This document shows, piece by piece, positions 1 through 64,000 of a stretch of 64,000 nucleotides of DNA. The notes under the pieces are model-generated. The model worked only from the letters and a program-made list of their open reading frames with translations, was not told where the DNA came from and ran no database searches. Origin of the DNA: Cyathus striatus (lineage: Eukaryota > Basidiomycota > Agaricomycetes > Agaricales > Nidulariaceae); NCBI GenBank assembly GCA_025738555.1, contig JAOVFP010000010.1, forward strand, positions 4,227,501-4,291,500, read 5' to 3'. The translations under genes were made by a program, and so were the position numbers. Numbering within the stretch: the first letter of the stretch is position 1; each line of letters opens with the position of its first letter.

Positions 1-417
1 TGGACACATGAGTTGTCCATATATTCAGATGCCAATTGGGCATCAAATTCACATCGTAAGTCAATCAGCGGCTACATATTCCTATTAGGAGGAGGCGCTG
101 TTGCCTGGAGTGCAAAGAAGCAGACAACCAGTCAGTTCACGAAGATTGTAGAATATATTAGAATACTGTAGAATGATGTAGAAAGGAAATCAAGTACATA
201 GTAGATCATTCTAGCTACTTACTACATGTGCATATAAGCAGTAGAATATTCAATGCGATACTTTAGTATTTTTCTCCCTTCTTTATTGCGCCAACTGCTA
301 CAGCAAGTAATTCAGTATACACGATCTAGCCATTCATATTATTGAATAGTACAATTCAATTAAACAGTCTATAAGTATGTTTTTGACTTGGAAGGAAGGT
401 TAAAATTATACTGCAAC
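1..417. other. intergenic, upstream of F-box gene
   Basis: AT-rich stretch with no supportable coding region. It holds short near-repeats (variants of tagaatat/tagaatgatgtag around 150-190) and presumably the promoter of the gene starting at 418. No clear TATA box at a useful distance. Confidence 0.5.
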
Positions 418-2485
418 ATGGAGGGGGCACTTACTTTTGGTGTCAATCAGCCTATAAAACCAGGACGAGAAGTGTTTCCAGAACTCCCCTTTGATGTCAT
501 TTATGAAGTATACATATCCCATTTCGCCAGGTTAGCAAAGCTGAAATCTTTGTGTTTCTAGATTTGTTCAGTCCTTGCTCCAGACGACCTTCTGCGTCTT
601 TCATGGAGCAATAAAGTCATGTATAACCGATTCATGAGTAAACATTCAGAAAGTTGGTGGATTGTATCTCGAAAACATGTAGGGTGTCCAGAGCCTCCAG
701 AAGAATACCCCGAGCCCAAATGGGCATCACTCATATGTGCCGACTATTGCCAGGTATGCGCTACTTCTTCATAAATAAAGCAGATGCCAATCCACAACAG
801 GAATGTGGCAAGAAAGATTCAAGCCAACCGGAATTTGGCCTCATGGTGAATATGTGTGAAACATGCTTCAACGATCAGTAAGTGGTTTTCTGGCAGAAAG
901 TTCTGTTGCTAAGCATGTACTAGAAAATTAAGCAATGAGCAGCTTCAATCCATGTTCCCCAAACAATATAAAGAAGGCCTTCCCTACCTCGTACCAGTCC
1001 GGGGTGATACAGAAGGTGACAAATTCTATATGAAGAGAGACGTTCAAAGTTACCTTGATAAGCTTGCTCTATTGGACTCCAGAGAAATGGAGAAAGCCTT
1101 CAAAAAGAAACAGGAAGACTTCGTTAAGACCGTTGCTGAGGTTAAGAATTTTAAACACCAGATTGTTGATTTCTGAAGCAAAGTTTTTTACAGAAAAAAG
1201 CGACTACAGAAGTTGGAGCCACTCGAGAAAGCTCGAGAGGAAGAAGGAACTGTAAGTGTTGAAATGCCTACTGTCCGCATACACTACAATCCGGCATTAG
1301 AACAGATATATTTTACTTCAATGAAAGACTCAACAAGATCATCATTAAAGAGCGAATGCATCTTTTCCAGCCCACCTATGAGTTCTACCTCGAGACCCTC
1401 CCATCTCGCCAGAAGGCATATCAACCGCCTTTAATAGAGGTCTGTCATTTGGAGGAAATCACCAGGGTGCTGTGCTCCAATCCCACAATGCCTGTAGAGA
1501 AGTTCCATATGTCAGCAAATTGGTTGAATAACGTATTCGATGAGCTGCCTCGATATATTCAGCCGTGGCTGGACATCAAAACTGAATTCCTAGTTATGGA
1601 GATGCGAGAGACAGTATCGTACAGAGGCATCTTGCCCAAGGATGAAGAATTTGATGTAGACATACCAACACCACTACATGAAGGCCCGGATTACGTTCAA
1701 TATGATCCTACTGGTGCACATCTAACCAAGCTTGCAATGAGTGTCTATAGATGTCCTACCCCTCAACTATGCACTGGTGATGCTAGAAACAAGCGGGTGG
1801 TAGTTGGCTGGGATGAGGCATTTGTACACAAATGCTTCTTCCAAGATCACAGCGATGGATCAAAGTGTGAGCTCGATATTGACGATGAAGGAGCCCGGGT
1901 AGCCAGAGGTCTCATAAATTTAGCCGGACTTGATCCAAAACGTCAAACGCCTCTAGCTATGGACAGGCGTGGAATGAAGGTTATCTGCCTCAAGTGCGCA
2001 CCTTTGGACTATTCGGACAACATCATGCAAAGGAGAATTGCTCATAGCTGGCGCTCTGCGGTACATCCTTTATTCAATACGACAGCATAGTACTGATTCG
2101 ATGGCCTATAGATTGAACACGCTGTCTCTGACTCTCACCGTGTAGAGTGGAAGCTCCTGACTGATTCAGAAACAAAGGGACTTGAGTATGAAGGTGAAGA
2201 CTTGGCTGCCTCAGAAAGCTGCTGGACCTGCAACCATTGCTTTGACCTCGCTGAACGGGATGAGTGGTGTACTAAAGAAGAAGTTCTAACCCATCTGGTA
2301 TCAGTGTAAGCCATGCACTTCCAGCTCCGTCATGAATAACAACACTAACTTCAATTTGTAGCCATAACGTCACGGAACCAAAGATGCAGAAGGATTATTT
2401 CATCTATGAAAGCCTGAGGAAGAGCCAGGAGCCAACTGCCGTATTTTTGGAGATAAAGTCTGAAGAGAGCGAAGATGATCTTTGA
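418..2485 (+). CDS. F-box protein with Cys-rich (zinc-type) segment
   Basis: Spliced gene. The start codon at 418 is followed by an N-terminal F-box: ELPFDVIYE runs, after an intron (GAA|gtatac...tttctag), into ICSVLAPDDLLRLSWSNK. Next come EPPEEYPEPKWASLICADYC and, after a second intron, paired cysteines (YCQECGKK ... MCETCF), the layout seen in many Agaricomycete F-box proteins. A long exon around 1356-2090 carries most of the C-terminal part; the protein ends EESEDDL at 2483-2485. F-box proteins are adaptors of SCF ubiquitin ligases, recruiting substrates to Skp1/Cullin1. The substrate cannot be told from sequence. At least five exons; inner boundaries between 890 and 1360 were not all resolved. 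Confidence 0.75.
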
Positions 2486-2785
2486 TTCAAGTAGCAAGTT
2501 TTGAAAACCGGTAGATACTGTGCGAAGCATGGGTTTGTTAGTATGTGATTTAAATAAGTAAATGCACGAAATGTAATCTTGCTAGTGCCTATAAGGGAGA
2601 TGATTCTAAGGTGCTATCGAGATAATCAAGACGGGGAATACAAATGTTATATATTTGGATGTTTATGCTACAATGGTCAGTATGTATTTCGTTCCAATGA
2701 TTACTTCCTTTCTTCAATTACACTGATATCCCTAAGCGTCACTTGGGAGATCTGGAAGCGGGAAATCATTCTCCATATGCTCGGT

Positions 2786-3828
2786 CTATACAGTACCAGC
2801 ATCAGTTACTTCCGCGATGTGAGATTGGAACAACTGTGAACTCACGTAGTGCCTAAAATGAACCTTCTTCCCAGCATTATCAATCTCCAGCACCTCATCC
2901 GCTGTCAAGAGCCCCTCAGGCAGCCTGGAAACCTCGGCAAGCCATGCAATTCTTTTAGGATTCCCACTTGCTGTCACAGCCACTACTCCCTTGGCACGTG
3001 TCCAGAGAAGTAGAACTGCAGCCGGATCTATAGGCTTTCCAGTGGATTGTGAGAGGCGAGAAGCAATGCGTTCGAGAATGGGTTTAAGCGGACCACCAGT
3101 AGGATGTCTGAGTACTGGGGTAAGGGGACCATAGGATTCGGTGACGATGCCGTGTTTCGCCTGAAGTTCGAGAACAGGTTGCAGGTGCTCCAGTACGTAG
3201 GGGTGGAACTCGAGCTGCACCTGGTGTTAGCGGATACCGCTGAAATAAAACGAATGGTTTACATACCTGATTCACGGAGGGCTTGTATTTGGTTCCATCC
3301 AAAACGGCCTCGAGATCCTGTGGACGGAAGTTGCTCACGCCAATGCTCTTAAGCTTGCCTTCGTCTTTAAGATCCTCAAGGACTTTCCAGAATTCCTTAA
3401 GTTTACCAGGTTCCGCCACGTAAGGGCTGTGGACGAGGTAGAGGTCCGGAACAAAACCAAGGCGCTTGAGGGATCCTTCTACTGATTCGCGAACCTGGGA
3501 AATAGGGACAGGCTTTTCATCTGGCAGAGAAGAAACTAGACGCAGCAGCAGTCAGATACCTGTAGATACTCGATTCAACGATGTAGAAATACCAACTTTT
3601 GCTCGTGACGAAAATATCGTCCTTCTTCAACCCAGCTTTCTTAATTGCTTCTCCAGTCTCAGTCTCGTTCTGATATGACTGCGCTGTATCGATGTGTATG
3701 ATTCCATCCTGTAAGGCCTTAGATCCGCTTTCGATAGCGGTTTTCTGTGCGTTTCCGGTACCATTTCCCCATGCGAGCCAGGGAATAGCGGTTCCGTCAT
3801 TGAGCTTGAATGTTTGAATGCTGGTCAT
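2786..3828 (-). CDS. aldo-keto reductase (AKR superfamily)
   Basis: NAD(P)H-dependent carbonyl reductase of the (beta/alpha)8-barrel AKR fold. It begins MTSIQTFKLNDGTAIPWLAWG. The catalytic tetrad is visible: Asp and Tyr in HIDTAQSYQNE, Lys in IFVTSK, His in YLVHSP. Later segments include KLKSIGVSNF, then after an intron QLEFHPYVLEHLQP and the cofactor-binding region (KGVVAVTASGNPKR). Three or four exons; introns near 3540-3596 and 3222-3265. The C-terminus is uncertain: after HFRHY a GT donor could splice straight to a stop codon, otherwise the frame reads on to 2786. A second AKR lies at 34356-35711 but is not an adjacent duplicate. Substrate unknown. Confidence 0.85.
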
Positions 3829-4327
3829 GATATCAGCTGAAGTGGGTGAGATAGAAGAGGATGGGTGGGATTCGTACTCTTATCCATTATGGATTGCGAA
3901 CGAATGATGTCAGATTGTACGTCCGACTTTTGTCCGACTCCCAGAGCACTTTCCTCCGCTCAAAGTTAAAGTAGATCCTTGGGTGTCAGCTGGGAGCCCG
4001 GAGAGCAGTTGACTGAAGCGTGAGAATTGATTACGCAATATCCCGCTTGGGACGTATATAAAACATCACAATAATTCTCTACCTGAAAGCTGAGCGCTGA
4101 CGCGTTACCGCTTCGCATACATGCCAGGCACTTGGCGCGTCCATGAACGCTGACATCGTGGCTCGAACACCCCCAATGGCTCACCGGTTACCTGCTTGGT
4201 ATGTCCATAACTTTTGAAACTCCAGAACTAGAAATAAGTGAGTAAATAAGCAATAAAAATACATCCAAAGATATTATATGGTCAAAGCCAGATCCAATTT
4301 CCTACCAGTTTTTGTAGTACAGCTCCA
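3829..4327. other. intergenic between AKR and DUF6533 gene
   Basis: About 500 bp holding the upstream region of the minus-strand AKR and the 3' flank of the DUF6533 gene. A tatataaa stretch lies near 4053. No gene signal seen. Confidence 0.5.
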
Positions 4328-5841
4328 TCAATCGCTCTCTTCACTGTCTGGCATACTCCCCTCCCCAAACCATGTCGCATCACCGCCCCATCTACTTACT
4401 CTCGCCGTAGCAAACACCAGTTCACCCACAGGTATTGTCCCCTCACGAACATCTGCGCTGACCATATTTTTGGCTGCTTCTCGTCGAAGACGTAGAAGCG
4501 TTCTAGCGGAGAGGATGGAATGCAAAGACCGTTGTAGTCTGCGGATGAAGATGAGAGAGAGCATGATAATAGAATTTAAAGTGGTACTCACGATGTAACG
4601 AGGTTCGCATATTCGCGCTAATAACAGTTGATATCAGGCGACATATTTAAGACGAGAAGATATATACGTACTATATGCAAGAATAAAACGACCACGTTCA
4701 CCAGCGAAATTGCGGTGAGCACTGCATAATAGAGTATACCATCTTGATAGAAGGTATAAACGAACGACGATGAGCCTCGCCGTACTGTGATAATGATTAA
4801 ATCGACGCCGACGAGCAGACCCAGAGACATAGCTAACGTACAGTGCTGGATACCCTTCCAGATAGTCATAGCAAGTAAAACTATGCCAGGCTATAAATTC
4901 TATTCGTTCTTCGCTCTGAACAAGCAAAAATAACTCACTGGACTCCAATACGACCAACACCAAAAAGTCAACATACACAATATTTGTGCCCGCTTCCGGA
5001 AAGCAGCCGGGGATAGAGGGTGATATATCGTCCATTGCAATAACTTCCGATACAGTCAGCACCTAACCATTGGATAGGAATGCATAACTTACATGTCTGC
5101 GACCCATGGAACTTGACAAATCCCACCGCTGAACTAACAAGGGCAGAAATGGCAATAAATATGAGAAATATGCCGACTGTACGGTGCCGTTGGTAAAGAG
5201 CCCATATTCGAATGAGTAAGATGACTGCGGAATCAACTGTGAGATGAAAGTCGGAACGAGATAAGAGAATTGTCTAACCTTCAGCCACAACAATTCCGAT
5301 GATAATAAGCCCTGGAGATTAAAATTGAACAAGGTGTGCAATATACGATAGACGATAACTCACATCCCGTTACGCGGAATAAAGAAACGCACTTATTTGC
5401 AGATAGATGATATCCAATTTGATCTGCACCCAATACATGAGAATAATGGCACAACAGAAATTCAGAATAAACATACGATAAAGTGTTAAAATAGAGTCGA
5501 CAAACGCCGGATACCGCGTCAAGAAGAACAGCACTTTCCCCAGATTCCATGATCCGTTCCATGTGTACTTGATTTCGTCCGGCAGAGTGATCAAATAGTC
5601 TATAATCTGCAATCACATTAGAAAAGTTATAGACAACAGAAAAGGAATGATATTACAAGAAGCGCAGTCCCAGAAACTTTACAGCTCCGTAATCAGTTCC
5701 ATAGCCAAAATATAGCGAGGTAGGTTCATACCATGAAGATACTGCATGTCCTCACTTCAGCATCCGAAAGAACATGAAAACATAAAAACACACCGTGACC
5801 GTCTGCAACTTATACAGCGACTCGATAGTAGAGGCATCCAT
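4328..5841 (-). CDS. DUF6533-family seven-helix membrane protein
   Basis: Heavily spliced gene on the minus strand. Exon 1 starts MDASTIESLYKLQTVT. After an intron and two short exons comes the DUF6533 signature (ALLIIDYLITLPDEIKYTW, then KVLFFLTRYPAF). Further exons give hydrophobic helices: WLIIIGIVVAE, VILLIRIWALYQRHRTVGIF, LIFIAISALVSSAVGFV and others down to a soluble tail ending GSMPDSEESD. All joins I tested (for example TGG across GGA T|gtgagt...ctccag|GG) keep phase. DUF6533 proteins are abundant in mushroom genomes, sit in membranes and have no established role. A decayed partial copy of this gene's middle lies at about 8470-8795. Confidence 0.75.
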
Positions 5842-5910
5842 CCAAAAGATATAAAGTATGCAAGAACAAAATAAAAGCAGGATCCATCCCAGCCCGCAGT
5901 CATATGCCCT

Positions 5911-6240
5911 TCATAACGTGTCGAGGACATCCCTGTCCGCCTCGATCTCTAAGGTAGCCAGCGCCACAGTGATATTCGCATCAGGATAGGGTGCCTAGAT
6001 ATGATTGGAGGAGATAGAGAGAAGCTGACATACTAAATGAAACTCCACAGTGGTTTCACAGTGGCCGAGAACTGAGAAATCCGAAAGTGTTGAGAAAAGT
6101 CGCGCGTAGAGTCGCGGCGTTGTGAGGATTTTCGGTCCTATGATCCGGGGCGCTCGAGGGACGGGGTTATAAATTATAATACTCGCCGCTCTGCGCTTCT
6201 GCGCTACTCCCCGGAAACTCTTGCATAAAATACTGCACAA
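5911..6240 (-). CDS. small unknown gene, 5' end unresolved
   Basis: Two phase-consistent exons on the minus strand. The upstream one carries TTPRLYARLFSTLSDFSVL and ends in VEFHL. A clean intron (TTA|gtatgtc ... atatctag) follows, then APYPDANITVALATLEIE and a stop at 5911-5913. The reading looks protein-like, but I found no ATG in frame in the first exon. The true start must lie in an exon upstream of 6240, or the gene is broken. I do not recognise the family. It ends only 70 bp upstream of the DUF6533 start codon on the same strand. Confidence 0.35.
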
Positions 6241-7366
6241 AGATCTGAAAACGAAGCTGTTACTTTATATTAATTAGAAAAAGAGCAATAGTGCTGCTTA
6301 TGAACGACCAAAACCGTTCATTTTTCAAAGCAATTATTGAAAGTCGATTGCAACAAGTTTGCAAGTGACAAATCCGAGCCAGCTGATCTGCATCTGCCAG
6401 CTTACTTATCCCCAGCTAACAGTCGAACAATACAAAGCTCCAACCACCCTCGGGCCTAAGGGGCGAAGACTGATAAAGATAATTTGAAGATACTTAATAG
6501 AAGCAGACACCGAGACGTTTCATCATGACGTGCGACCTGCGATACGGCGTCGTCAACAACCACGGCCATCCACGGTGAGACACTACACCAAACATCGAGA
6601 ATACTTACATACCTTCCACAAACAAGGGAGGGTAGGTTTAAACGAGTAGGTATCACTTTTCACAGCTAAAAAACCGATGTAATATATATCCTATCCGATA
6701 TCTTTATATGTCGTGCAGATGGCTGATCATGCGTGCTAGAGAGCGATGAGAGAGATACGGCAGACATTCTTCAGGAAGCTCATCGCTCTTCTACCAAATT
6801 TCTCAAAGATATAATAGAATGACTTCGCGAACTTCTTTTCCCGCGTCGTACGACTCCCAGCTCAAGGCTAAGTTCCATGATGGTTGTAAATGGACCTGTG
6901 AGGAAGTTCACGCTTTCGGGTTTTAAGATATCCATTACAAGGGTCATTGTTTCTCCAACTTCCGGTCACGACTCGCGAGCACTTTGAAGTAATTGCTGGC
7001 TCAGTAGTTTCAGTAAGTGTACTCGGTAGTCTGCAACATCTTGGAGCCAAGTTAAGAGGAGAATTGAGCACTAGGAAAAGAACGTAGGGAAGTGTATGCT
7101 CAACAGATGAAACCGAGAGAGAAGAGGAGAATGTACCAGATCGCGGCCCCAAACTGGCCCCAAATGCACCAGACGGAGCAGAATTAAGAATTCTCACGAT
7201 GTTATGTCAGGTGGTACACTTACAAGCTGTAAGTACAAGATTGGCACAAGACTACATAGCTGGAACGATTACAACTTAAACAATACAATACCATCACGTA
7301 CGGTAATAAAAGTGAAACGCAACGTCCGAAGAGAATAATAAGTAACAATAAAATCCCAATAGCACC
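6241..7366. other. intergenic, AT-rich
   Basis: No convincing coding region. The part at 6640-6770, containing ctttatatgtcgtgcagatgg and a purine-rich gag tract, recurs in diverged form at 9165-9310. It belongs to the same duplicated block as the DUF6533 relic. Confidence 0.5.
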
Positions 7367-7993
7367 TTAACCTGTAGTCACCATCGTACCGCCAACAATA
7401 CCACCCGCCATCGCCTTCAGTGAAATCAAAAACCTCGAGTCTTCGTTCAAGCCCGCACTGGCAATAAATCCAGGAAGGAACCCTGCTACCGAGCCCACGC
7501 CCCACGTAACCGCACAAATTACAATTTTCCACTCCGTGAGACTGAAATATCTTTGAATGATGGCTGTGAGCGGGCAAATGCCACATCCAAGTGTCCCCGA
7601 GATGACAGAGCCTATGAGCGCAACCTTATGGAAAGGTGTGGACCTCCTGTGGAGTACGATGTCATGAAGAACATCCATCACGGCGGCAACATGTATGCAT
7701 ATCAAGCCAACCGTTAGTACCATTCTCATGTGTTGGAGGGGCAATGATCTACTAACAGCTCGGCGAGGGCAACTCCGAAAAAGAACACGAAGAAAGGCAT
7801 CGTGGAGTCTGCTACGACCGTTCAAAAAAGCGAATAAAAATCTCTTCATGTAGGACGGACTGGTAGGAGAACGGATATGATTTGTCTTACAGAATCTATT
7901 TGAAAGGTCAAGGGTTAAATACAAATGAGAAGATGAATTCACTGTGTCGTTCCGTATCACTTCCTTGAGGGTATGGCAACCAGACGATTGCAC
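7367..7993 (-). CDS. hypothetical small membrane protein
   Basis: One open frame whose C-terminal two thirds read as a membrane protein with three or four helices: VLTVGLICIHVAAVMDVL, VALIGSVISGTLGCGICPL, IVICAVTWGVGSVAGFL, ending GGIVGGTMVTTG. The N-terminal part up to about residue 60 is less protein-like and may include an intron near 7750-7790. The true start could be the methionine of MKRFLFAF or of MRMVLTV. Family not recognised. Confidence 0.45.
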   Translation of the reverse strand: MQSSGCHTLKEVIRNDTVNSSSHLYLTLDLSNRFCKTNHIRSPTSPSYMKRFLFAFLNGRSRLHDAFLRVLFRSCPRRAVSRSLPLQHMRMVLTVGLICIHVAAVMDVLHDIVLHRRSTPFHKVALIGSVISGTLGCGICPLTAIIQRYFSLTEWKIVICAVTWGVGSVAGFLPGFIASAGLNEDSRFLISLKAMAGGIVGGTMVTTG

Positions 7994-8469
7994 GTCGCTA
8001 TAAAAGCTTCAACGATGCGAATGGAAGGGAAGCTGAAAGGGTGTCAAAAAATCTAATGAGTACGTGACCGCTGTGCAACCTATACAGCAGCCTGAAATTT
8101 TAAGAATTTGGGCGTAACAGGACCCTACTGCTCCAGCCAGCAGAGGCATGGAACCGGGAACCCATTCGCATTGTACTCTAGGTTTTGGCGTGACTGTAAG
8201 GCAAGGAAATAAAAAAAAGGAAGGCAGCGCGGACGAACCGGTCAAATACAAATGATTGAGGAGCTTCAGCACAGGTTTACCTGCAGCCACAAGCTAGTCT
8301 GACAAATTTTCTTTGGGAACATATTGCTATAAGCCTACTTATGAGCGATGGAACATCCAACGTCAAGCTACGCGTCATATCTATCATGGATAGGACACTT
8401 CCGGATATCAAATTATGAGTGTGTGATGAAATTGCAACGAGATAAGATACTGTTGCATATCATTCAGCG

Positions 8470-8795
8470 ATGACGATTCCGATGACAATAAGCCCTGAAG
8501 AATAAAATTGAAGAGGGTGTGCGATATAAGAGAGATGATAACTCACGTCTCATTACGCGGAACAATGAAACGCACATTTTTGCAATCCAATTTGATCTGC
8601 ATCCAACGAGATTAAGTAGTGGCCAACAAAAATCCAGAATAACTTACAAAGTGCTGAAACAGAGTCGACGAACGCCGAATACCGCGTCAGGAAGAATATG
8701 ATCCGTTCATGTGTACTTGATTTCGTTCGGCAGAGTGATCAAATAGTCTATAATCTGTAATCACACTAGAGAGGTTGTAGACAACAGAGAAGGAA
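8470..8795 (-). pseudogene. decayed fragment of a DUF6533 gene
   Basis: This stretch aligns over its length with 5285-5640 of the DUF6533 gene. Shared blocks include ttccgatga(c/t)aataagccctg, gtgtacttgatttcgt(c/t)cgg and gagtgatcaaatagtctata. It carries many substitutions and internal deletions: most of the segment encoding KVLFFLTRYPAF is lost, and the start and later exons are missing. No usable reading frame remains. The order of matches is collinear with a second matching stretch at 9165-9310 (source 6640-6770), so a block of more than 1 kb was probably copied and then eroded. Confidence 0.7.
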
Positions 8796-9409
8796 CGGTG
8801 GTAAGCAATAAAAACAAATACCCAGACATCTCTCCACGACGTTCTTCCACAGCGAAACTCTACTGAACGCCAAGCATCGAACAGAACACATACCTAGAGT
8901 CCACAACCATCTCAAAAGATCACCACCAAAAACGGGATCAATCCAATTCATTTTTCGTGCGCGTACATGCGTACAATCGTACAATCGTACTGTTGATCCT
9001 ACGTTCCAATCCAAAAAGGCATTAATCAAACGAAGAAAAGAATAAACCAAGAGACCAGCCAGCAAATACGCGAGTTGAGTCGCGTGTGTGGTGAGAGTCA
9101 TGGTATAACACACTTGTCGTGTGTTAGTGAAGCCTGGTGGGGGTGGGAGGAGGGGGTGGGTGGGTCTAAAGGTGTAGGTATCATAGCTAAAAACAAAAGT
9201 AATATATATCTTATCTTAATCTTTATATGTCGTGCGGATTGCTAGAAGTACAGTAGGTCTGCGAGTTGAAGTGCAGATGGCTGGTCGTGCGTGCTAGAGA
9301 GAGAGAGAGAGATGAAAAGACAACCGAGATAAAAAAGGAAGTGTTTTAGAGTCCAGAGGTACAATTTTGATGGGGTAATAATGAGTACACAGATTAGGGA
9401 GAGGACGGA
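8796..9409. other. intergenic with possible orphan 5' exon
   Basis: A minus-strand frame from 9101 down starts MTLTTHATQLAYLLAGLLVY, contains one membrane helix and ends at a plausible donor near 8895. Downstream lies only the DUF6533 relic, so it may be an orphan first exon. Short direct repeats (cgtacaat) occur near 8970-8990, a GA run at 9296-9312, and duplicated flank at 9165-9310. Confidence 0.3.
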
Positions 9410-10799
9410 TCAGACGATATCCCATAGATCCTCGAGGGCGCAACAGAACTATAAGAAAGGCGTCAGAATATAGCGACGGATGAGACGAAAGCAACGCACC
9501 TTCCCGCAAGCAACACTAGCACTCAACGGATAATCGCTAATACCAATCTTCTCATCCACCCACTGGTCGGCAAAGTCGTCTCTTCCGCGCGCCATAGCGC
9601 CAACGAACACTGCGATGTTGTGCGTTGTAGGCAAGGTAGGGAGGTACCGGGACAGCCGTTGTACGGGTGCGTCACCGGAGAGGGCTATTAGATATAAGTA
9701 GCTGTAGACGATCGCTAAAGGGAGGGGGCTGCATACTGATTTTGATGGTGTTGGGGGGTAGGTGATCCGTTATAGGGTTTTTGACAACCTTGAGTAGTTT
9801 TTCGGGGCCATTGACGCCACGAATGGAGAGTTTGTGAAGGAGTTGGACTGCGATTAAAATAGATCAGCCAGGAGAGCGAGATAACGACGAAAGGGAGTTG
9901 CTCACCCATCAAGCCGCTGAATCTCTTGAACGTTCTCGGAATCCTGACATGGGGATTGACCTCGATTAGAACGTTCCTCGCAGTGTGGATGTAGACTTGT
10001 AAAAGGCCGGCCTTGTTGAGCGGAGAGTCAAGAAGGGTCAATAGGCACTGCAATAGATAAACGACGACGATCAGCGATCTGGAGACTTATCAGCGATAAA
10101 ACGGACCTGGTGAGTGATATCTGGCCTAGCATCGGCAATGTCCCTGCCGGTTTTCGCCAAAATACCCTGATGATCGTCGCAGTTGAGCAAAGTGTACTTG
10201 ACCTCGCCCTCCTTTCCATTTCTGCCCTTGCCCCCACTGCTTATCCTATAAGCCTCCAAGCAGGCCTGTTCGAGGATAACATAAAGCTTGCGATCATTTT
10301 TGCGTGCGACCTGAGCTTGAACGGGAAGCATAGAGGGATTGGCGACAACAGGATTGGGGCCAGCGGGGTTGGAAACGATTTTGCGTGTCTTGGAAGCAGG
10401 CAGTGGACGAGTGGGACGGTCGTTGTCGGCAGGGGAAAGAGCAGAGTTTGTATCTGACATTTTGAGGACAGGTTGTGGAGATGCAATAGGAAGTGGTGTA
10501 GGCTCTTCTTCCCGATCGACATTTTCTATTTGTTGATGCGCGTGCTCGTACTTTGTCCCATCCGGGTCTTCCACATCCTCTGCGTCCACCTGCATCCCCC
10601 CGTCTTCGCTGTCGCTGCTCGTGTGTCCTGGGCTCTTTTGTCGTCGTCGTTGCGTCGGGCGCTCGCCTGGTGTACTTTTAGGGCGGGGTGGGGGAATGAT
10701 GCCGCGGGGAGTAGTGGTGGTGGAGATGGAGGGCGAGCGGTCAGTGTTGTCGATGGAGCCTGAATGTCTGCGACGGCGGAGGGGGACGGTGGTGGGCAT
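9410..10799 (-). CDS. EMG1: rRNA pseudouridine N1-methyltransferase Emg1/Nep1
   Basis: SPOUT-class methyltransferase that methylates a pseudouridine in 18S rRNA and is needed for 40S subunit assembly in the nucleolus. Diagnostic stretches in order: [31 protein letters not shown] (exon 1 ends here at 10107), [95 protein letters not shown]. The last exon gives [12 protein letters not shown] and a stop at 9410-9412. At least five exons. Unusually, about 170 residues of low-complexity, Pro/Ser/Arg-rich sequence precede the catalytic domain, whereas the family is typically about 250 residues in all. An internal methionine (KMSDTNS) about 110 residues in is an alternative start. Confidence 0.93.
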
Positions 10800-13368
10800 T
10801 TTGAGTGGTGAGGGGTAGGGGGAGGTGATGGTTAAAAGGAAAGACTGGGTGATGTCTGATGGTGGCGGGAAGAACGTAGACTGGTCGGACCTGTTTCGGG
10901 ATAGAACTGGAGAAGAAAGAAAGGATATTAGACAAGATGATACGTATTTGAAGAAAATAATATATGCTGGTTATCAGAGGCAGTTCGTCGTCTCACATTT
11001 GTTGCCATTTTATTTTTTACTTTTCATTCACACGTGTTACGTCGGATGTCATTTCCCGAACTTCTCATCTTCATATCTCATTTATAGAACCGTTAATTTT
11101 CTCACTCAGTGCCCAGCATCCATCTCCATTTCGCAATTCAACTGTGGGGAACATAAAATAATCCTACTGATTCCAAACGAGACCGATATCTCTTGTTCAC
11201 ATGTCGACAAACTGCCCAAGCCATCTCCGTCGGGCACTCTACACGCACATACAAGCACAGACAAGCACCCACTCCCGTCCTCCTTCAATATCACAAAATA
11301 ACCAACCCAAATATAGACCTCCCACTCAAACTCTCAAGTGCTTGTTTTGGCCACAGAAGGAAACCACGGATCGAGCGAATGGGGCCTATATCCGCTAAGA
11401 AAGTCCAAGTGAAACGTTACTTGCGTCTGAGAATGCAGAACCGCAGAGCATCCTACAGCATCGTATCGATCCGCTGCCAGCACCAGCACCTCAAATTATG
11501 TATGTAGGCGTTCTGTAGGCACATTCTCCACTCTCACGACTTTTTATTCGCCCAGCAAAGACTCCAGTGCGTTCCGCCGCGATCTTTCACGGCGTGTTTT
11601 ATCTCGTGTGCACTATAATACCACCAAGCCCAACGTAAGTACTACAAACGTCCATACTCTTCAAGGGTCTAAAAATCCGTCATGTTCTCAATGCTGACCC
11701 TGACATCAAAATCAGATTAGTACCCTAGTCGCAAAAACGCTTCCTTCCATCTCCTCATGTTGTTCTGCCAATTCTTCAAGATCATTCTTCTTCCTTGTCC
11801 TGGTACCCAATTGCTGATCAGGGACTTGATCACTACCCCTGAAATCCTCATTACTCTGCAATATGTACGGAGAAACACGATAATCTGATCAAATACTTTC
11901 AAGAACACTTCATTTCGCATCCTGGTTAAAGATCTGCGGTTACTGTAAAGTTCTGCTTGTTCCCCATGCTCATACCGCTGCCGTCGCGTAATGTCAGGGT
12001 CTACGCACGTTCAAGGATAGCTGACTTATCGCGTTTCTTTCTCTTGTCTCGTGCTTTCCAATGACACGGTATTAAAAGAAGCAGAAGCAGAGAGCGGTAC
12101 TAGGCCTGGTACTGAAGCTGCGTGTACGTCTTGCACAATGAGACGCAAAATTTTCTAGGGCCGATCCTGGACTCTGGCTATCTTGCTGAACTGCTCCGCG
12201 TATGGTATATTATCAAGTTCCAATGCGTAATTACCCTTGCCTCGCGAGCTGCAACATTGCCCGAATGGCCACCGATAATACTTCGAGTGGGAAGTTCATA
12301 ATGAACTTTTGCACAGGAAGCATCTCAAGACTTCTCGTATACACGTAGATCACTCGGGATTTGTTTCTACCTCTCTCTCGCACTTTCCTGAGAACTCAAT
12401 AGACACTTCATTTCCATTCCCTGTCCGTTTGATGCATCTTGACAACTCAACAACTCGCGCTTTCTCTTAGCCTCTCTCACCCGAGGACGGTTCCTCGGCC
12501 AGTGACAGCGCAGCCGAATGCTCCAGTTCTCACTCCTCTCAAAGATGGTACACCCTCCTTCCACTATCAAAGCAACTATCTGATATGATAGCGATACCGG
12601 AACTCGGCCTCTCACTGTCCCATAGGTCGTACTTCATCTACTTCAATTCCGTGAATCTCGCGGTACACAAACCTCGATCGTGTACATTCTTCCTATATAA
12701 CCTTTGCGCAGCAAAGCTGGCTCCGAAATCTCGGGATGGCTTGGAGAAGAATAGGTGACTGGCACCGAGGATTTCCACGTGGTGGCTGTTCATGAAGTTT
12801 TATGTATGTCGTTCTCAGGAACTACCTATTTCTCAGAGTTTGTTAGGGTGAGGAGACTAGATAGGGGCTCGCGACTCGGAGACGTATAATTAACTTGTGG
12901 CTGTTCATCAGAAGTTTGTGCATGAGCCCCAGTCCACCATGAAGAGGAAATCCTAGAGCTTGAAATACGCTCACCAAGATAAGTAACATGGTATGCACGT
13001 ACTCATACAGTGCCATGTATGTGTACTACGAATATCAGTGTACTTACCTTCCCAACACCTCGTGGTGCTTACGCGTCCTGAGACTCATATTACCTTACTT
13101 CACGTCCCCATGACGCTCGCAACCATTTCTTCATACTCTCCGAAACTTTCGTGGTTCTTGATGTTCGTTGTCCACTCAAATGACACGAACAGCTGCATTA
13201 TTGTCGCACAGTGTGAAGATTGGATAAGAGTAAAAATAATCCAGCTTCCTCGGAAGTAACGTCGACGTACTTCAGGCTAGTGTTGGCTCTCATCTTATGT
13301 TGTATATCTTTCATAAAAAAAGGTAGTCATTTCCAACGAATTTCAAAACTACTAGGTCGAAAAGTTAA
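10800..13368. other. gene-poor region
   Basis: About 2.6 kb without a gene I can support. Several short open frames exist on both strands (for example minus 11717-11920), but none shows protein-like composition, splice continuity or a recognisable motif. Unspliced or non-coding transcripts cannot be excluded. Confidence 0.5.
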
Positions 13369-13448
13369 TGACAACAGTGAGATTCGAACTCACGCCCCGA
13401 AAGACCAGATCCTGATTCTGGCGCCTTAGACCGCTCGGCCATGTTGCC
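13369..13448 (-). tRNA. tRNA-Leu (anticodon CAG)
   Basis: Reverse complement folds as a complete 80-nt class II tRNA. The 7-bp acceptor stem starts GGCAACA and pairs with TGTTGTC, with discriminator A. A D-arm follows. The anticodon stem CCAGA/TCTGG encloses loop ATCAGGA, with T33 before CAG. The variable arm has 11 nt, and the T-arm is GTGAG-TTCGAAT-CTCAC. A-box (TGGCCGAGCGG) and B-box (GTTCGAATC) promoter elements are present. No intron and no encoded CCA, as expected for a nuclear eukaryotic tRNA. Confidence 0.96.
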
Positions 13449-13790
13449 TTGTGAAGATACTCAGAGGATACATTTATTAGGCCTTCCTTGATTTGCGCAA
13501 CATGATGAGTTGCTTCCACGTTACTTCGACGTGCTCATACTTAAAGTTATACTGAAAATAACAGGCATGCATATTTCTGGAGAGACGTAAAATATTATCA
13601 GACTCGTTTAAATGTGTACATGGTTCACTTACAGCGTTATAAGACAAAATGAAGCTTCCGGGTGCGATCCGAACAAGACTCGAGTGGGAGTCTACTTATT
13701 TAAAGATCATCACTGGCGTGTGGATGATGTTGACCTTGATTCTCATGAAGGACTGCATGCAATCGTCGGCCCCAACCTACTACGTCCTTT
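13449..13790. other. intergenic
   Basis: About 340 bp between the tRNA and the kinase-like gene. A short open frame at 13612-13794 has no recognisable content. Confidence 0.5.
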
Positions 13791-15000
13791 ATGACTCAAT
13801 TTGACTTCTCATCTTATATCGCGTCCATCCTATCATTATCCACTAATCAATGTAATGTCGAGGTCCTTACGGGAGGTTATACAAACCATACCGCTCGTGC
13901 GACATTCAACCTACCCGTATCTTTTCAATCCCGAACCCTGAAATCCGCGATTCTTAAGTACGCACCACCATATTTTGCCGTAGATCCTTCCCACTCTTTA
14001 TCTGTGCACCGGCAATTCATCGAAGCAAAGGCCCTTGGTATTATCAATGGTCTAGAGCCACGATATACCGATATGTCAACTGTCTTGAAGTTGTTTGATA
14101 GGATTAGCGTACCAGAGCTTATATTATTCGACGAGAAGAGTCGAGTACTCTGGATATCGGACCTTGGAAACATGAAGGCTCTGCAGGAGTACCTTTTGTC
14201 GGATGATGGAGACCATGGTCAGGTTGAAGCTATTGCAACAGACTTGGGAAAACTCCATGCAGCACTGTACCACGATACTGGGGTTCCACCCGAAGATGTA
14301 ATCAACACCGTATCCAGCGGCGAGGTTGGATCGGATATTGCGAAGTATTTGTCTGGACTTGCAAAGGAGGCCATGTCATCAAGACAAATGCCTGACGCAT
14401 TGCAACTTTCCGAGAGGATCCTACATTCGATGTTACAGGAGAATGAGGGGGATGACCGATTTGGAATGTGGGACTTCTGGCCAGGGAGTGTTCTCGTGGG
14501 TGCCATGGCTAACGTCACATTGATTGATTGGGAATACTTCAGCATCTCCTCGGCATCATCTGAATTAGGAATGTTCAGTAAGTGGACCAGCTATGATCGC
14601 TTCTGAATAACTGTAATCAATGATAACAGTTTCGCATCTTCACCTACATATTTTGAATGCAGCTACACCCGTCGAGGGTTCAAAGCGAGTGGAAATATTT
14701 ACCAATTCCATGCTCGCGGCATTCCGAAACGCTTTAAAGGAGCCCCCTTCACTAAGCTTTCAAAGGAGATTATTGGTTTCCTATGGACGGGAGCTGGTGA
14801 ATGGTGTCGGGTTTTATCCGCAGAGATTCAGAGATGAGGCTTCTAGACAACGAGTGGTGGAAGTAGGGGCAATCAGTTTACGTGCTGCTGGAGCGAGTGA
14901 TGCTGAAACAGACTTGTCTCTTCTTGCAGCTGAGCACAAAGGAATAACCAGAGATACAATGAACGTTATTAGCAGAGCGTTTACCATTTTGTGCCAGTAA
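13791..15000 (+). CDS. APH/choline-kinase-fold protein, catalytic loop degenerate
   Basis: Aminoglycoside-phosphotransferase-like (kinase-fold) protein of the kind common in fungi. Start MTQFDFSSYIASIL; the N-lobe has the glycine-containing strand VEVLTGGYTNHTARATF and the lysine strand SAILKYAPPY. ARG-type features follow (VLWISDLGNMKALQEYL, LGKLHAALY). The catalytic loop reads MWDFWPGSVLV and the metal-binding strand VTLIDWEYF. One intron (ATG TTC A|gtaagt ... aacag|TT TCG, 14579-14631) joins to SHLHLHILN and the helical C-terminal part ending AFTILCQ. Relatives usually have HGDxWPGNxLV, so here the catalytic-loop His, Gly and Asn are replaced while the Asp remains. Substrate unknown; it may bind rather than phosphorylate. 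Confidence 0.8.
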
Positions 15001-15180
15001 GCGAAACTGAGCATGTAAGTTACCACAAGGCCTAGACATCAACTAGCAATAGTTACTGAAACATCACCATGTTAAAGAAATAATGAATGAGTACCTGTAG
15101 GAATGTAGTACCAGAGCCATTGTGAGAGGGGGTGTATATATTACTGTTTCTTTGTATTACAAAAGTTATTCTGTGAAAGA

Positions 15181-16196
15181 TCATACCACGTTTCCGGTTT
15201 CCTGCTTCCAATCCACAACAGCTTCGCGTATCTTTTGTATGGCGTCCTCCGCCGTGACATTTTGTCCGAATGCATCCACAAACTTGCCCTCAGGATCCAT
15301 TAGATATACAAATATGGAATGGTCGACCAAATAATCGCCATTGGGGTCGGCATTAGGTGGGGTAGAGAAGTACACACGGTATGCTTTGCATACGCCCTTC
15401 GTCGTATCATAGTCGCCTATAAGGCCAATGTAACGTTGATGGAAATCCTCGAGATATTTAGCAACACGCGCTGGTGTGTCACGTGCAGGGTCGACCGTAA
15501 CAAAAACAGGCTGGAAGATGTTGCCGTACTCCTTCTCTGTTGGTCATTAAATACATGTATCGGGAACGAGAGAAATGCACTACCCACCAACTGTGTTCAT
15601 TATTTCGGTGACCTTGTCCATCTCTGCTGGGCAGATGTCAGGACAGTTTGTGAATCCAAAGTATACCAATGACCATTTGCCCTCGAGATCCTTTTCGGTG
15701 AAAGTTTTGCCATCATGCGTTGCCAGAGAGAAGGGACCACCAAGTTTTGGCCGACCATATGCTTTTCTGGCGCGTTCCTTCTCTGGAAAACGTTAATGCG
15801 CGTGCCAGACCAATGAATAAGGCAGGACACACCGCGTTCCTCGATCAATCTCGCCTTTTCATAGCGGAAGTAGAAGAACAATCCTGTACCGGCGGCTACG
15901 AAGAGGGCAGCCGACAGTGGTGTAAAGACCTATTGCATACGGTATGAGCTCCTCGTTAGCAGAGTCCAGAGCCTTAAATAACTCACCCCGACTGCTGCAC
16001 GGTCGCGTTCAGCCGAGTATCCTCTTCGTTGCAGCTGTTCCTTGACACCAGGCCTTCGCATGACCCGCAGAGCCTGTAAGGAATTCGCCCTTGATGACCT
16101 GCATGCTAACCCATGTACATTACAAGGAAAAGCAAGCGAGGGTTGCCACGAACGAAATTGTGGTTGGAGAGCCCGAAGGCGGGTAATGGAATGCAT
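15181..16196 (-). CDS. SCO1: mitochondrial copper chaperone Sco1
   Basis: Inner-membrane thioredoxin-fold protein that delivers copper to cytochrome c oxidase subunit 2. Exons on the minus strand give an Arg/Ser-rich presequence (RRPGVKEQLQRRGYSAERDR), a membrane helix (FTPLSAALFVAAGTGLFFYF) and then PKLGGPFSLATHDGKTFTEK. The copper motif CxxxC follows in FGFTNCPDICPAEMDK, then PVFVTVDPARDTPARV. The conserved His lies in DYLVDHSIFVYLMDPEGKFV. The end is EAVVDWKQETGNVV. Introns of about 50 bp. I chose the methionine at 16196 (MHSITRLRALQPQ), with an intron after FPCN. An in-frame methionine at 16319 would add about 40 residues. Confidence 0.93.
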
Positions 16197-16351
16197 CGGG
16201 CAAAGGAAGTATGTCACACTGTCACGCATCGCGACTTGAGCAGGCTGAACTCGACCATACTGGACCGCCGGAGATTTTCGAATCAGAACAATTGCTCGAG
16301 TAGATGTATTCCACGACATAATAAGAAATATATAACATAGCACTACTTCTA

Positions 16352-19312
16352 CTAAGTCTTACGTTTCTTTTTATGCGACTTGTCGTCCTTGGGCGCTGCG
16401 CGTATCGCACCCAAAACATCCTGTAAGCCATCATCATCCTTCTGCCTTTCCTTCTTCTTTTTAGACTTCTCGTCTTTTTCAGTTTTAGTTTTCGAAGTGG
16501 CGTCAGGCTTGGGGATATCCACATGGTCCCCTAAGGCAGCCTTTTTGACCTTTTTACCCAGAGCACTGTCAAAGAGAGCATCAATCTCGTCTTCCGGATG
16601 GGCCTTCCGCTTGCGTTTCTTGCTCTCTGACATAGGTGGTAGAGCTACAGCTTCAGATTTCGTTGGCTCTGTCGATAGAGCTTTTACCGCCTTCGAAAGT
16701 GGTTCCATAGTCGATTGGTTCTTGCGCTCTGCTTGCATACTGCGCCATTCATCGGGCTTGCGTTTCAAGAGATACATGTTAAGATTACGTGCAAAGTATT
16801 TTCCGTAGAAAGATCCGGCCAATGTAAGTTCATGGGCAAATAGTGAGCGTGCAATTTTTTCCTGTGTACTCTAGCATCAGACACATTTCGAACGCGAGAT
16901 AGGAAGGCGAATACTAACTTTAAGGTAGGTGTCAGCAAACGCCCAGCAGCGATCCCCTACACGGCTTCCTATTCGATCATCCACGAGTTCGTGATAGTGG
17001 TCTATAAAGTCCATTACGAATTGTCTCTTATTTTTGGATGAAATGGTAGGAGATTCTAGTAGGACATCGTAAACCCGTGAAGCGGAGGGGTTGTGTGCCA
17101 TTTTTATACGCTCCTCCACTGGCAACGACTTGATGCTGTTGCAAAAGTTAATTAAGGAGGAGCGTGACTATCTATAATTGCTGACCTCTCAATAATTAAC
17201 AAGTGGTGTGGGTCCGGAAGGCGAAGTAAGGACTGGAGTAGTACAGCACCCTGGACTTTCGGCTCAAGGTAACCATGAGTATTTGGTTGGCGATCACGAT
17301 GACCATTAGACTTTTCTGCTTTATTGGCGGATTTTGCGGATGCTTTCGTCGTCTTATACTCCTATGATACATATTCACAAGATGAACTGAAAAGTAAAGG
17401 AAAGAACTCGCCTGTATGGGCAACAAGGATAAAACACATGGCACGAGTAGCAGCTTGTCATCGAGAGTCGTAAGCTCGAAGCTAGAGCATACAGCCTCAA
17501 TAGAATATCAGCACGCATCCTAGTCTATATGGTCCGTAACACACACACCTCAATTATAGCATCGCCTAGCGTCTGTAAAGTTGCTGCTCTGTCAATAAAC
17601 GCTCGGATAACACCAGTCCGTGATGCCTCTGGAGTTGTGGTCAGAAGCATTTCCATGATGACAATGAACACGATTCACTTATGATTTTACCCCACGAGCC
17701 ATCCAACTCAGTGCATGCTTCAGATAACTGCTCTGCCGAAATCCTTTCGAGCGCCTTTGCAAGTACGAAATTGGCCACTGGATGTATACTCAAGCGCGGT
17801 AACTTTCCTTTGAAATAAACTGCCCATAAAACTTTGAAGGCATCTTCTGGGCAACGTAAAACGATCGTTTCCAGGAGGTGAGAAGAAGTAGTATCGCGAA
17901 GGAGAGTCCCAAGGTAATCAGACTCCTCGGGTAATGCATCAGGGTCCTCCCCTGTTACACGGTGAGCATTGGTGTGCAGTTGAAACGAGCACGACGTACG
18001 ACATAAAGCTATGATTCCAACCATTACCCGATCCATCAATGACCTGGCCTCATTCGATAGGTTTTGGTCAGCTTCAACTTCCAAAATTAACTGAACACAA
18101 CGTATTAGCGACTGTCATCATAACAACACAAAAATTACCTGCAGAGACGGGCTTGCGACCCGACTGGCCGCAAGGGCGCGGACTTCGTTGTCATCAAGTT
18201 GTTCGGCGAGCGCTTCGACGAAACGACGCGCCATCCGGGAAAATTCAGGAGGAACACTTTTGATAGGCATTTCTCTACTCTTACCCTTGCTGTCAGCGAA
18301 AACTGATTTCATGGGGCCCTGTTTCGCTTTCCACGTAGCGCTTTTTTTGGAGCGCATTGCTGAGTGGCTGCTATCTTCCGCTACCGAAAGATTAGGGCAA
18401 AGGAGGACAAGAAGGCTTCGTATAACGTGGGAAGCAAATGGATCCATAATCAATGTCGACAAAGACGGCAACAGCTCCTGCAGAGAATTCAGAAAGCAAG
18501 ATTCAAATTTTAATTCCAGATACATACCTCACATGCGTCCAACACAAGCTGGGTCACAGTTCGCAGCTCTCCCTGATCATCAGACGTCAGCACTGAAGGG
18601 AAAATTCCTTTAGTCTGGGTGGTTTCGTAAGCTAGTAGTCATAAAAAACAGTGTAAATACACGCCTCTCTTGATACAGTATCTCTGGCAATGGCAAAGAA
18701 GGTTTGGCAGACATGTGATGCAAACCGATGCATAGAAAGTGTTTTGAATCTGTATACGCGCATTCGGTAAGTGGGTTACTCGTTGTGAAAGCATTTCATT
18801 TTACTTACGAGCCAGTCAAGCTGTCAAAAAATACGCGACGAACGGTGTCATCCATGGAGTACGACATTCTCTCCAAAATGACGGAGCAGTCGGGATCGGT
18901 TGCCAGTTGCTTTTCCTTTCCGCGCATCTCTGTTAACGCAGCGCTAAAGAACATATGCCTTTCTATCTCGCACAGATTATGAACAGCTTCCTCGAAAGAA
19001 AGTGAGCAACGTACGTTCGTTTGGGTCAACATCCTCATCCACAGGCTCTTCATCCTGGCCCTCTTGCCAGTCTCGAAGTTGGACGTCTACAGTCCGGAAA
19101 TACGCCTTCAAATCGGTATCAACATATCCAAAGGGAGCTTCTGGGTTAAACTCTTCACGATCCTTCGAATTGATCATCCATGAGGGCTCTCCAATTGGCT
19201 CTAGTTCTGGTTCCGCAAGCGCTGCACTTGGGTGATCATATGAATGAGATTGAGACGCTTCTTCAGTATTTTTCTTATGCTTCTTTCCTCTTTTCCGGTT
19301 TTCTCTCGGCAT
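16352..19312 (-). CDS. NOP9: nucleolar pre-rRNA-binding protein Nop9 (Pumilio repeats)
   Basis: Pumilio-repeat RNA-binding protein of the nucleolus, required for early 18S rRNA maturation. Begins [15 protein letters not shown], a basic nucleolar tail, then [21 protein letters not shown]. Puf-type helical repeats follow: [65 protein letters not shown]. The last exon (16822 down) reads [17 protein letters not shown], then a Lys-rich tail ending SHKKKRKT. At least eight exons, with introns near 18985, 18770, 18590, 18130, 17650, 17420, 17150 and 16870. The family's conserved C-terminal '[10 protein letters not shown]' segment is intact. Sits tail-to-head with SCO1, about 150 bp from the SCO1 start codon on the same strand. 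Confidence 0.9.
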
Positions 19313-19886
19313 TATGTTCTGTTTTGGTTGGTAGGCTAGAAAATGGGTATAGTTAAAGCGAACTTAAAGTTGAAGACGAAGCAAACTTGAAGCAAGCTAA
19401 CGCACTTCACAATTTCAAGCGCTTCATCGCAAAATTGACACACGTGATTTTGATACTCTGAACTCGTGACATTGCGATTGACGCGTCTACTTAAGTTTCG
19501 AGTGTTACGCGTAGCTGCTAATAGCTATGTACTAAAATAGTGTCAAATGTAATAATACTGCCGCCCGTCCACGTCAACAATCAATGCATTGCCTATTGGC
19601 TTCTTGTTATGTTTATTGTTGTCTTCGAAGACTTAGAAGTCTGAAGACGACATCAAATCAACCTCAGTGTGGCAGTTTGTGCTAAACACTAGTACTATGT
19701 AGTACATGTAATTAAGTATGTATAAGTAACGTGCATGTAAGGTGATATGTATCCTTAAGTATCCTATGTAGATCATCCAAAAATATGTAGTCCAAATGTC
19801 CAAATGTCCAAATGAAGTCTGTCCTTGATTTCCCATAAATCCGAAACCTGATTATCAATGTCCTGTACTCGGAGATTTGGAAGCGC
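19313..19886. other. intergenic
   Basis: About 570 bp. Contains the NOP9 promoter side (19313-19450) and the 3' flank of the next gene. A triple near-repeat of aaatgtcc occurs at 19793-19815. No gene seen. Confidence 0.5.
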
Positions 19887-21406
19887 CTATCGAATATTAA
19901 TAGTGTCAATAGTAACATCTAATCCATCTATTTTGAAAAGATTGAGGCTCTCGTACACCACATCTGGTACTGACGTCATGGTGATAAGGTGAACTTTCTT
20001 TAGCTGCTTTCCAGACTCCCTGCGTGATTGTATCATTGTCAACAACGTAGCGGGGTGATAGGAGCTGCCATTGCACATGAGAGATATTTCTTGGAGTGTT
20101 GGAAGAGAGGCCGTAGATGAACGGCTGTCCAGGGCCGAAGAATTGACAGTAAGAGCTCGGAAAAAGTCATCAGTTACTGGATCATTCCGTTCCTCCGCAA
20201 AAGAGCTTCGAATGTCAAGCAACTTGACATTCGGAACGTGCTTGATACACTGCAATACGTCGTCTCTTCCAAGAGGAAGATATATTAGACCCAGTGTTTC
20301 GACGGTGTTTCCAATGTGCCGAAGAAATGACGCGAATTGGGATTGGTGAATAGGAGACCAGCTGTCCAAACCACCAATGCCATTCCATTGTACCAGCCAC
20401 TCCATTTGAAAGCTGCGTATAGACGGAAGCATAAGAAGGGTAAGGAAGTCCACCATGTGTTGCTCCGGTCTCTCACCATCGCCAGAGTTAAGTCCCCCCT
20501 GGAAGACTATTTTGAGGTCTTCTAATGCTGGCCTGTGAATACAGTCGATCTTCCTTGCATCTGCACTAAGAATGCAATCAGCGCCCAAAGTGCACGACTT
20601 CAGATTTACAGCTTCGGAGAGAATCCATAACAGATCGTCCAAAGTCAACAAATGATTGTAGTCGGGCTGTAAATCGAGGGACGTGAACTGTGACCATGGA
20701 ACACCAAGTGAATGAATGTCGAAGGGTACTTCCGGTTCCCATGGACCATTCGTTTGGAGTGTAAGAGACAGCAGGCTTGGAAACCGATGTGGCACCAATG
20801 GCTGAGCTACAGCGAGGCAAATATTGGGAACAATAATATGTGCATGTTTCCACCGATCTGAATGAGATACGAGCATCTCCATTATCCTTGCAGAGCGCAT
20901 ATCGGGCAACAGCCCGCTGGTATAGGGCTGATGAACAATCTTGAACGAAAGAGGGTATGATCTCGAACGCTTTAACCACATTTCTAGGGCTGCTAAAATG
21001 TTCATATCGTACTCGAAGGTGTTAACTGGCGATCCCTTGACCTCAATTTCGAAGGATGACCATAATCTAGGAGTCGAGGTAATCAATGCCCTCCAGCCTT
21101 TGCAAACTTTCAATAGTAGCAATGGGAATGCTTGCTTAGACAGTTTAGGGTACGCCGGTGAACAATGAACGAATATTTCAATCTGCAATTCAACTGGTAA
21201 GCTTTCAAATGTCGGAGAACCTGTAGATGGAATGTATGTGGATGAAACCTGCTAGGAGGACGTTAGAATTTGTGCAACGCGTGATGAATACTCGTGCATA
21301 CTTCATCTATCGAAAGTGAAGAATTCTTTGAGCGTTGAACATGGGATAAGTTGCACAGTCGTGATAAGGATTCCTCCAAAGCATGAATGGATCTATGAAC
21401 CGGCAT
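19887..21406 (-). CDS. F-box protein, leucine-rich C-terminal part
   Basis: Two exons give 488 residues in frame: 21302-21406 and 19887-21248, with intron GAA|gtatgc ... ctagcag|GTT. The N-terminus MPVHRSIHALEESLSRLCN leads to a typical Agaricomycete F-box (FESLPVELQIEIFVHCSP, then LLLLKVCKGWRALITSTPRLW). The rest is the usual irregular leucine-rich region (for example FPSLLSLTLQTNGPWEP and LEDLKIVFQGG) that ends LDVTIDTINIR. Such proteins form very large families in mushrooms and are presumed SCF substrate adaptors. No assigned substrate. Confidence 0.85.
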
Positions 21407-23248
21407 ACTGAAAAATAATACGATTAGCTGAGAAATCTGTAGAAATAAAAGGAGCTCACGCTAGAAAGTATGAAGAAGAACAGGAGAATAGGGCTGCACT
21501 AAAGAGGAGGGCCTCCCTTTTAAAAGGCGTCATACTACGTCCACTCCAAATAATCGTGGCGCAGTCCGTCTTCCTGGTTCCGCATACTTACTGTACAGGG
21601 AAACATAGAAGCCGTCATCTTTAGATCTTGAAGCTTCCGAAGCACCAGGTCCCACAAAGATAAAAATAGAGCACTGGACTTGTGCAACTGCGACAAGGCT
21701 CAAATAAGGCTTCGCATAATAAGGCTTTGCATACTTTTATCCTAGCTTACGTTTTACTGTACGGAACGCTAGTGACATCCCTTTGCGGATAATTAACTTC
21801 GGTTACTAATAGTCCTGCCAAAACGAGCATGCTCTGCCAGCGTGATTGGGTAGGGTTTCATACGTGTGCCCAGAACGTAAAAAACAAATACCACTGACCT
21901 ATCATTACAGAACGTATATGCAACCTGGAAACGTCATGAACCTCGTAATTCTAGTAATCATTTTTGCTGGAACTCTTGATTCATTGGATGGTCAGAACGC
22001 TGTCATAACTCGTTAACCAAATGATCTGCGATCTGTACGAAATCGCAGCCTGCAGGGCCTTAAACCCTCTGTCGTGACCTGTATATAGAAACTTAAAATA
22101 AGCATCAGGTAATTCCCTCTAAGGCTCTACGGAATACAATCGCAAGTTGAACCCGACACGGTGCAGAAGCTTCGTATGTCGAAACTTGCAAGAACTGGTG
22201 TGGCTTGGGCGCCCGAGCTCCTGCACCTAGACGACCACAGGCATATAATAAGGCAGGAAGAGACAGACATAGTATCTATGGTAATAAGAGGCGAACATGC
22301 ACGCTGACACTTATTGTCGCGAGTTTACCACACCTACGTAAAGGTAGATTCACCCTAAGATGCACACATGTTCTTCAGCATGAAAGTTTCTGATTTCATT
22401 ATTGTCCCCGAAATTGTTACGGCGGATCCTTTATCCTAGCTTCGCATTGTTCTTTAACAGGTTCACCGCCTCGCTTTCGTTAGATCTTAAATAGAGAATA
22501 GAGCTAAAGAGCGTGAATTGGGGCATGTTACTCGTACAGAAACTGCCAGGAAATACGGGAGTAGGAAATACAGTTTCAGGAGTACTTCAGAGAGTCACAT
22601 AACCGGTGTCAGGATCGAGGTATCCCATTAGCACAGTAACGTCCGAGTGCCAATATCAACTGGGACTCCCGATGTTGTGCGGCACGAAGCTAAGAATCGA
22701 ATTCGTAGGCGCCTGACTTGGTAGGCACGTGTACAGAATGTGATCATAAGTTACCAAACTCGAAAGCCTCTCTAGCGCAGCCTTTCATATCATCCACTGG
22801 TGCTTATACACTTCATTGACCTTTGAAAAAATTCGCTTCTTCTCCGCGGAGGATCTCGCGAGCATAGCATTTATATGTTTATATGCTTCGTTACTTCGTA
22901 GGTACATCAACTGCGGGTTTAACGGTGGCGACCGCATTTGATGACTCTCGCTCAACAAACATCGGGAAGACCCTGCAGGCTCCGTAGCTAAAGGGACCTC
23001 GTATGGCCAGGCGGCGCGGATGTTATCAATGCTGGGATTCTGCTTTTGTTTACGTGAGGCGGTGAGACGGTGAGGGGCGGCGGAGTTTCTGGGAAGTTTC
23101 TTAGTCTACATTCTCTCCTGAGTCATCCATCATCATCCTCAATGGAGCTATGTATGTCTCTCTTCCTAGATAATCATTAGTAACCTCTACCAGCAAGCCT
23201 CTTCATTCCAGTAAAAGTTCATGTGGCATGAATATCTGAAGTCCAGCC
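21407..23248. other. gene-poor region
   Basis: About 1.8 kb with only short, unconvincing open frames. Nothing recognisable on either strand. Confidence 0.5.
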
Positions 23249-23865
23249 TCAATCCAGACATCGTGCTTGTCGGTGGCGCATATACAATCGATACACCGTA
23301 CGCTCAGTGAACATGCTTCCATCCGCAGGAGCTCCTCGTGTTCCATTAGGCAGAATTATCCAACGTCTGTTTTGCGGAATTCCAGTCATAGATCGAAGGT
23401 CGATTCTGAACATTTTCATCCGGGCGCTGATCATACACGTTCTTCTGGCCTCCCAATCGTGAAAACATCAATATGTACTAGTCGGATTTGACTAGAATAG
23501 CTTCCACCCTCGAGGACACTGCACAATGGCGGGAAGCACCAATAGTGGGAAGATCTAGTGAAATTCACATGTAGTCTTGCAGAATTGACTCGTAAAGCTT
23601 CTACGTTCAAGAACTTTGTGTAAGGGAATGAAGAACTCCACATTTGATTTTGGAGTACGATCGACCAGAAGTCTGATACCATGATACCAATTGCACGGCT
23701 CTCCAAAAGCAACGAGTCGTAAGCTTTCCAAGGTGTAGAATAATTTCTTAAAGACAACAAATATCCTTCTGGTCCGCAGTGATGTGTTGTTTCTAATGAG
23801 CGAATCTTGTGACTTTCAGCATTCTCCTCGTTATCCCGCGTAAGCCGTGGTGTCTGGTGTACCAA
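23249..23865 (-). pseudogene. possible eroded F-box/LRR-type fragment
   Basis: Two overlapping minus-strand frames read as fragments of a leucine-rich protein (KFLNVEALRVNSARLHVNF, then SQIRLVHIDVFTIG). They resemble the C-terminal half of mushroom F-box proteins, but no F-box, start codon context or consistent splicing is found. This is a weak call based on composition only. Confidence 0.25.
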
Positions 23866-24116
23866 TGGACCAGGTGTTTTTCTCCAAGAATAGCATCTGA
23901 AATATCCAGTCCGTCATGAGCGATGGCGATGCTATAGTCCACCGAACGCTAAGATAATAAAAACCTAACATTCTCTTCGTTAGCCCGCGCAAGCCGTGGT
24001 CTCTGATGTACCAATGAACCAAGTGTTTCTCTCCGAGAATAGCTTCTGAAATATCCAGTCCGTCATAAGCGATGGCGATGATATAGTCCTCCGAACGCTG
24101 AGAGAGCCAATAAAAA
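23818..24116. repeat. tandem duplication, about 150 bp x 2
   Basis: Copy 1 (about 23818-23966) and copy 2 (about 23969-24116) share runs such as gaatagc(a/t)tctgaaatatcc, cagtccgtcat(g/a)agcgatgg and ccaatg(g/a)accaagtgttt-like text. Identity is roughly 85-90 percent by eye. No reading frame is conserved through both. Confidence 0.8.
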
Positions 24117-24649
24117 CCTTGTGCAATAGTTCAACAATCGGTAGTGTTAAAAACAAAAATGTGACTCACATTATACATTAGAACAATGTCTTACTTTCGC
24201 CAACCTGCTTAAGGATGATCACAAATAGCTTCAGCGTCTCAGTAGGTTGATCACCGTCAAGGACAATAGCTGATCGGAAGAAGAGCCAAGGTGTGACTTG
24301 CGCAGTCGTGCACTATATGCAGCTATCTGCACCACACACAAAAACTATTGAGTATGTAGCGCCAGCATGCATGAGAGGAATGACACTTACCACCAAAAAT
24401 GGCACCTGCTTAATCCTCCGATGTTCACTTTCATCGAATAGAAGCAACAGTTTCCACAGCATTGTCGGCCTTGTTAAACGCCGATTGAAGGTTAGGGTGA
24501 AAATAATCTCTCTGATCTTCCGCAGCGCTGCTCAAGATATTCTTAGATTGACTTTCGGTCATGATTTACAATAGTACCTGCACCGCTACAGTTGGAATTT
24601 GATATGTCGAACCTTAAATATGCTCGGAGACGATATTCTGAGCGTTTAA

Positions 24650-25165
24650 GTTGCTGCTGCGCGAACAGTACGTCTACGCCCAGGTATAGTCAGTTCATAA
24701 AAAGAAATAATGGGAATTCACATACCCATCACTAACACTGCCCAACATTTGGTCCCCACCAAACATTGTACGGAACCAGTATATCTTGGGTCGGGGGGGA
24801 ATCTTTTTATCGCACTGCCTTCCGTTACTTGTGCTCATCTTCCTCGAAGATGCTGCGCGAACAGTACTTTTGTCCCCCAGTCTAAAGTTCAGTATTAGTT
24901 AACAAAAAGAGAGAATTCATGCCCATAGCGATTCGCCGTGCGCTGCCAAGCCGATGTTTGGTCCTTGCCAAACCTTGTACAAAGTCAATCGAGAGGGTTC
25001 TTTTCATTACTTCCCATTGATCTTTCGGCCTTCACTTAATCTCCTCCCACTACAGCACTTGCGTCCCCTGTTAAGTTTAGTTGACAAAAGGAAAGAAGAA
25101 TTAATATTCGTCGTGCGCTCACATTGCCCAACGCTCGAATTTGGTCCATGTAAAGCCTAACTAAG
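24650..25165. repeat. three diverged tandem repeats, about 190 bp
   Basis: Three units begin near 24650, 24845 and 25045. Each runs through gctgcgcgaacagtac (eroded in unit 3), an Asn/Lys-like acaaaa(a/g)ga block, (t/c)gtgcgct, and then (c/t)atttggtcc(t/a/c)...ccaaac. Units are clearly related but differ by substitutions and indels. No coding potential supported. Confidence 0.65.
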
Positions 25166-26306
25166 CTTTGGAATCCAAAGAACCTGTGTTTCCCAGATCG
25201 AGAGTGCTCCTACTAGTCTCATTTAGTCTCCATGTATCTTCCGCCGGCGGTTGGTATTAGAGCAAGTGATAGTCTTCAAGCTTCATCTGTGAGTTCGTAA
25301 GAAAATAGGAAGCGCATGGACGAATAGAATTTATGTCAAGACACTTTCAGCTATAAAATCCTAATGGATGTGCTGGTGAAGAGTTGGACAACAGCCACGC
25401 TATAAACGTGACACCGGAGTTACTCGCTCGACAATGATTGTGGGAATTATTGTGTAACGCACGCTCGAACTCATCAGTTCTAGACCAACTTCGAAATTGA
25501 AGTTAAAGGTTACCATAACCGTTAAGATTCTAAACAGCACAAGCATGTATTGAGCTCTATCTACAACAAGCGTATCCGTCTACACGTTAACATATATATA
25601 CAATGATCTCGGCGATCCCCCCACCAACGAGGATATCAGATACTTACATCAGACCATCAAGAAATGCGGATTCCATGCTCCACCAAGAAAGACACTTGGG
25701 AATATTACAGTTTTCCTGTCCGCGCAATGTACTTGAAATGAGCCTTAGGGCAAGACGAGGAAACAGGGCACCGCAACCCTATATTTCATACAAAGAAACT
25801 TACCAGTGGCGGTTCCTTCTGGACTTCACGTTATCACATAACAAAATTGTAAATGATTGCTTCACGTTTGTAACTTTCTCGGGCTCCCACGTAAAAAGTA
25901 TACCTAAGCGCTCGGAATTTGAATTATTTGAAACCTGATGTCTGGTACTTGGACAACTTGCAAACATTTTCAAGAACGGTAGCGACGGTGTACTAGAGGA
26001 CGACGAAAGATAAACTTGACAACTTGACTATTGATACTAGAGGTCCAAGAGATGTTCATTTCTTTCTTCCATCTTCACGGGACGTGAGGGCAAGAGAGAG
26101 AGAGAGACAGCGTAGAAGTAGAAAAAAAAAACTGAAGCACGAGGGAAACTTGAGATGATTGACCCCATCCGAAAACCTTCATCACCTGGATCCTTCAGCC
26201 CATTGACACCAACTGCGCTTCGACACCGATAACAAAGTTAGAACAAAAGAGAAATCGACGTAGGCCGCGTAGCCAAAAAGACACAAGCCAACTATGACTC
26301 ATACCT
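25166..26306. other. intergenic
   Basis: About 1.1 kb upstream of nothing on plus and 3' of the Tra2-like gene on minus. A (ga)n tract lies at 26094-26110 and a poly-A run near 26124. An open frame at 25603-25938 has no recognisable content. Confidence 0.45.
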
Positions 26307-27400
26307 TTACCAGCCTCTGGCAGCTTCGCCACCGTTACCCCCGGCAGGCGCAGGTTCATAGTCTCTGGCCCGGGCCGCTGGGCTGCTTCCTCTGGGAGGA
26401 CTCCTGGAGTAGCTTCGGCGCCGCCTGTATTCGGGGGAATAGCGGCTACGAGGAGGAGGGCTGCGACGATCACGCCAGTCACTGCGATTATCCCTGCCGT
26501 AGGGGTCTCGTTCCCTACGATCATCACGGCGGAATTCACGATCACCACCACGATGAGAATCCCGGTAGGAGTCCCTGTAGTCACCGCCGCCACCGCCACC
26601 ACCACCACGCTCCCTACGGTAGGAATCGCGATGGCCAGAGCGACGGTGTCCCATATATTCTCCCGGTGTTGGGGCATGCGGGCGATCAGTAACGGAATAG
26701 TCCACGCGGATACGGCGTCCATTCAGTTCCTGTGTGCATACGTAAGACAATGACATGGACAACAATAAATAAGGAGCACGTACAACACCATTAAGTTCTT
26801 GAATACAACGAGTGGCCTCTTCGACAGTTGACATCTTGATGAAACCGAAACCACGAGAGCGGTCAGACTGCTCACAGGGTCGAAGATAATACGTAAGCCG
26901 AAATACTCGATAGGACGAAACAGAACAGGACACACCCTTTGATCATAGACAATCGTGACTTTTTCAACACGACCGAAACGACTGAATTCCTCGTCAAGGT
27001 CACGCTCCTGTGTGCGAATGCTCAGACCGAACACTCCCAACACGTTGGAGGGATTGGGTGCCTGCTGGGACTTGTAAGTATACACATGTGGAGTACAACA
27101 AGGGATGACAGTGAACTGACAATTGGGGCATGGGGAGGCCTGCGAGGAGCGGGAGAGCGACGGGGGTAAGGACTCCTGTAGCCTCCCCCATTGGCATTGC
27201 TGCGGGCTCCTGGGCTGCGAGAGCGAGACCTGCCGCGGGGAGCAGGGTCCCTGTCTGCAGGAGGAGGGGCAGGGGAGCATTGTATGCGTCGGAGTAGGGA
27301 TCGACAGCAGCGGTAGAGGCAGAATCACCGTACTGCATAGTGGGGATGGAAGTGAGATTGGAGGGCAGAGGGGAAAACTGGAGGGGGGGTTGACTCACCA
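26307..27400 (-). CDS. Tra2-like SR-type RNA-binding protein (apparent frameshift near N-terminus)
   Basis: Splicing regulator architecture RS-RRM-RS/RGG. The RS1 segment contains RGRSRSRSPGARSNANGG. After an intron comes NPSNVLGVFGLSIRTQERDL. The RRM has RNP2 in LGVFGLS and RNP1 as RGFGFIKM, with VEKVTIVYDQ between and EEATRCIQELNG after. The RRM is followed by RIRVDYSVTDRPHAPTPGEY, a glycine run, then Arg/Asp/Ser-rich repeats ending GEAARGW. This matches transformer-2 homologues. The N-terminus is odd. The methionine frame (YGDSASTAAVDPYSDAYNAP) and the RS1 frame are offset by one base at a C run (27272-27275). Either a base is missing, or a 74-nt intron with a weak gtgatt donor connects them. 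It shares a 343-bp divergent promoter with RPL18. Confidence 0.85.
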
Positions 27401-27743
27401 TGATGGTTGTTCAACAAGAATTGTTGACGTTTGTTTGCTATCTTCTCCTATTTTGACCCCACAGGCGTCTAAGTTGTGGCGCTCAAATGAACCCCTTATA
27501 ATTCCAGTGTGCATCCAACCTCTACAGTAAAAATACAGAAACAACTGCACAATCTACGCATAGAACAGCACCACAATCCACAAGTATTTGTGTCGATTTT
27601 TGCTTTGAGGAACGAGTTTGAGAACGACAACAAGCGAAATTTCACTTTAAGCGGAGATTGAACTCAAATCCGCGACTGCACAGTTCATCAAGCCTCCTGT
27701 TCATCGAAAACAACCCCAAACACATATTCCGGCAAGAACCAAG
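27401..27743. promoter_or_regulatory. divergent promoter, Tra2-like / RPL18
   Basis: 343 bp lie between the two start codons, which point in opposite directions, so both promoters must sit here. A pyrimidine/CA-rich stretch precedes the ribosomal-protein start. No TATA box stands out. Confidence 0.6.
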
Positions 27744-28561
27744 ATGGTGAGCTCGTCGTTGCTGGCGGTCGACACGCCGTATGTCGCTGACGCTGACGCT
27801 GCCTATGCGTTTGCTAGGGTATCGATATCAGGCACCACCACGTCAAGAAGGGTAACCGTACCGCCCCCAAGAGCGAGGATCCCTACCTTCTCCTCCTCGT
27901 GAAGGTGCGTTCAAATTATATTGTCATATCTACCATTTCATATCGTTGACGATTCTTGCCAATTTACAGCTCTACCGCTTCCTCGCCCGCCGCACTGACT
28001 CCAAGTTCAACAAGGTCATTTTCCGCGTTCAAATGCACCCATGCTGAACTGTCGCGCTGATATGAACTTTGTTTATTACCAGGTCATCCTCCACCGTCTT
28101 TTCCTCTCCAAGACCAACCGCCCCCCCATTTCCCTCTCCAAGATCGCAAAGGAGACTGAGAAGACCCCCGACCGTGACTCCAAGATCATCGTCCAGGTTG
28201 GAACTGTCACCGATGACATCCGTCTCACTGAGGTTCCCAAGCTCACCATCGCCGCCCTCCGATTCACCCACGCTGCCAAGGAGCGTATCCTCAACGCCGG
28301 CGGTGAGGTCATCACCCTTGACCAGCTCGCACTCCGTTCACCCACTGGTGCCAACACCGTCCTTCTCCGCGGTGTGAAGAATTCCCGTGAGGCCAACAAG
28401 CATTTCGGTATGGGCCCCCACAAGCACAAGAAGCCTTACACCATCTCCAAGGGTCGCAAGGTACGATATGTTCGTGTTATCCTCTACTTCGCCTCTAACC
28501 TAGTGTCCATTAGGTCGAGCGTGCTCGTGGTCGCCGAAAGTCCCGCGGTTTCAAGGTCTAA
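27744..28561 (+). CDS. RPL18: 60S ribosomal protein L18 (eL18)
   Basis: Five exons give exactly 186 residues, the normal family length: 27744-27746, 27818-27904, 27970-28014, 28083-28460, 28514-28561. Exon 1 is only the start codon: ATG is followed directly by gtgagc. The protein reads [93 protein letters not shown] and ends in a basic tail [13 protein letters not shown]. Structural component of the large ribosomal subunit. Highly expressed, which fits the C-ending codon preference in its exons compared with neighbours. Confidence 0.96.
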
Positions 28562-28923
28562 ACGAAACCGCACCAAAAACATCCTTATGCGGGGAGCAAC
28601 CTTGGAGCATGACGGGGGTTCTGGCTCTGGTGGTGGTTCTGCCGGATTTCTTATGCTATATGCCAATGCTCTTACGTACTGCTACGTTGTATGCACTTCG
28701 TCCCATCTTACACGCCTTGATATCGATACGGATCGAAATTGTAAGAGCTCTAATGGTGTTTGGGATTATATGGCAACAGTTGGTGTTAGTGAGTCTTCCT
28801 CGAACGTCTTAAGTTTTCAGTGGTGCGCATGGAATAAGAAGCAGAAGTTCTTTAGAATTACAATGTGATTTTCGAAAAGGATACACTATTCACACTTTAC
28901 ATAACTAGGGAGCGTTCCTTCCT
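28562..28923. other. intergenic, convergent 3' ends
   Basis: About 360 bp between the convergent ends of RPL18 and the I9 inhibitor gene. It should hold both 3' UTRs. No gene seen. Confidence 0.6.
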
Positions 28924-29356
28924 TCATTGAATCTTCACCTCAGCATCGGGTTCTGTAAACGTGTTAATATCGTACGAGTAACGCAGTGCTCGTTGCATAC
29001 CGATATATTTAACAATGCCATCGGACTGCAAGCTCTGCAGCGACACCATGACTTCATTTGGAATGCTTGCTGCAAACGACTAGAAACAGTATTAGAGACG
29101 ACTCCACTAATCGAAATCCGGCTAACCTTGGTGAAGTCGAACTTGTGCGATACGACAGCTCCTACAAAGAGGGACGTCATTCTCACCGATTAACGTATAT
29201 CAGAAATGTGTGACGCACCCTTATCTTCGACGTCCTTCACATAGTTGTCGATTTGCTCTTGCGTAACATGATCTTCGAATCCGATAATATAGCCTTTGCG
29301 TTATCTCTGAGCTTCCCTGATCATATTAAAACACGTTGGCACTCACGATCGCCCAT
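28924..29356 (-). CDS. peptidase inhibitor I9-like protein (Pbi2 type)
   Basis: Five small exons join in phase to a 75-residue protein, the same length as the yeast vacuolar protease B inhibitor. The sequence begins MGDRYIIGFEDHVTQEQIDN. It continues VVSHKFDFTKSFAASIP and closes with LQSDGIVKYIEPDAEVKIQ. This is the subtilisin-propeptide fold (beta-alpha-beta, with the C-terminal strand that blocks the active site). No signal peptide, so it acts inside the cell, probably on a subtilase such as vacuolar proteinase B. Introns of about 45-65 bp follow MGD(C), EDKG, FTK and KYI. A longer start is unlikely: the upstream frame lacks an ATG before its stop. Confidence 0.85.
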
Positions 29357-29837
29357 TTCTGAAGTTGGCTTAGTGGCCACTGGTCGAGGTGTGGTAGAGT
29401 AGCGTGCTTTGAGAAGACGGAAGAATGAGATACGAGTGGTGGACAGAGTGGAGAGCGTAGATTTTGTAACATCAACTATCAATATAAATATGGTTTGTTA
29501 TCACAGCCTTGACGAAGTTCAGTATCGTCTGTACGGTATCATGCGCAGTAACACGCAGGCAAATATGATTCCGTCTTGTCCCCTGATTATCTTATTGCCC
29601 CATGTGAGGCGGAGTGTCAACACATGATACACTTCATACACGGCCTCGGTGCAACATAGCCGCATAGCATGAAGTACATCGAAATGCTACGAATTTGCTA
29701 CGAATACATCTTCAATTCTCATACAGTTACGTTGTACACAAATTGTTTATAGTACATATTTACAGTCCTGATGTTGCTTGCTCAAACTTATCGGCGACCG
29801 TGCTCATTCTTCACATTCTTCCACAAACCCCACCGCT
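29357..29837. other. intergenic
   Basis: About 480 bp containing the promoter side of the I9 gene and the 3' flank of the next minus-strand gene. No gene seen. Confidence 0.5.
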
Positions 29838-32768
29838 TCAGTCTTTCTCTGAGCTTCTTTGGCTCAGATGAACCCTTTTGTGTTTGAGACTTGCATTTTC
29901 GCTTTCAATTTTGACACTGTGCTCCTCCAACGACTGAGGAAACGTCTCCTCTGCCCTTCCTAGAATTGTCGTAGAGGGGTCTGTTTCGTCAGCTGGAGGT
30001 ACGATTATGTCCTCGTCCAATGTCTGTTCAGCAGCAGACGTACCGTCGTTCCCAGCAGGCACAAACTGCGGGTTTGTGTCAGGGGGGGAATATTCGTTCT
30101 CTTGGAACTGGGTGTCCCCCTGGGGCACCTGTGTCTGGGTATCCCCAGGAGCGGAAATGTGGGGAATGGGTGCGTAAAGCTTCAGTAACATCCCACCAAC
30201 CCCTTTTCTGATTTCGTCCGACATTCTACGAGATATAAGATCCAAACGCGTCTGTATGCGCTCCCTTTCTAGCGGTGGTAACTTCTGGCGCGTATCCAGG
30301 CAAGTCTTCAAGTTGGGAAAGAGGAATGTAGGATCCGGAATGGCCACTGTTAGAACGTATGAAAGTTCAATAGGTGGGCCTGTTTGTGCGGTATTAAACA
30401 ATCCATCCGATGATTGTGCGAGTCTGGAGGACAAAGGTCGTGGTTAGCAGCTCCTTAGAGACTATACCAGAAATGCGTACTGTAAAAATGCGTCACATCC
30501 CATACACAAACTCCTTGTAACACCAATCACACCAGAAATGGGCAATATGAAAGGATTGGTGGCGTAAAACATCGCAAGCTTCACTGGAGCATGCAAATAC
30601 ATCTTGCCTTCCTTCAGCATGCTGCACCATCTATTTTCAAGTATATCGAGCATCTCCGTCGGAAAGGTCCCAGCATCTGTCCTCCTCGTACATTTCCCCT
30701 CATGATGTACGTCAGCAGAACCATCTTCTTTCAATATAGCATGATCAACTGGCTCAATAATCCCGACTTCAGTCAACATCCCTACCCAGCTTCTCATGGC
30801 ATTGCACCCATACCCTAGATCCCTAGATCTGAGGACCCCTCCGCCTCCATGCACAGGTTCAACGCGAATATTGAAATGCTCCAGACCAGCTGACGCCTGA
30901 AGAAGATATTTAGTCACGGCTATCCCTGCAGTCAGATATCGAGCGAGGCGCAGCATCAGCCTAACCAGTGGACAGGTCGAAGGGATGTCAGAAGCCCTGT
31001 ATTGATAATCCAAAATAGAAGAGGGATCATCTGCGCCTGCTTCTGGTTCGTCTGGTTCATAAACTCCCGGGTATTGCAGTGTAAGATGGTTCCAAACATC
31101 TTCTAGATCGGCTATACCCCCTTCGCGATGGCGCAGACAGAGCACAGATGCCCAAACACAAAGCAGAAGTCGTTCGTGTCTTGCATCCGAAGACAATGGT
31201 TTCACTTTCCTGGGATCACTGGAATCTAAGCCATCGTTGACTGCATCCTGAACAAGCATCTTTAAGTCGTCGACCAGCTCATCAATCACGGAAGAGAGGC
31301 CCTCGGACGGCAGAAGAGACTCATCGGAGTCGAATGATAACGAGTCCGAATTGTCATCCACGTTCGTCTGCTCCCGACTGTTATCTGAAGATGGTATTTG
31401 GGGTGCAGACGAATCCGAAGGAGGGTTTGTCGCTGAAAGAGGAGGAAAATCCGTGGATTGTGGTAACGGTGGCGGCTGTGGAGGTGGTGGGCTAGCTCGG
31501 GAAGGAGGGCTTGCACTTGGCTGGTCCACTTGCTCAGTGTCAGCTCTATTTTGCCGCTGCTCATGTATGGGATCTTCTCGTTCTTTCATGGGTGACAACT
31601 CTAGTTGCTCTACCTCTGCTTTTTCTTCATCCTGAACGATGCGCTGAAGAATGATCTCTTCTCGCCGTCTTTCGATGTCCAGCAGAGGTCCCTTCATGGC
31701 CTCCCAAGCACGAATGGCGTACCGTGCAAAGGAAGCCACCATCTTAGAGAGGTAGGGTTCATGGCATCCGATAATCCGAGACAGAAGTGCACCATTTGCA
31801 AAGTCTCGGATAAGCAAGGCCTGAAAACCGAGGGCTGCTGGGCGGTTGTGCGTCGAACGTATAGTCTCTGAAGAGATAGATAATTAGTGCAAACGAAAGC
31901 AATCATGATCAAGAATATACCTCTCCATTTTTCGCCTTCGGGACCTCCTACAAAGTGCATCACACTTTCTAATACTTCACGTAATTTGCTTATTACATCT
32001 TCTTCTTCGTTAGAGGGGGAATCATCGTCCATCGCCATCCTTACAATGAAAGTGGGGAGTAGTGACGAGGGACATATTTTTGCAGGGTTCCGATGATATT
32101 CCGTGTGACCATCTTTGATAATTACCCTTGGAGGAGATTTAGATCCAGTGGACGACGGAGATGCTTCGCCACTGGACGAAGACGACAACGACGGAGTGAA
32201 AAACGACGAATCCGTAAAAGAAGGAGTGGGATGAGAACTCATCAAAGAATCCAGAATGATAGCGGTGTCTTCAGCGCTGATATCTTCGCAGCTAGCGTCC
32301 TCATCGATTTTTGGTTTCTCGAAGACCTGTGCTTCCAGGCGATCCCGCACGTCTTCCGTGTTAATAGCTTCCTGTAGTCTCTGCCTGAGGGCTGCTTCCC
32401 CTTCAGCAACTGGTCCTTGGCCATTTCCTCCATCGACGCTAGGTGAACTGTCTCCGCCAGCATGTGTCTCAATAGCCACTGAAATGCCTCTGTTCCACCC
32501 GTGACACCCAGCTAGGATAAATGAGATAGCCTGCGTAAGCTCAAATGTACGATTCTGAGATGTACTGTTACTTGGCAAAGCTACGCGTGAGTTGGCAGGC
32601 GCACGGAAAAAGGAGGATGATTGTGGCCCCGTCTCTCGGAGTATCTGTAGAGCAGATAAGCCGCTGAACAAAACACGTTGATGAAAGTAGTCATCTGCAG
32701 GAACCTGGAAACAACTTGATGAACAATTCAGAAAACATAGAAAGAATACGACATACCTTGTGAGCCAT
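29838..32768 (-). CDS. large hypothetical protein, basidiomycete type
   Basis: About 960 residues from at least four exons. It starts with MAHK|gtatgt...ttccag|VPADDYFHQRVLFSGLSALQ. A join at EKWR|gtatat...cttcag|AG gives ETIRSTHNRPAALGF, and one at AFLQ (30473-30425) enters LAQSSDGLFNTAQTG. Regions: an N-terminal helical part with RETGPQSSSFFRAPANSR; a Ser/acidic linker; a long helix-rich section (LLSRIIGCHEPYLSKMVASF, RRREEIILQRIVQDEE); a Pro/Ser-rich linker (PPPPQPPPLPQS); a folded-looking part (HERLLLCVWASVLCLRH, VRLMLRLARYLTAGIAVTKY); a weakly hydrophobic stretch (NPFILPISGVIGVTRSL); and a disordered C-terminus ending RSSEKD. I do not recognise the family and assign no function. Exon continuity makes the gene itself likely. 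Confidence 0.7.
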
Positions 32769-34261
32769 GACCACAACTCAGATGATCAGAGGAGCGATAC
32801 GAGGTACGCAAATCGCTCTTGTGTGGCCTGCGATTCACTGGTACCTCACGCGCACGAGTCACCATTCGATGTAGGATGCGCAGTATCGTCATATACAGTC
32901 TACGGCGCGGACGGCGAGCGGCAACAATTCATTTGGGTCTGGGACTCCGAGCTCCATCACCGATCGCCAGCTCTCGCTATGTTCAGAACATTTTCCATGC
33001 TGCTTACAGAGTTGCCTTCGATTTTTCTTCAATTTTTGTCAGACGTGTCCGTTGAACGACTTTCCAAGGGTTTGAGAGCTATTGTATACGTACGGTATTG
33101 GAACACGACCTGCTAGCTACCTAGGTATAGATGTACGCCGTTTGACGTGTTTTGCCTTCAATGTCGCAATTCTGAACATCGGCGACGGTCGTTGGCTCAA
33201 GTTGGCAATGGACGGTCGAATGATCTTTTAAACGCGTAGCACGTGACATGATGTCAACTATCAGCGTCCTATCCGATTCAAGTTCGTTCTTCCGAGTCGA
33301 CGTCAAACTTTCATCGAGTCGCAACTGTACCCTGGAAGTGAAGGGGATATATTTTATCCACACTACATATGAAATGTTTATACCCCTGAATATCCGGGTC
33401 GGCTTTCGTACATAGGCTTTCGTAAGTAGTACTTGTAAGTACTGACTACATGTGGCCGGGGTGATTCTAACTTTGACTCTGACGTATTCTGCCTACATGA
33501 TCTATTGGAGTCTGCAGCATCGACTACGTAGAATCTATTCACGATTCAGAGGCTGTAATCCCCACAGAGATATCTATAATGCTCTAAATTTACCTTCAAC
33601 ATGCTTCCCGAAAACTGCCTGGAAAGAGTTTTCCATATATTCTTGTGATTTCCTCTTCGTCACCCCTTTCCGTATCTTCGTACCTTTCCGTCTCTTCGCT
33701 GTACGACTCGCGATCGGATACGCAGGATGACTAGCCAGAATGTACGCGTTTTAGTCGCGTCAGAGAGGGGCTGATTTTTTCGCCCGCTGCTATAGAATGT
33801 TCTGAGAGGTTGTGGACATCGTTGATTGAAACGTCCACATACATCGACGCGTCGTCTTGGGATAGCCAGAGATAGCCAGCCAGCTGCAGCCAGGCTTCCC
33901 CATGGGCAGTACTACCCCGCTCTTTCCCCTCCTTCCCCCCATCGCGGAGGCGTGCCCCTGTTTTCAACGGTTCCTAAAAGCTTCTAAATAGTCCGGGCCG
34001 GCGATCCTACGCAAGAATCCGAGAAAAGTCCGTTGGAATGTATAACCGGTTATGGTCAACCAATCCAGGACTGTTCTCATACGCGTCTTCCCATTTTACT
34101 CTGGACAGATGGATATGCATTACAGAGCCCAAGCCACTGATGCTCTGATAGGTCAACGTTTCTTATCCTGATTTCTTATCGTGTTATATCGAGCACTTAA
34201 TCTACTTTTTCTTGCATCACTGCGGGGCAGGCGTTCCGCGCGGATGGACCTTTGAATTCAC
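32769..34261. other. intergenic
   Basis: About 1.5 kb. Short open frames only. It holds the promoters of the divergent genes on either side; repeated cgta-rich text lies near 33400-33440. Nothing else supported. Confidence 0.5.
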
Positions 34262-34268
34262 TATAAAA
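34262..34268 (+). promoter_or_regulatory. TATA box of AKR gene
   Basis: TATAAAA lies 94 bp before the start codon at 34356, followed by a CT-rich leader (ttcttcctttcttcaatcc), a common arrangement for strongly expressed fungal genes. Confidence 0.6.
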
Positions 34269-34355
34269 CCCAGGAAGGGTACATTTTCTTCGACTTCTGT
34301 GTCTTTCTTCCTTTCTTCAATCCATCCACTCATCTCTACCATCCACAACCACATC

Positions 34356-35711
<1,356 letters not shown>

Positions 35712-36519
35712 AGGGCTTCTGTAGAGATATAAAAAGATGCACTGTAACTAATACTTATACCGATAAGATATCCTTCGATGTTGTACCATCAAAAACATTT
35801 ATTCATTGCGTGATCTCAATGAGTAGGAGAACCTAAGGCTCGTCAGGGGCACTCATGGAACTTGCATATTGCCGCATGAGAAATCAAAAAATGTTGCATG
35901 TGTGTAACGTCGTATATGAACCAACGAATTGAGTGGGGTCCATAGGTTCTAGTCTTCTGTCGACAAATGGGGGAGGCTCGGCTGCACCAGCAGTTGCCGG
36001 CGGTTCTTGCTGATTCGCAGGCTCCTAAAGTGATTGCAGGCGCAAGGCGGGGGGCGCTGGTCCAATTATCATACTTAGGCGTGCTTCTGAGCTGGCGTGG
36101 CACAACCCTTTGATGACCCTGACTCGGAACAATCCGCTTCCTTCCTTATATGGTACAAATCCGTTATCGAGATAATAATACAGACTCCACTACTCTATTC
36201 CAAACCATCACTTGACACCATCTTGTCGCACTGTCATTGCTGCCGCTTCTCTTTCGTTTCGGATATCTCGCTGCCACTTCGTAAGTCTTTATTATGAATG
36301 GATTGTTACAGCTTCGGGCTGACATTGTTAATTTGGTAGACTTTTCACTACTCTAGTATTCGTCTCATCGCGCTGCCACTGCTGCCACTGTGCCACTTCT
36401 CTTTCAACTCGACTATCTTGTTGCCACCTCGTAAGTCTTTATTACGGATGGATTGTTACAGCTTCAGGCTGACGTCATTAGTTTGATAAGGGTGGTACGA
36501 GGTAGTACGGTGCCCCGCC
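35712..36519. other. intergenic with a duplicated segment
   Basis: About 800 bp. The 3' part carries the direct duplication listed separately (36224-36490) and probably the 5' leader of the coiled-coil gene. No gene seen. Confidence 0.5.
36224..36490. repeat. direct duplication, about 130 bp x 2
   Basis: Copies at about 36224-36340 and 36368-36490 share cgtaagtctttatta, ggatggattgttacagcttc and gctgac(a/g)t. Each copy contains a good 5' splice site (tcgtaagt) and an acceptor-like ttacag, so the duplication may have doubled a leader exon/intron unit. Confidence 0.8.
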
Positions 36520-37770
36520 ATGAGCGCATTAGCTAACGCCCAACTTCACTACATTATGTCTAGCAGTTTCAAGAAGAAGAAACAAAATATTTACTGGGCT
36601 CACCTTGATGGCTCCGAACCTTCATCTCGCGATTTAGTTCGCGGAGCAGAAGCTCTTAACCTCCCGTCCCCGTCGAGCTGGGACACGGGACTGGCTACAC
36701 TGGTCAATTCTACCAGTCACGCCCCCATATACGAGATACGCCGCCCACCACCCAACGCAAGAGCCGCAAAGCGGAAGGAAATGATATTGGGGTATGTTTT
36801 TCTTTTCTTCTGTTTCCTTTCATAAACTCACTCATGAGTCATTCTGGACATTTCAGTTTGGAAGATCAGCATCAAGATAAAACGAACGAACAATCGTCGA
36901 TACATTGTCAGTTGGCTAAAATTATCGACGAACAAGCCTCATTTCGGATGGAAGTCAACGAATCGAAAGCAAAAATGGAAGCAAAAATTAACGAGTCGGA
37001 AGCAAAAATTGACGAATTGAAAGCAGAAGTCGAGAACTTGAAAACAGATAAAAAAGATACATTCTCAATCATTAAAGTTCAAAAAGAAACGCTAGAACTC
37101 ATTCTCAGTTTCCTCCAACAAGATATGGAAAAAAAAGTTTATATTTCCAAATTTTCGACGCTCGAAAATCTTCTGCTTGGCAATGTACTGTCATTTTCTT
37201 GAATTAGTATATCTCAAACATGGTTTGTCATTTTACAGCATTAGACAGGAAACTGAATGACCCGCCCCCTGAGCTGACATCGCAAGATCTTATCGACAAA
37301 AAAAATTCGATATTTCGTATAGTAAGTTAATTCTTTCTGTTTTGCATTTCAAGCTGATCATTCCGAACTTATTTGCAGTCGAGCACGTGCTACAATATCA
37401 AAATGAGGATGGCGTCAAAGGAAACCTTTGCAAAAGAATCATGGCGCATTTAGATGAAGATTTTGAAATCCTTGCAAATGACGTATTCAAAATATATGGG
37501 CCTATGAAGGAGACACGTAACTCAATGCAGCACCCCACCGTTAGCAAAAACCGTGCATTAGCATGCATCAATGGGCTTGAATGGGGGAACGATTCGAAGG
37601 CATCAGCAAAGAGTATCATTAATCGGAAACTGCAACGAGGTAACAGAGTATTGTTTCCAGAAGGAACCGACGATACTGGTATAGACGAGACGCAGCAGCT
37701 CATTCAGAAAATAAAGAGAAACTTGATCCGATGTAATGATCTTCTTTCGCGTCATTCCACAGTACAATAG
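36520..37770 (+). CDS. hypothetical coiled-coil protein, possibly frameshifted
   Basis: Exon 1 (36520 or 36556 start) encodes a basic segment (SSSFKKKKQNIYWAHLDG). An in-phase intron (TTG GG|gtatgt...tttcag|T) leads to a coiled coil with heptad-like Lys/Glu repeats (NESKAKMEAKINESEAKIDE) to about 37190. A further exon (about 37240-37320; LNDPPPELTSQDLIDKK) and a final exon (37380-37770; VEHVLQYQNEDGVKGNLC to RCNDLLSRHSTVQ) look coding. I could not join exons 2-3 or 3-4 in one frame. The A8 run at 37298-37305 is a likely place for an indel. Family unknown; the C-terminal part resembles uncharacterised mushroom proteins only in general composition. Confidence 0.45.
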
Positions 37771-37969
37771 ATTTAGAAATGGACTTTCTTGGAATCCTTT
37801 CATTTTATATTGGTCACATGGTAGCCTGTAGGTATGCCACGATACTGTAATGTCTAATTTTAATTGCAAAGTCTAGTTGTCTTTTTGTAGGTAAGGCATC
37901 AATTATATAGTAACTCGGTGCACCTCGTAAGAGGGCCAGGAGTGTATGTAACCAGGCTCACTCCCCTCT

Positions 37970-39120
37970 AGATATGGACTTCCCACTATGTGTACTTGAG
38001 TGAAAGAGCCAGTGACGCATCGTAGCTCGTTAAACGTTAGCTCACATACATCCAGCGTACTTATATTCTTCGGCAGTGGCCTTACAAACAAGTATCCTGT
38101 CAAAATTATGCCTTCCCATCGGAGGCACTAACTGTCTTGTTATCATGGGGTTAACACACGACGCTGGAATAGAATCGCCAGAAAATACCAGCGTATGTAT
38201 AAGTTCACCAGTAGCCAGATGCCAGACTGCGACTTCTTTATTACTCCAGCAGAAATAAGATGACCGGGGGAAATCGACCGACCAGGGGAGTAAGCCTGAG
38301 TATGACGGGCCCTGCAATCACATGTGCGCTGTCATCCATGCCGCTGAAGTAAGTCTGTGGGTGGGTAAGGTCAATAGTAATACTGCAGAACTGCTAGACA
38401 CGAATTTGATAGGGAACAGAGCATGTCAGTTGGCCTCGCAGGATGAACATACGTTTCCCTGTAATGATGTCCTACACAAGTACAACTTATAATCATAGGT
38501 TCCCAAGACAATGGTTTTGTTATTTGCAGCTATCTCTCCTACGGATTGATCCCTTGAAGGTGAAATCTATCGTACGGGTTCTCATCTACATCCTTCTGCA
38601 AACATTTGTAAGTATCACATCGATGTCCATTAGCCCTGGATTCATACCTGAAGCTCTTCAGATTTTGAATCCAAGCAATCAGGGCACTTGTGTTCAACAT
38701 CTCCTAGACGAGGAAATGCGCAAAGTATGATCTCGGCTTCCTGTGTAATCAAAAGAATGCCCGACTTTCCTTGTTCAATACGCCGTCTCCGTTCAAGGCA
38801 ATAACGTACGACCGCACCGTACCATTATGATCAGCAAACTCATGCGCGTGTTTCCAAAATACTGCAGGACACCACACAATGGCCCAAGGACGATATAACT
38901 TGGTTCGTTGGTCGATGCAGAAAACATTATTCCAAAGTCATTGAGGAAAGCACTCGTTGCGGTGATAGTACAGTCAAAGCAGAACTTGTGTTACTACTGG
39001 CAGAAGAATTAATTGGAAAAGAAATTGGCGGGTCTAAATTCGAAGATCAAGGGTCGGTGTTGGAAGGAGGAGCAGACTGGAGTAGAAGAGGGGAGAGGGA
39101 GCTGAGGCCATGTGGATAGT
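37970..39120 (-). pseudogene. decayed tandem copy of the Cdc4-like WD40 gene
   Basis: The whole stretch aligns with the neighbouring gene at 39328-40666. Examples: TGELIHTLVF against TGELIHTLAF, the splice-site text around 38600, and ggcgggtcta(a)attcgaa(g/a)a(t/c)caaggg(t)tcgg near the N-terminus. It contains frameshifts, stop codons and a deletion that removes most of the second WD repeat (near 38850). No long frame survives. Head-to-tail orientation shows it arose by tandem duplication of the intact gene next to it. Confidence 0.85.
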
Positions 39121-39327
39121 ACATGATCGAATATCTTATTTCAGTGCTTCCGTTGGTAACTTGATTTGGCAGTTATCGTAAGTCATAAGCAAGCTTCTTA
39201 GACGGTGAGCATCAAGGTAAACTATACATGTTGGTTCTTCATATACACTTTCTCGTACATAGAGATATAATTAATGGATCAGATGGCAGTACCAGCAATA
39301 TTTGAAATACTTAACCTTGATGCCCAC

Positions 39328-40666
39328 TCACCTTACATTGGGTGCAGCCGTATCAGACTTCTCAACGGCAGCTCCTGAACCAATATCCCAAATATGTATG
39401 GACGTAGCATCGTCCACATTGGCAACAGCGACGCATCGTCTCTCGTTAAATGCCAGCTGCCATACACCTGTCACGTCCTTCAGCAATGATTTCACGAGCT
39501 TCCCGTTTTTTATATCCCACAAAAGTACCTCTCCGCCATAGGCACTGACGACCTTGGTATCATCGTGTTCAAAGCAAGTCACTGCATGAGAAGGTTCATG
39601 AAATGCGAGTGTGTGTATAAGTTCGCCAGTCTCCGGATTCCAGACTATCACTTTTCCATCTGCTCCTGCAGAGATGAGATGCCTTTGGGAAATCGAAATC
39701 AAGCCGACTAGGGAAGTATGGCCTGTGAGTATGTAGGCGCAATCTCCTGTGCGCAGGTTCCAGATTCGAACCGTGCGATCCATACCGCTGGAGTAGGCCT
39801 GTGGGCGTATAGGGTCAATGGCAACGTTGTACACTGCTCGGTGCTGTTAGACGCAATTTCTAAAGAGAACATGGCCAACTGACCTTTGTCAGAATGCCCT
39901 CGCAGGATGAACTTACACTTCCCTGTAACGGTGTCCCATATACGTACAGTGGAATCATAGCTTCCCGAGACAATGGTTTTGCCATATGCAGCCACGTCCC
40001 TTACGGCTTGATCATGACCTTGAAGGTATAACCTATGGAATGGGTTTTCGTCTATATCCTTCTGTAGATGTTGTAAGCATCACGTCGATATCAATAACCC
40101 TGTACACACACCTGAAGCTCTTCAGATTCTGCATCCAAGTTATCCAAGCTCTTGTACTCTGGATCCCCTGGACAAGGAAGTGCCCACACCCGCAAAGTAT
40201 GATCTCGGCTTCCCGTGATAATCAGAGGAGCCTCTGGCCACATTTCCTTGTTTAATTCGCCGCTTCCACTCTCGAAATGGACCAGTTCAGGTTTGGCGAT
40301 AACTAACGCTCGCACCGTGCTATTGTGACCAGCAAAAACATGCGTGCATTTCCCTGTGTTCAAATCCCAAACGCGAACTGTGCGATCCGTGGAACCACTG
40401 ACAAGCGTGTCTTCAAATACTGCGAGACACCACACACCACCTTGATGGCCCCTTAGGTGATGTATTTGTACGCCGGTTGTTGCAGAAAATACACCAATGC
40501 CGTCGAGGAAAGCGTCAGATGCAGTGACAATACGGTCATGGGTAAGTAGGAGCCGGGTTACTACAGAGGAGCCAGTTGGAACAGAAATATGTGGCGGGTC
40601 TAAGTTCGAAAACCAAGGGTTGGTGGTGGATGTAGGAAGGGAAGGATACGCTGCGTCTGAAGCCAT
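39328..40666 (-). CDS. WD40-repeat protein related to Cdc4/Pop1/Fbw7, without F-box
   Basis: Beta-propeller closely resembling the WD40 half of Cdc4-type ubiquitin-ligase receptors. Start MASDAAYPSLPTSTTNPWFS, then repeats: HLRGHQGGVWCLAVFEDTLV, SGSTDRTVRVWDLNTGKCTH, LIITGSRDHTLRVWALP, KTIVSGSYDSTVRIWDTVTG, SSGMDRTVRIWNLRTGDCAY, LISAGADGKVIVWNPETGEL, YGGEVLLWDIKNGKLVKSLL, and the family C-terminus VTGVWQLAFNERRCVAVANV. Arg residues expected to line the phosphodegron pocket appear in several blades (TDRTVRVWD, DSTVRIWD). No F-box precedes the propeller in this gene or upstream, so it could bind phospho-substrates without delivering them to an SCF complex. Three exons or more. Its decayed copy lies directly downstream. 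Confidence 0.85.
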
Positions 40667-40746
40667 GCGCGTACACGATCGGGTATTTGCTTCCGTTGAT
40701 TGGCTGCTTATCGATTTATCACTTCTTTAATATTTGCAAATGTTTA

Positions 40747-40903
40747 CACCGCGGGCAATTGCTTCTATTTCCTTTGATGATATCGTGAAGATATGATGAA
40801 ATCAAAATATTTTCGTCATATCTTCTCACTATTATCGATTTTAAAATATATTCATCATATTTTCTTCATATCTTCGCGCTTATAGAAGCAATTTCCCGCG
40901 GTG
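40747..40903. mobile_element. MITE-like inverted-repeat element 1 (157 bp)
   Basis: 22-bp terminal inverted repeats, one mismatch: left 40747-40768 begins caccgcgggcaattgcttct, right 40882-40903 ends caatttcccgcggtg. The interior is AT-rich and itself palindromic (gaagatatgatgaaa against ttttcgtcatatcttc). No coding capacity. Flanks are TTTA on the left and CTAAC on the right, so a TA-type target duplication is possible but not exact. Confidence 0.7.
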
Positions 40904-40912
40904 CTAACATTA

Positions 40913-41196
40913 TTTACAGCTAATTGCAAATCGATGTAGCAAGACGCACATACATAGCTGAGTTGATCCGATTGGTGCTGCCGAGCACCAAGCCAGTCTG
41001 CTGTGACGTCTCCCACCCCTTCAGCCGCAGCTGGAGCCTGGCGGCGTCCATAGAACCAGTCCCCATGGCGTCATATCCTCCTTGAGGAATTCTAGCTAGG
41101 TGCGCCATGTCCCTGGGTCCGGATGGATAAGCCGAGAAGCTCAACTATGTGTGCGCGTCAAGCTGGGTGCTACATCGATTTGCAATTAGTTGTAAA
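40913..41196. mobile_element. MITE-like inverted-repeat element 2 (284 bp)
   Basis: 29-bp terminal inverted repeats with one mismatch: 40913-40941 (tttacagctaattgcaaatc...) and 41168-41196. The repeats are AT-rich, but the roughly 225-bp interior is GC-rich and reads openly on the minus strand (SGPRDMAHLARIPQGGYD), unlike ordinary MITE interiors. It starts nine bases after element 1 ends. Confidence 0.75.
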
Positions 41197-41325
41197 AACC
41201 GATTTCTTTCTCTCTCTTTCTGCTACTTATTTTACTTACTGCTGTTCCATGCCAGTGATACTACTTATGTATGACTTCTCTTACGAAAAGCTCTTCTGAT
41301 TTTTGGTACATGTACTCGGTTTCAT

Positions 41326-41820
41326 CTAGGCTTTCGGAACCTCTGCAATGCACTCGATCTCTACGGCTGCTCCGAACGGAAGGCTGGCAACTCCTACGCA
41401 CGTCCTAGCAGGCATTTTTCCAGCTTCGAAGAACTATGCATCCGATCAGAAGCTGATAAATTGTTCAGAAAATGGGTCCTTACTTCGCTGTAAACCTCGT
41501 TCATGAGGTGGAACTCTCCCTGCATGTTTGCCATGTATATGTTCGCCTTAACGACATGTTCTAACCCGGATCCTGCCGCCTTCAAAACGATTGACATGTT
41601 CTCCAAAGCTGCCCGCTGGATTTATTATGATCTACCTCGTGTCATCACATTTGGAAAGCGTTGTGCTTACTGTTTGCGCCTTTATGCCACCATCTACCAG
41701 TTTGAACTCTTTTGTGCAACCGATTGTTCCTGACAAGAACACACGGCCGTCCGAAATCACTGCTTGACTGAAGACTGGTAAAGCAGGCACTGCCTCTGGG
41801 GTATACACTATTTGCTTCAT
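41326..41820 (-). CDS. RidA/YjgF-YER057c family protein
   Basis: Enamine/imine deaminase family that clears reactive 2-aminoacrylate-type intermediates released by PLP enzymes. Three exons join in phase: MKQIVYTPEAVPALPVFSQA and VFLSGTIGCTKEFKLVDGG to KAQT|gtaagc; RAALENMSIVLKAAGSGLEH, VVKANIYMANMQGEFHLMNE to VYSE|gtaagg; then FFEAGKMPARTCVGVASLPF, GAAVEIECIAEVPKA. The catalytic-site Arg (PARTCVGVASLP) and closing Glu (EIECIA) are conserved. Length about 125, as usual. Cytosolic or mitochondrial; no clear presequence. It is the nearest gene to the UstYa-like oxidase, but family members are housekeeping, so this need not mean shared function. Confidence 0.92.
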
Positions 41821-42323
41821 GGCTGGGATCAAGTGTGCAGTTATCAATAGATCTACTATCGCGCTCATCGTTTTATCATCAAAAGTTCCCAAGTCACGTT
41901 CACCCTCGATGCACACCATCGTATCATGTGAACGTCCGATATAGCCCAGCGGATCCATTGCAACTTCGCAAGATCGGAGCGGTCAAACCCTCGTTTGCCT
42001 ATTTGGCAATTGGAAAGTACGTATACCATTCATCATACCTTCTTCTGCTGAGTCTGTCAGATTTCTTTATCCCTGTTCCGTGGTCGCAGGGAAATATAAC
42101 ATACTTATGTTCTGTGGCTATTTTTACGTCTCCACCTTGCCTTCCCTAACCGAACGCCGAAAGCGTGCTGTTGTATCTGGTATTGAAACTTGGCATAAGT
42201 TTCTGCAATAAGGAAATTGCTTTGTAAACAGATGTCATTAATGCTATTTATAATTCTATATCATCTATTCAGTTCTATTCTAGGGCTATGTAGCTGGCGC
42301 TACAAGGAATTGCAAGACCTTCC
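41821..42323. other. intergenic
   Basis: About 500 bp: RidA promoter side and 3' flank of the UstYa-like gene. No gene seen. Confidence 0.5.
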
Positions 42324-43370
42324 TCAAGGAGGGTGAGGGAGATCGACTTCGTCTCCGAAACGTACCACATGGTCTACTGGAATTCTGACACTGTGGGCAT
42401 TATTCCACGAGATAATCTTGTCAAAATTCCTGCATTCATGGGCCGTGTTGAAATTAGGGTATGCCAAATCCCACCCTTGAACCCAGTCGTAGGTTATGAT
42501 ATTTACGTCGCTCGTACACATTAGCCTTTGACGAAGCATCTCGATACAGTGGTCTACGTTTCGTGTCTAATGTGTAAGTGATTGTGTCCTGTTTTACCAT
42601 ATCATTTGATACTCACCGAGATGATGGTACAGCTCAGTTGGCTTTCTATCAAACATATCATCGGATTTGTAGTAATCTCGATAAGTGAACTTTCTTAACA
42701 TATTCTGTAACGTTTTGATAAGCAAACGTTTTAAATTTTCCGACCTCCACACCTACCAAACAATGTAGCTGGTGGTTTACTTCAAGAGTGGCCATATAGC
42801 CCCCTCCATCTTCATCCTGGAACTTAACAGAAGATGGCCGGGGAGGTTTGCCAGTTCTTTTGTAAGTCTCTTCTGAGATACGAATTGGTGTAACTGGTAG
42901 ACAAGATGTTATATTTGAAGTGGCAGAAACTTCCCGACCAATGCTTACTATCATGTGTAACCCGATTCCAAGCAATGTCGACCTCTGGTCCTGGAGGCCC
43001 TCGATATATTGATGGATACAGGAAGGACCCGTTGAAGGTCACAGTTTCGTATTCGACTGCCTCGAGTGCAGGTGCTATACAAAGAGCATTTTAAATAACG
43101 AAATCTTCATTTTATACACCACTTACAATAAATCGCATTAGACGGTTCCTTGACTCCTTGTAAGCATTCTGAGGTCCTTTTATTTGACTTTAAGCGTAGC
43201 GAGATGCCTAGAAAGCTGGTAGACAAGACAAGCAAGAGTATATTAACAAGGAGCAGTCGTTTTAGCTGCAATCGAGTCCGCTTCGCGTGTAGTAAGCCGT
43301 TTAACGAATCGATACCCTCTCTCTCTTCGGAATCTGGAACTGGACTGTAACTCACAGCTAAGGAGGGCAT
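42324..43370 (-). CDS. UstYa-family oxidase (DUF3328)
   Basis: Five exons (43127-43370, 42949-43074, 42757-42893, 42617-42704, 42324-42553) give 274 residues in frame, the usual size. A cytosolic N-terminus (MPSLAVSYSPVPDSEE) leads to a signal anchor (LLLVNILLLVLSTSFLGISL) and a lumenal domain. That domain has YRGPPGPEVDIAWNRVTHD, KFQDEDGGGYMATLEVNHQL and both signature motifs: HQLHC (exon 3) and HHLDHC (exon 4/5 junction), followed by EMLRQRLMC and a His/Glu-containing tail (NTAHECRNFDKIISW). In ascomycetes these proteins are proposed copper oxidases that cyclise or otherwise oxidise ribosomally made peptides (ustiloxin, asperipin, phomopsin pathways). All motif residues are intact. The neighbouring secreted repeat protein is a possible substrate. 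Confidence 0.92.
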
Positions 43371-43792
43371 TTTGAGAAGGAATGCCTGACCTGCGTTATT
43401 GGACTTGTTTTACACCTGGGCGGCTATACGTCAAGATTATCTCGAAGCCCGAAGTTGGTGGATCTTTGGACTTGATCAACTGATGATAGACATCGTACGG
43501 CAAGGGAACAGCTTTCGGGCTGTCCTATCAAAACGTGCCCATGGATTGCTCATGTGCCTGTTGGAATAAGATTAGCTCTTCGCTCCCGGAAACTAAAACT
43601 TACTGTAGAAGCAATCAAGCACAGGAATATGTTGAGCTGCGGGGGCCAATCGCGGCGATAGTAAGCTACCACAAGTTACAACTACAAGTACCAACTTTGA
43701 TCATAATCAGTCTGATTGCTGCATCCACAAAAAATACTTTACAGATATAATTATTACTACAAAATATACAACATAGTTCAATATGAGCGGTC
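43371..43792. other. intergenic
   Basis: About 420 bp between the UstYa-like gene's start and the stop of the seven-helix gene, both on the minus strand. No gene seen. Confidence 0.5.
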
Positions 43793-45252
43793 TCAAGACT
43801 CGTTTACTGTATACTCCTCATCATCGATCCGAGATAATTCCAGGTCCGTGTCATAACTATTGCTAAACTTGCCTCCATCTGGCCGCACGGATTGAGAGCT
43901 ATGATGCCCAATGTTCAAAACTTTCATGTTGGAAGTGCGTCGTGCAGTAAGACCATCCGGGACCGTGACAGTTGCTTGTTCGGGATCGATCTCTGAGCAA
44001 CAAACATCGTAAGACGTGTTTTTGTGATTGCGTTATCACTGGATATTCCAAGGGCGACACGGACAATTACCAGTGAGAATACGATTCCCTGAAATTTCGC
44101 AGGTTACCGTCTACTTCAAAGAACGCTCCAAAATAATAATAATAACTTACAATAACCTGCGTGACCTATATGAAAGAATAAGAACGTTAATGGCGACGGC
44201 TTCGTTAGGAAATTTAAATAACGTACCGCATCCAGAACAATATACTGGGCAAAACTCCCACTAAGATACAGAGACAGCAGAATTACAAGGCAAGCAGAGT
44301 AAATAGCCCCGGATTCGACGATGACAACAGCGGCAGGTACAAGACTTCGACCGCCAACTAGTCCGATAGTTCTTCGGTGAGTCCACCAAATGCGTCCGGC
44401 GATAAGGGCTAAAAAGTATTATGAAGTGTATAAGGTCCATTTAAAATGCACATACTTGTACAGCTGAAGTTTGTAAAAAGTGTCAAAGAAAAAAACGAAA
44501 CAATCCAGTTCTGAAGTTTTGAAATGAACACTTGTTCATCCGGTGCAGCCCTAGCAAATGCTTGTAAGGCGCCGATACCAACACCTAGAAAATGTTAACA
44601 GGTAAAGTTCAAAAGACGCAAACCAGGGTCTTACCAATACTCGCAATGAAACAGATTGAGATAGGTATCACAACCCGCTTTTCACCAAGCCAGACAAAAT
44701 AGAGGCGATAAAGCTACATAATATGTCATTACTAGGCACAAAGAAGTAATCGTGCAGACACTTTATGACGTACGATGAAGGCATCTCCAACAAGAGTCTG
44801 GGTGGCGTATGCGGTGCTCTTTAAGACGTAGATAGGGACATTTACTTGACTAAGATATCCTATGGGTCCACCCTCTGTATCGCTTGAATACAAGAATGCG
44901 ATCAACATTCGTCGTAAGTCAACTCCGACATGCTAGAAATATATTGCAATGCTTAACTCCATAATATTACCACGTGAAATAGAAGACGTACTATTGTAGC
45001 TAGAATAAACATTGTTATTGAAACTGTTAACAGTATCTTGTTGATTCGGTGAGCCGATTTCTTAAACTTGCGCAACAATACGATAGTCGAAGATATGAAC
45101 AAAAAGATGAATAAACCTAGGAAATTGATGGTTGGTATCATATTGAAATATTCGAAGACAGGTTTGCGAGACGCACCGTATAACACTGATTCTACGAATA
45201 TAGAAACCAGGGTAACAGCATCAAGGCCAATAGATCCTCTGTTTTTTGGCAT
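43793..45252 (-). CDS. seven-helix membrane protein, basidiomycete type
   Basis: Multi-exon gene starting MPKNRGSIGLDAVTLVSIFV; an in-frame methionine ten codons upstream at 45282 is an alternative. Hydrophobic segments follow in order: INFLGLFIFLFISSTIVLL, ILLTVSITMFILATI, then VLKSTAYATQTLVGDAFIV, VVIPISICFIASIGVGIGAL, IVSFFSLTLFTNFSCT, LVPAAVVIVESGAIYSACLV, YIVLDAVTQV and IVFSLVIVRV. The soluble tail ends ELSRIDDEEYTVNES. The layout matches a large mushroom family of unknown function, often annotated only as hypothetical or DUF6534-like. Divergently oriented from the repeat-protein gene, with 927 bp between starts. A role as transporter or receptor for its product would be speculation. Confidence 0.75.
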
Positions 45253-46117
45253 TTGATGAATAGACAGCTCCAGAAAACTCAAAAGATGACTTGGGAGGCG
45301 TAAATGGCGAAGCTGTTACCTATAAAGGCACTTAAAGGAGCTAGAACTTGAACCAATTACTGTTATAACCGACGCGTACGCTGCCTACGGGACAGTCACT
45401 CTACCGACAGCTGGGATCAGGAAATTTTAACCTACGTACTTCATTGTCCAGGATTATCCGCAACTAATTATAACAGTGCCTTTGGTGATAATGATCGCGA
45501 GGTCATAACCTGCGAAACACAATCGAGGGGATATTCCGGGGCATACTGTATGTTGCGAAACATCAAGGACTTGTCACAGTTTGATTAGATACCAGTATCC
45601 ACTCGAATTAAAATTAGCCGGGAAGTTCACGAGGATTTATATTTTCACCCGTACCTTGTCCGTACCATCAAAAAGGAAGGATTTGCCTTGTTCACCGACA
45701 CCTTCGGAACGAAGAAGACACGTTTTTTGCATGTGGCATGCAATGATAGGCAATAATGCGGTCTGTCCGGTACGAGAAGTAAGAAGTTACTGTACAAGCA
45801 GTAGAGCAAAGAACTACTTAGACGATATGAAATAACAGCACCTAGATAAGAATCAGTACGCACGGTTATCATAGAGTGATTACATGTAGGTAGGGCTCGG
45901 AGATGCATTACAATAAGCACGGGCGATGAAGGCAGTTACAATGGAAGCGTCGCACGTTCATCAATTTTTATCAAACTTAATAAGTCCCAGAAATACATTA
46001 GTGTCATGAGCATACCGATCCGGATCACAACACAAATTTACCGTTTTGTACTTGGTCTTGACTCAAGGGGGTACTATGGCTATGGCTATGGCTATGAAGT
46101 TAGAGGAAATGATAATG
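45253..46117. promoter_or_regulatory. intergenic region between divergent genes
   Basis: Together with the leader to 46179 this 927-bp gap separates the divergent seven-helix gene and the secreted repeat-protein gene. It must hold both promoters. A short hexamer array (ggctat x4 or so, 46075-46097) lies just upstream of the TATA box. No coding region supported. Confidence 0.5.
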
Positions 46118-46124
46118 TATAAAA
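46118..46124 (+). promoter_or_regulatory. TATA box of the repeat-protein gene
   Basis: TATAAAA 56 bp before the start codon at 46180, a compact strong-promoter layout. It supports the plus-strand gene over the open minus-strand frames that overlap it. Confidence 0.65.
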
Positions 46125-46179
46125 GCCATCTTGGAGTCGCATTAAATTGTTCAGACACCATTTGAATTTCACCCCGACT

Positions 46180-47000
46180 ATGATGTTCAAAAATATTCCA
46201 CTCGCTGTTGCTACGCTTCTTCTCCTTCCATTGATAGCGATCGTCTCTGCTGCTCCCGCTCCAGGTAAGTGCCATGACGTAGATCGCTACGAGTACTGTC
46301 TGGTTGACAAAATATCGCAGCCCCATACAAGTTTAGCTATGAGCCAGACAGCCGCCGAGAAAGCGAGCAGCTGAGGGGTAACTTTGGTCGTGAAGCCGAA
46401 GTACAGCGCGGAAACTTTGGCCGTGAAGTTGAAGTACAGAGGGGCAACTTTGGTCGTGAAGCCGGAGTCCAACGCGGAAACTTTGGCCGTGACGTAGAGG
46501 TACAGAGAGGCAACTTTGGACGCGAAGCCGAAGTACAGCGCGGAAACTTTGGCCGTGAAGTTGAAGTACAGAGGGGCAACTTTGGTCGTGAAGCCGAAGT
46601 CCAACGCGGAAACTTTGGCCGTGACGTAGAGGTACAGAGAGGCAACTTTGGACGCGAAGCCGAAGTACAGCGCGGAAACTTTGGCCGTGAAGTTGAAGTA
46701 CAGAGGGGCAACTTTGGTCGTGAAGCCGAAGTCCAACGCGGAAACTTTGGCCGTGACGTAGAGGTACAGAGAGGCAACTTTGGACGCGAAGCCGAAGTAC
46801 AGCGCGGAAACTTTGGCCGTGAAGTTGAAGTACAGAGGGGCAACTTTGGTCGTGAAGCCGAAGTCCAACGCGGAAACTTTGGTCGCGATGTAGAGGTACA
46901 GAGAGGTAACTTTGGACGCGAAGCCGAAGTACAGAGAGGCAACTTCGGCCGTGAAGTGGAAGTGCAACGTGGAAACTTCGGACGGGAAATCCTAAACTAG
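46180..47000 (+). CDS. secreted 19-repeat protein, candidate RiPP/Kex2-type precursor
   Basis: Two exons (46180-46264, 46321-47000) joined at G|gtaagt...cgcag|CC give 254 residues. The N-terminus is a signal peptide ([20 protein letters not shown], then IVSAAPAP). A short spacer with a dibasic site ([12 protein letters not shown]) follows. Then come 19 uninterrupted copies of an 11-residue unit RGNFGR + EAEVQ, EVEVQ or DVEVQ (one EAGVQ). The last unit ends EILN and stop. No Cys, Lys, Tyr, Ser or Thr occurs within the repeats. Short identical cores separated by acidic spacers resemble dikaritin precursors and other Kex2-processed repeat proteins. The EAEV spacers also recall dipeptidase-trimmed spacers of alpha-factor precursors. 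Each core is bounded only by single arginines, so processing is uncertain. Alternatively it could be an intact structural wall or surface protein. A UstYa-like oxidase lies 3 kb away. Confidence 0.85.
46374..46985 (+). repeat. 33-bp coding minisatellite, 19 units with 132-bp higher order
   Basis: Eighteen full 33-bp units plus a closing half unit, all in frame. Spacers cycle EAEVQ(cag)-EVEVQ-EAEVQ(caa)-DVEVQ, so the true period is four units (132 bp), repeated nearly without change four and a half times. Synonymous differences within the four-unit block are conserved between blocks. This shows recent block amplification or unequal exchange. Confidence 0.95.
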
Positions 47001-47059
47001 TAAAATCTAGATGTACATCTACGCAAATCCTTTTAGAGAGGATTGCCATTCGGATATAG

Positions 47060-47450
47060 AAAGCACACATACGTACTTGTTTACATTATCCTGTGTATTC
47101 CTCAGCATGGAATACATAATTCTGGCATATTGATAATCTTACGTAGAACAGTCAGTTGTCCCACAAGTAGTGTCCTTGCGACGCGAGTAAAGAAAGCACA
47201 TATACGTACTTGTACTTTTTCTGGATTGGAAAGATGACGTGGGGAATACATGGCTCTGATACTGAGTTCTGAGCATTCAACATCAGCCATCTTATAAGCA
47301 GTGTCTGTATGACAGGGATAAAAGGACGTATACGTACTTGTACTTTTTTGAGGTGGAGTTCAGCCGGCATATGGAGTACATACTAAGCTCTGACATTAAA
47401 GACATTAGACCGGTCGGCCGTCTTATAACTAGCGTCCATGTGAACAGTGA
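47060..47450. repeat. three diverged tandem repeats, about 130 bp
   Basis: Units starting near 47066, 47200 and 47330 share (a/t)acgtacttgtacttttt (eroded in unit 1), a(t/g)atggaatacat, ctgata/ctctgac, and then cttata(a/a)(g/c)(c/t)ag(t)gtc. They lie just 3' of the repeat-protein gene. No reading frame conserved. Confidence 0.7.
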
Positions 47451-48661
47451 GAGGGAAAATGTATTATTTGGTAAAACTGAAGGAATCTATATTCAACATG
47501 AACGTACTCATTGGCTCGCAATGGGACCAGTCGCTCTGAATACCCAACAATTATGTATTGATTATGCATTGAATTGAAGAGTTGTATAAGAGGACGAACT
47601 TTCAATCATCGTTGTCTTGCTCATGTACTTTCATAGGGTAGGGAGTATACTATACTAGCGACAGCATGTGGATAGAACCGGACATCATTACGGGTATTTT
47701 GGCGTGTTGGCTTTTCACCTCAAGTACCTTTACAAATGGCTATTACTTAGATGGAACGTTGCTTTCTTGATTGATGAAAACGACTGGTTTTTCCCAAAAA
47801 AGCTTTTGGTAGAATCGGCTTGATCACGATGAGTTCTGAAGCTTGAAGCTTGAGGCCTGAGGCCTGACAGTGATGAGTCTCGTAACATATATACATTAGG
47901 GAGTGTAAGTTAGAACACATGTGGTCAAGGTGCGGGATAAAGTCTAAAGAAAGCGTACTGTATCAGACTGTATGTGCCTCCTAGCAAAGCTGAAAGCATC
48001 TATATAGATTTGACATGAACGTACTGCTCAACTTCAACCCGCCAGACCACCATCTCAGGTAATTCTTCCTGAAGCTTCTCCTTCTATTTCTATAGCTTGA
48101 CCCATCAAGGTTAATAAATCAAGTTTATTAGTAAAAACAGTGATGAAATGACCACTGGAACCAAGAGAGAATGAAATGGTATGACCAAAGTTGTTGAAGG
48201 TTACAGCTACGACCCATAAGGCCTTAAGGCCTCAAATTTCGAAGTTTGATAATCCTTCATACGCAGGATCAAATTTACAATCGTAAATTGCTAAGATTTA
48301 GTTAGCAATAGGGATTTAGCCTGGGCTCAGTTGTAAAAAAACTGCAAAGATTCTGATGAAAGACACAAAGACTCGAACCGAACGAAGCAGATGGTTGGTA
48401 GACAGTGGTACAGATGTATGTATGTACATGATTAAGTGTTAAAAATAGACTTCGGACCTGTCACTCCTTGTCGCCGTTATATCCGTTGATATTGGACCCG
48501 ATGCCGCTTTCATGTCTTCCCCTGATATCATGTTTGTTCTACTTAGCTACTAGAATATGCATGCTGTAGCTAACGTTCGGATATCTCAGTCACGTCACTG
48601 CTCCCTCGGATACTCGTATCGCGGGAACACCGGGAATAGCTAATGACAAGGAAGTTAACAA
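47451..48661. other. intergenic
   Basis: About 1.2 kb without a gene. Simple local repeats (tgaagcttgaagcttgaggcc, 47838-47866) and a palindromic ccttaaggcc near 48223. Confidence 0.45.
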
Positions 48662-48991
48662 TCATGTCAACTGGAGCTTAAGCCTGAGTATCATCCATAC
48701 CTCCGAGACACTGCAGGAAGAGGCTTCCCGAGTGCGCTCATCATATGACAATTGCAATTCTTGCAGTGTTTTCAACGTTCGCAAGGGGTTCGATGCAGGA
48801 AAAGCTGTCCATGGAACTACCTCTGCGTTGGCAGTGCGTAAAACTTCTCTAAGCAGCCGCTCGGACTCAGCTGTGAGTTTTGACTCGGATGTGCGTTCAG
48901 AATTGGATGTGGGCTTATAATTAGATGTGAGTTTAGATTCTGAGAGCATTTTGGATGATAATGTGGCTGAACGAATTGGGAAGAAAGACAA
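48662..48991 (-). CDS. small hypothetical protein, Ser/Thr-rich N-terminus
   Basis: Single open frame of 109 codons. The N-terminal half has imperfect repeats of a Ser-Glu-rich unit (SESKLTSNYKPTSNSERTSE), then an amphipathic helix-like part (AESERLLREVLRTANAEVV, LRTLKTLQELQLSYDERTRE). It is protein-like in composition but without recognised family, splice sites or context support. The 9-bp minisatellite lies about 50 bp upstream of its start. Confidence 0.35.
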   Translation of the reverse strand: MSFFPIRSATLSSKMLSESKLTSNYKPTSNSERTSESKLTAESERLLREVLRTANAEVVPWTAFPASNPLRTLKTLQELQLSYDERTREASSCSVSEVWMILRLKLQLT

Positions 48992-49039
48992 CTGCGAGAC
49001 ATCCGTATTTATATTTGAGATTCAATGGAAGCTGTAAAA

Positions 49040-49264
49040 ATGAATAAAATGAATAAAATGAATAAAATGAATAAAATGAATAAAATGAATAAAATGAATA
49101 AAATGAATAAAATGAATAAAATGAATAAAATGAATAAAATGAATAAAATGAATAAAATGAATAAAATGAATAAAATGAATAAAATGAATAAAATGAATAA
49201 AATGAATAAAATGAATAAAATGAATAAAATGAATAAAATGAATAAAATGAATAAAATGAATAAG
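49040..49264. repeat. 9-bp minisatellite, 25 copies
   Basis: Twenty-five perfect copies of atgaataaa. Because 9 is a multiple of 3, frames stay open on both strands and spell Met-Asn-Lys or Phe-Ile-Leu/Tyr-Ser-Phe repeats. I do not regard these as genes. Confidence 0.97.
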
Positions 49265-49282
49265 GATATTGTATCAAAGCTG

Positions 49283-49731
49283 TATGGTGCGCACGGCTTA
49301 GTCACCACAACTTTTGTACAGGCAAAGGGTGACCTAAATTTCTCACGCATATGACCCCCATTTTCTTATTCCTCTTGTAGAAATGCTTCTTTTGATGAAC
49401 AGAGTAAATCTACAAAAGGATTTGTCAAAATTCCCAAAACTGAATGAGTTATATTTTTTGTCAATGATGGATTTTGCCGCATTACCATATTAGGAAGGTA
49501 ATTACCATATTTGTATAGCTTTGTCATCAATATAAATCACTTGAAATAGAGAATATCACAAATTTTTGTATCTTAATCCATTATATAGTGCTCTAAATCG
49601 ATACTAAATAGAACAAAGAGCATGAAATCCCTTCAAAAACCACAAAAACTGAAGGGAAATTTTTCAAAATTTTTCGCAGATGGATTTTGCCACTGTACAA
49701 AACTAGTGGTGACTAAGCCGTGCGCACCATA
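49283..49731. mobile_element. MITE-like element 3, Tc1/mariner-type ends (about 447 bp)
   Basis: 38-bp terminal inverted repeats, 36 matching: left 49283-49320 (tatggtgcgcacggcttagt...), right 49694-49731. Both ends carry a TA, as expected for the TA target duplication of Tc1/mariner elements. The interior is AT-rich, has an internal repeat (gatggattttgcc, near 49467 and 49680) and no transposase. The 9-bp minisatellite ends 18 bp from its left end. Confidence 0.8.
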
Positions 49732-50073
49732 GTACAGAGTACTTCTGAGTCATCTATAGAATCAATTGAAATTGAAACGAAAATGGAAATAATGGACGGG
49801 GTTCATAGACAACATTTGAATTAGTATTCAATATTATGCGCACACACTCCAAATCATATATTTCTCAGACGCTAGACTTTAAACCAGCCATTCACGCGCT
49901 TGATTACTCAGTCACACATTTTCCTGATACAAAACAGCATCAGCGCCCTTGAAAGAGCGGCGGGCTCAGAGTTCAAATAAATTTTAAAGGGTATAAATGT
50001 ATAGAAAATTAAAAGCGAAACCGTCCCAAAAATAAAATAAAACGAGTCCCAAGCTCGTGTTGAAATATAAAAA
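49732..50073. other. intergenic
   Basis: About 340 bp of AT-rich 3' flank of the following minus-strand gene. No gene seen. Confidence 0.5.
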
Positions 50074-51556
50074 TCAAACTGAAAACCTCCTTTTTCCACC
50101 CATCCAAAGACTCCTCAATACCTGATCCACAACACCAATAGGCGCTTCAGAATCCTCACAAGGTGTCAACAACCCCATCTCAGCAGCTTCTATTGCGTAA
50201 TCGTCCTTCTCCAGGCGTTCCTTGGGGAGGTAGTAGGACATCTGCGAGGGGAGGGGTATAATATGCACAGGATCCTCCATTGGTTCGTTCCATACGTCAA
50301 TTTTCACTAGAGGGACGAAGGGAGTTGAGGATAGGGAAGAGGGACGCGGGCGTGAAGGTAGTCGCTTGGGAGAATCTAAGAGCTTTTGTAGTACTTCGTC
50401 TATAACGCCTGAATTGACTCCGCCTGCTTCTGGAGATTTCGGCTGAGATATGGATTCGATCATGTTCTTGCATGGGCATTCGAAGTTTGGAAATATGTCC
50501 ATAGGGCAGGTTGGTGGTGAAGAAGTGGGTATCAGCACGTCTGGATTTGAGGCTTGAGATGTATCACAGGAGACAGCACTAGTAAAAACATCGTCTTGGT
50601 ATATCGGATCCGCTTGGAAGAGCAAGCCAGCAGGGGGGTCGGTTTGGAATATCTCCTCCAGAACGGTTTCTTCTTTGGTATTGGTATTCGAGTCTGGCCG
50701 GGGGGAGGCTGACGCGCTTTGGTTATCGACTGTATCCTCAAATGGAACCGAGAGAGGGGATATTCGGCGCGTAAACGCAACGGGGGTACACAGAACAGAC
50801 GTAGGTAGGGTATCATCGGAGACACTGAAGCAGAGAGGAGATAACACAGCGTCTTCGCAGGGAGCATCGATTTTGTCAACACAAGCAAGCTCCGGAGCAG
50901 ATGAAGTCTCTTCGCAGCAGTCCAAGGAGACAAGAGGTATTTGATCGTTCTCAGGGGCACAGTCCGTTTCGCTAACCGCCAGATTTTCTGCACATTTAGA
51001 AGATGGGAGGTCGACAGTCTGCATAGCCAAAGTAAATGGACCGGTTTGCATGACCTGAGGGGAAGAGGAGCACTTGGACACACGAGGGGTTTCCGGGGAC
51101 TGGATCACTATATTTGGAAGGGAGGCGGACTGAGCCAATCCCTTTCTGGGGCTGGCGGACGACGGTTTGTAGAGAAGCGGCTGCCGGGAGTGAGAGCCGG
51201 AAGGAAGCAGTAGCTGTGTATCAGCATACCTTGACCATTCCTTCGACCATCTTCTCTGCCTTGGACTTTGAGTTGACGGCCTCCCTCTCTGCCACGATGC
51301 GAGGAAGCTGGAGTGGACGCAATGGAGACGTTCCCTGAGGTGCCTTGTGCATGTGGCCGTACAAACAGTAGCCAACGATGACAAAGAGACAGAAGACAGC
51401 GATGCAAATGCCAGAAATAGCGAAAGGGTGGCTGAGGATGGTTGAGAGAGGGCCTGCCTCGATAGCGAAGGACGATGGATTAAGGGAATGAGAGGTGGGG
51501 AGGTGGTCATACGTGAGAGGAGCCATTGGTATATCGGATAGAGGTGGTGGTGGCAT
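50074..51556 (-). CDS. hypothetical single-pass membrane protein
   Basis: Two exons with one 49-nt intron (AAG|gtatgc...cggcag|CCG) give 477 residues in frame. Exon 1 starts MPPPPLSDIPMAPLTYDHLP and has one membrane helix near residues 45-65 (ISGICIAVFCLFVIVGYCLY), followed by a basic stretch. The remaining roughly 400 residues are Ser/Pro-rich and probably disordered, with a conserved-looking end (DEVLQKLLDSPKRLPSR, GVVDQVLRSLWMGGKRRFSV). No signal peptide cleavage site is obvious, so the short N-terminus is probably outside or lumenal and the tail cytosolic. Function unknown. Confidence 0.75.
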
Positions 51557-52036
51557 GCAATGAAAAAGAGATGAAATAGGCGCAAGGAAAGGTTATATAG
51601 GCCATGAGTGAGGCTGACATTGCCAATTGGTGGCACACGATAGGACACGATCGAGGATGGCCTAATAATAGCTTGTGTTAATGAAATTCCATTTCCAGCA
51701 AGTAGATCTTTTTCAAGCTAAAATTGAGTCGAGCAGAACAAGCAGAACACTGACAACGAGAGTCGACGACTGCAGCAGGACAGATCAGGACAGTTAGCGG
51801 GACATGTCTCCTGGTTCCTGAACGTTTGAACAGGAAGAATGGTGTGTGACGGATTAGGAGGTGACATGGCTCGATCGATCAATTCAAACAGCAGCAAACA
51901 AATAATTTTGGTTGATTAGATGGGGAAATGTTTTTTTCTCTTCTCCTCTTCCTCCCCACTCGAATTCGACACTCCTCTAATCCGAGTGGAGAGGAAGACG
52001 ACTACTGCTACCATATCATACAATACTATTACCCAC
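51557..52036. promoter_or_regulatory. divergent promoter region, membrane protein / URA2
   Basis: 480 bp between divergent starts. A cctatataacc box (TATA-like for the minus gene) lies near 51593, and a CT-rich leader precedes the URA2 start. No gene seen. Confidence 0.5.
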
Positions 52037-55000
52037 ATGGCACAACCCACCAACTCAGACCCCCTCAACACCCTTCAGCCCACTCTCACAACCACTGCCA
52101 CCAACTTTGCCAACGGTCTACCCGCTCCCCCCTCAGGCATTCTCACCGCACGCGAAGATGCAGTTGATGGTGTTCTTGAGCTTGCTGACGGTTCCGCATA
52201 CAGGGGAATCAGCTTCGGTGCAGAAGGCAAAAGCATCGCTGGAGAATGCGTCTTCCAGACAGGTTTGTAAAAAAAACTTCTCTTCCTTCTCGGCCTTCAT
52301 TAACCGTCAACAGGCATGGTGGGATATACCGAGTCTCTGACTGACCCATCATACGAGGGACAGATCCTCGTTCTAACCTACCCTCTCATTGGAAACTACG
52401 GTGTCCCCGAGCGGCCCGAAACCTTCGACACCCTTGCCGCCGAGTTTGAATCCTCAAGGATCCACATCGCCGCCCTCGTCGTTGGCTACTATTCTGAAGA
52501 CTTCAGCCACTTCCTTGCAAAATCCTCCCTTTCCACATGGCTTAAAGAAAATGGCGTGCCTGCCCTTTACGGCATCGACACTCGCGCCCTCACCAAAAAG
52601 ATCAGGGAAAAAGGTTCCATGCTAGGCAAGGTCCTCGCACGCAATGCTGAACCCCGCCAGAACCACCTCCTGACTCGCGTTCTCCCACACACCTCCGCCT
52701 TCCCATCTGTTCCCTCCACTCCTTATGCATGGCGCGAAGAGTACATTGACATTCCTTTCTCTGACCCTAACCAAAATAACCTCGTCGCTGCCGTCTCTAT
52801 ACCAGCACCTCGTGTGTTCCCGCCCACGAAGACACCTCGTTTACACCCTTCCGGTCGTCCCATACGAGTCCTCGTCATCGATGTTGGCATGAAGTACAAC
52901 CAGATCCGCTGCTTCACTGAGCGCGGCGTTGAGCTCAAGGTCGTCCCCTGGAACTATGATTTCCTCACCGAGTCAGAGCCATACGACGGTCTTTTCATCT
53001 CCAATGGACCCGGTGACCCCACTATGGTGAAGGAAACGATCGCTCGCCTATCCAAGGCCATGGAAAAGGCAGAATTCCCCATCTTCGGTATTTGTCTGGG
53101 TCATCAGCTCATCTCCTTGGCTGCTGGTGCGACCACTTCCAAGATGAAGTACGGTAACAGAGGACACAACATTCCTTGCACTGACGCGCTCTCTGGCCGG
53201 TGTTACATTACCTCCCAGAATCACGGTTTCCAAGTCGACACCGACTCTCTTCCGACGGGATGGAAGGAGTTATTCAAGAACGCAAACGATGGTAGCAACG
53301 AGGGTATCTACTGCGTCGACAAGCCCTTCTTTTCCGTCCAGTTCCATCCAGAGTCGACGCCCGGCCCTCGCGACACTGAGTTCCTCTTTGACGTCTTCAT
53401 CCAGAACATCGTCGACTGCGCTACCACCAACTCTCTTGTTCCCATCCAGATGCCCGGTGGCAAGAAGGAGGACAACGAGAAGCGCGTCCCACGCGCGAAG
53501 GTCAGCAAGGTCATCATTCTTGGATCTGGTGGTCTTTCTATTGGTCAGGCTGGTGAATTCGATTACTCCGGCTCGCAGGCTATCAAGGCTCTCAAGGAGG
53601 AGGGTATCTACACTATCATGGTGAACCCGAACATTGCTACCATCGCCACGTCGAAGGGTCTCGCGGACAAGGTTTACTTCCTCCCTGTCACTCCGGAGTT
53701 TGTCCGCAAGATCATCAAGTACGAGAAGCCCGATGGTATTTACGTCACTTTCGGTGGACAGACTGCGCTCAATGTCGGCATCAAGCTCAAGGATGAGTTC
53801 AAGGAGCTCGGTGTGCAGGTGCTCGGTACGCCCATTGAGACTATCATCACTACCGAGGACAGGCAGCTCTTTGCTAGTGCCATGGAGGAGATTGGAGAGA
53901 AGTGCGCACAGAGCTGCACTGCTACCAATGTCGATGAGGCTATTGCTGCCGCTGTAGAGATTGGGTTCCCCATTATCGTTCGTGCTGCTTACGCACTTGG
54001 TGGTCTTGGCTCTGGGTTTGCGCAGAATGAAGCGCAGCTCAGGGCGCTCTGCAGCAAGGCATTTGCCACCAGTCCTCAGGTCCTCGTTGAGAAGAGTATG
54101 AAGGGTTGGAAGGAGATTGAGTATGAGGTTGTCCGCGATTGTAGGGATAACTGTATTACAGTGTGTAATATGGAGGTACGTTCGCACATGGCAGTTTTGA
54201 AGTACATGGCTAATATCTTCACATCTAGAACTTTGATCCTCTCGGTATTCACACTGGAGACTCCATCGTCGTTGCGCCTTCGCAGACGCTCTCGGACTCG
54301 GACTATAATATGCTTCGGACAACAGCCATCAATGTCATCCGCCACCTTGGTGTTGTTGGTGAATGTAACATCCAGTACGCATTGAACCCCACTTCGCAGG
54401 AATACTGCATCATCGAAGTCAACGCACGTCTCTCGCGTTCTTCCGCTCTTGCTTCCAAGGCCACCGGATACCCTCTTGCTTTCATCGCTGCCAAACTCGG
54501 TCTCGGGATTCCGCTTAATGAGATCAAGAACTCCGTTACGAAGGTCACTTCTGCGTGCTTCGAGCCCAGCTTGGATTATGTTGTTGTTAAGATCCCTCGT
54601 TGGGATCTTAAGAAGTTCACGCGTGTTAGTCGTTTGTTGAGCAGTAGCATGAAGAGTGTTGGTGAGGTTATGAGTATTGGCCGTACCTTTGAGGAGACTA
54701 TTCAGAAGGCGATTCGGGCTATTGATGATTCTTTCTCTGGCTTTGCTAAGGTTGGTCATTACTTACTGTGAGTCGTGCTGAATCTGACGGTTTGGTGTTA
54801 GAACGATTATGTCGAGAACATTGATGAGGAGCTGGTCAACCCAACTGACAAGCGTATCTTTGCCATTTCGACTGCTTTCCACCGCGGATACAGCGTCGAC
54901 AAGGTTTGGCAGATGACTAACATCGACAAGTGGTTCTTGAGGAAGCTGTATAATATCTTCGAGATGGAGAACCGCCTTGAGTATGTTTTGCTCATATTGT

Positions 55001-58000
55001 TGTTCTACCCCTTTTACTTATGATCCACGCAGTACTTGCAATGTATCTACCATCCCCGCTGATATGCTGCGCCAGGCGAAGCAGCTTGGTTTCTCTGACA
55101 GGCAGCTCGCGAACTGCATGGGGTCGACCGAGCTCGCTGTTCGCAGGTTCCGTCAAGAGTTTGGCATTGCTCCTTTCGTGAAGCAAATCGATACCGTTGC
55201 CGCCGAGTTCCCTGCCTTCACCAACTACCTCTACACCACGTATAACGCTGCTGAGCACGACATAACGTTTGAGGATCGTGGTGTTATGGTCTTGGGATCT
55301 GGTGTTTACCGCATTGGTTCGTCCGTGGAGTTCGATTGGTGCGCTGTCCGTGCCATTAGGACATTGCGCGAACAGGGACTGCCCACTGTTATGGTCAATT
55401 ACAACCCTGAGACTGTCAGTACCGACTATGACGAGGCTGACAGACTCTACTTTGAGAACATCAGCTTAGAGACTATTCTGGACATTTATGACACTGAACA
55501 GTCGCGCGGTGTTATTCTCTCTATGGGTGGTCAGACTCCCAACAACATTGCATTGCCTCTCTACCGTCAGAATGTGAAGATCTACGGAACTTCGCCCGAG
55601 ATGATCGATACCGCTGAGAATCGCTACAAGTTCTCCCGCCTCCTCGACGAGATCGGTGTTGACCAGCCTTTGTGGAAGGAGCTTACGAGCTTTGAGGATG
55701 CTTCGACGTTCTGTGAAAAGGTCGGATATCCTGTGTTGGTTCGCCCGTCGTACGTCTTGTCTGGTGCTGCCATGAATGTCGTATCCACGAGCGATGATCT
55801 TGCAAACTACTTGACTCAGGCTGCTGAGGTCTCTCGCGATCATCCTGTTGTCATTTCCAAGTACATTGAGCAGGCTAAGGAGATTGAGATGGACGCTGTG
55901 GCCAAGGATGGAAAGATGGTTATGCATTATATCTCGGAGCATGTCGAGAATGCTGGTGTGCATTCTGGAGATGCTACACTTATTCACCCGCCTCAGGATT
56001 TGGATCCCCAGACTGTTAGGCAGATTGAGGACGCTACTGCCAAGATTGGTAATGCGCTCAATGTGACTGGACCATTCAATATCCAGTTCATTGCGAAGAA
56101 CAATGAGATTAAAGTTATCGAGTGTAATCTTCGTGCTGCTCGCTCCTTCCCCTTCGTTTCGAAGGTAACTGGCATCGACGCTATCGAGATGGCCACAAAA
56201 GTGATGCTTGGACTTCCGGTTGAGCCCTATCCCGACGCTGGCCTTCCTGCCGATTATGTTGGTGTCAAAGTGCCTCAGTTCAGTTTCAGTCGACTTTCCG
56301 GTGCCGATCCGGTCCTGGGTGTGGAGATGGCGTCTACTGGTGAAGTTGCTTGCTTTGGCCATGATAAGTATGAAGCGTACTTGAAGGCTCTCATCTCGAC
56401 TGGTATTGTTCCCCCGAAGAAGAATATTCTCTTCTCGGTTGGTAGTTATCGCGAGAAGCTAGAGATCTTGCCTTCAGTGCAGAAGCTTCATGCTGCTGGG
56501 TACAACATCTTTGCTACTGCAGGTACCGCTGACTTTTTGACCGAACATAATGTTCCTTGCAAGGTATGCATGCTACTACCAGGATCCTTTTATTTAATAC
56601 TGACGTTCTTTTCTAGTACTTGGAGACTCTCGGCGATGACAGCAAGGACAAGCAAAAGTCAGAGTATTCGTTGACGCAGCACTTGGCCAACAACCTCATC
56701 GACATGTACATCAATCTTCCCTCGAAGAATCATTATCGCCGTCCTGCCAGCTACACTAGCAAGGGATACCATACTCGTCGTATGGCTGTTGATTTTGCTA
56801 TTCCTCTTATCACCAACGTGAAGAACGCCAAGATGCTCACGGAGGCGTTGGTCCGCAAGCTACCCCTCGATGTCTCAACCATCGACTCGAAGAGCTCTCA
56901 CGAAACGCATGTATTCCCGGGTCTCATCAACGTCGCCGCCTTTGCTCCTCGGCTGATTTCTCAGAACCCTAACGATATTGTCACGGCTACCGAAGCATCC
57001 GTCAGCGCGGGTTTCACTACAGTCCTTGTTCTTCCCTTTGGTGGCGATGGCCAAATCGTCGATAGGCAATCTCTTGACCAGGCTCGCGCAAACATTGGTG
57101 GTGCTGCCCATTGCAATTATGCTCTGAGCATTACGGCCACTTCTCAAAACGTGAAATCCCTAGATGAAGAGCTGCAGGCGGAAGCGAAGGCATTGTTCGT
57201 ACCTTCTCAGACACCTTTGCCTGCGGTTGCTGGGCACTTTAGTTCATGGCCTGCTTTGAAGCCCATTGTTACTGATGCCAAAGGGTCCGAGTTGGCTTCT
57301 ATCCTGCTTTTGGCTAGTCTTCACAACCGCACCGTTCACGTTACCGACGTTCGCTCGCAAGACGATTTGTTGTTGATTTCGTTGAGTAAGGCCAAGCAGC
57401 TGAAGGTTACGTGCGACGTTTCCGTGTACTCGTTGTTCTTCACCAAGGAGAAATACCCGGGTGCAACTTCTCTACTCTCTGCTGCGGAACAGAAGGCTTT
57501 GTGGAAGAAGTTGGATGTCATTGATGCATTCTCCGTTGGCGTTTCTCCCTTCCAAGTTGCAAAGGAACTGTCTCAACCTGCGTCTGCCTGGTGTGGAGTG
57601 GAAGAGACCCTTCCGTTGTTGTTGACCGCTGTAAGCGATGGCCGCCTCACTCTAAATGACATTTGGCTCCGTCTGCACGATAATCCATGTCTTATTTTCG
57701 GGCTGCCGGACCAGACCAATACTCATGTTGAGGTTGTCATTGGGCGCAATGCGCCGTTTGTTCGCCATCATGGATCTTGGTCACCTCTCCAGGACAAGTC
57801 TGTAACCGGAGCTATACATCGTGTTATTGTTCACGGTCAGACTGTCTTCCTTGACGGCTCTCTCTACTCAACCCCCGCTGGCCGCGATGTTTCAGCTGCG
57901 TCCGTTGCACATGCTCCTGTCGTTGCCCCGAAGGAACATGAAACTACCGCGCTCGCTGCCCCCTCTTTGGCAGCAGCTACTGGTCCTCCTCAACTTATTT

Positions 58001-59133
58001 CGAGTGGCCAGCAGCAACACGCACCTGCATTCCAGCTCTCGTCGCTTTTATCTCACCCTTCGTTCCACCGTCGCCACATTCTCTCTGTCAAGCAGTTCAC
58101 GCAGCGCGACCTTTACGACTTGTTCTCTCTTGCTCATGAGATGAGACTCCAGGTCGAGAGGAATGGAACTCTCGAAATCCTCAAGGGCAAGGTTCTTTGC
58201 TCCATTTTCTATGAAGCTTCCACTCGCACAAGCTCTTCTTTCGACGCTGCCATGAAGCGCTGTGGTGGACAGGTTGTACAAGTCACCGCTGATAACTCGT
58301 CTGTTACCAAGGGAGAGACTCTTGCTGATACCATCCGTACCCTTGCCTGCTACGGAGATGCTATCGTTATCCGTCACCCAGAGGTTGGCAGTGCGCAAAT
58401 CGCTGCTAAATTCTCTCCTGTCCCTGTCATCAACGCTGGAGATGGTATCGGTGAGCATCCTACCCAGGTACGTATTATTTCACTTTTTTTCGAATCATCT
58501 AACATTGCGATACAGGCTCTGTTGGATGTCTACACTATTCGTTCCGAGTTGGGAACTGTCAATGGACGCACCATTACCCTTCTTGGTGACTTGAAGAACG
58601 GACGCACTGTTCACAGCTTGGTCACTCTCCTATCGCTTTACTCTGTACGACTCAATTTTGTGTCGCCGCGCGCTTTAGCCATGCCACCCTCTGTTGTTTC
58701 CGCTGCTCGCAAGGCCGGAGTCGCCGTCACCATTTGCGAGTCTCTCGATGAAGTTTTGGCAGATACTGATGTGTTGTATGTCACGAGAGTACAAAAGGAG
58801 AGATTTGCGAGTGAGGCGGAGTGGCTGCAGGTGAAAGACGCATACCGCGTGGATCATGCAGTTCTTTCCAGAGCGAAGGAGGACATGATTGTCATGCACC
58901 CTCTTCCTCGTGTAAACGGTATGTTCATCTTTGTTATCATTTCGTCTTAATGACTGACGGACTGTTCTAGAAATTGATCCCGAGGTTGATTTCGACTCTA
59001 GGCGCGCAGTCTACTTCCGACAGATGCGCTATGGTCTCTTCGTAAGTCCCATTTCTTCGATATGGTCTTACGGGTGATTAACGTTTATGTTTTGCAGATT
59101 CGCATGGCTCTCCTCGCTAGCGTTATGGCATGA
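52037..59133 (+). CDS. URA2: CAD-type pyrimidine enzyme: carbamoyl-phosphate synthase/aspartate carbamoyltransferase
   Basis: Makes carbamoyl phosphate and carbamoyl aspartate, the first two steps of UMP synthesis. Nine exons (52037-52262, 52314-54175, 54229-54750, 54802-54980, 55033-56563, 56617-58467, 58516-58918, 58971-59041, 59098-59133) sum to 6681 nt, or 2226 residues. Domains: CPS small subunit and glutaminase (Cys near 335 in FGICLGHQ; His/Glu near 418 in FHPES). Then the CPS large subunit with two ATP-grasp halves (from about 477, [17 protein letters not shown]; second half from [20 protein letters not shown]). A regulatory MGS region follows, then a dihydroorotase-like domain (about 1520-1860) lacking the metal-binding HxH, as in fungal Ura2. 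The aspartate transcarbamylase domain follows (about 1920 on: STRTSSSF near 1974, EHPTQ, HPLPRV). Start at 52037 chosen for position; an upstream in-frame ATG at 51920 would add 39 unlike residues. Confidence 0.97.
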
Positions 59134-59722
59134 ACCCGATAATTAACGCCGCTAAAAATAACAATAATAATGGACTTCAGGAAGTTTGATGAATAGATGT
59201 TTTTGTAATATAGCATACACAACATACGACAACGCACGTATATTAACATATCAACCTGGATATCAGGATTCAATGAACTTTGATGACGATCATAAATATA
59301 ATACAGATTGTAGCATAGACATGCAGTGATTGTGAAGTACGATATCCGTTCGTCGAGGCCAGTAGTTTACTTCGTTTAAGAGGTTACTTATTCATATTTA
59401 GTCTTACATTTGTATACCCATTGGACTTCAATTGGAATGCATACTTTTGTTTACACTTGGCATTTGAGCATACATACCACTGCCAGCTCATCACTCACGA
59501 ACCACTGTCTCTGATGCTGTTATTAATACACTGTTAATAATTATGTAAGGTGCTATATAAAACTTACTTAAAGTTGGGGCTGCGCTTGAGCTTGAGTTTA
59601 TACTGATACAGTAAGTTTAAAGTCATCGTACTGTGTAAACTGTTTTTGTTGGACGCGCACCCCTTCTCCACCTGTTCTCTTCTTTTTGCCGTTTTGAGAA
59701 TCTAACTTCTTTTGCTTGCGTA
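59134..59722. other. intergenic
   Basis: About 590 bp, AT-rich: the 3' UTR of URA2 and the promoter of the AlkB-like gene. No gene seen. Confidence 0.5.
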
Positions 59723-62700
59723 ATGACGTTGCCACAGAGCTGGGACGACCATAGTTTCCTTAAGGATTATGGTCTAGAAACGTATTTCTGTTCACTACAG
59801 GATGCAGGTGCGCGTATGCAGATAGAGCAAATATCCTTGGAAATTAAGAACTTCATATGGTCGAACAAGGGAGCTGTAAGCCTTTAGTTTGTTTTCTTCG
59901 TCGTAATGATACTAGTAGTATTTTTCTTTTTCTTTAGTTTGAGGCTGTCACAGAGTGGCTCAACTTGGCGTTCATCCCCAATGCAGAGTCTGATCCCGAG
60001 ACTAAAGTACCATTGATTAACGATTCGCTGGATATTTTCGTGGAATGCTATTGTCGTTTATTTCAACATAGTGGAGATAGATATCCAGCTATTCGATACC
60101 TAGACCAACAGCGGTGGAAGAAGGGTTATAGTCCGCTTGCACATGATGGTCAGTGCGCTGCACAATGCTCAACGGACGATGGAGGTCTGAAACGCAAGGA
60201 CGCTGAGATGAGAGGAAGTAACAAGCTTAAAACGGAAATCGCTTTGACAATGTCTCATTCCAACGCGGCAGGATCCCGTGACCGACTCAATGTCGTTCCG
60301 GTTCCCTCGACTTTAAAATTAGACTTCAGTCCTTCCCGCCATCATGAACCCTTGTCGTCTTATTTGATACAACAACTTAACGTCGCACCATCGAGGGACG
60401 TTTTTGATGATATTCACAACAATACTTGCCAGCGACACCTTGAATGTCCTCCAGCATCTCACTCTTTACTGCAATCCCCAAAAATGATATGCGTTCCAGC
60501 TTCGGGAACAGATTTAGGAAACATGGAAAATACGATAAATATGAAAAAACGTAGGCTTTCGGAGATGGAACAGCTGAGAAACCCCTCTGTGTCTGCCCAG
60601 AAAGAAGTTGGGAAAATAAATAAGGATATCCAGGAGCAGATAGTTGAGGAGTTTGGCGGCATATCTACAACGGCGCAAGATGCAAATGTGGTGCCGCTCT
60701 CTGATGTGCGGCCGCGCAAACCTGAGGCGAAGGTCTGGTCCTTCTAGTTCTTCTCAGTGATACGACTACTCATTGGGTTGGTGGAAGTAGATACTTTCCA
60801 GTCAAAACATAAACTCCTCAACTGAAGTCAACGCTTCACTACTTGAGTTGAACGCAATTTCCTCAGATATATTACCGCAACCATTGAACGTTATCAAACC
60901 TGCTGCAGGAACCGCCGATCCTCGCTCTCCCATTGTTCGTAAGGAACCTATGTTTCGTCTCCCGCCAGTTTGGGCAGAAGTACGATAGTTTTTATCGAAT
61001 ATAATACCATAAACTGAATATCTTTTCCATAGTCGCGTCAGGAAGTCTGCGAATCATTCGAATGGTTCCGTAGTTATCAAGGAGGCGTATATTTTTCAAA
61101 CAATTTCGCAAAAGGCTACCTTTTAAGTGCCTTTGCCGCTCAGTAATTACGACCCTTTGGGAATCCTACAGTCATTCACAATACGCGTTTTATAGGCATG
61201 ACAAATTTGAATACGGCGGTCGGTTAATTATATCTCATGGGTATGCTGTGAACTTTCGCTCTTTTGGATGCATGCTGAAGTACTTGTACAGCGGCGGCAA
61301 AGCAGAGTCCACACTTATACACCGGGGACAATCATATGTTCAACAAGCCGGAGATCAACTTGCCAATGACAAGTCGGTCAGGGCTCTTCTCAATAATTTT
61401 CGTGAACGCCGGCCGCTAGTATTGCTCGTTGACGACAAATATGCTCACTTCCCTTACGATCTTGACGGTAGGGGCATCACATATGCCGTGCTTGGATTTT
61501 ATATGATAATTAATGCTTGGGGTACGCTCTTGTATATGTTCCGATGAACCCTAGCCTCACTTTTTGCCTTTCTATTACTCTCCTAAGCCGAATATCAACC
61601 TGCAGCCAACGACCGTGGAAGGGTAGTACGATATAAATTTGCGTTTCAGTGGTGTGACAGTCAGGTATATAAGATCGCCACATTAATAATATATAAACTG
61701 ACATTCAATCAAACAGGGCACGCCATGGTGGATACGACCAGATGGTACGTTATACGTGTTATCTGCTAATGCAGCATGCAACTAACGCAATATAAGGTGG
61801 GAAACGGCTGTTAGGTTCACATACTTCTAAGGGGGATTGGGATGGTCGTCCAGGTTCGATATTATTGCGCTTGTTAATACACCTTACCAATATTTCATCT
61901 AGTGAAAAAGAGAAAATGTAAACTTTCCGAGCTCAGGTCAGTTTTACTTCTGCGGAAGGCTTCGGGATGTACATTTATTTGTTTTTCAGATCTCCAGACG
62001 ACACCGACCTTTATGGGGAATGTGTGTGTTGTAGTAGAAAATCTCCCCGTGTATATCAGGCGTGGGTATGCTTGGTTCCAGATTGCCCTCTTTTTTGGAA
62101 AACACCAAGTGGAGAAGATCTTTCGGAGCCGTTGCAATATAATCCCGGATTCCTGAGGCTCGATGTATTGCCTCAACTCCCTCCTGGATATGAATCGGTT
62201 GTGCCACCACCCCCGACTGCTCCTGTTAATGGAAATGAGAGCGAGTATGTACCTACTAGCGGCTGGTATTGTTCGAAGTGTGGCCGTTTGACTTGTCGGT
62301 ATGTGCTAAGTACCATGTCTTACTACATAGCACTGATAAGCTGAAACAGCTACAAATGGGAGCATTGGGAATGTAAAAATTGTCATGTAAGCATTATATT
62401 TCTTTGTGAGAGATGCTCCTAATACGATGATCAGGCTACATTTGTGGTCAAGGACAGAATCCGGACTGCTAGAGACTTCTGGACGCAGACGATTTCAGTC
62501 AACTTTAGAGATCATTCAATTGCAAGATCCTCAGGTATACTCACCCTTTAAGAAAGTGAATGGTATGCTGATTTCTACAAAGGAATTCTTCAGCGACAGG
62601 CTAAAACATACCGTCATGAAAGCGGGTACGGACAGTACCAGACATTTGTTCTTCCACAGGGAAGGTCAGTTGGAATTTGTTCACACGGCGTGCAAGTATT

Positions 62701-63756
62701 GAACAACATCTAGAGGCTTTATCCATCACATTCAACCAGGAAATGCACCAGGAAAACAAAGAGCTGATATGGTTTTTCAACAGTATCAGGAGCAAGCAAC
62801 TTCAGGGGAGTTGGAGTTTCGTCGTTGGCCTTTGAGAGCTGTATGCATTCCTTATTTATGGCCAACCCATTTGCTAAAATATATCATCTCAGCATAAATG
62901 TTAGTTTATGTGTGCAGCTTTGGTGTGCTATTTTATCATACTTACTACAAATATCTAGGTCGTGGCCCGTTATTGACCAATTATTTCTCCCATAATTGTA
63001 GGTGTTTGAAATTCTGTCACCTGACGTCGCTAAACTTCTTCACTTATTGGTTTAAACTAGCTGGAGAACCGTACCAAGTCGGTCAATGCTTATATTAATA
63101 AATGTGACTACTTACAAATAGATCTGCAGTATGTCGGGGGTACCGATAACACAGTCCCGTTTAGCAAGGCACCCAGTGCGGTGCTTAATGCTCGAGACTT
63201 AATCCACGACCGTATAAAACAGGCTCTCGGAAAGACAGTGTCATTCAACGAAGTTCTCAGGTGACTATGCAGCTTTACTATTACGGGACGTATGCTTACG
63301 ATCCAGCAGCGCTGCGTACATGGAAAAGCAAAAGATGGCTGTACGTGTATATACTTCATGCATCTGTAGCACTTCATTTAGCTATTCTAGTTTCACAGCG
63401 ATAGCGAAGCTGGCCTCGGACCCTTAGTGGCTGGCTTGTCCCTTGGATCTCCAGCCTTGATGCATTTCCGAGTCCGTGAAAAGTACGACGCAAATGGAGA
63501 AAGTAGATCCATCGTCGCATCGTTTGTTTTGCGTCATGTATGTTACTTTAGTTTTAAACTGAGGGCGATGGAATTACTAAATAGAGCCAACAGGGAGATG
63601 TGCTTGTAATGGATGGTGCGGATGTTCAGACGTTTTACGAGTAAGTCTCTTTTAGTAAGCTTGATGAGTCCTAACTGACACTTCCAAAGGCATACTGTTG
63701 TTCCTACCAATTTCCGTATTGCTGCGACAGCTCGTTGTATTAATAATGCTCAGTAG
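59723..63756 (+). CDS. 2OG-Fe(II) dioxygenase, AlkB-like, with cysteine clusters
   Basis: Very exon-rich gene (about 18). The N-terminal part starts MTLPQSWDDHSFLKDYGLET and spans to 60727. A phase-consistent 64-nt intron (TG|gtcctt...ttccag|T) can join it to the rest (SLLELNAISSDILPQPLNV, FRLPPVWAE, SRQEVCESFEWFRSYQGGVY, SVRALLNNFRERRPLVLLVD). If that intron is not used, the first part is a separate gene ending at 60747. Next come cysteine clusters that could bind zinc (GECVCCSRKS, GWYCSKCGRLTCR, WECKNC) and the dioxygenase domain: RRWPLRA, GPLLTNYFSHN, YVGGTDNTVPFSKAPSAVLN. Iron ligands HxD lie in AFHSDSEAGLGPLVAGLSLG; the distal His and 2OG-binding Arg are in HTVVPTNFRIAATAR. AlkB proteins oxidatively demethylate nucleic acids or proteins; the substrate here is unknown. 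Confidence 0.82.
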
Positions 63757-64000
63757 ACAAGTTGAAAATTAACTCCGGAGTTCACATGTCCCGGCTGCCT
63801 TGACCTGAAACGCGCGGCTGAGCTGAAGTTACTTAACATCTCGTAACGCAGAACGCCAATTATTTTGACTAAAATGCTTACCGGTAGGATCCCGATTTTT
63901 CTGATTAGCCTAGTTTTATTTTGCGGCAGGTAGATATTTGTATTGAGCTATATGCTGCTATGTGAGTTTACTATCTGTGTCCTCAGCGATGTAAATGAAT
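63757..64000. other. window end, intergenic
   Basis: 3' flank of the AlkB-like gene; nothing further seen. Confidence 0.5.

Follow-up and report, generated by a model that had tools for sequence, protein, structure and literature searches.

The locus

Two genes about 3 kb apart concern us here, one for a predicted secreted repeat protein (called the precursor, after the reading preferred below) and the other for a protein of the UstYa/DUF3328 family (Table 1). All unprefixed coordinates are positions in the 64,000-nt stretch of DNA analysed (the window). The precursor gene (46180-47000, + strand) has two exons and a start ATG at 46180, and its product is 254 aa long. The N terminus has a hydrophobic stretch at residues 6-24 (value 2.48) followed, by inspection, by a VSA/AP cleavage site, in agreement with the signal peptide predicted in the initial annotation. 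There, the gene was also described as TATA-driven. A candidate box, TATAAAAG, is indeed present 62 bp upstream of the ATG, but says little by itself: the window contains 3 TATAWAAG matches, and chance alone predicts 3.6.

Table 1. Features of the precursor-UstYa locus (window positions)
Feature	Position	Strand	Basis or remark
UstYa/DUF3328 oxidase gene, five exons (43370-43127, 43074-42949, 42893-42757, 42704-42617, 42553-42324)	42324..43370	-	GT-AG junctions, Pfam
Multi-pass membrane protein gene, between precursor and UstYa	about 43924..45252	-	about 7-8 hydrophobic stretches; C-terminal splicing uncertain
Candidate TATA box of precursor gene, TATAAAAG	46118..46125	+	sequence and pattern count
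Precursor exon 1, encoding the predicted signal peptide	46180..46264	+	signal peptide 46180-46251 by inspection, cleavage after VSA
Precursor intron, 56 bp, GT-AG	46265..46320	+	identical splice sites keep the frame open in the copy on contig C3
Precursor exon 2: repeat array, C-terminal EILN, stop TAG	46321..47000	+	
Arg-Arg, sole dibasic site of the precursor, immediately before unit 1	46353..46358	+	
Repeat array, 19 units of 33 bp (11 aa)	46359..46985	+	

The UstYa protein (274 aa) matches Pfam PF11807 over profile positions 6-220 of 220 (E 5.4e-67), carries HQLHC at 164 and HLDHC at 197 with the conserved His/Cys positions present, and has a single hydrophobic stretch (39-57), that is, one N-terminal membrane anchor. 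The profile match, the two HxxHC motifs and the single anchor by which the family is recognized are thus all found. A distance of 2810 bp separates the start codons of the two genes, and the description of a UstYa gene with both motifs some 3 kb away holds. NCBIfam gave no match for either protein, and the search for solved structures related to the UstYa protein returned none at E up to 1. The membrane protein gene between the two was absent from the initial annotation, and its product matches no Pfam family above the cut-off.

Pfam was applied to 28 ORFs and gene models, a set far from every ORF of the window and in which introns can hide exons. This set contains no tyrosinase domain and no RiPP-cluster peptidase. 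Its sole methyltransferase family match is EMG1/NEP1 (10071-10970), an rRNA methyltransferase family, and a Peptidase_C26 match falls inside a carbamoyl-phosphate synthase gene.

A selected repeat and its register

RGNFGR is invariant in 19/19 units of the two-exon gene model, with five-residue spacers, as first described. The spacers are EAEVQ, EVEVQ or DVEVQ except in units 1 (ESEQL) and 4 (EAGVQ). The coding unit measures 33 bp; Tandem Repeats Finder lists the array with periods of 66 bp (score 888) and 132 bp (score 1084). The array is not a chance product. A second copy of the locus, on contig C3, is 98-99% identical and has 11 units in place of 19 with RGNFGR unchanged, making the block constant in 30/30 units when both copies are pooled. 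The contigs overlap by about 0.9 Mb, and the second copy is best read as the other haplotype. The difference in unit number is in keeping with a cassette whose cores are interchangeable. Over the 12 distinct DNA units, pN/pS comes to 0.06 for the RGNFGR block, 0 for GNFG and 0.21 for the spacer. Because the block differs only synonymously among these units, it is the peptide that is under selection, and purifying selection acts on RGNFGR.

This conservation is within the locus; none across species is shown for the precursor, since a search of 5.8 billion proteins with the full protein (7998 candidates scored) gave no homologue at E up to 10. Residues 1-74 of the C3 form also gave none at E up to 10 (364 candidates). 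Composition correction on repeats may hide distant homologues. A literature search showed no occurrence of RGNFGR or GNFGR in the papers listed (6 of 8).

The initial annotation treated RGNFGR as a core between inert spacers. We favor another register. There is no dibasic site (KR, KK, RK or RR) between the units, and one RR ahead of unit 1. The same genome has a classic Kex2 precursor at C3:5130101-5130490, built of 33-bp units of the form (K/R)R-EAEA-GAPNW, and the leader RR falls exactly on the register boundary shared with the GAPNW unit. Since these two mark the cleavage boundary, the unit is better read, from sequence, as a cut after Arg, an EAEV spacer and QRGNFG, with Gly-Arg replacing the dibasic site. 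When the units were compared in all 11 circular phases, the cleavage-anchored register scored best (BLOSUM62 19, the next 3; P 0.013 by shuffling over all phases), the similarity beyond the common processing residues being not significant (P 0.13). The two precursors are also alike in unit length, in the register R-EAE- and in having Asn then an aromatic residue, two places before the cut Arg. The GAPNW precursor differs in its true KR/RR sites, its mostly EAEA spacers and the lack of a UstYa place within 0.8 Mb, the last of which is also true of an AAPPW precursor at C4:1710635.

Probable processing of the product

Because of its signal peptide-like start, the RR that sets the register, the near-identical units (19 and 11 in the two copies) and the selection on RGNFGR, we consider that the gene probably encodes a precursor of kexin (alpha-factor-like) type, secreted and carrying multiple peptide cores. 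A kexin-type convertase in the Golgi would cut after the leader RR and then after Gly-Arg, which takes the place of the Lys-Arg or Arg-Arg of related precursors. The EA/EV dipeptides would then be trimmed by a Ste13-type aminopeptidase and the C-terminal Arg taken off by Kex1, yielding QRGNFG, perhaps in pyroglutamyl form; GNFGR would be the alternative product if both Arg were cut. The calculated [M+H]+ values are 678.3318 for QRGNFG, 661.3052 for pyroglutamyl-QRGNFG, 550.2732 for GNFGR and 1262.6236 for the entire 11-residue unit; each would fall by 2.0157 on cross-linking and rise by 15.995 on hydroxylation. In the genome, P-domains of the kexin type occur at two places and DPPIV-N at four. 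PF03712 (PAM-type, for C-terminal Gly amidation) had no match in the genome, nor in any of the controls. Cleavage after a single Arg is on record from Pichia, in products of Coprinopsis precursors expressed there (PMC9769878). Kex2 does not strictly require Lys/Arg at P2, according to the accessible text of PMC8528282.

Some features count against such processing. Dibasic sites are missing between the units. The preferred Kex2 residues listed in that same text exclude Gly and Gln at P2 and Asn and Glu at P4, and the presence of these residues in the precursor speaks against Kex2-type cutting. The EV and DV spacers, in turn, speak against Ste13 trimming, the preference of which is XA/XP (available part of PMC6339444). 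An array without dibasic sites could belong instead to a secreted repeat protein that stays unprocessed at the hyphal surface or in the matrix, with Phe and Arg as regularly spaced stickers and the acidic residues as spacers. The common units have two acidic and two basic residues each, Arg and Phe are both conserved, and Ustilago maydis Rsp3 is a repetitive secreted protein that is length-polymorphic (PMC5923269, accessible part). Rep1 peptides also coat hyphae, yet are Kex2-processed (PMC8528282, in part). The position of RR exactly at the start of the array and the register common to the dibasic GAPNW precursor go against an unprocessed protein, which we hold to be unlikely.

A folded repeat domain was also considered. 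The structure model of the exon-2 frame (46308-46997), run without an alignment and including four intron-encoded residues, has strands with a 22-residue period. With a mean pLDDT of 47.7, it is of low confidence, uninformative about folding and neutral on whether the protein stays unprocessed.

Relation to known systems

The dikaritins (ustiloxin, phomopsin and asperipin-2a) also have a secreted multi-core precursor and a UstYa/DUF3328 gene nearby, here 2.8 kb away with one gene between. Unlike in the dikaritins, the core here is without Tyr to be cross-linked, there are no dibasic Kex2 sites around the cores, a single UstYa gene is present, tyrosinase and cluster peptidase are lacking from the scanned set, and the host is a basidiomycete. 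Of the dikaritin-like locus initially proposed, the secreted multi-core precursor, the selected core and an intact UstYa gene within 3 kb in both copies stand; membership in the dikaritins is not established, there being no dibasic sites between units and no further tailoring gene in the scanned set.

Victorin has an unrelated core. It too comes from a multi-core precursor, likely Kex2-processed, and is cyclised through a Phe side chain, but the host is an ascomycete, the peptidases are cluster-encoded and the product is chlorinated (PMC9233826, accessible part). Among the repeats of DUF3328-neighboring precursors, 65.6% contain Tyr and 34.4% do not, by the counts in the available text of PMC7329392. 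With these Tyr-free repeats and the closure of victorin via Phe, the earlier suggestion that a Tyr-free core would be chemically new was too strong. Cores that lack Tyr and lie next to UstYa genes are already on record; the predicted single-arginine cutting sites are unusual.

As defined in the accessible part of PMC7329392, a Kex2-processed repeat protein (KEP) has a signal peptide (by SignalP), three or more tandem repeats, each of 8 residues or more, and KR, KK, RK or RR between repeats. The precursor has the first, judged by hydrophobic stretch and inspection, and the second, with its 19 units of 11 residues, and lacks the third. It would work like a KEP but falls outside the strict definition. 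Agaricomycete KEPs with Ste13 signatures (e.g., -AADW and -PSW cores in Pleurotus and Coprinopsis; PMC9769878 and PMC6339444, both in part) have in common with it a signal peptide, a large number of short units that are nearly identical, an EA-type dipeptide following every presumed cut, and a short core with an aromatic residue at or near its end. The precursor differs from them in the Gly-Arg between units, EV/DV in many spacers, the core QRGNFG and a UstYa gene nearby. Published screens for fungal repeat-peptide precursors require Kex2 sites between the repeats, dibasic in PMC7329392 and Kex2 sites in PMC6339444, as far as their accessible texts describe. A clearly selected precursor with Gly-Arg would be missed by the former screen, and the class may therefore be larger than counted.

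The UstYa neighbor

The UstYa family includes hydroxylases and macrocyclases, and for one member, CctR, copper-dependent oxidation is reported, the enzyme being membrane-anchored with a proposed lumenal domain (PMC12435403). The UstYa protein here, membrane-anchored and with a catalytic part that would face the same compartment as the peptide, may oxidize or cross-link the peptide derived from the precursor. We are less sure of this step than of the precursor itself, and put it forward as a tentative possibility. A dikaritin-like RiPP locus, in which the enzyme cross-links or hydroxylates the released core, e.g., via Phe or Asn, would be a step beyond the peptide-precursor reading and not an alternative to it. 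Both copies carry the UstYa gene in intact form, with 7 synonymous and 2 non-synonymous codon differences between them. Its conserved His/Cys positions are kept and, counting from the precursor, it comes second, close to the fungal mean of 3.09 genes given in the available text of PMC7329392. However, the same text lists a DUF3328 neighbor for 103/1680 (6.1%) basidiomycete KEPs, another gene stands between the two and no other tailoring gene is seen in the scanned ORFs. We consider such a locus rather unlikely.

The two genes may simply be neighbors by chance, the UstYa protein serving another pathway or acting alone, whatever the precursor does. We give this close to an even chance. The assembly has 22 UstYa places, grouped from 32 matches (21 without the second copy), most without a precursor in the flanks examined, and mushrooms commonly have UstYa-like genes, Pleurotus ostreatus, for instance, 16 of them (PMC8893723, accessible part). 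The intervening membrane protein gene and the absence of other cluster genes from the scanned ORFs point the same way. Against chance, the expected number of UstYa places in the 3 kb around a given gene is just 0.0014, and enrichment of DUF3328 genes beside KEP genes is published (PMC7329392, in part). The expectation is for a pair picked after the fact, and rises to roughly 0.03-0.04 if the genome holds 22-31 such precursors, the number in C. cinerea (PMC9769878). Because of this post hoc choice, and since other precursors and UstYa genes are unpaired as far as readable, proximity by itself is modest evidence. It suggests that the two genes work together; the link is unproven, because a membrane protein gene intervenes and other UstYa places and KEP genes were found unpaired.

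The full proposal, an agaricomycete RiPP in which an alpha-factor-like precursor cut at Gly-Arg yields a Tyr-free QRGNFG and a UstYa copper oxidase modifies its Phe, Asn or Arg, is improbable when all its parts are taken together. If UstYa does act on the precursor, the locus would provide a testable case, in a mushroom-type fungus, of such an oxidase with a ribosomal peptide as substrate, for which our literature search, thin in subscription journals, gave predictions and no biochemically shown example.

Of the 20 other UstYa places, 19 were examined, and none of these has a convincing KEP-like precursor in the flanks covered (at least 4 kb on both sides for 10, about 1.5 kb for 9; C5:589118 was left out). 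The repeat test recovered all three controls, namely, the C3 copy and the two classic precursors. Its only matches at the 19 places were L078, a weak one (65 aa, self-identity 0.43), and L036 near C1:8389172 (65 aa, 28-residue period, self-identity 0.77, KR in the period). The latter was set aside, as stops break its 84-bp array in all six frames; it may be a decayed precursor. The DNA pattern also matched once at C1:2994872, in a frame without repeats. Finally, the clade of the UstYa protein also has members in Gymnopilus junonius and Taiwanofungus camphoratus, and its best database match is BDQ17DRAFT_1540840 of Cyathus striatus (61% identity over 87% of the query), a UstYa family member that is also its sister in a 70-row tree (support 100/99).

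The precursor and its repeat array

The product of the precursor gene (254 residues, encoded with one 56-bp intron) opens with a hydrophobic stretch (residues 6-24), followed by a 17-letter stretch and 19 eleven-residue units, with EILN at the C terminus; the signal peptide and splice sites were assessed by eye and with simple scripts. The block RGNFGR, which the initial annotation had placed in every repeat, is found in 19/19 units. Scored at 1084 by Tandem Repeats Finder, the array has a super-unit of 132 bp, which points to recent duplication in four-unit blocks. The 30 units of the window and of a second copy of the locus on contig C3 comprise 12 distinct DNA sequences, and the RGNFGR residues are constant throughout despite codon variation: four codons are used for Arg at position 6, three for Gly 7, two for Phe 9, and three each for Gly 10 and Arg 11. 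Over the 12 distinct DNA units, pN/pS is 0.06 for the block, 0.21 for the spacer and 0 when GNFG is taken by itself; the 0.06 of the block is a product of averaging over the mutational paths that link AGR with CGN codons. Conservation extends to the spacer, under looser constraint than in the block. Because they spread by duplication, the units are not independent of one another, but such spread does not explain the same residues being written in different codons.

An unusually pure microsatellite, the 9-mer AAAATGAAT in 25 copies, all perfect, lies ~2 kb downstream from the precursor gene. The window also holds a direct duplication of 149 bp with 89% matches.

Locations of the features discussed (window coordinates unless a contig or excerpt is named)
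Feature	Location	Strand	Remarks
Precursor	46180-47000	+	secreted repeat protein
UstYa gene	43370-42324	-	UstYa/DUF3328 oxidase
Multi-pass membrane protein	43924-45252		between UstYa and precursor; C-terminal splicing uncertain
YjgF/RidA-like exon	41632-41982	-	PF01042, E 3.5e-4 (under curated cut-off)
Microsatellite	49037-49263
Direct duplication	23820-24103
GAPNW precursor	C3:5130101-5130490	-	(K/R)R-EAEA-GAPNW, 33-bp units; classic Kex2/Ste13-type
AAPPW precursor	C4:1710623-1710865	+	six AAPPW cores between KR/RR sites; classic type
UstYa-family group	C3:2564951-2569288	both	four places in 4.5 kb
84-bp tandem array	L036 (excerpt of this genome) 2630-3101, near C1:8389172		5.5 copies
Insertion	L009 (excerpt from the C3 copy) ~5491-6392		absent at window 47446

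Unit register and proposed processing

Protein searches of this genome found two further precursors, GAPNW and AAPPW, the former with 13 APNW cores in its repeat exon (GAPNW in 11). When the 11 circular phases of the present unit are compared with the GAPNW unit, the best puts Gly-Arg on Lys-Arg (score 19 vs. ≤3; P 0.013 over all phases). The seven inner residues by themselves do not rise above chance (P 0.13), so that the likeness lies in the architecture of processing and does not prove descent. The Arg-Arg of the leader, the sole dibasic site of the precursor, coincides with the unit boundary of this register. The unit is therefore read as cut-after-Arg, acidic spacer, peptide and C-terminal Arg. 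The initial annotation had parsed the array as cores between spacers; the conservation of RGNFGR stands, but the alignment and the leader site favor the cut-after-Arg register over that one.

In the processing proposed, a kexin would cut the unit after Arg, the acidic spacer would be trimmed dipeptide by dipeptide, and the C-terminal Arg would be taken off the peptide. The Arg preceding GNFG, equally conserved, may belong to the peptide or mark another cut site. Kexin-type genes are found at two places in this genome and dipeptidyl-peptidase-type genes at four. Single-Arg cleavage products have been reported for Coprinopsis precursors in Pichia (PMC9769878), and the preferred P2 residues listed for Kex2 do not include Gly (PMC8528282).

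The precursor works like a Kex2-processed repeat protein (KEP) yet falls outside the strict KEP definition, because there are no dibasic sites between its units. For the same reason, a gene of this kind would go unlisted in the survey based on that definition (PMC7329392).

A second copy of the locus

Contig C3 carries the same block, reversed, at 5.953-5.966 Mb. Identity to the window is 98.5-99.6% for the pieces around the precursor and the UstYa gene and 95.7% over window 49832-53163. The C3 precursor has 11 units vs. 19 in the window, and its UstYa gene is intact, with seven synonymous and two non-synonymous codon differences. We read the two copies, from sequence comparison, as probable alleles. 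At its end, contig C10 aligns in reverse with C3 at 5.377 Mb (98%), and a repeat pair (C3 6.313/C10 3.916 Mb) agrees with this reverse order, as expected for a contig overlap of ~0.9 Mb on different haplotypes. The very end of C3 pairs best with C10 at 3.414 Mb in the same orientation, which counts against haplotype overlap, but the query is mostly repeat (43 matches). The copies may otherwise have arisen by a recent large duplication. The RNA polymerase second subunit has matches at just three places in the assembly, which is thus not doubled throughout.

An insertion of ~900 bp, present in the C3 copy only, ~450 bp downstream of the precursor, is bounded by 99-bp inverted terminal repeats (98% identical) and looks like a MITE-type element.

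The neighboring oxidase

The UstYa gene, on the strand opposite to the precursor, has five exons encoding 274 residues. The protein covers profile positions 6-220 of 220 in PF11807 (E 5.4e-67) and has a single hydrophobic stretch at its N terminus (residues 39-57). Both HxxHC motifs claimed earlier are present, and the protein keeps the invariant and nearly invariant His/Cys positions when aligned with 26 of its 94 hits in the database. A tree built from this protein and 69 hits 235-325 residues long puts it in a supported 32-row clade, its sister being a Cyathus striatus protein. The named members of this clade are basidiomycetes of mushroom and polypore genera. The YjgF/RidA-like exon lies directly downstream.

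It is suggested that the oxidase works together with the precursor. The genes are close, the UstYa gene is intact in both copies of the locus, and the family is known to act on peptides. By chance, 0.0014 UstYa places would be expected within 3 kb of one given gene (21 places in ~106 Mb; the places are matches grouped by us, C3 copy excluded, and counted per exon, hence a lower bound), although the pair was picked out after the fact. In published work, the family member CctR is proposed to face an organelle lumen (PMC12435403), and DUF3328 genes are enriched beside such precursors, neighboring 1758/7878 (22%) overall and 103/1680 (6.1%) in Basidiomycota (PMC7329392). Against the link, a membrane-protein gene intervenes; no convincing repeat precursor lies in the flanks of the 19 other UstYa places examined, out of 20 (only ~1.5 kb of flank for nine of them); no UstYa place comes within 0.8 Mb of the GAPNW or the AAPPW precursor; and tyrosinase, cluster peptidase and small-molecule methyltransferase domains had no match in the gene models and the part of the window ORFs scanned. 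The likelihoods of the rival readings address two questions (whether the precursor is processed, and whether UstYa acts on the peptide) and hence do not sum to one.

The intervening membrane protein matches no Pfam family over the cut-off; it may resemble a large agaricomycete 7-TM family, and that it could be a receptor for the peptide is pure speculation. The UstYa-family group on C3 has no repeat precursor within ~5.7 kb on either side. The 84-bp array, ~1 kb from a UstYa-like place, encodes 28-residue repeats with KR in one frame; it comes nearest to a repeat precursor among the UstYa flanks but was set aside because stops interrupt all frames, and it may be a decayed precursor or non-coding.

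In the KEP survey, the precursors with an annotation as mating factor or pheromone had no DUF3328 neighbor, with three exceptions (PMC7329392). The initial annotation held that a Tyr-free core would mean new chemistry, which is not generally valid: roughly one in three repeats of DUF3328-neighboring precursors lacks Tyr (PMC7329392), and the victorin ring is closed through Phe (PMC9233826). The new element would be the joint presence, in a mushroom-type fungus, of single-Arg sites, spacers of the alpha-factor type and a neighboring UstYa gene.
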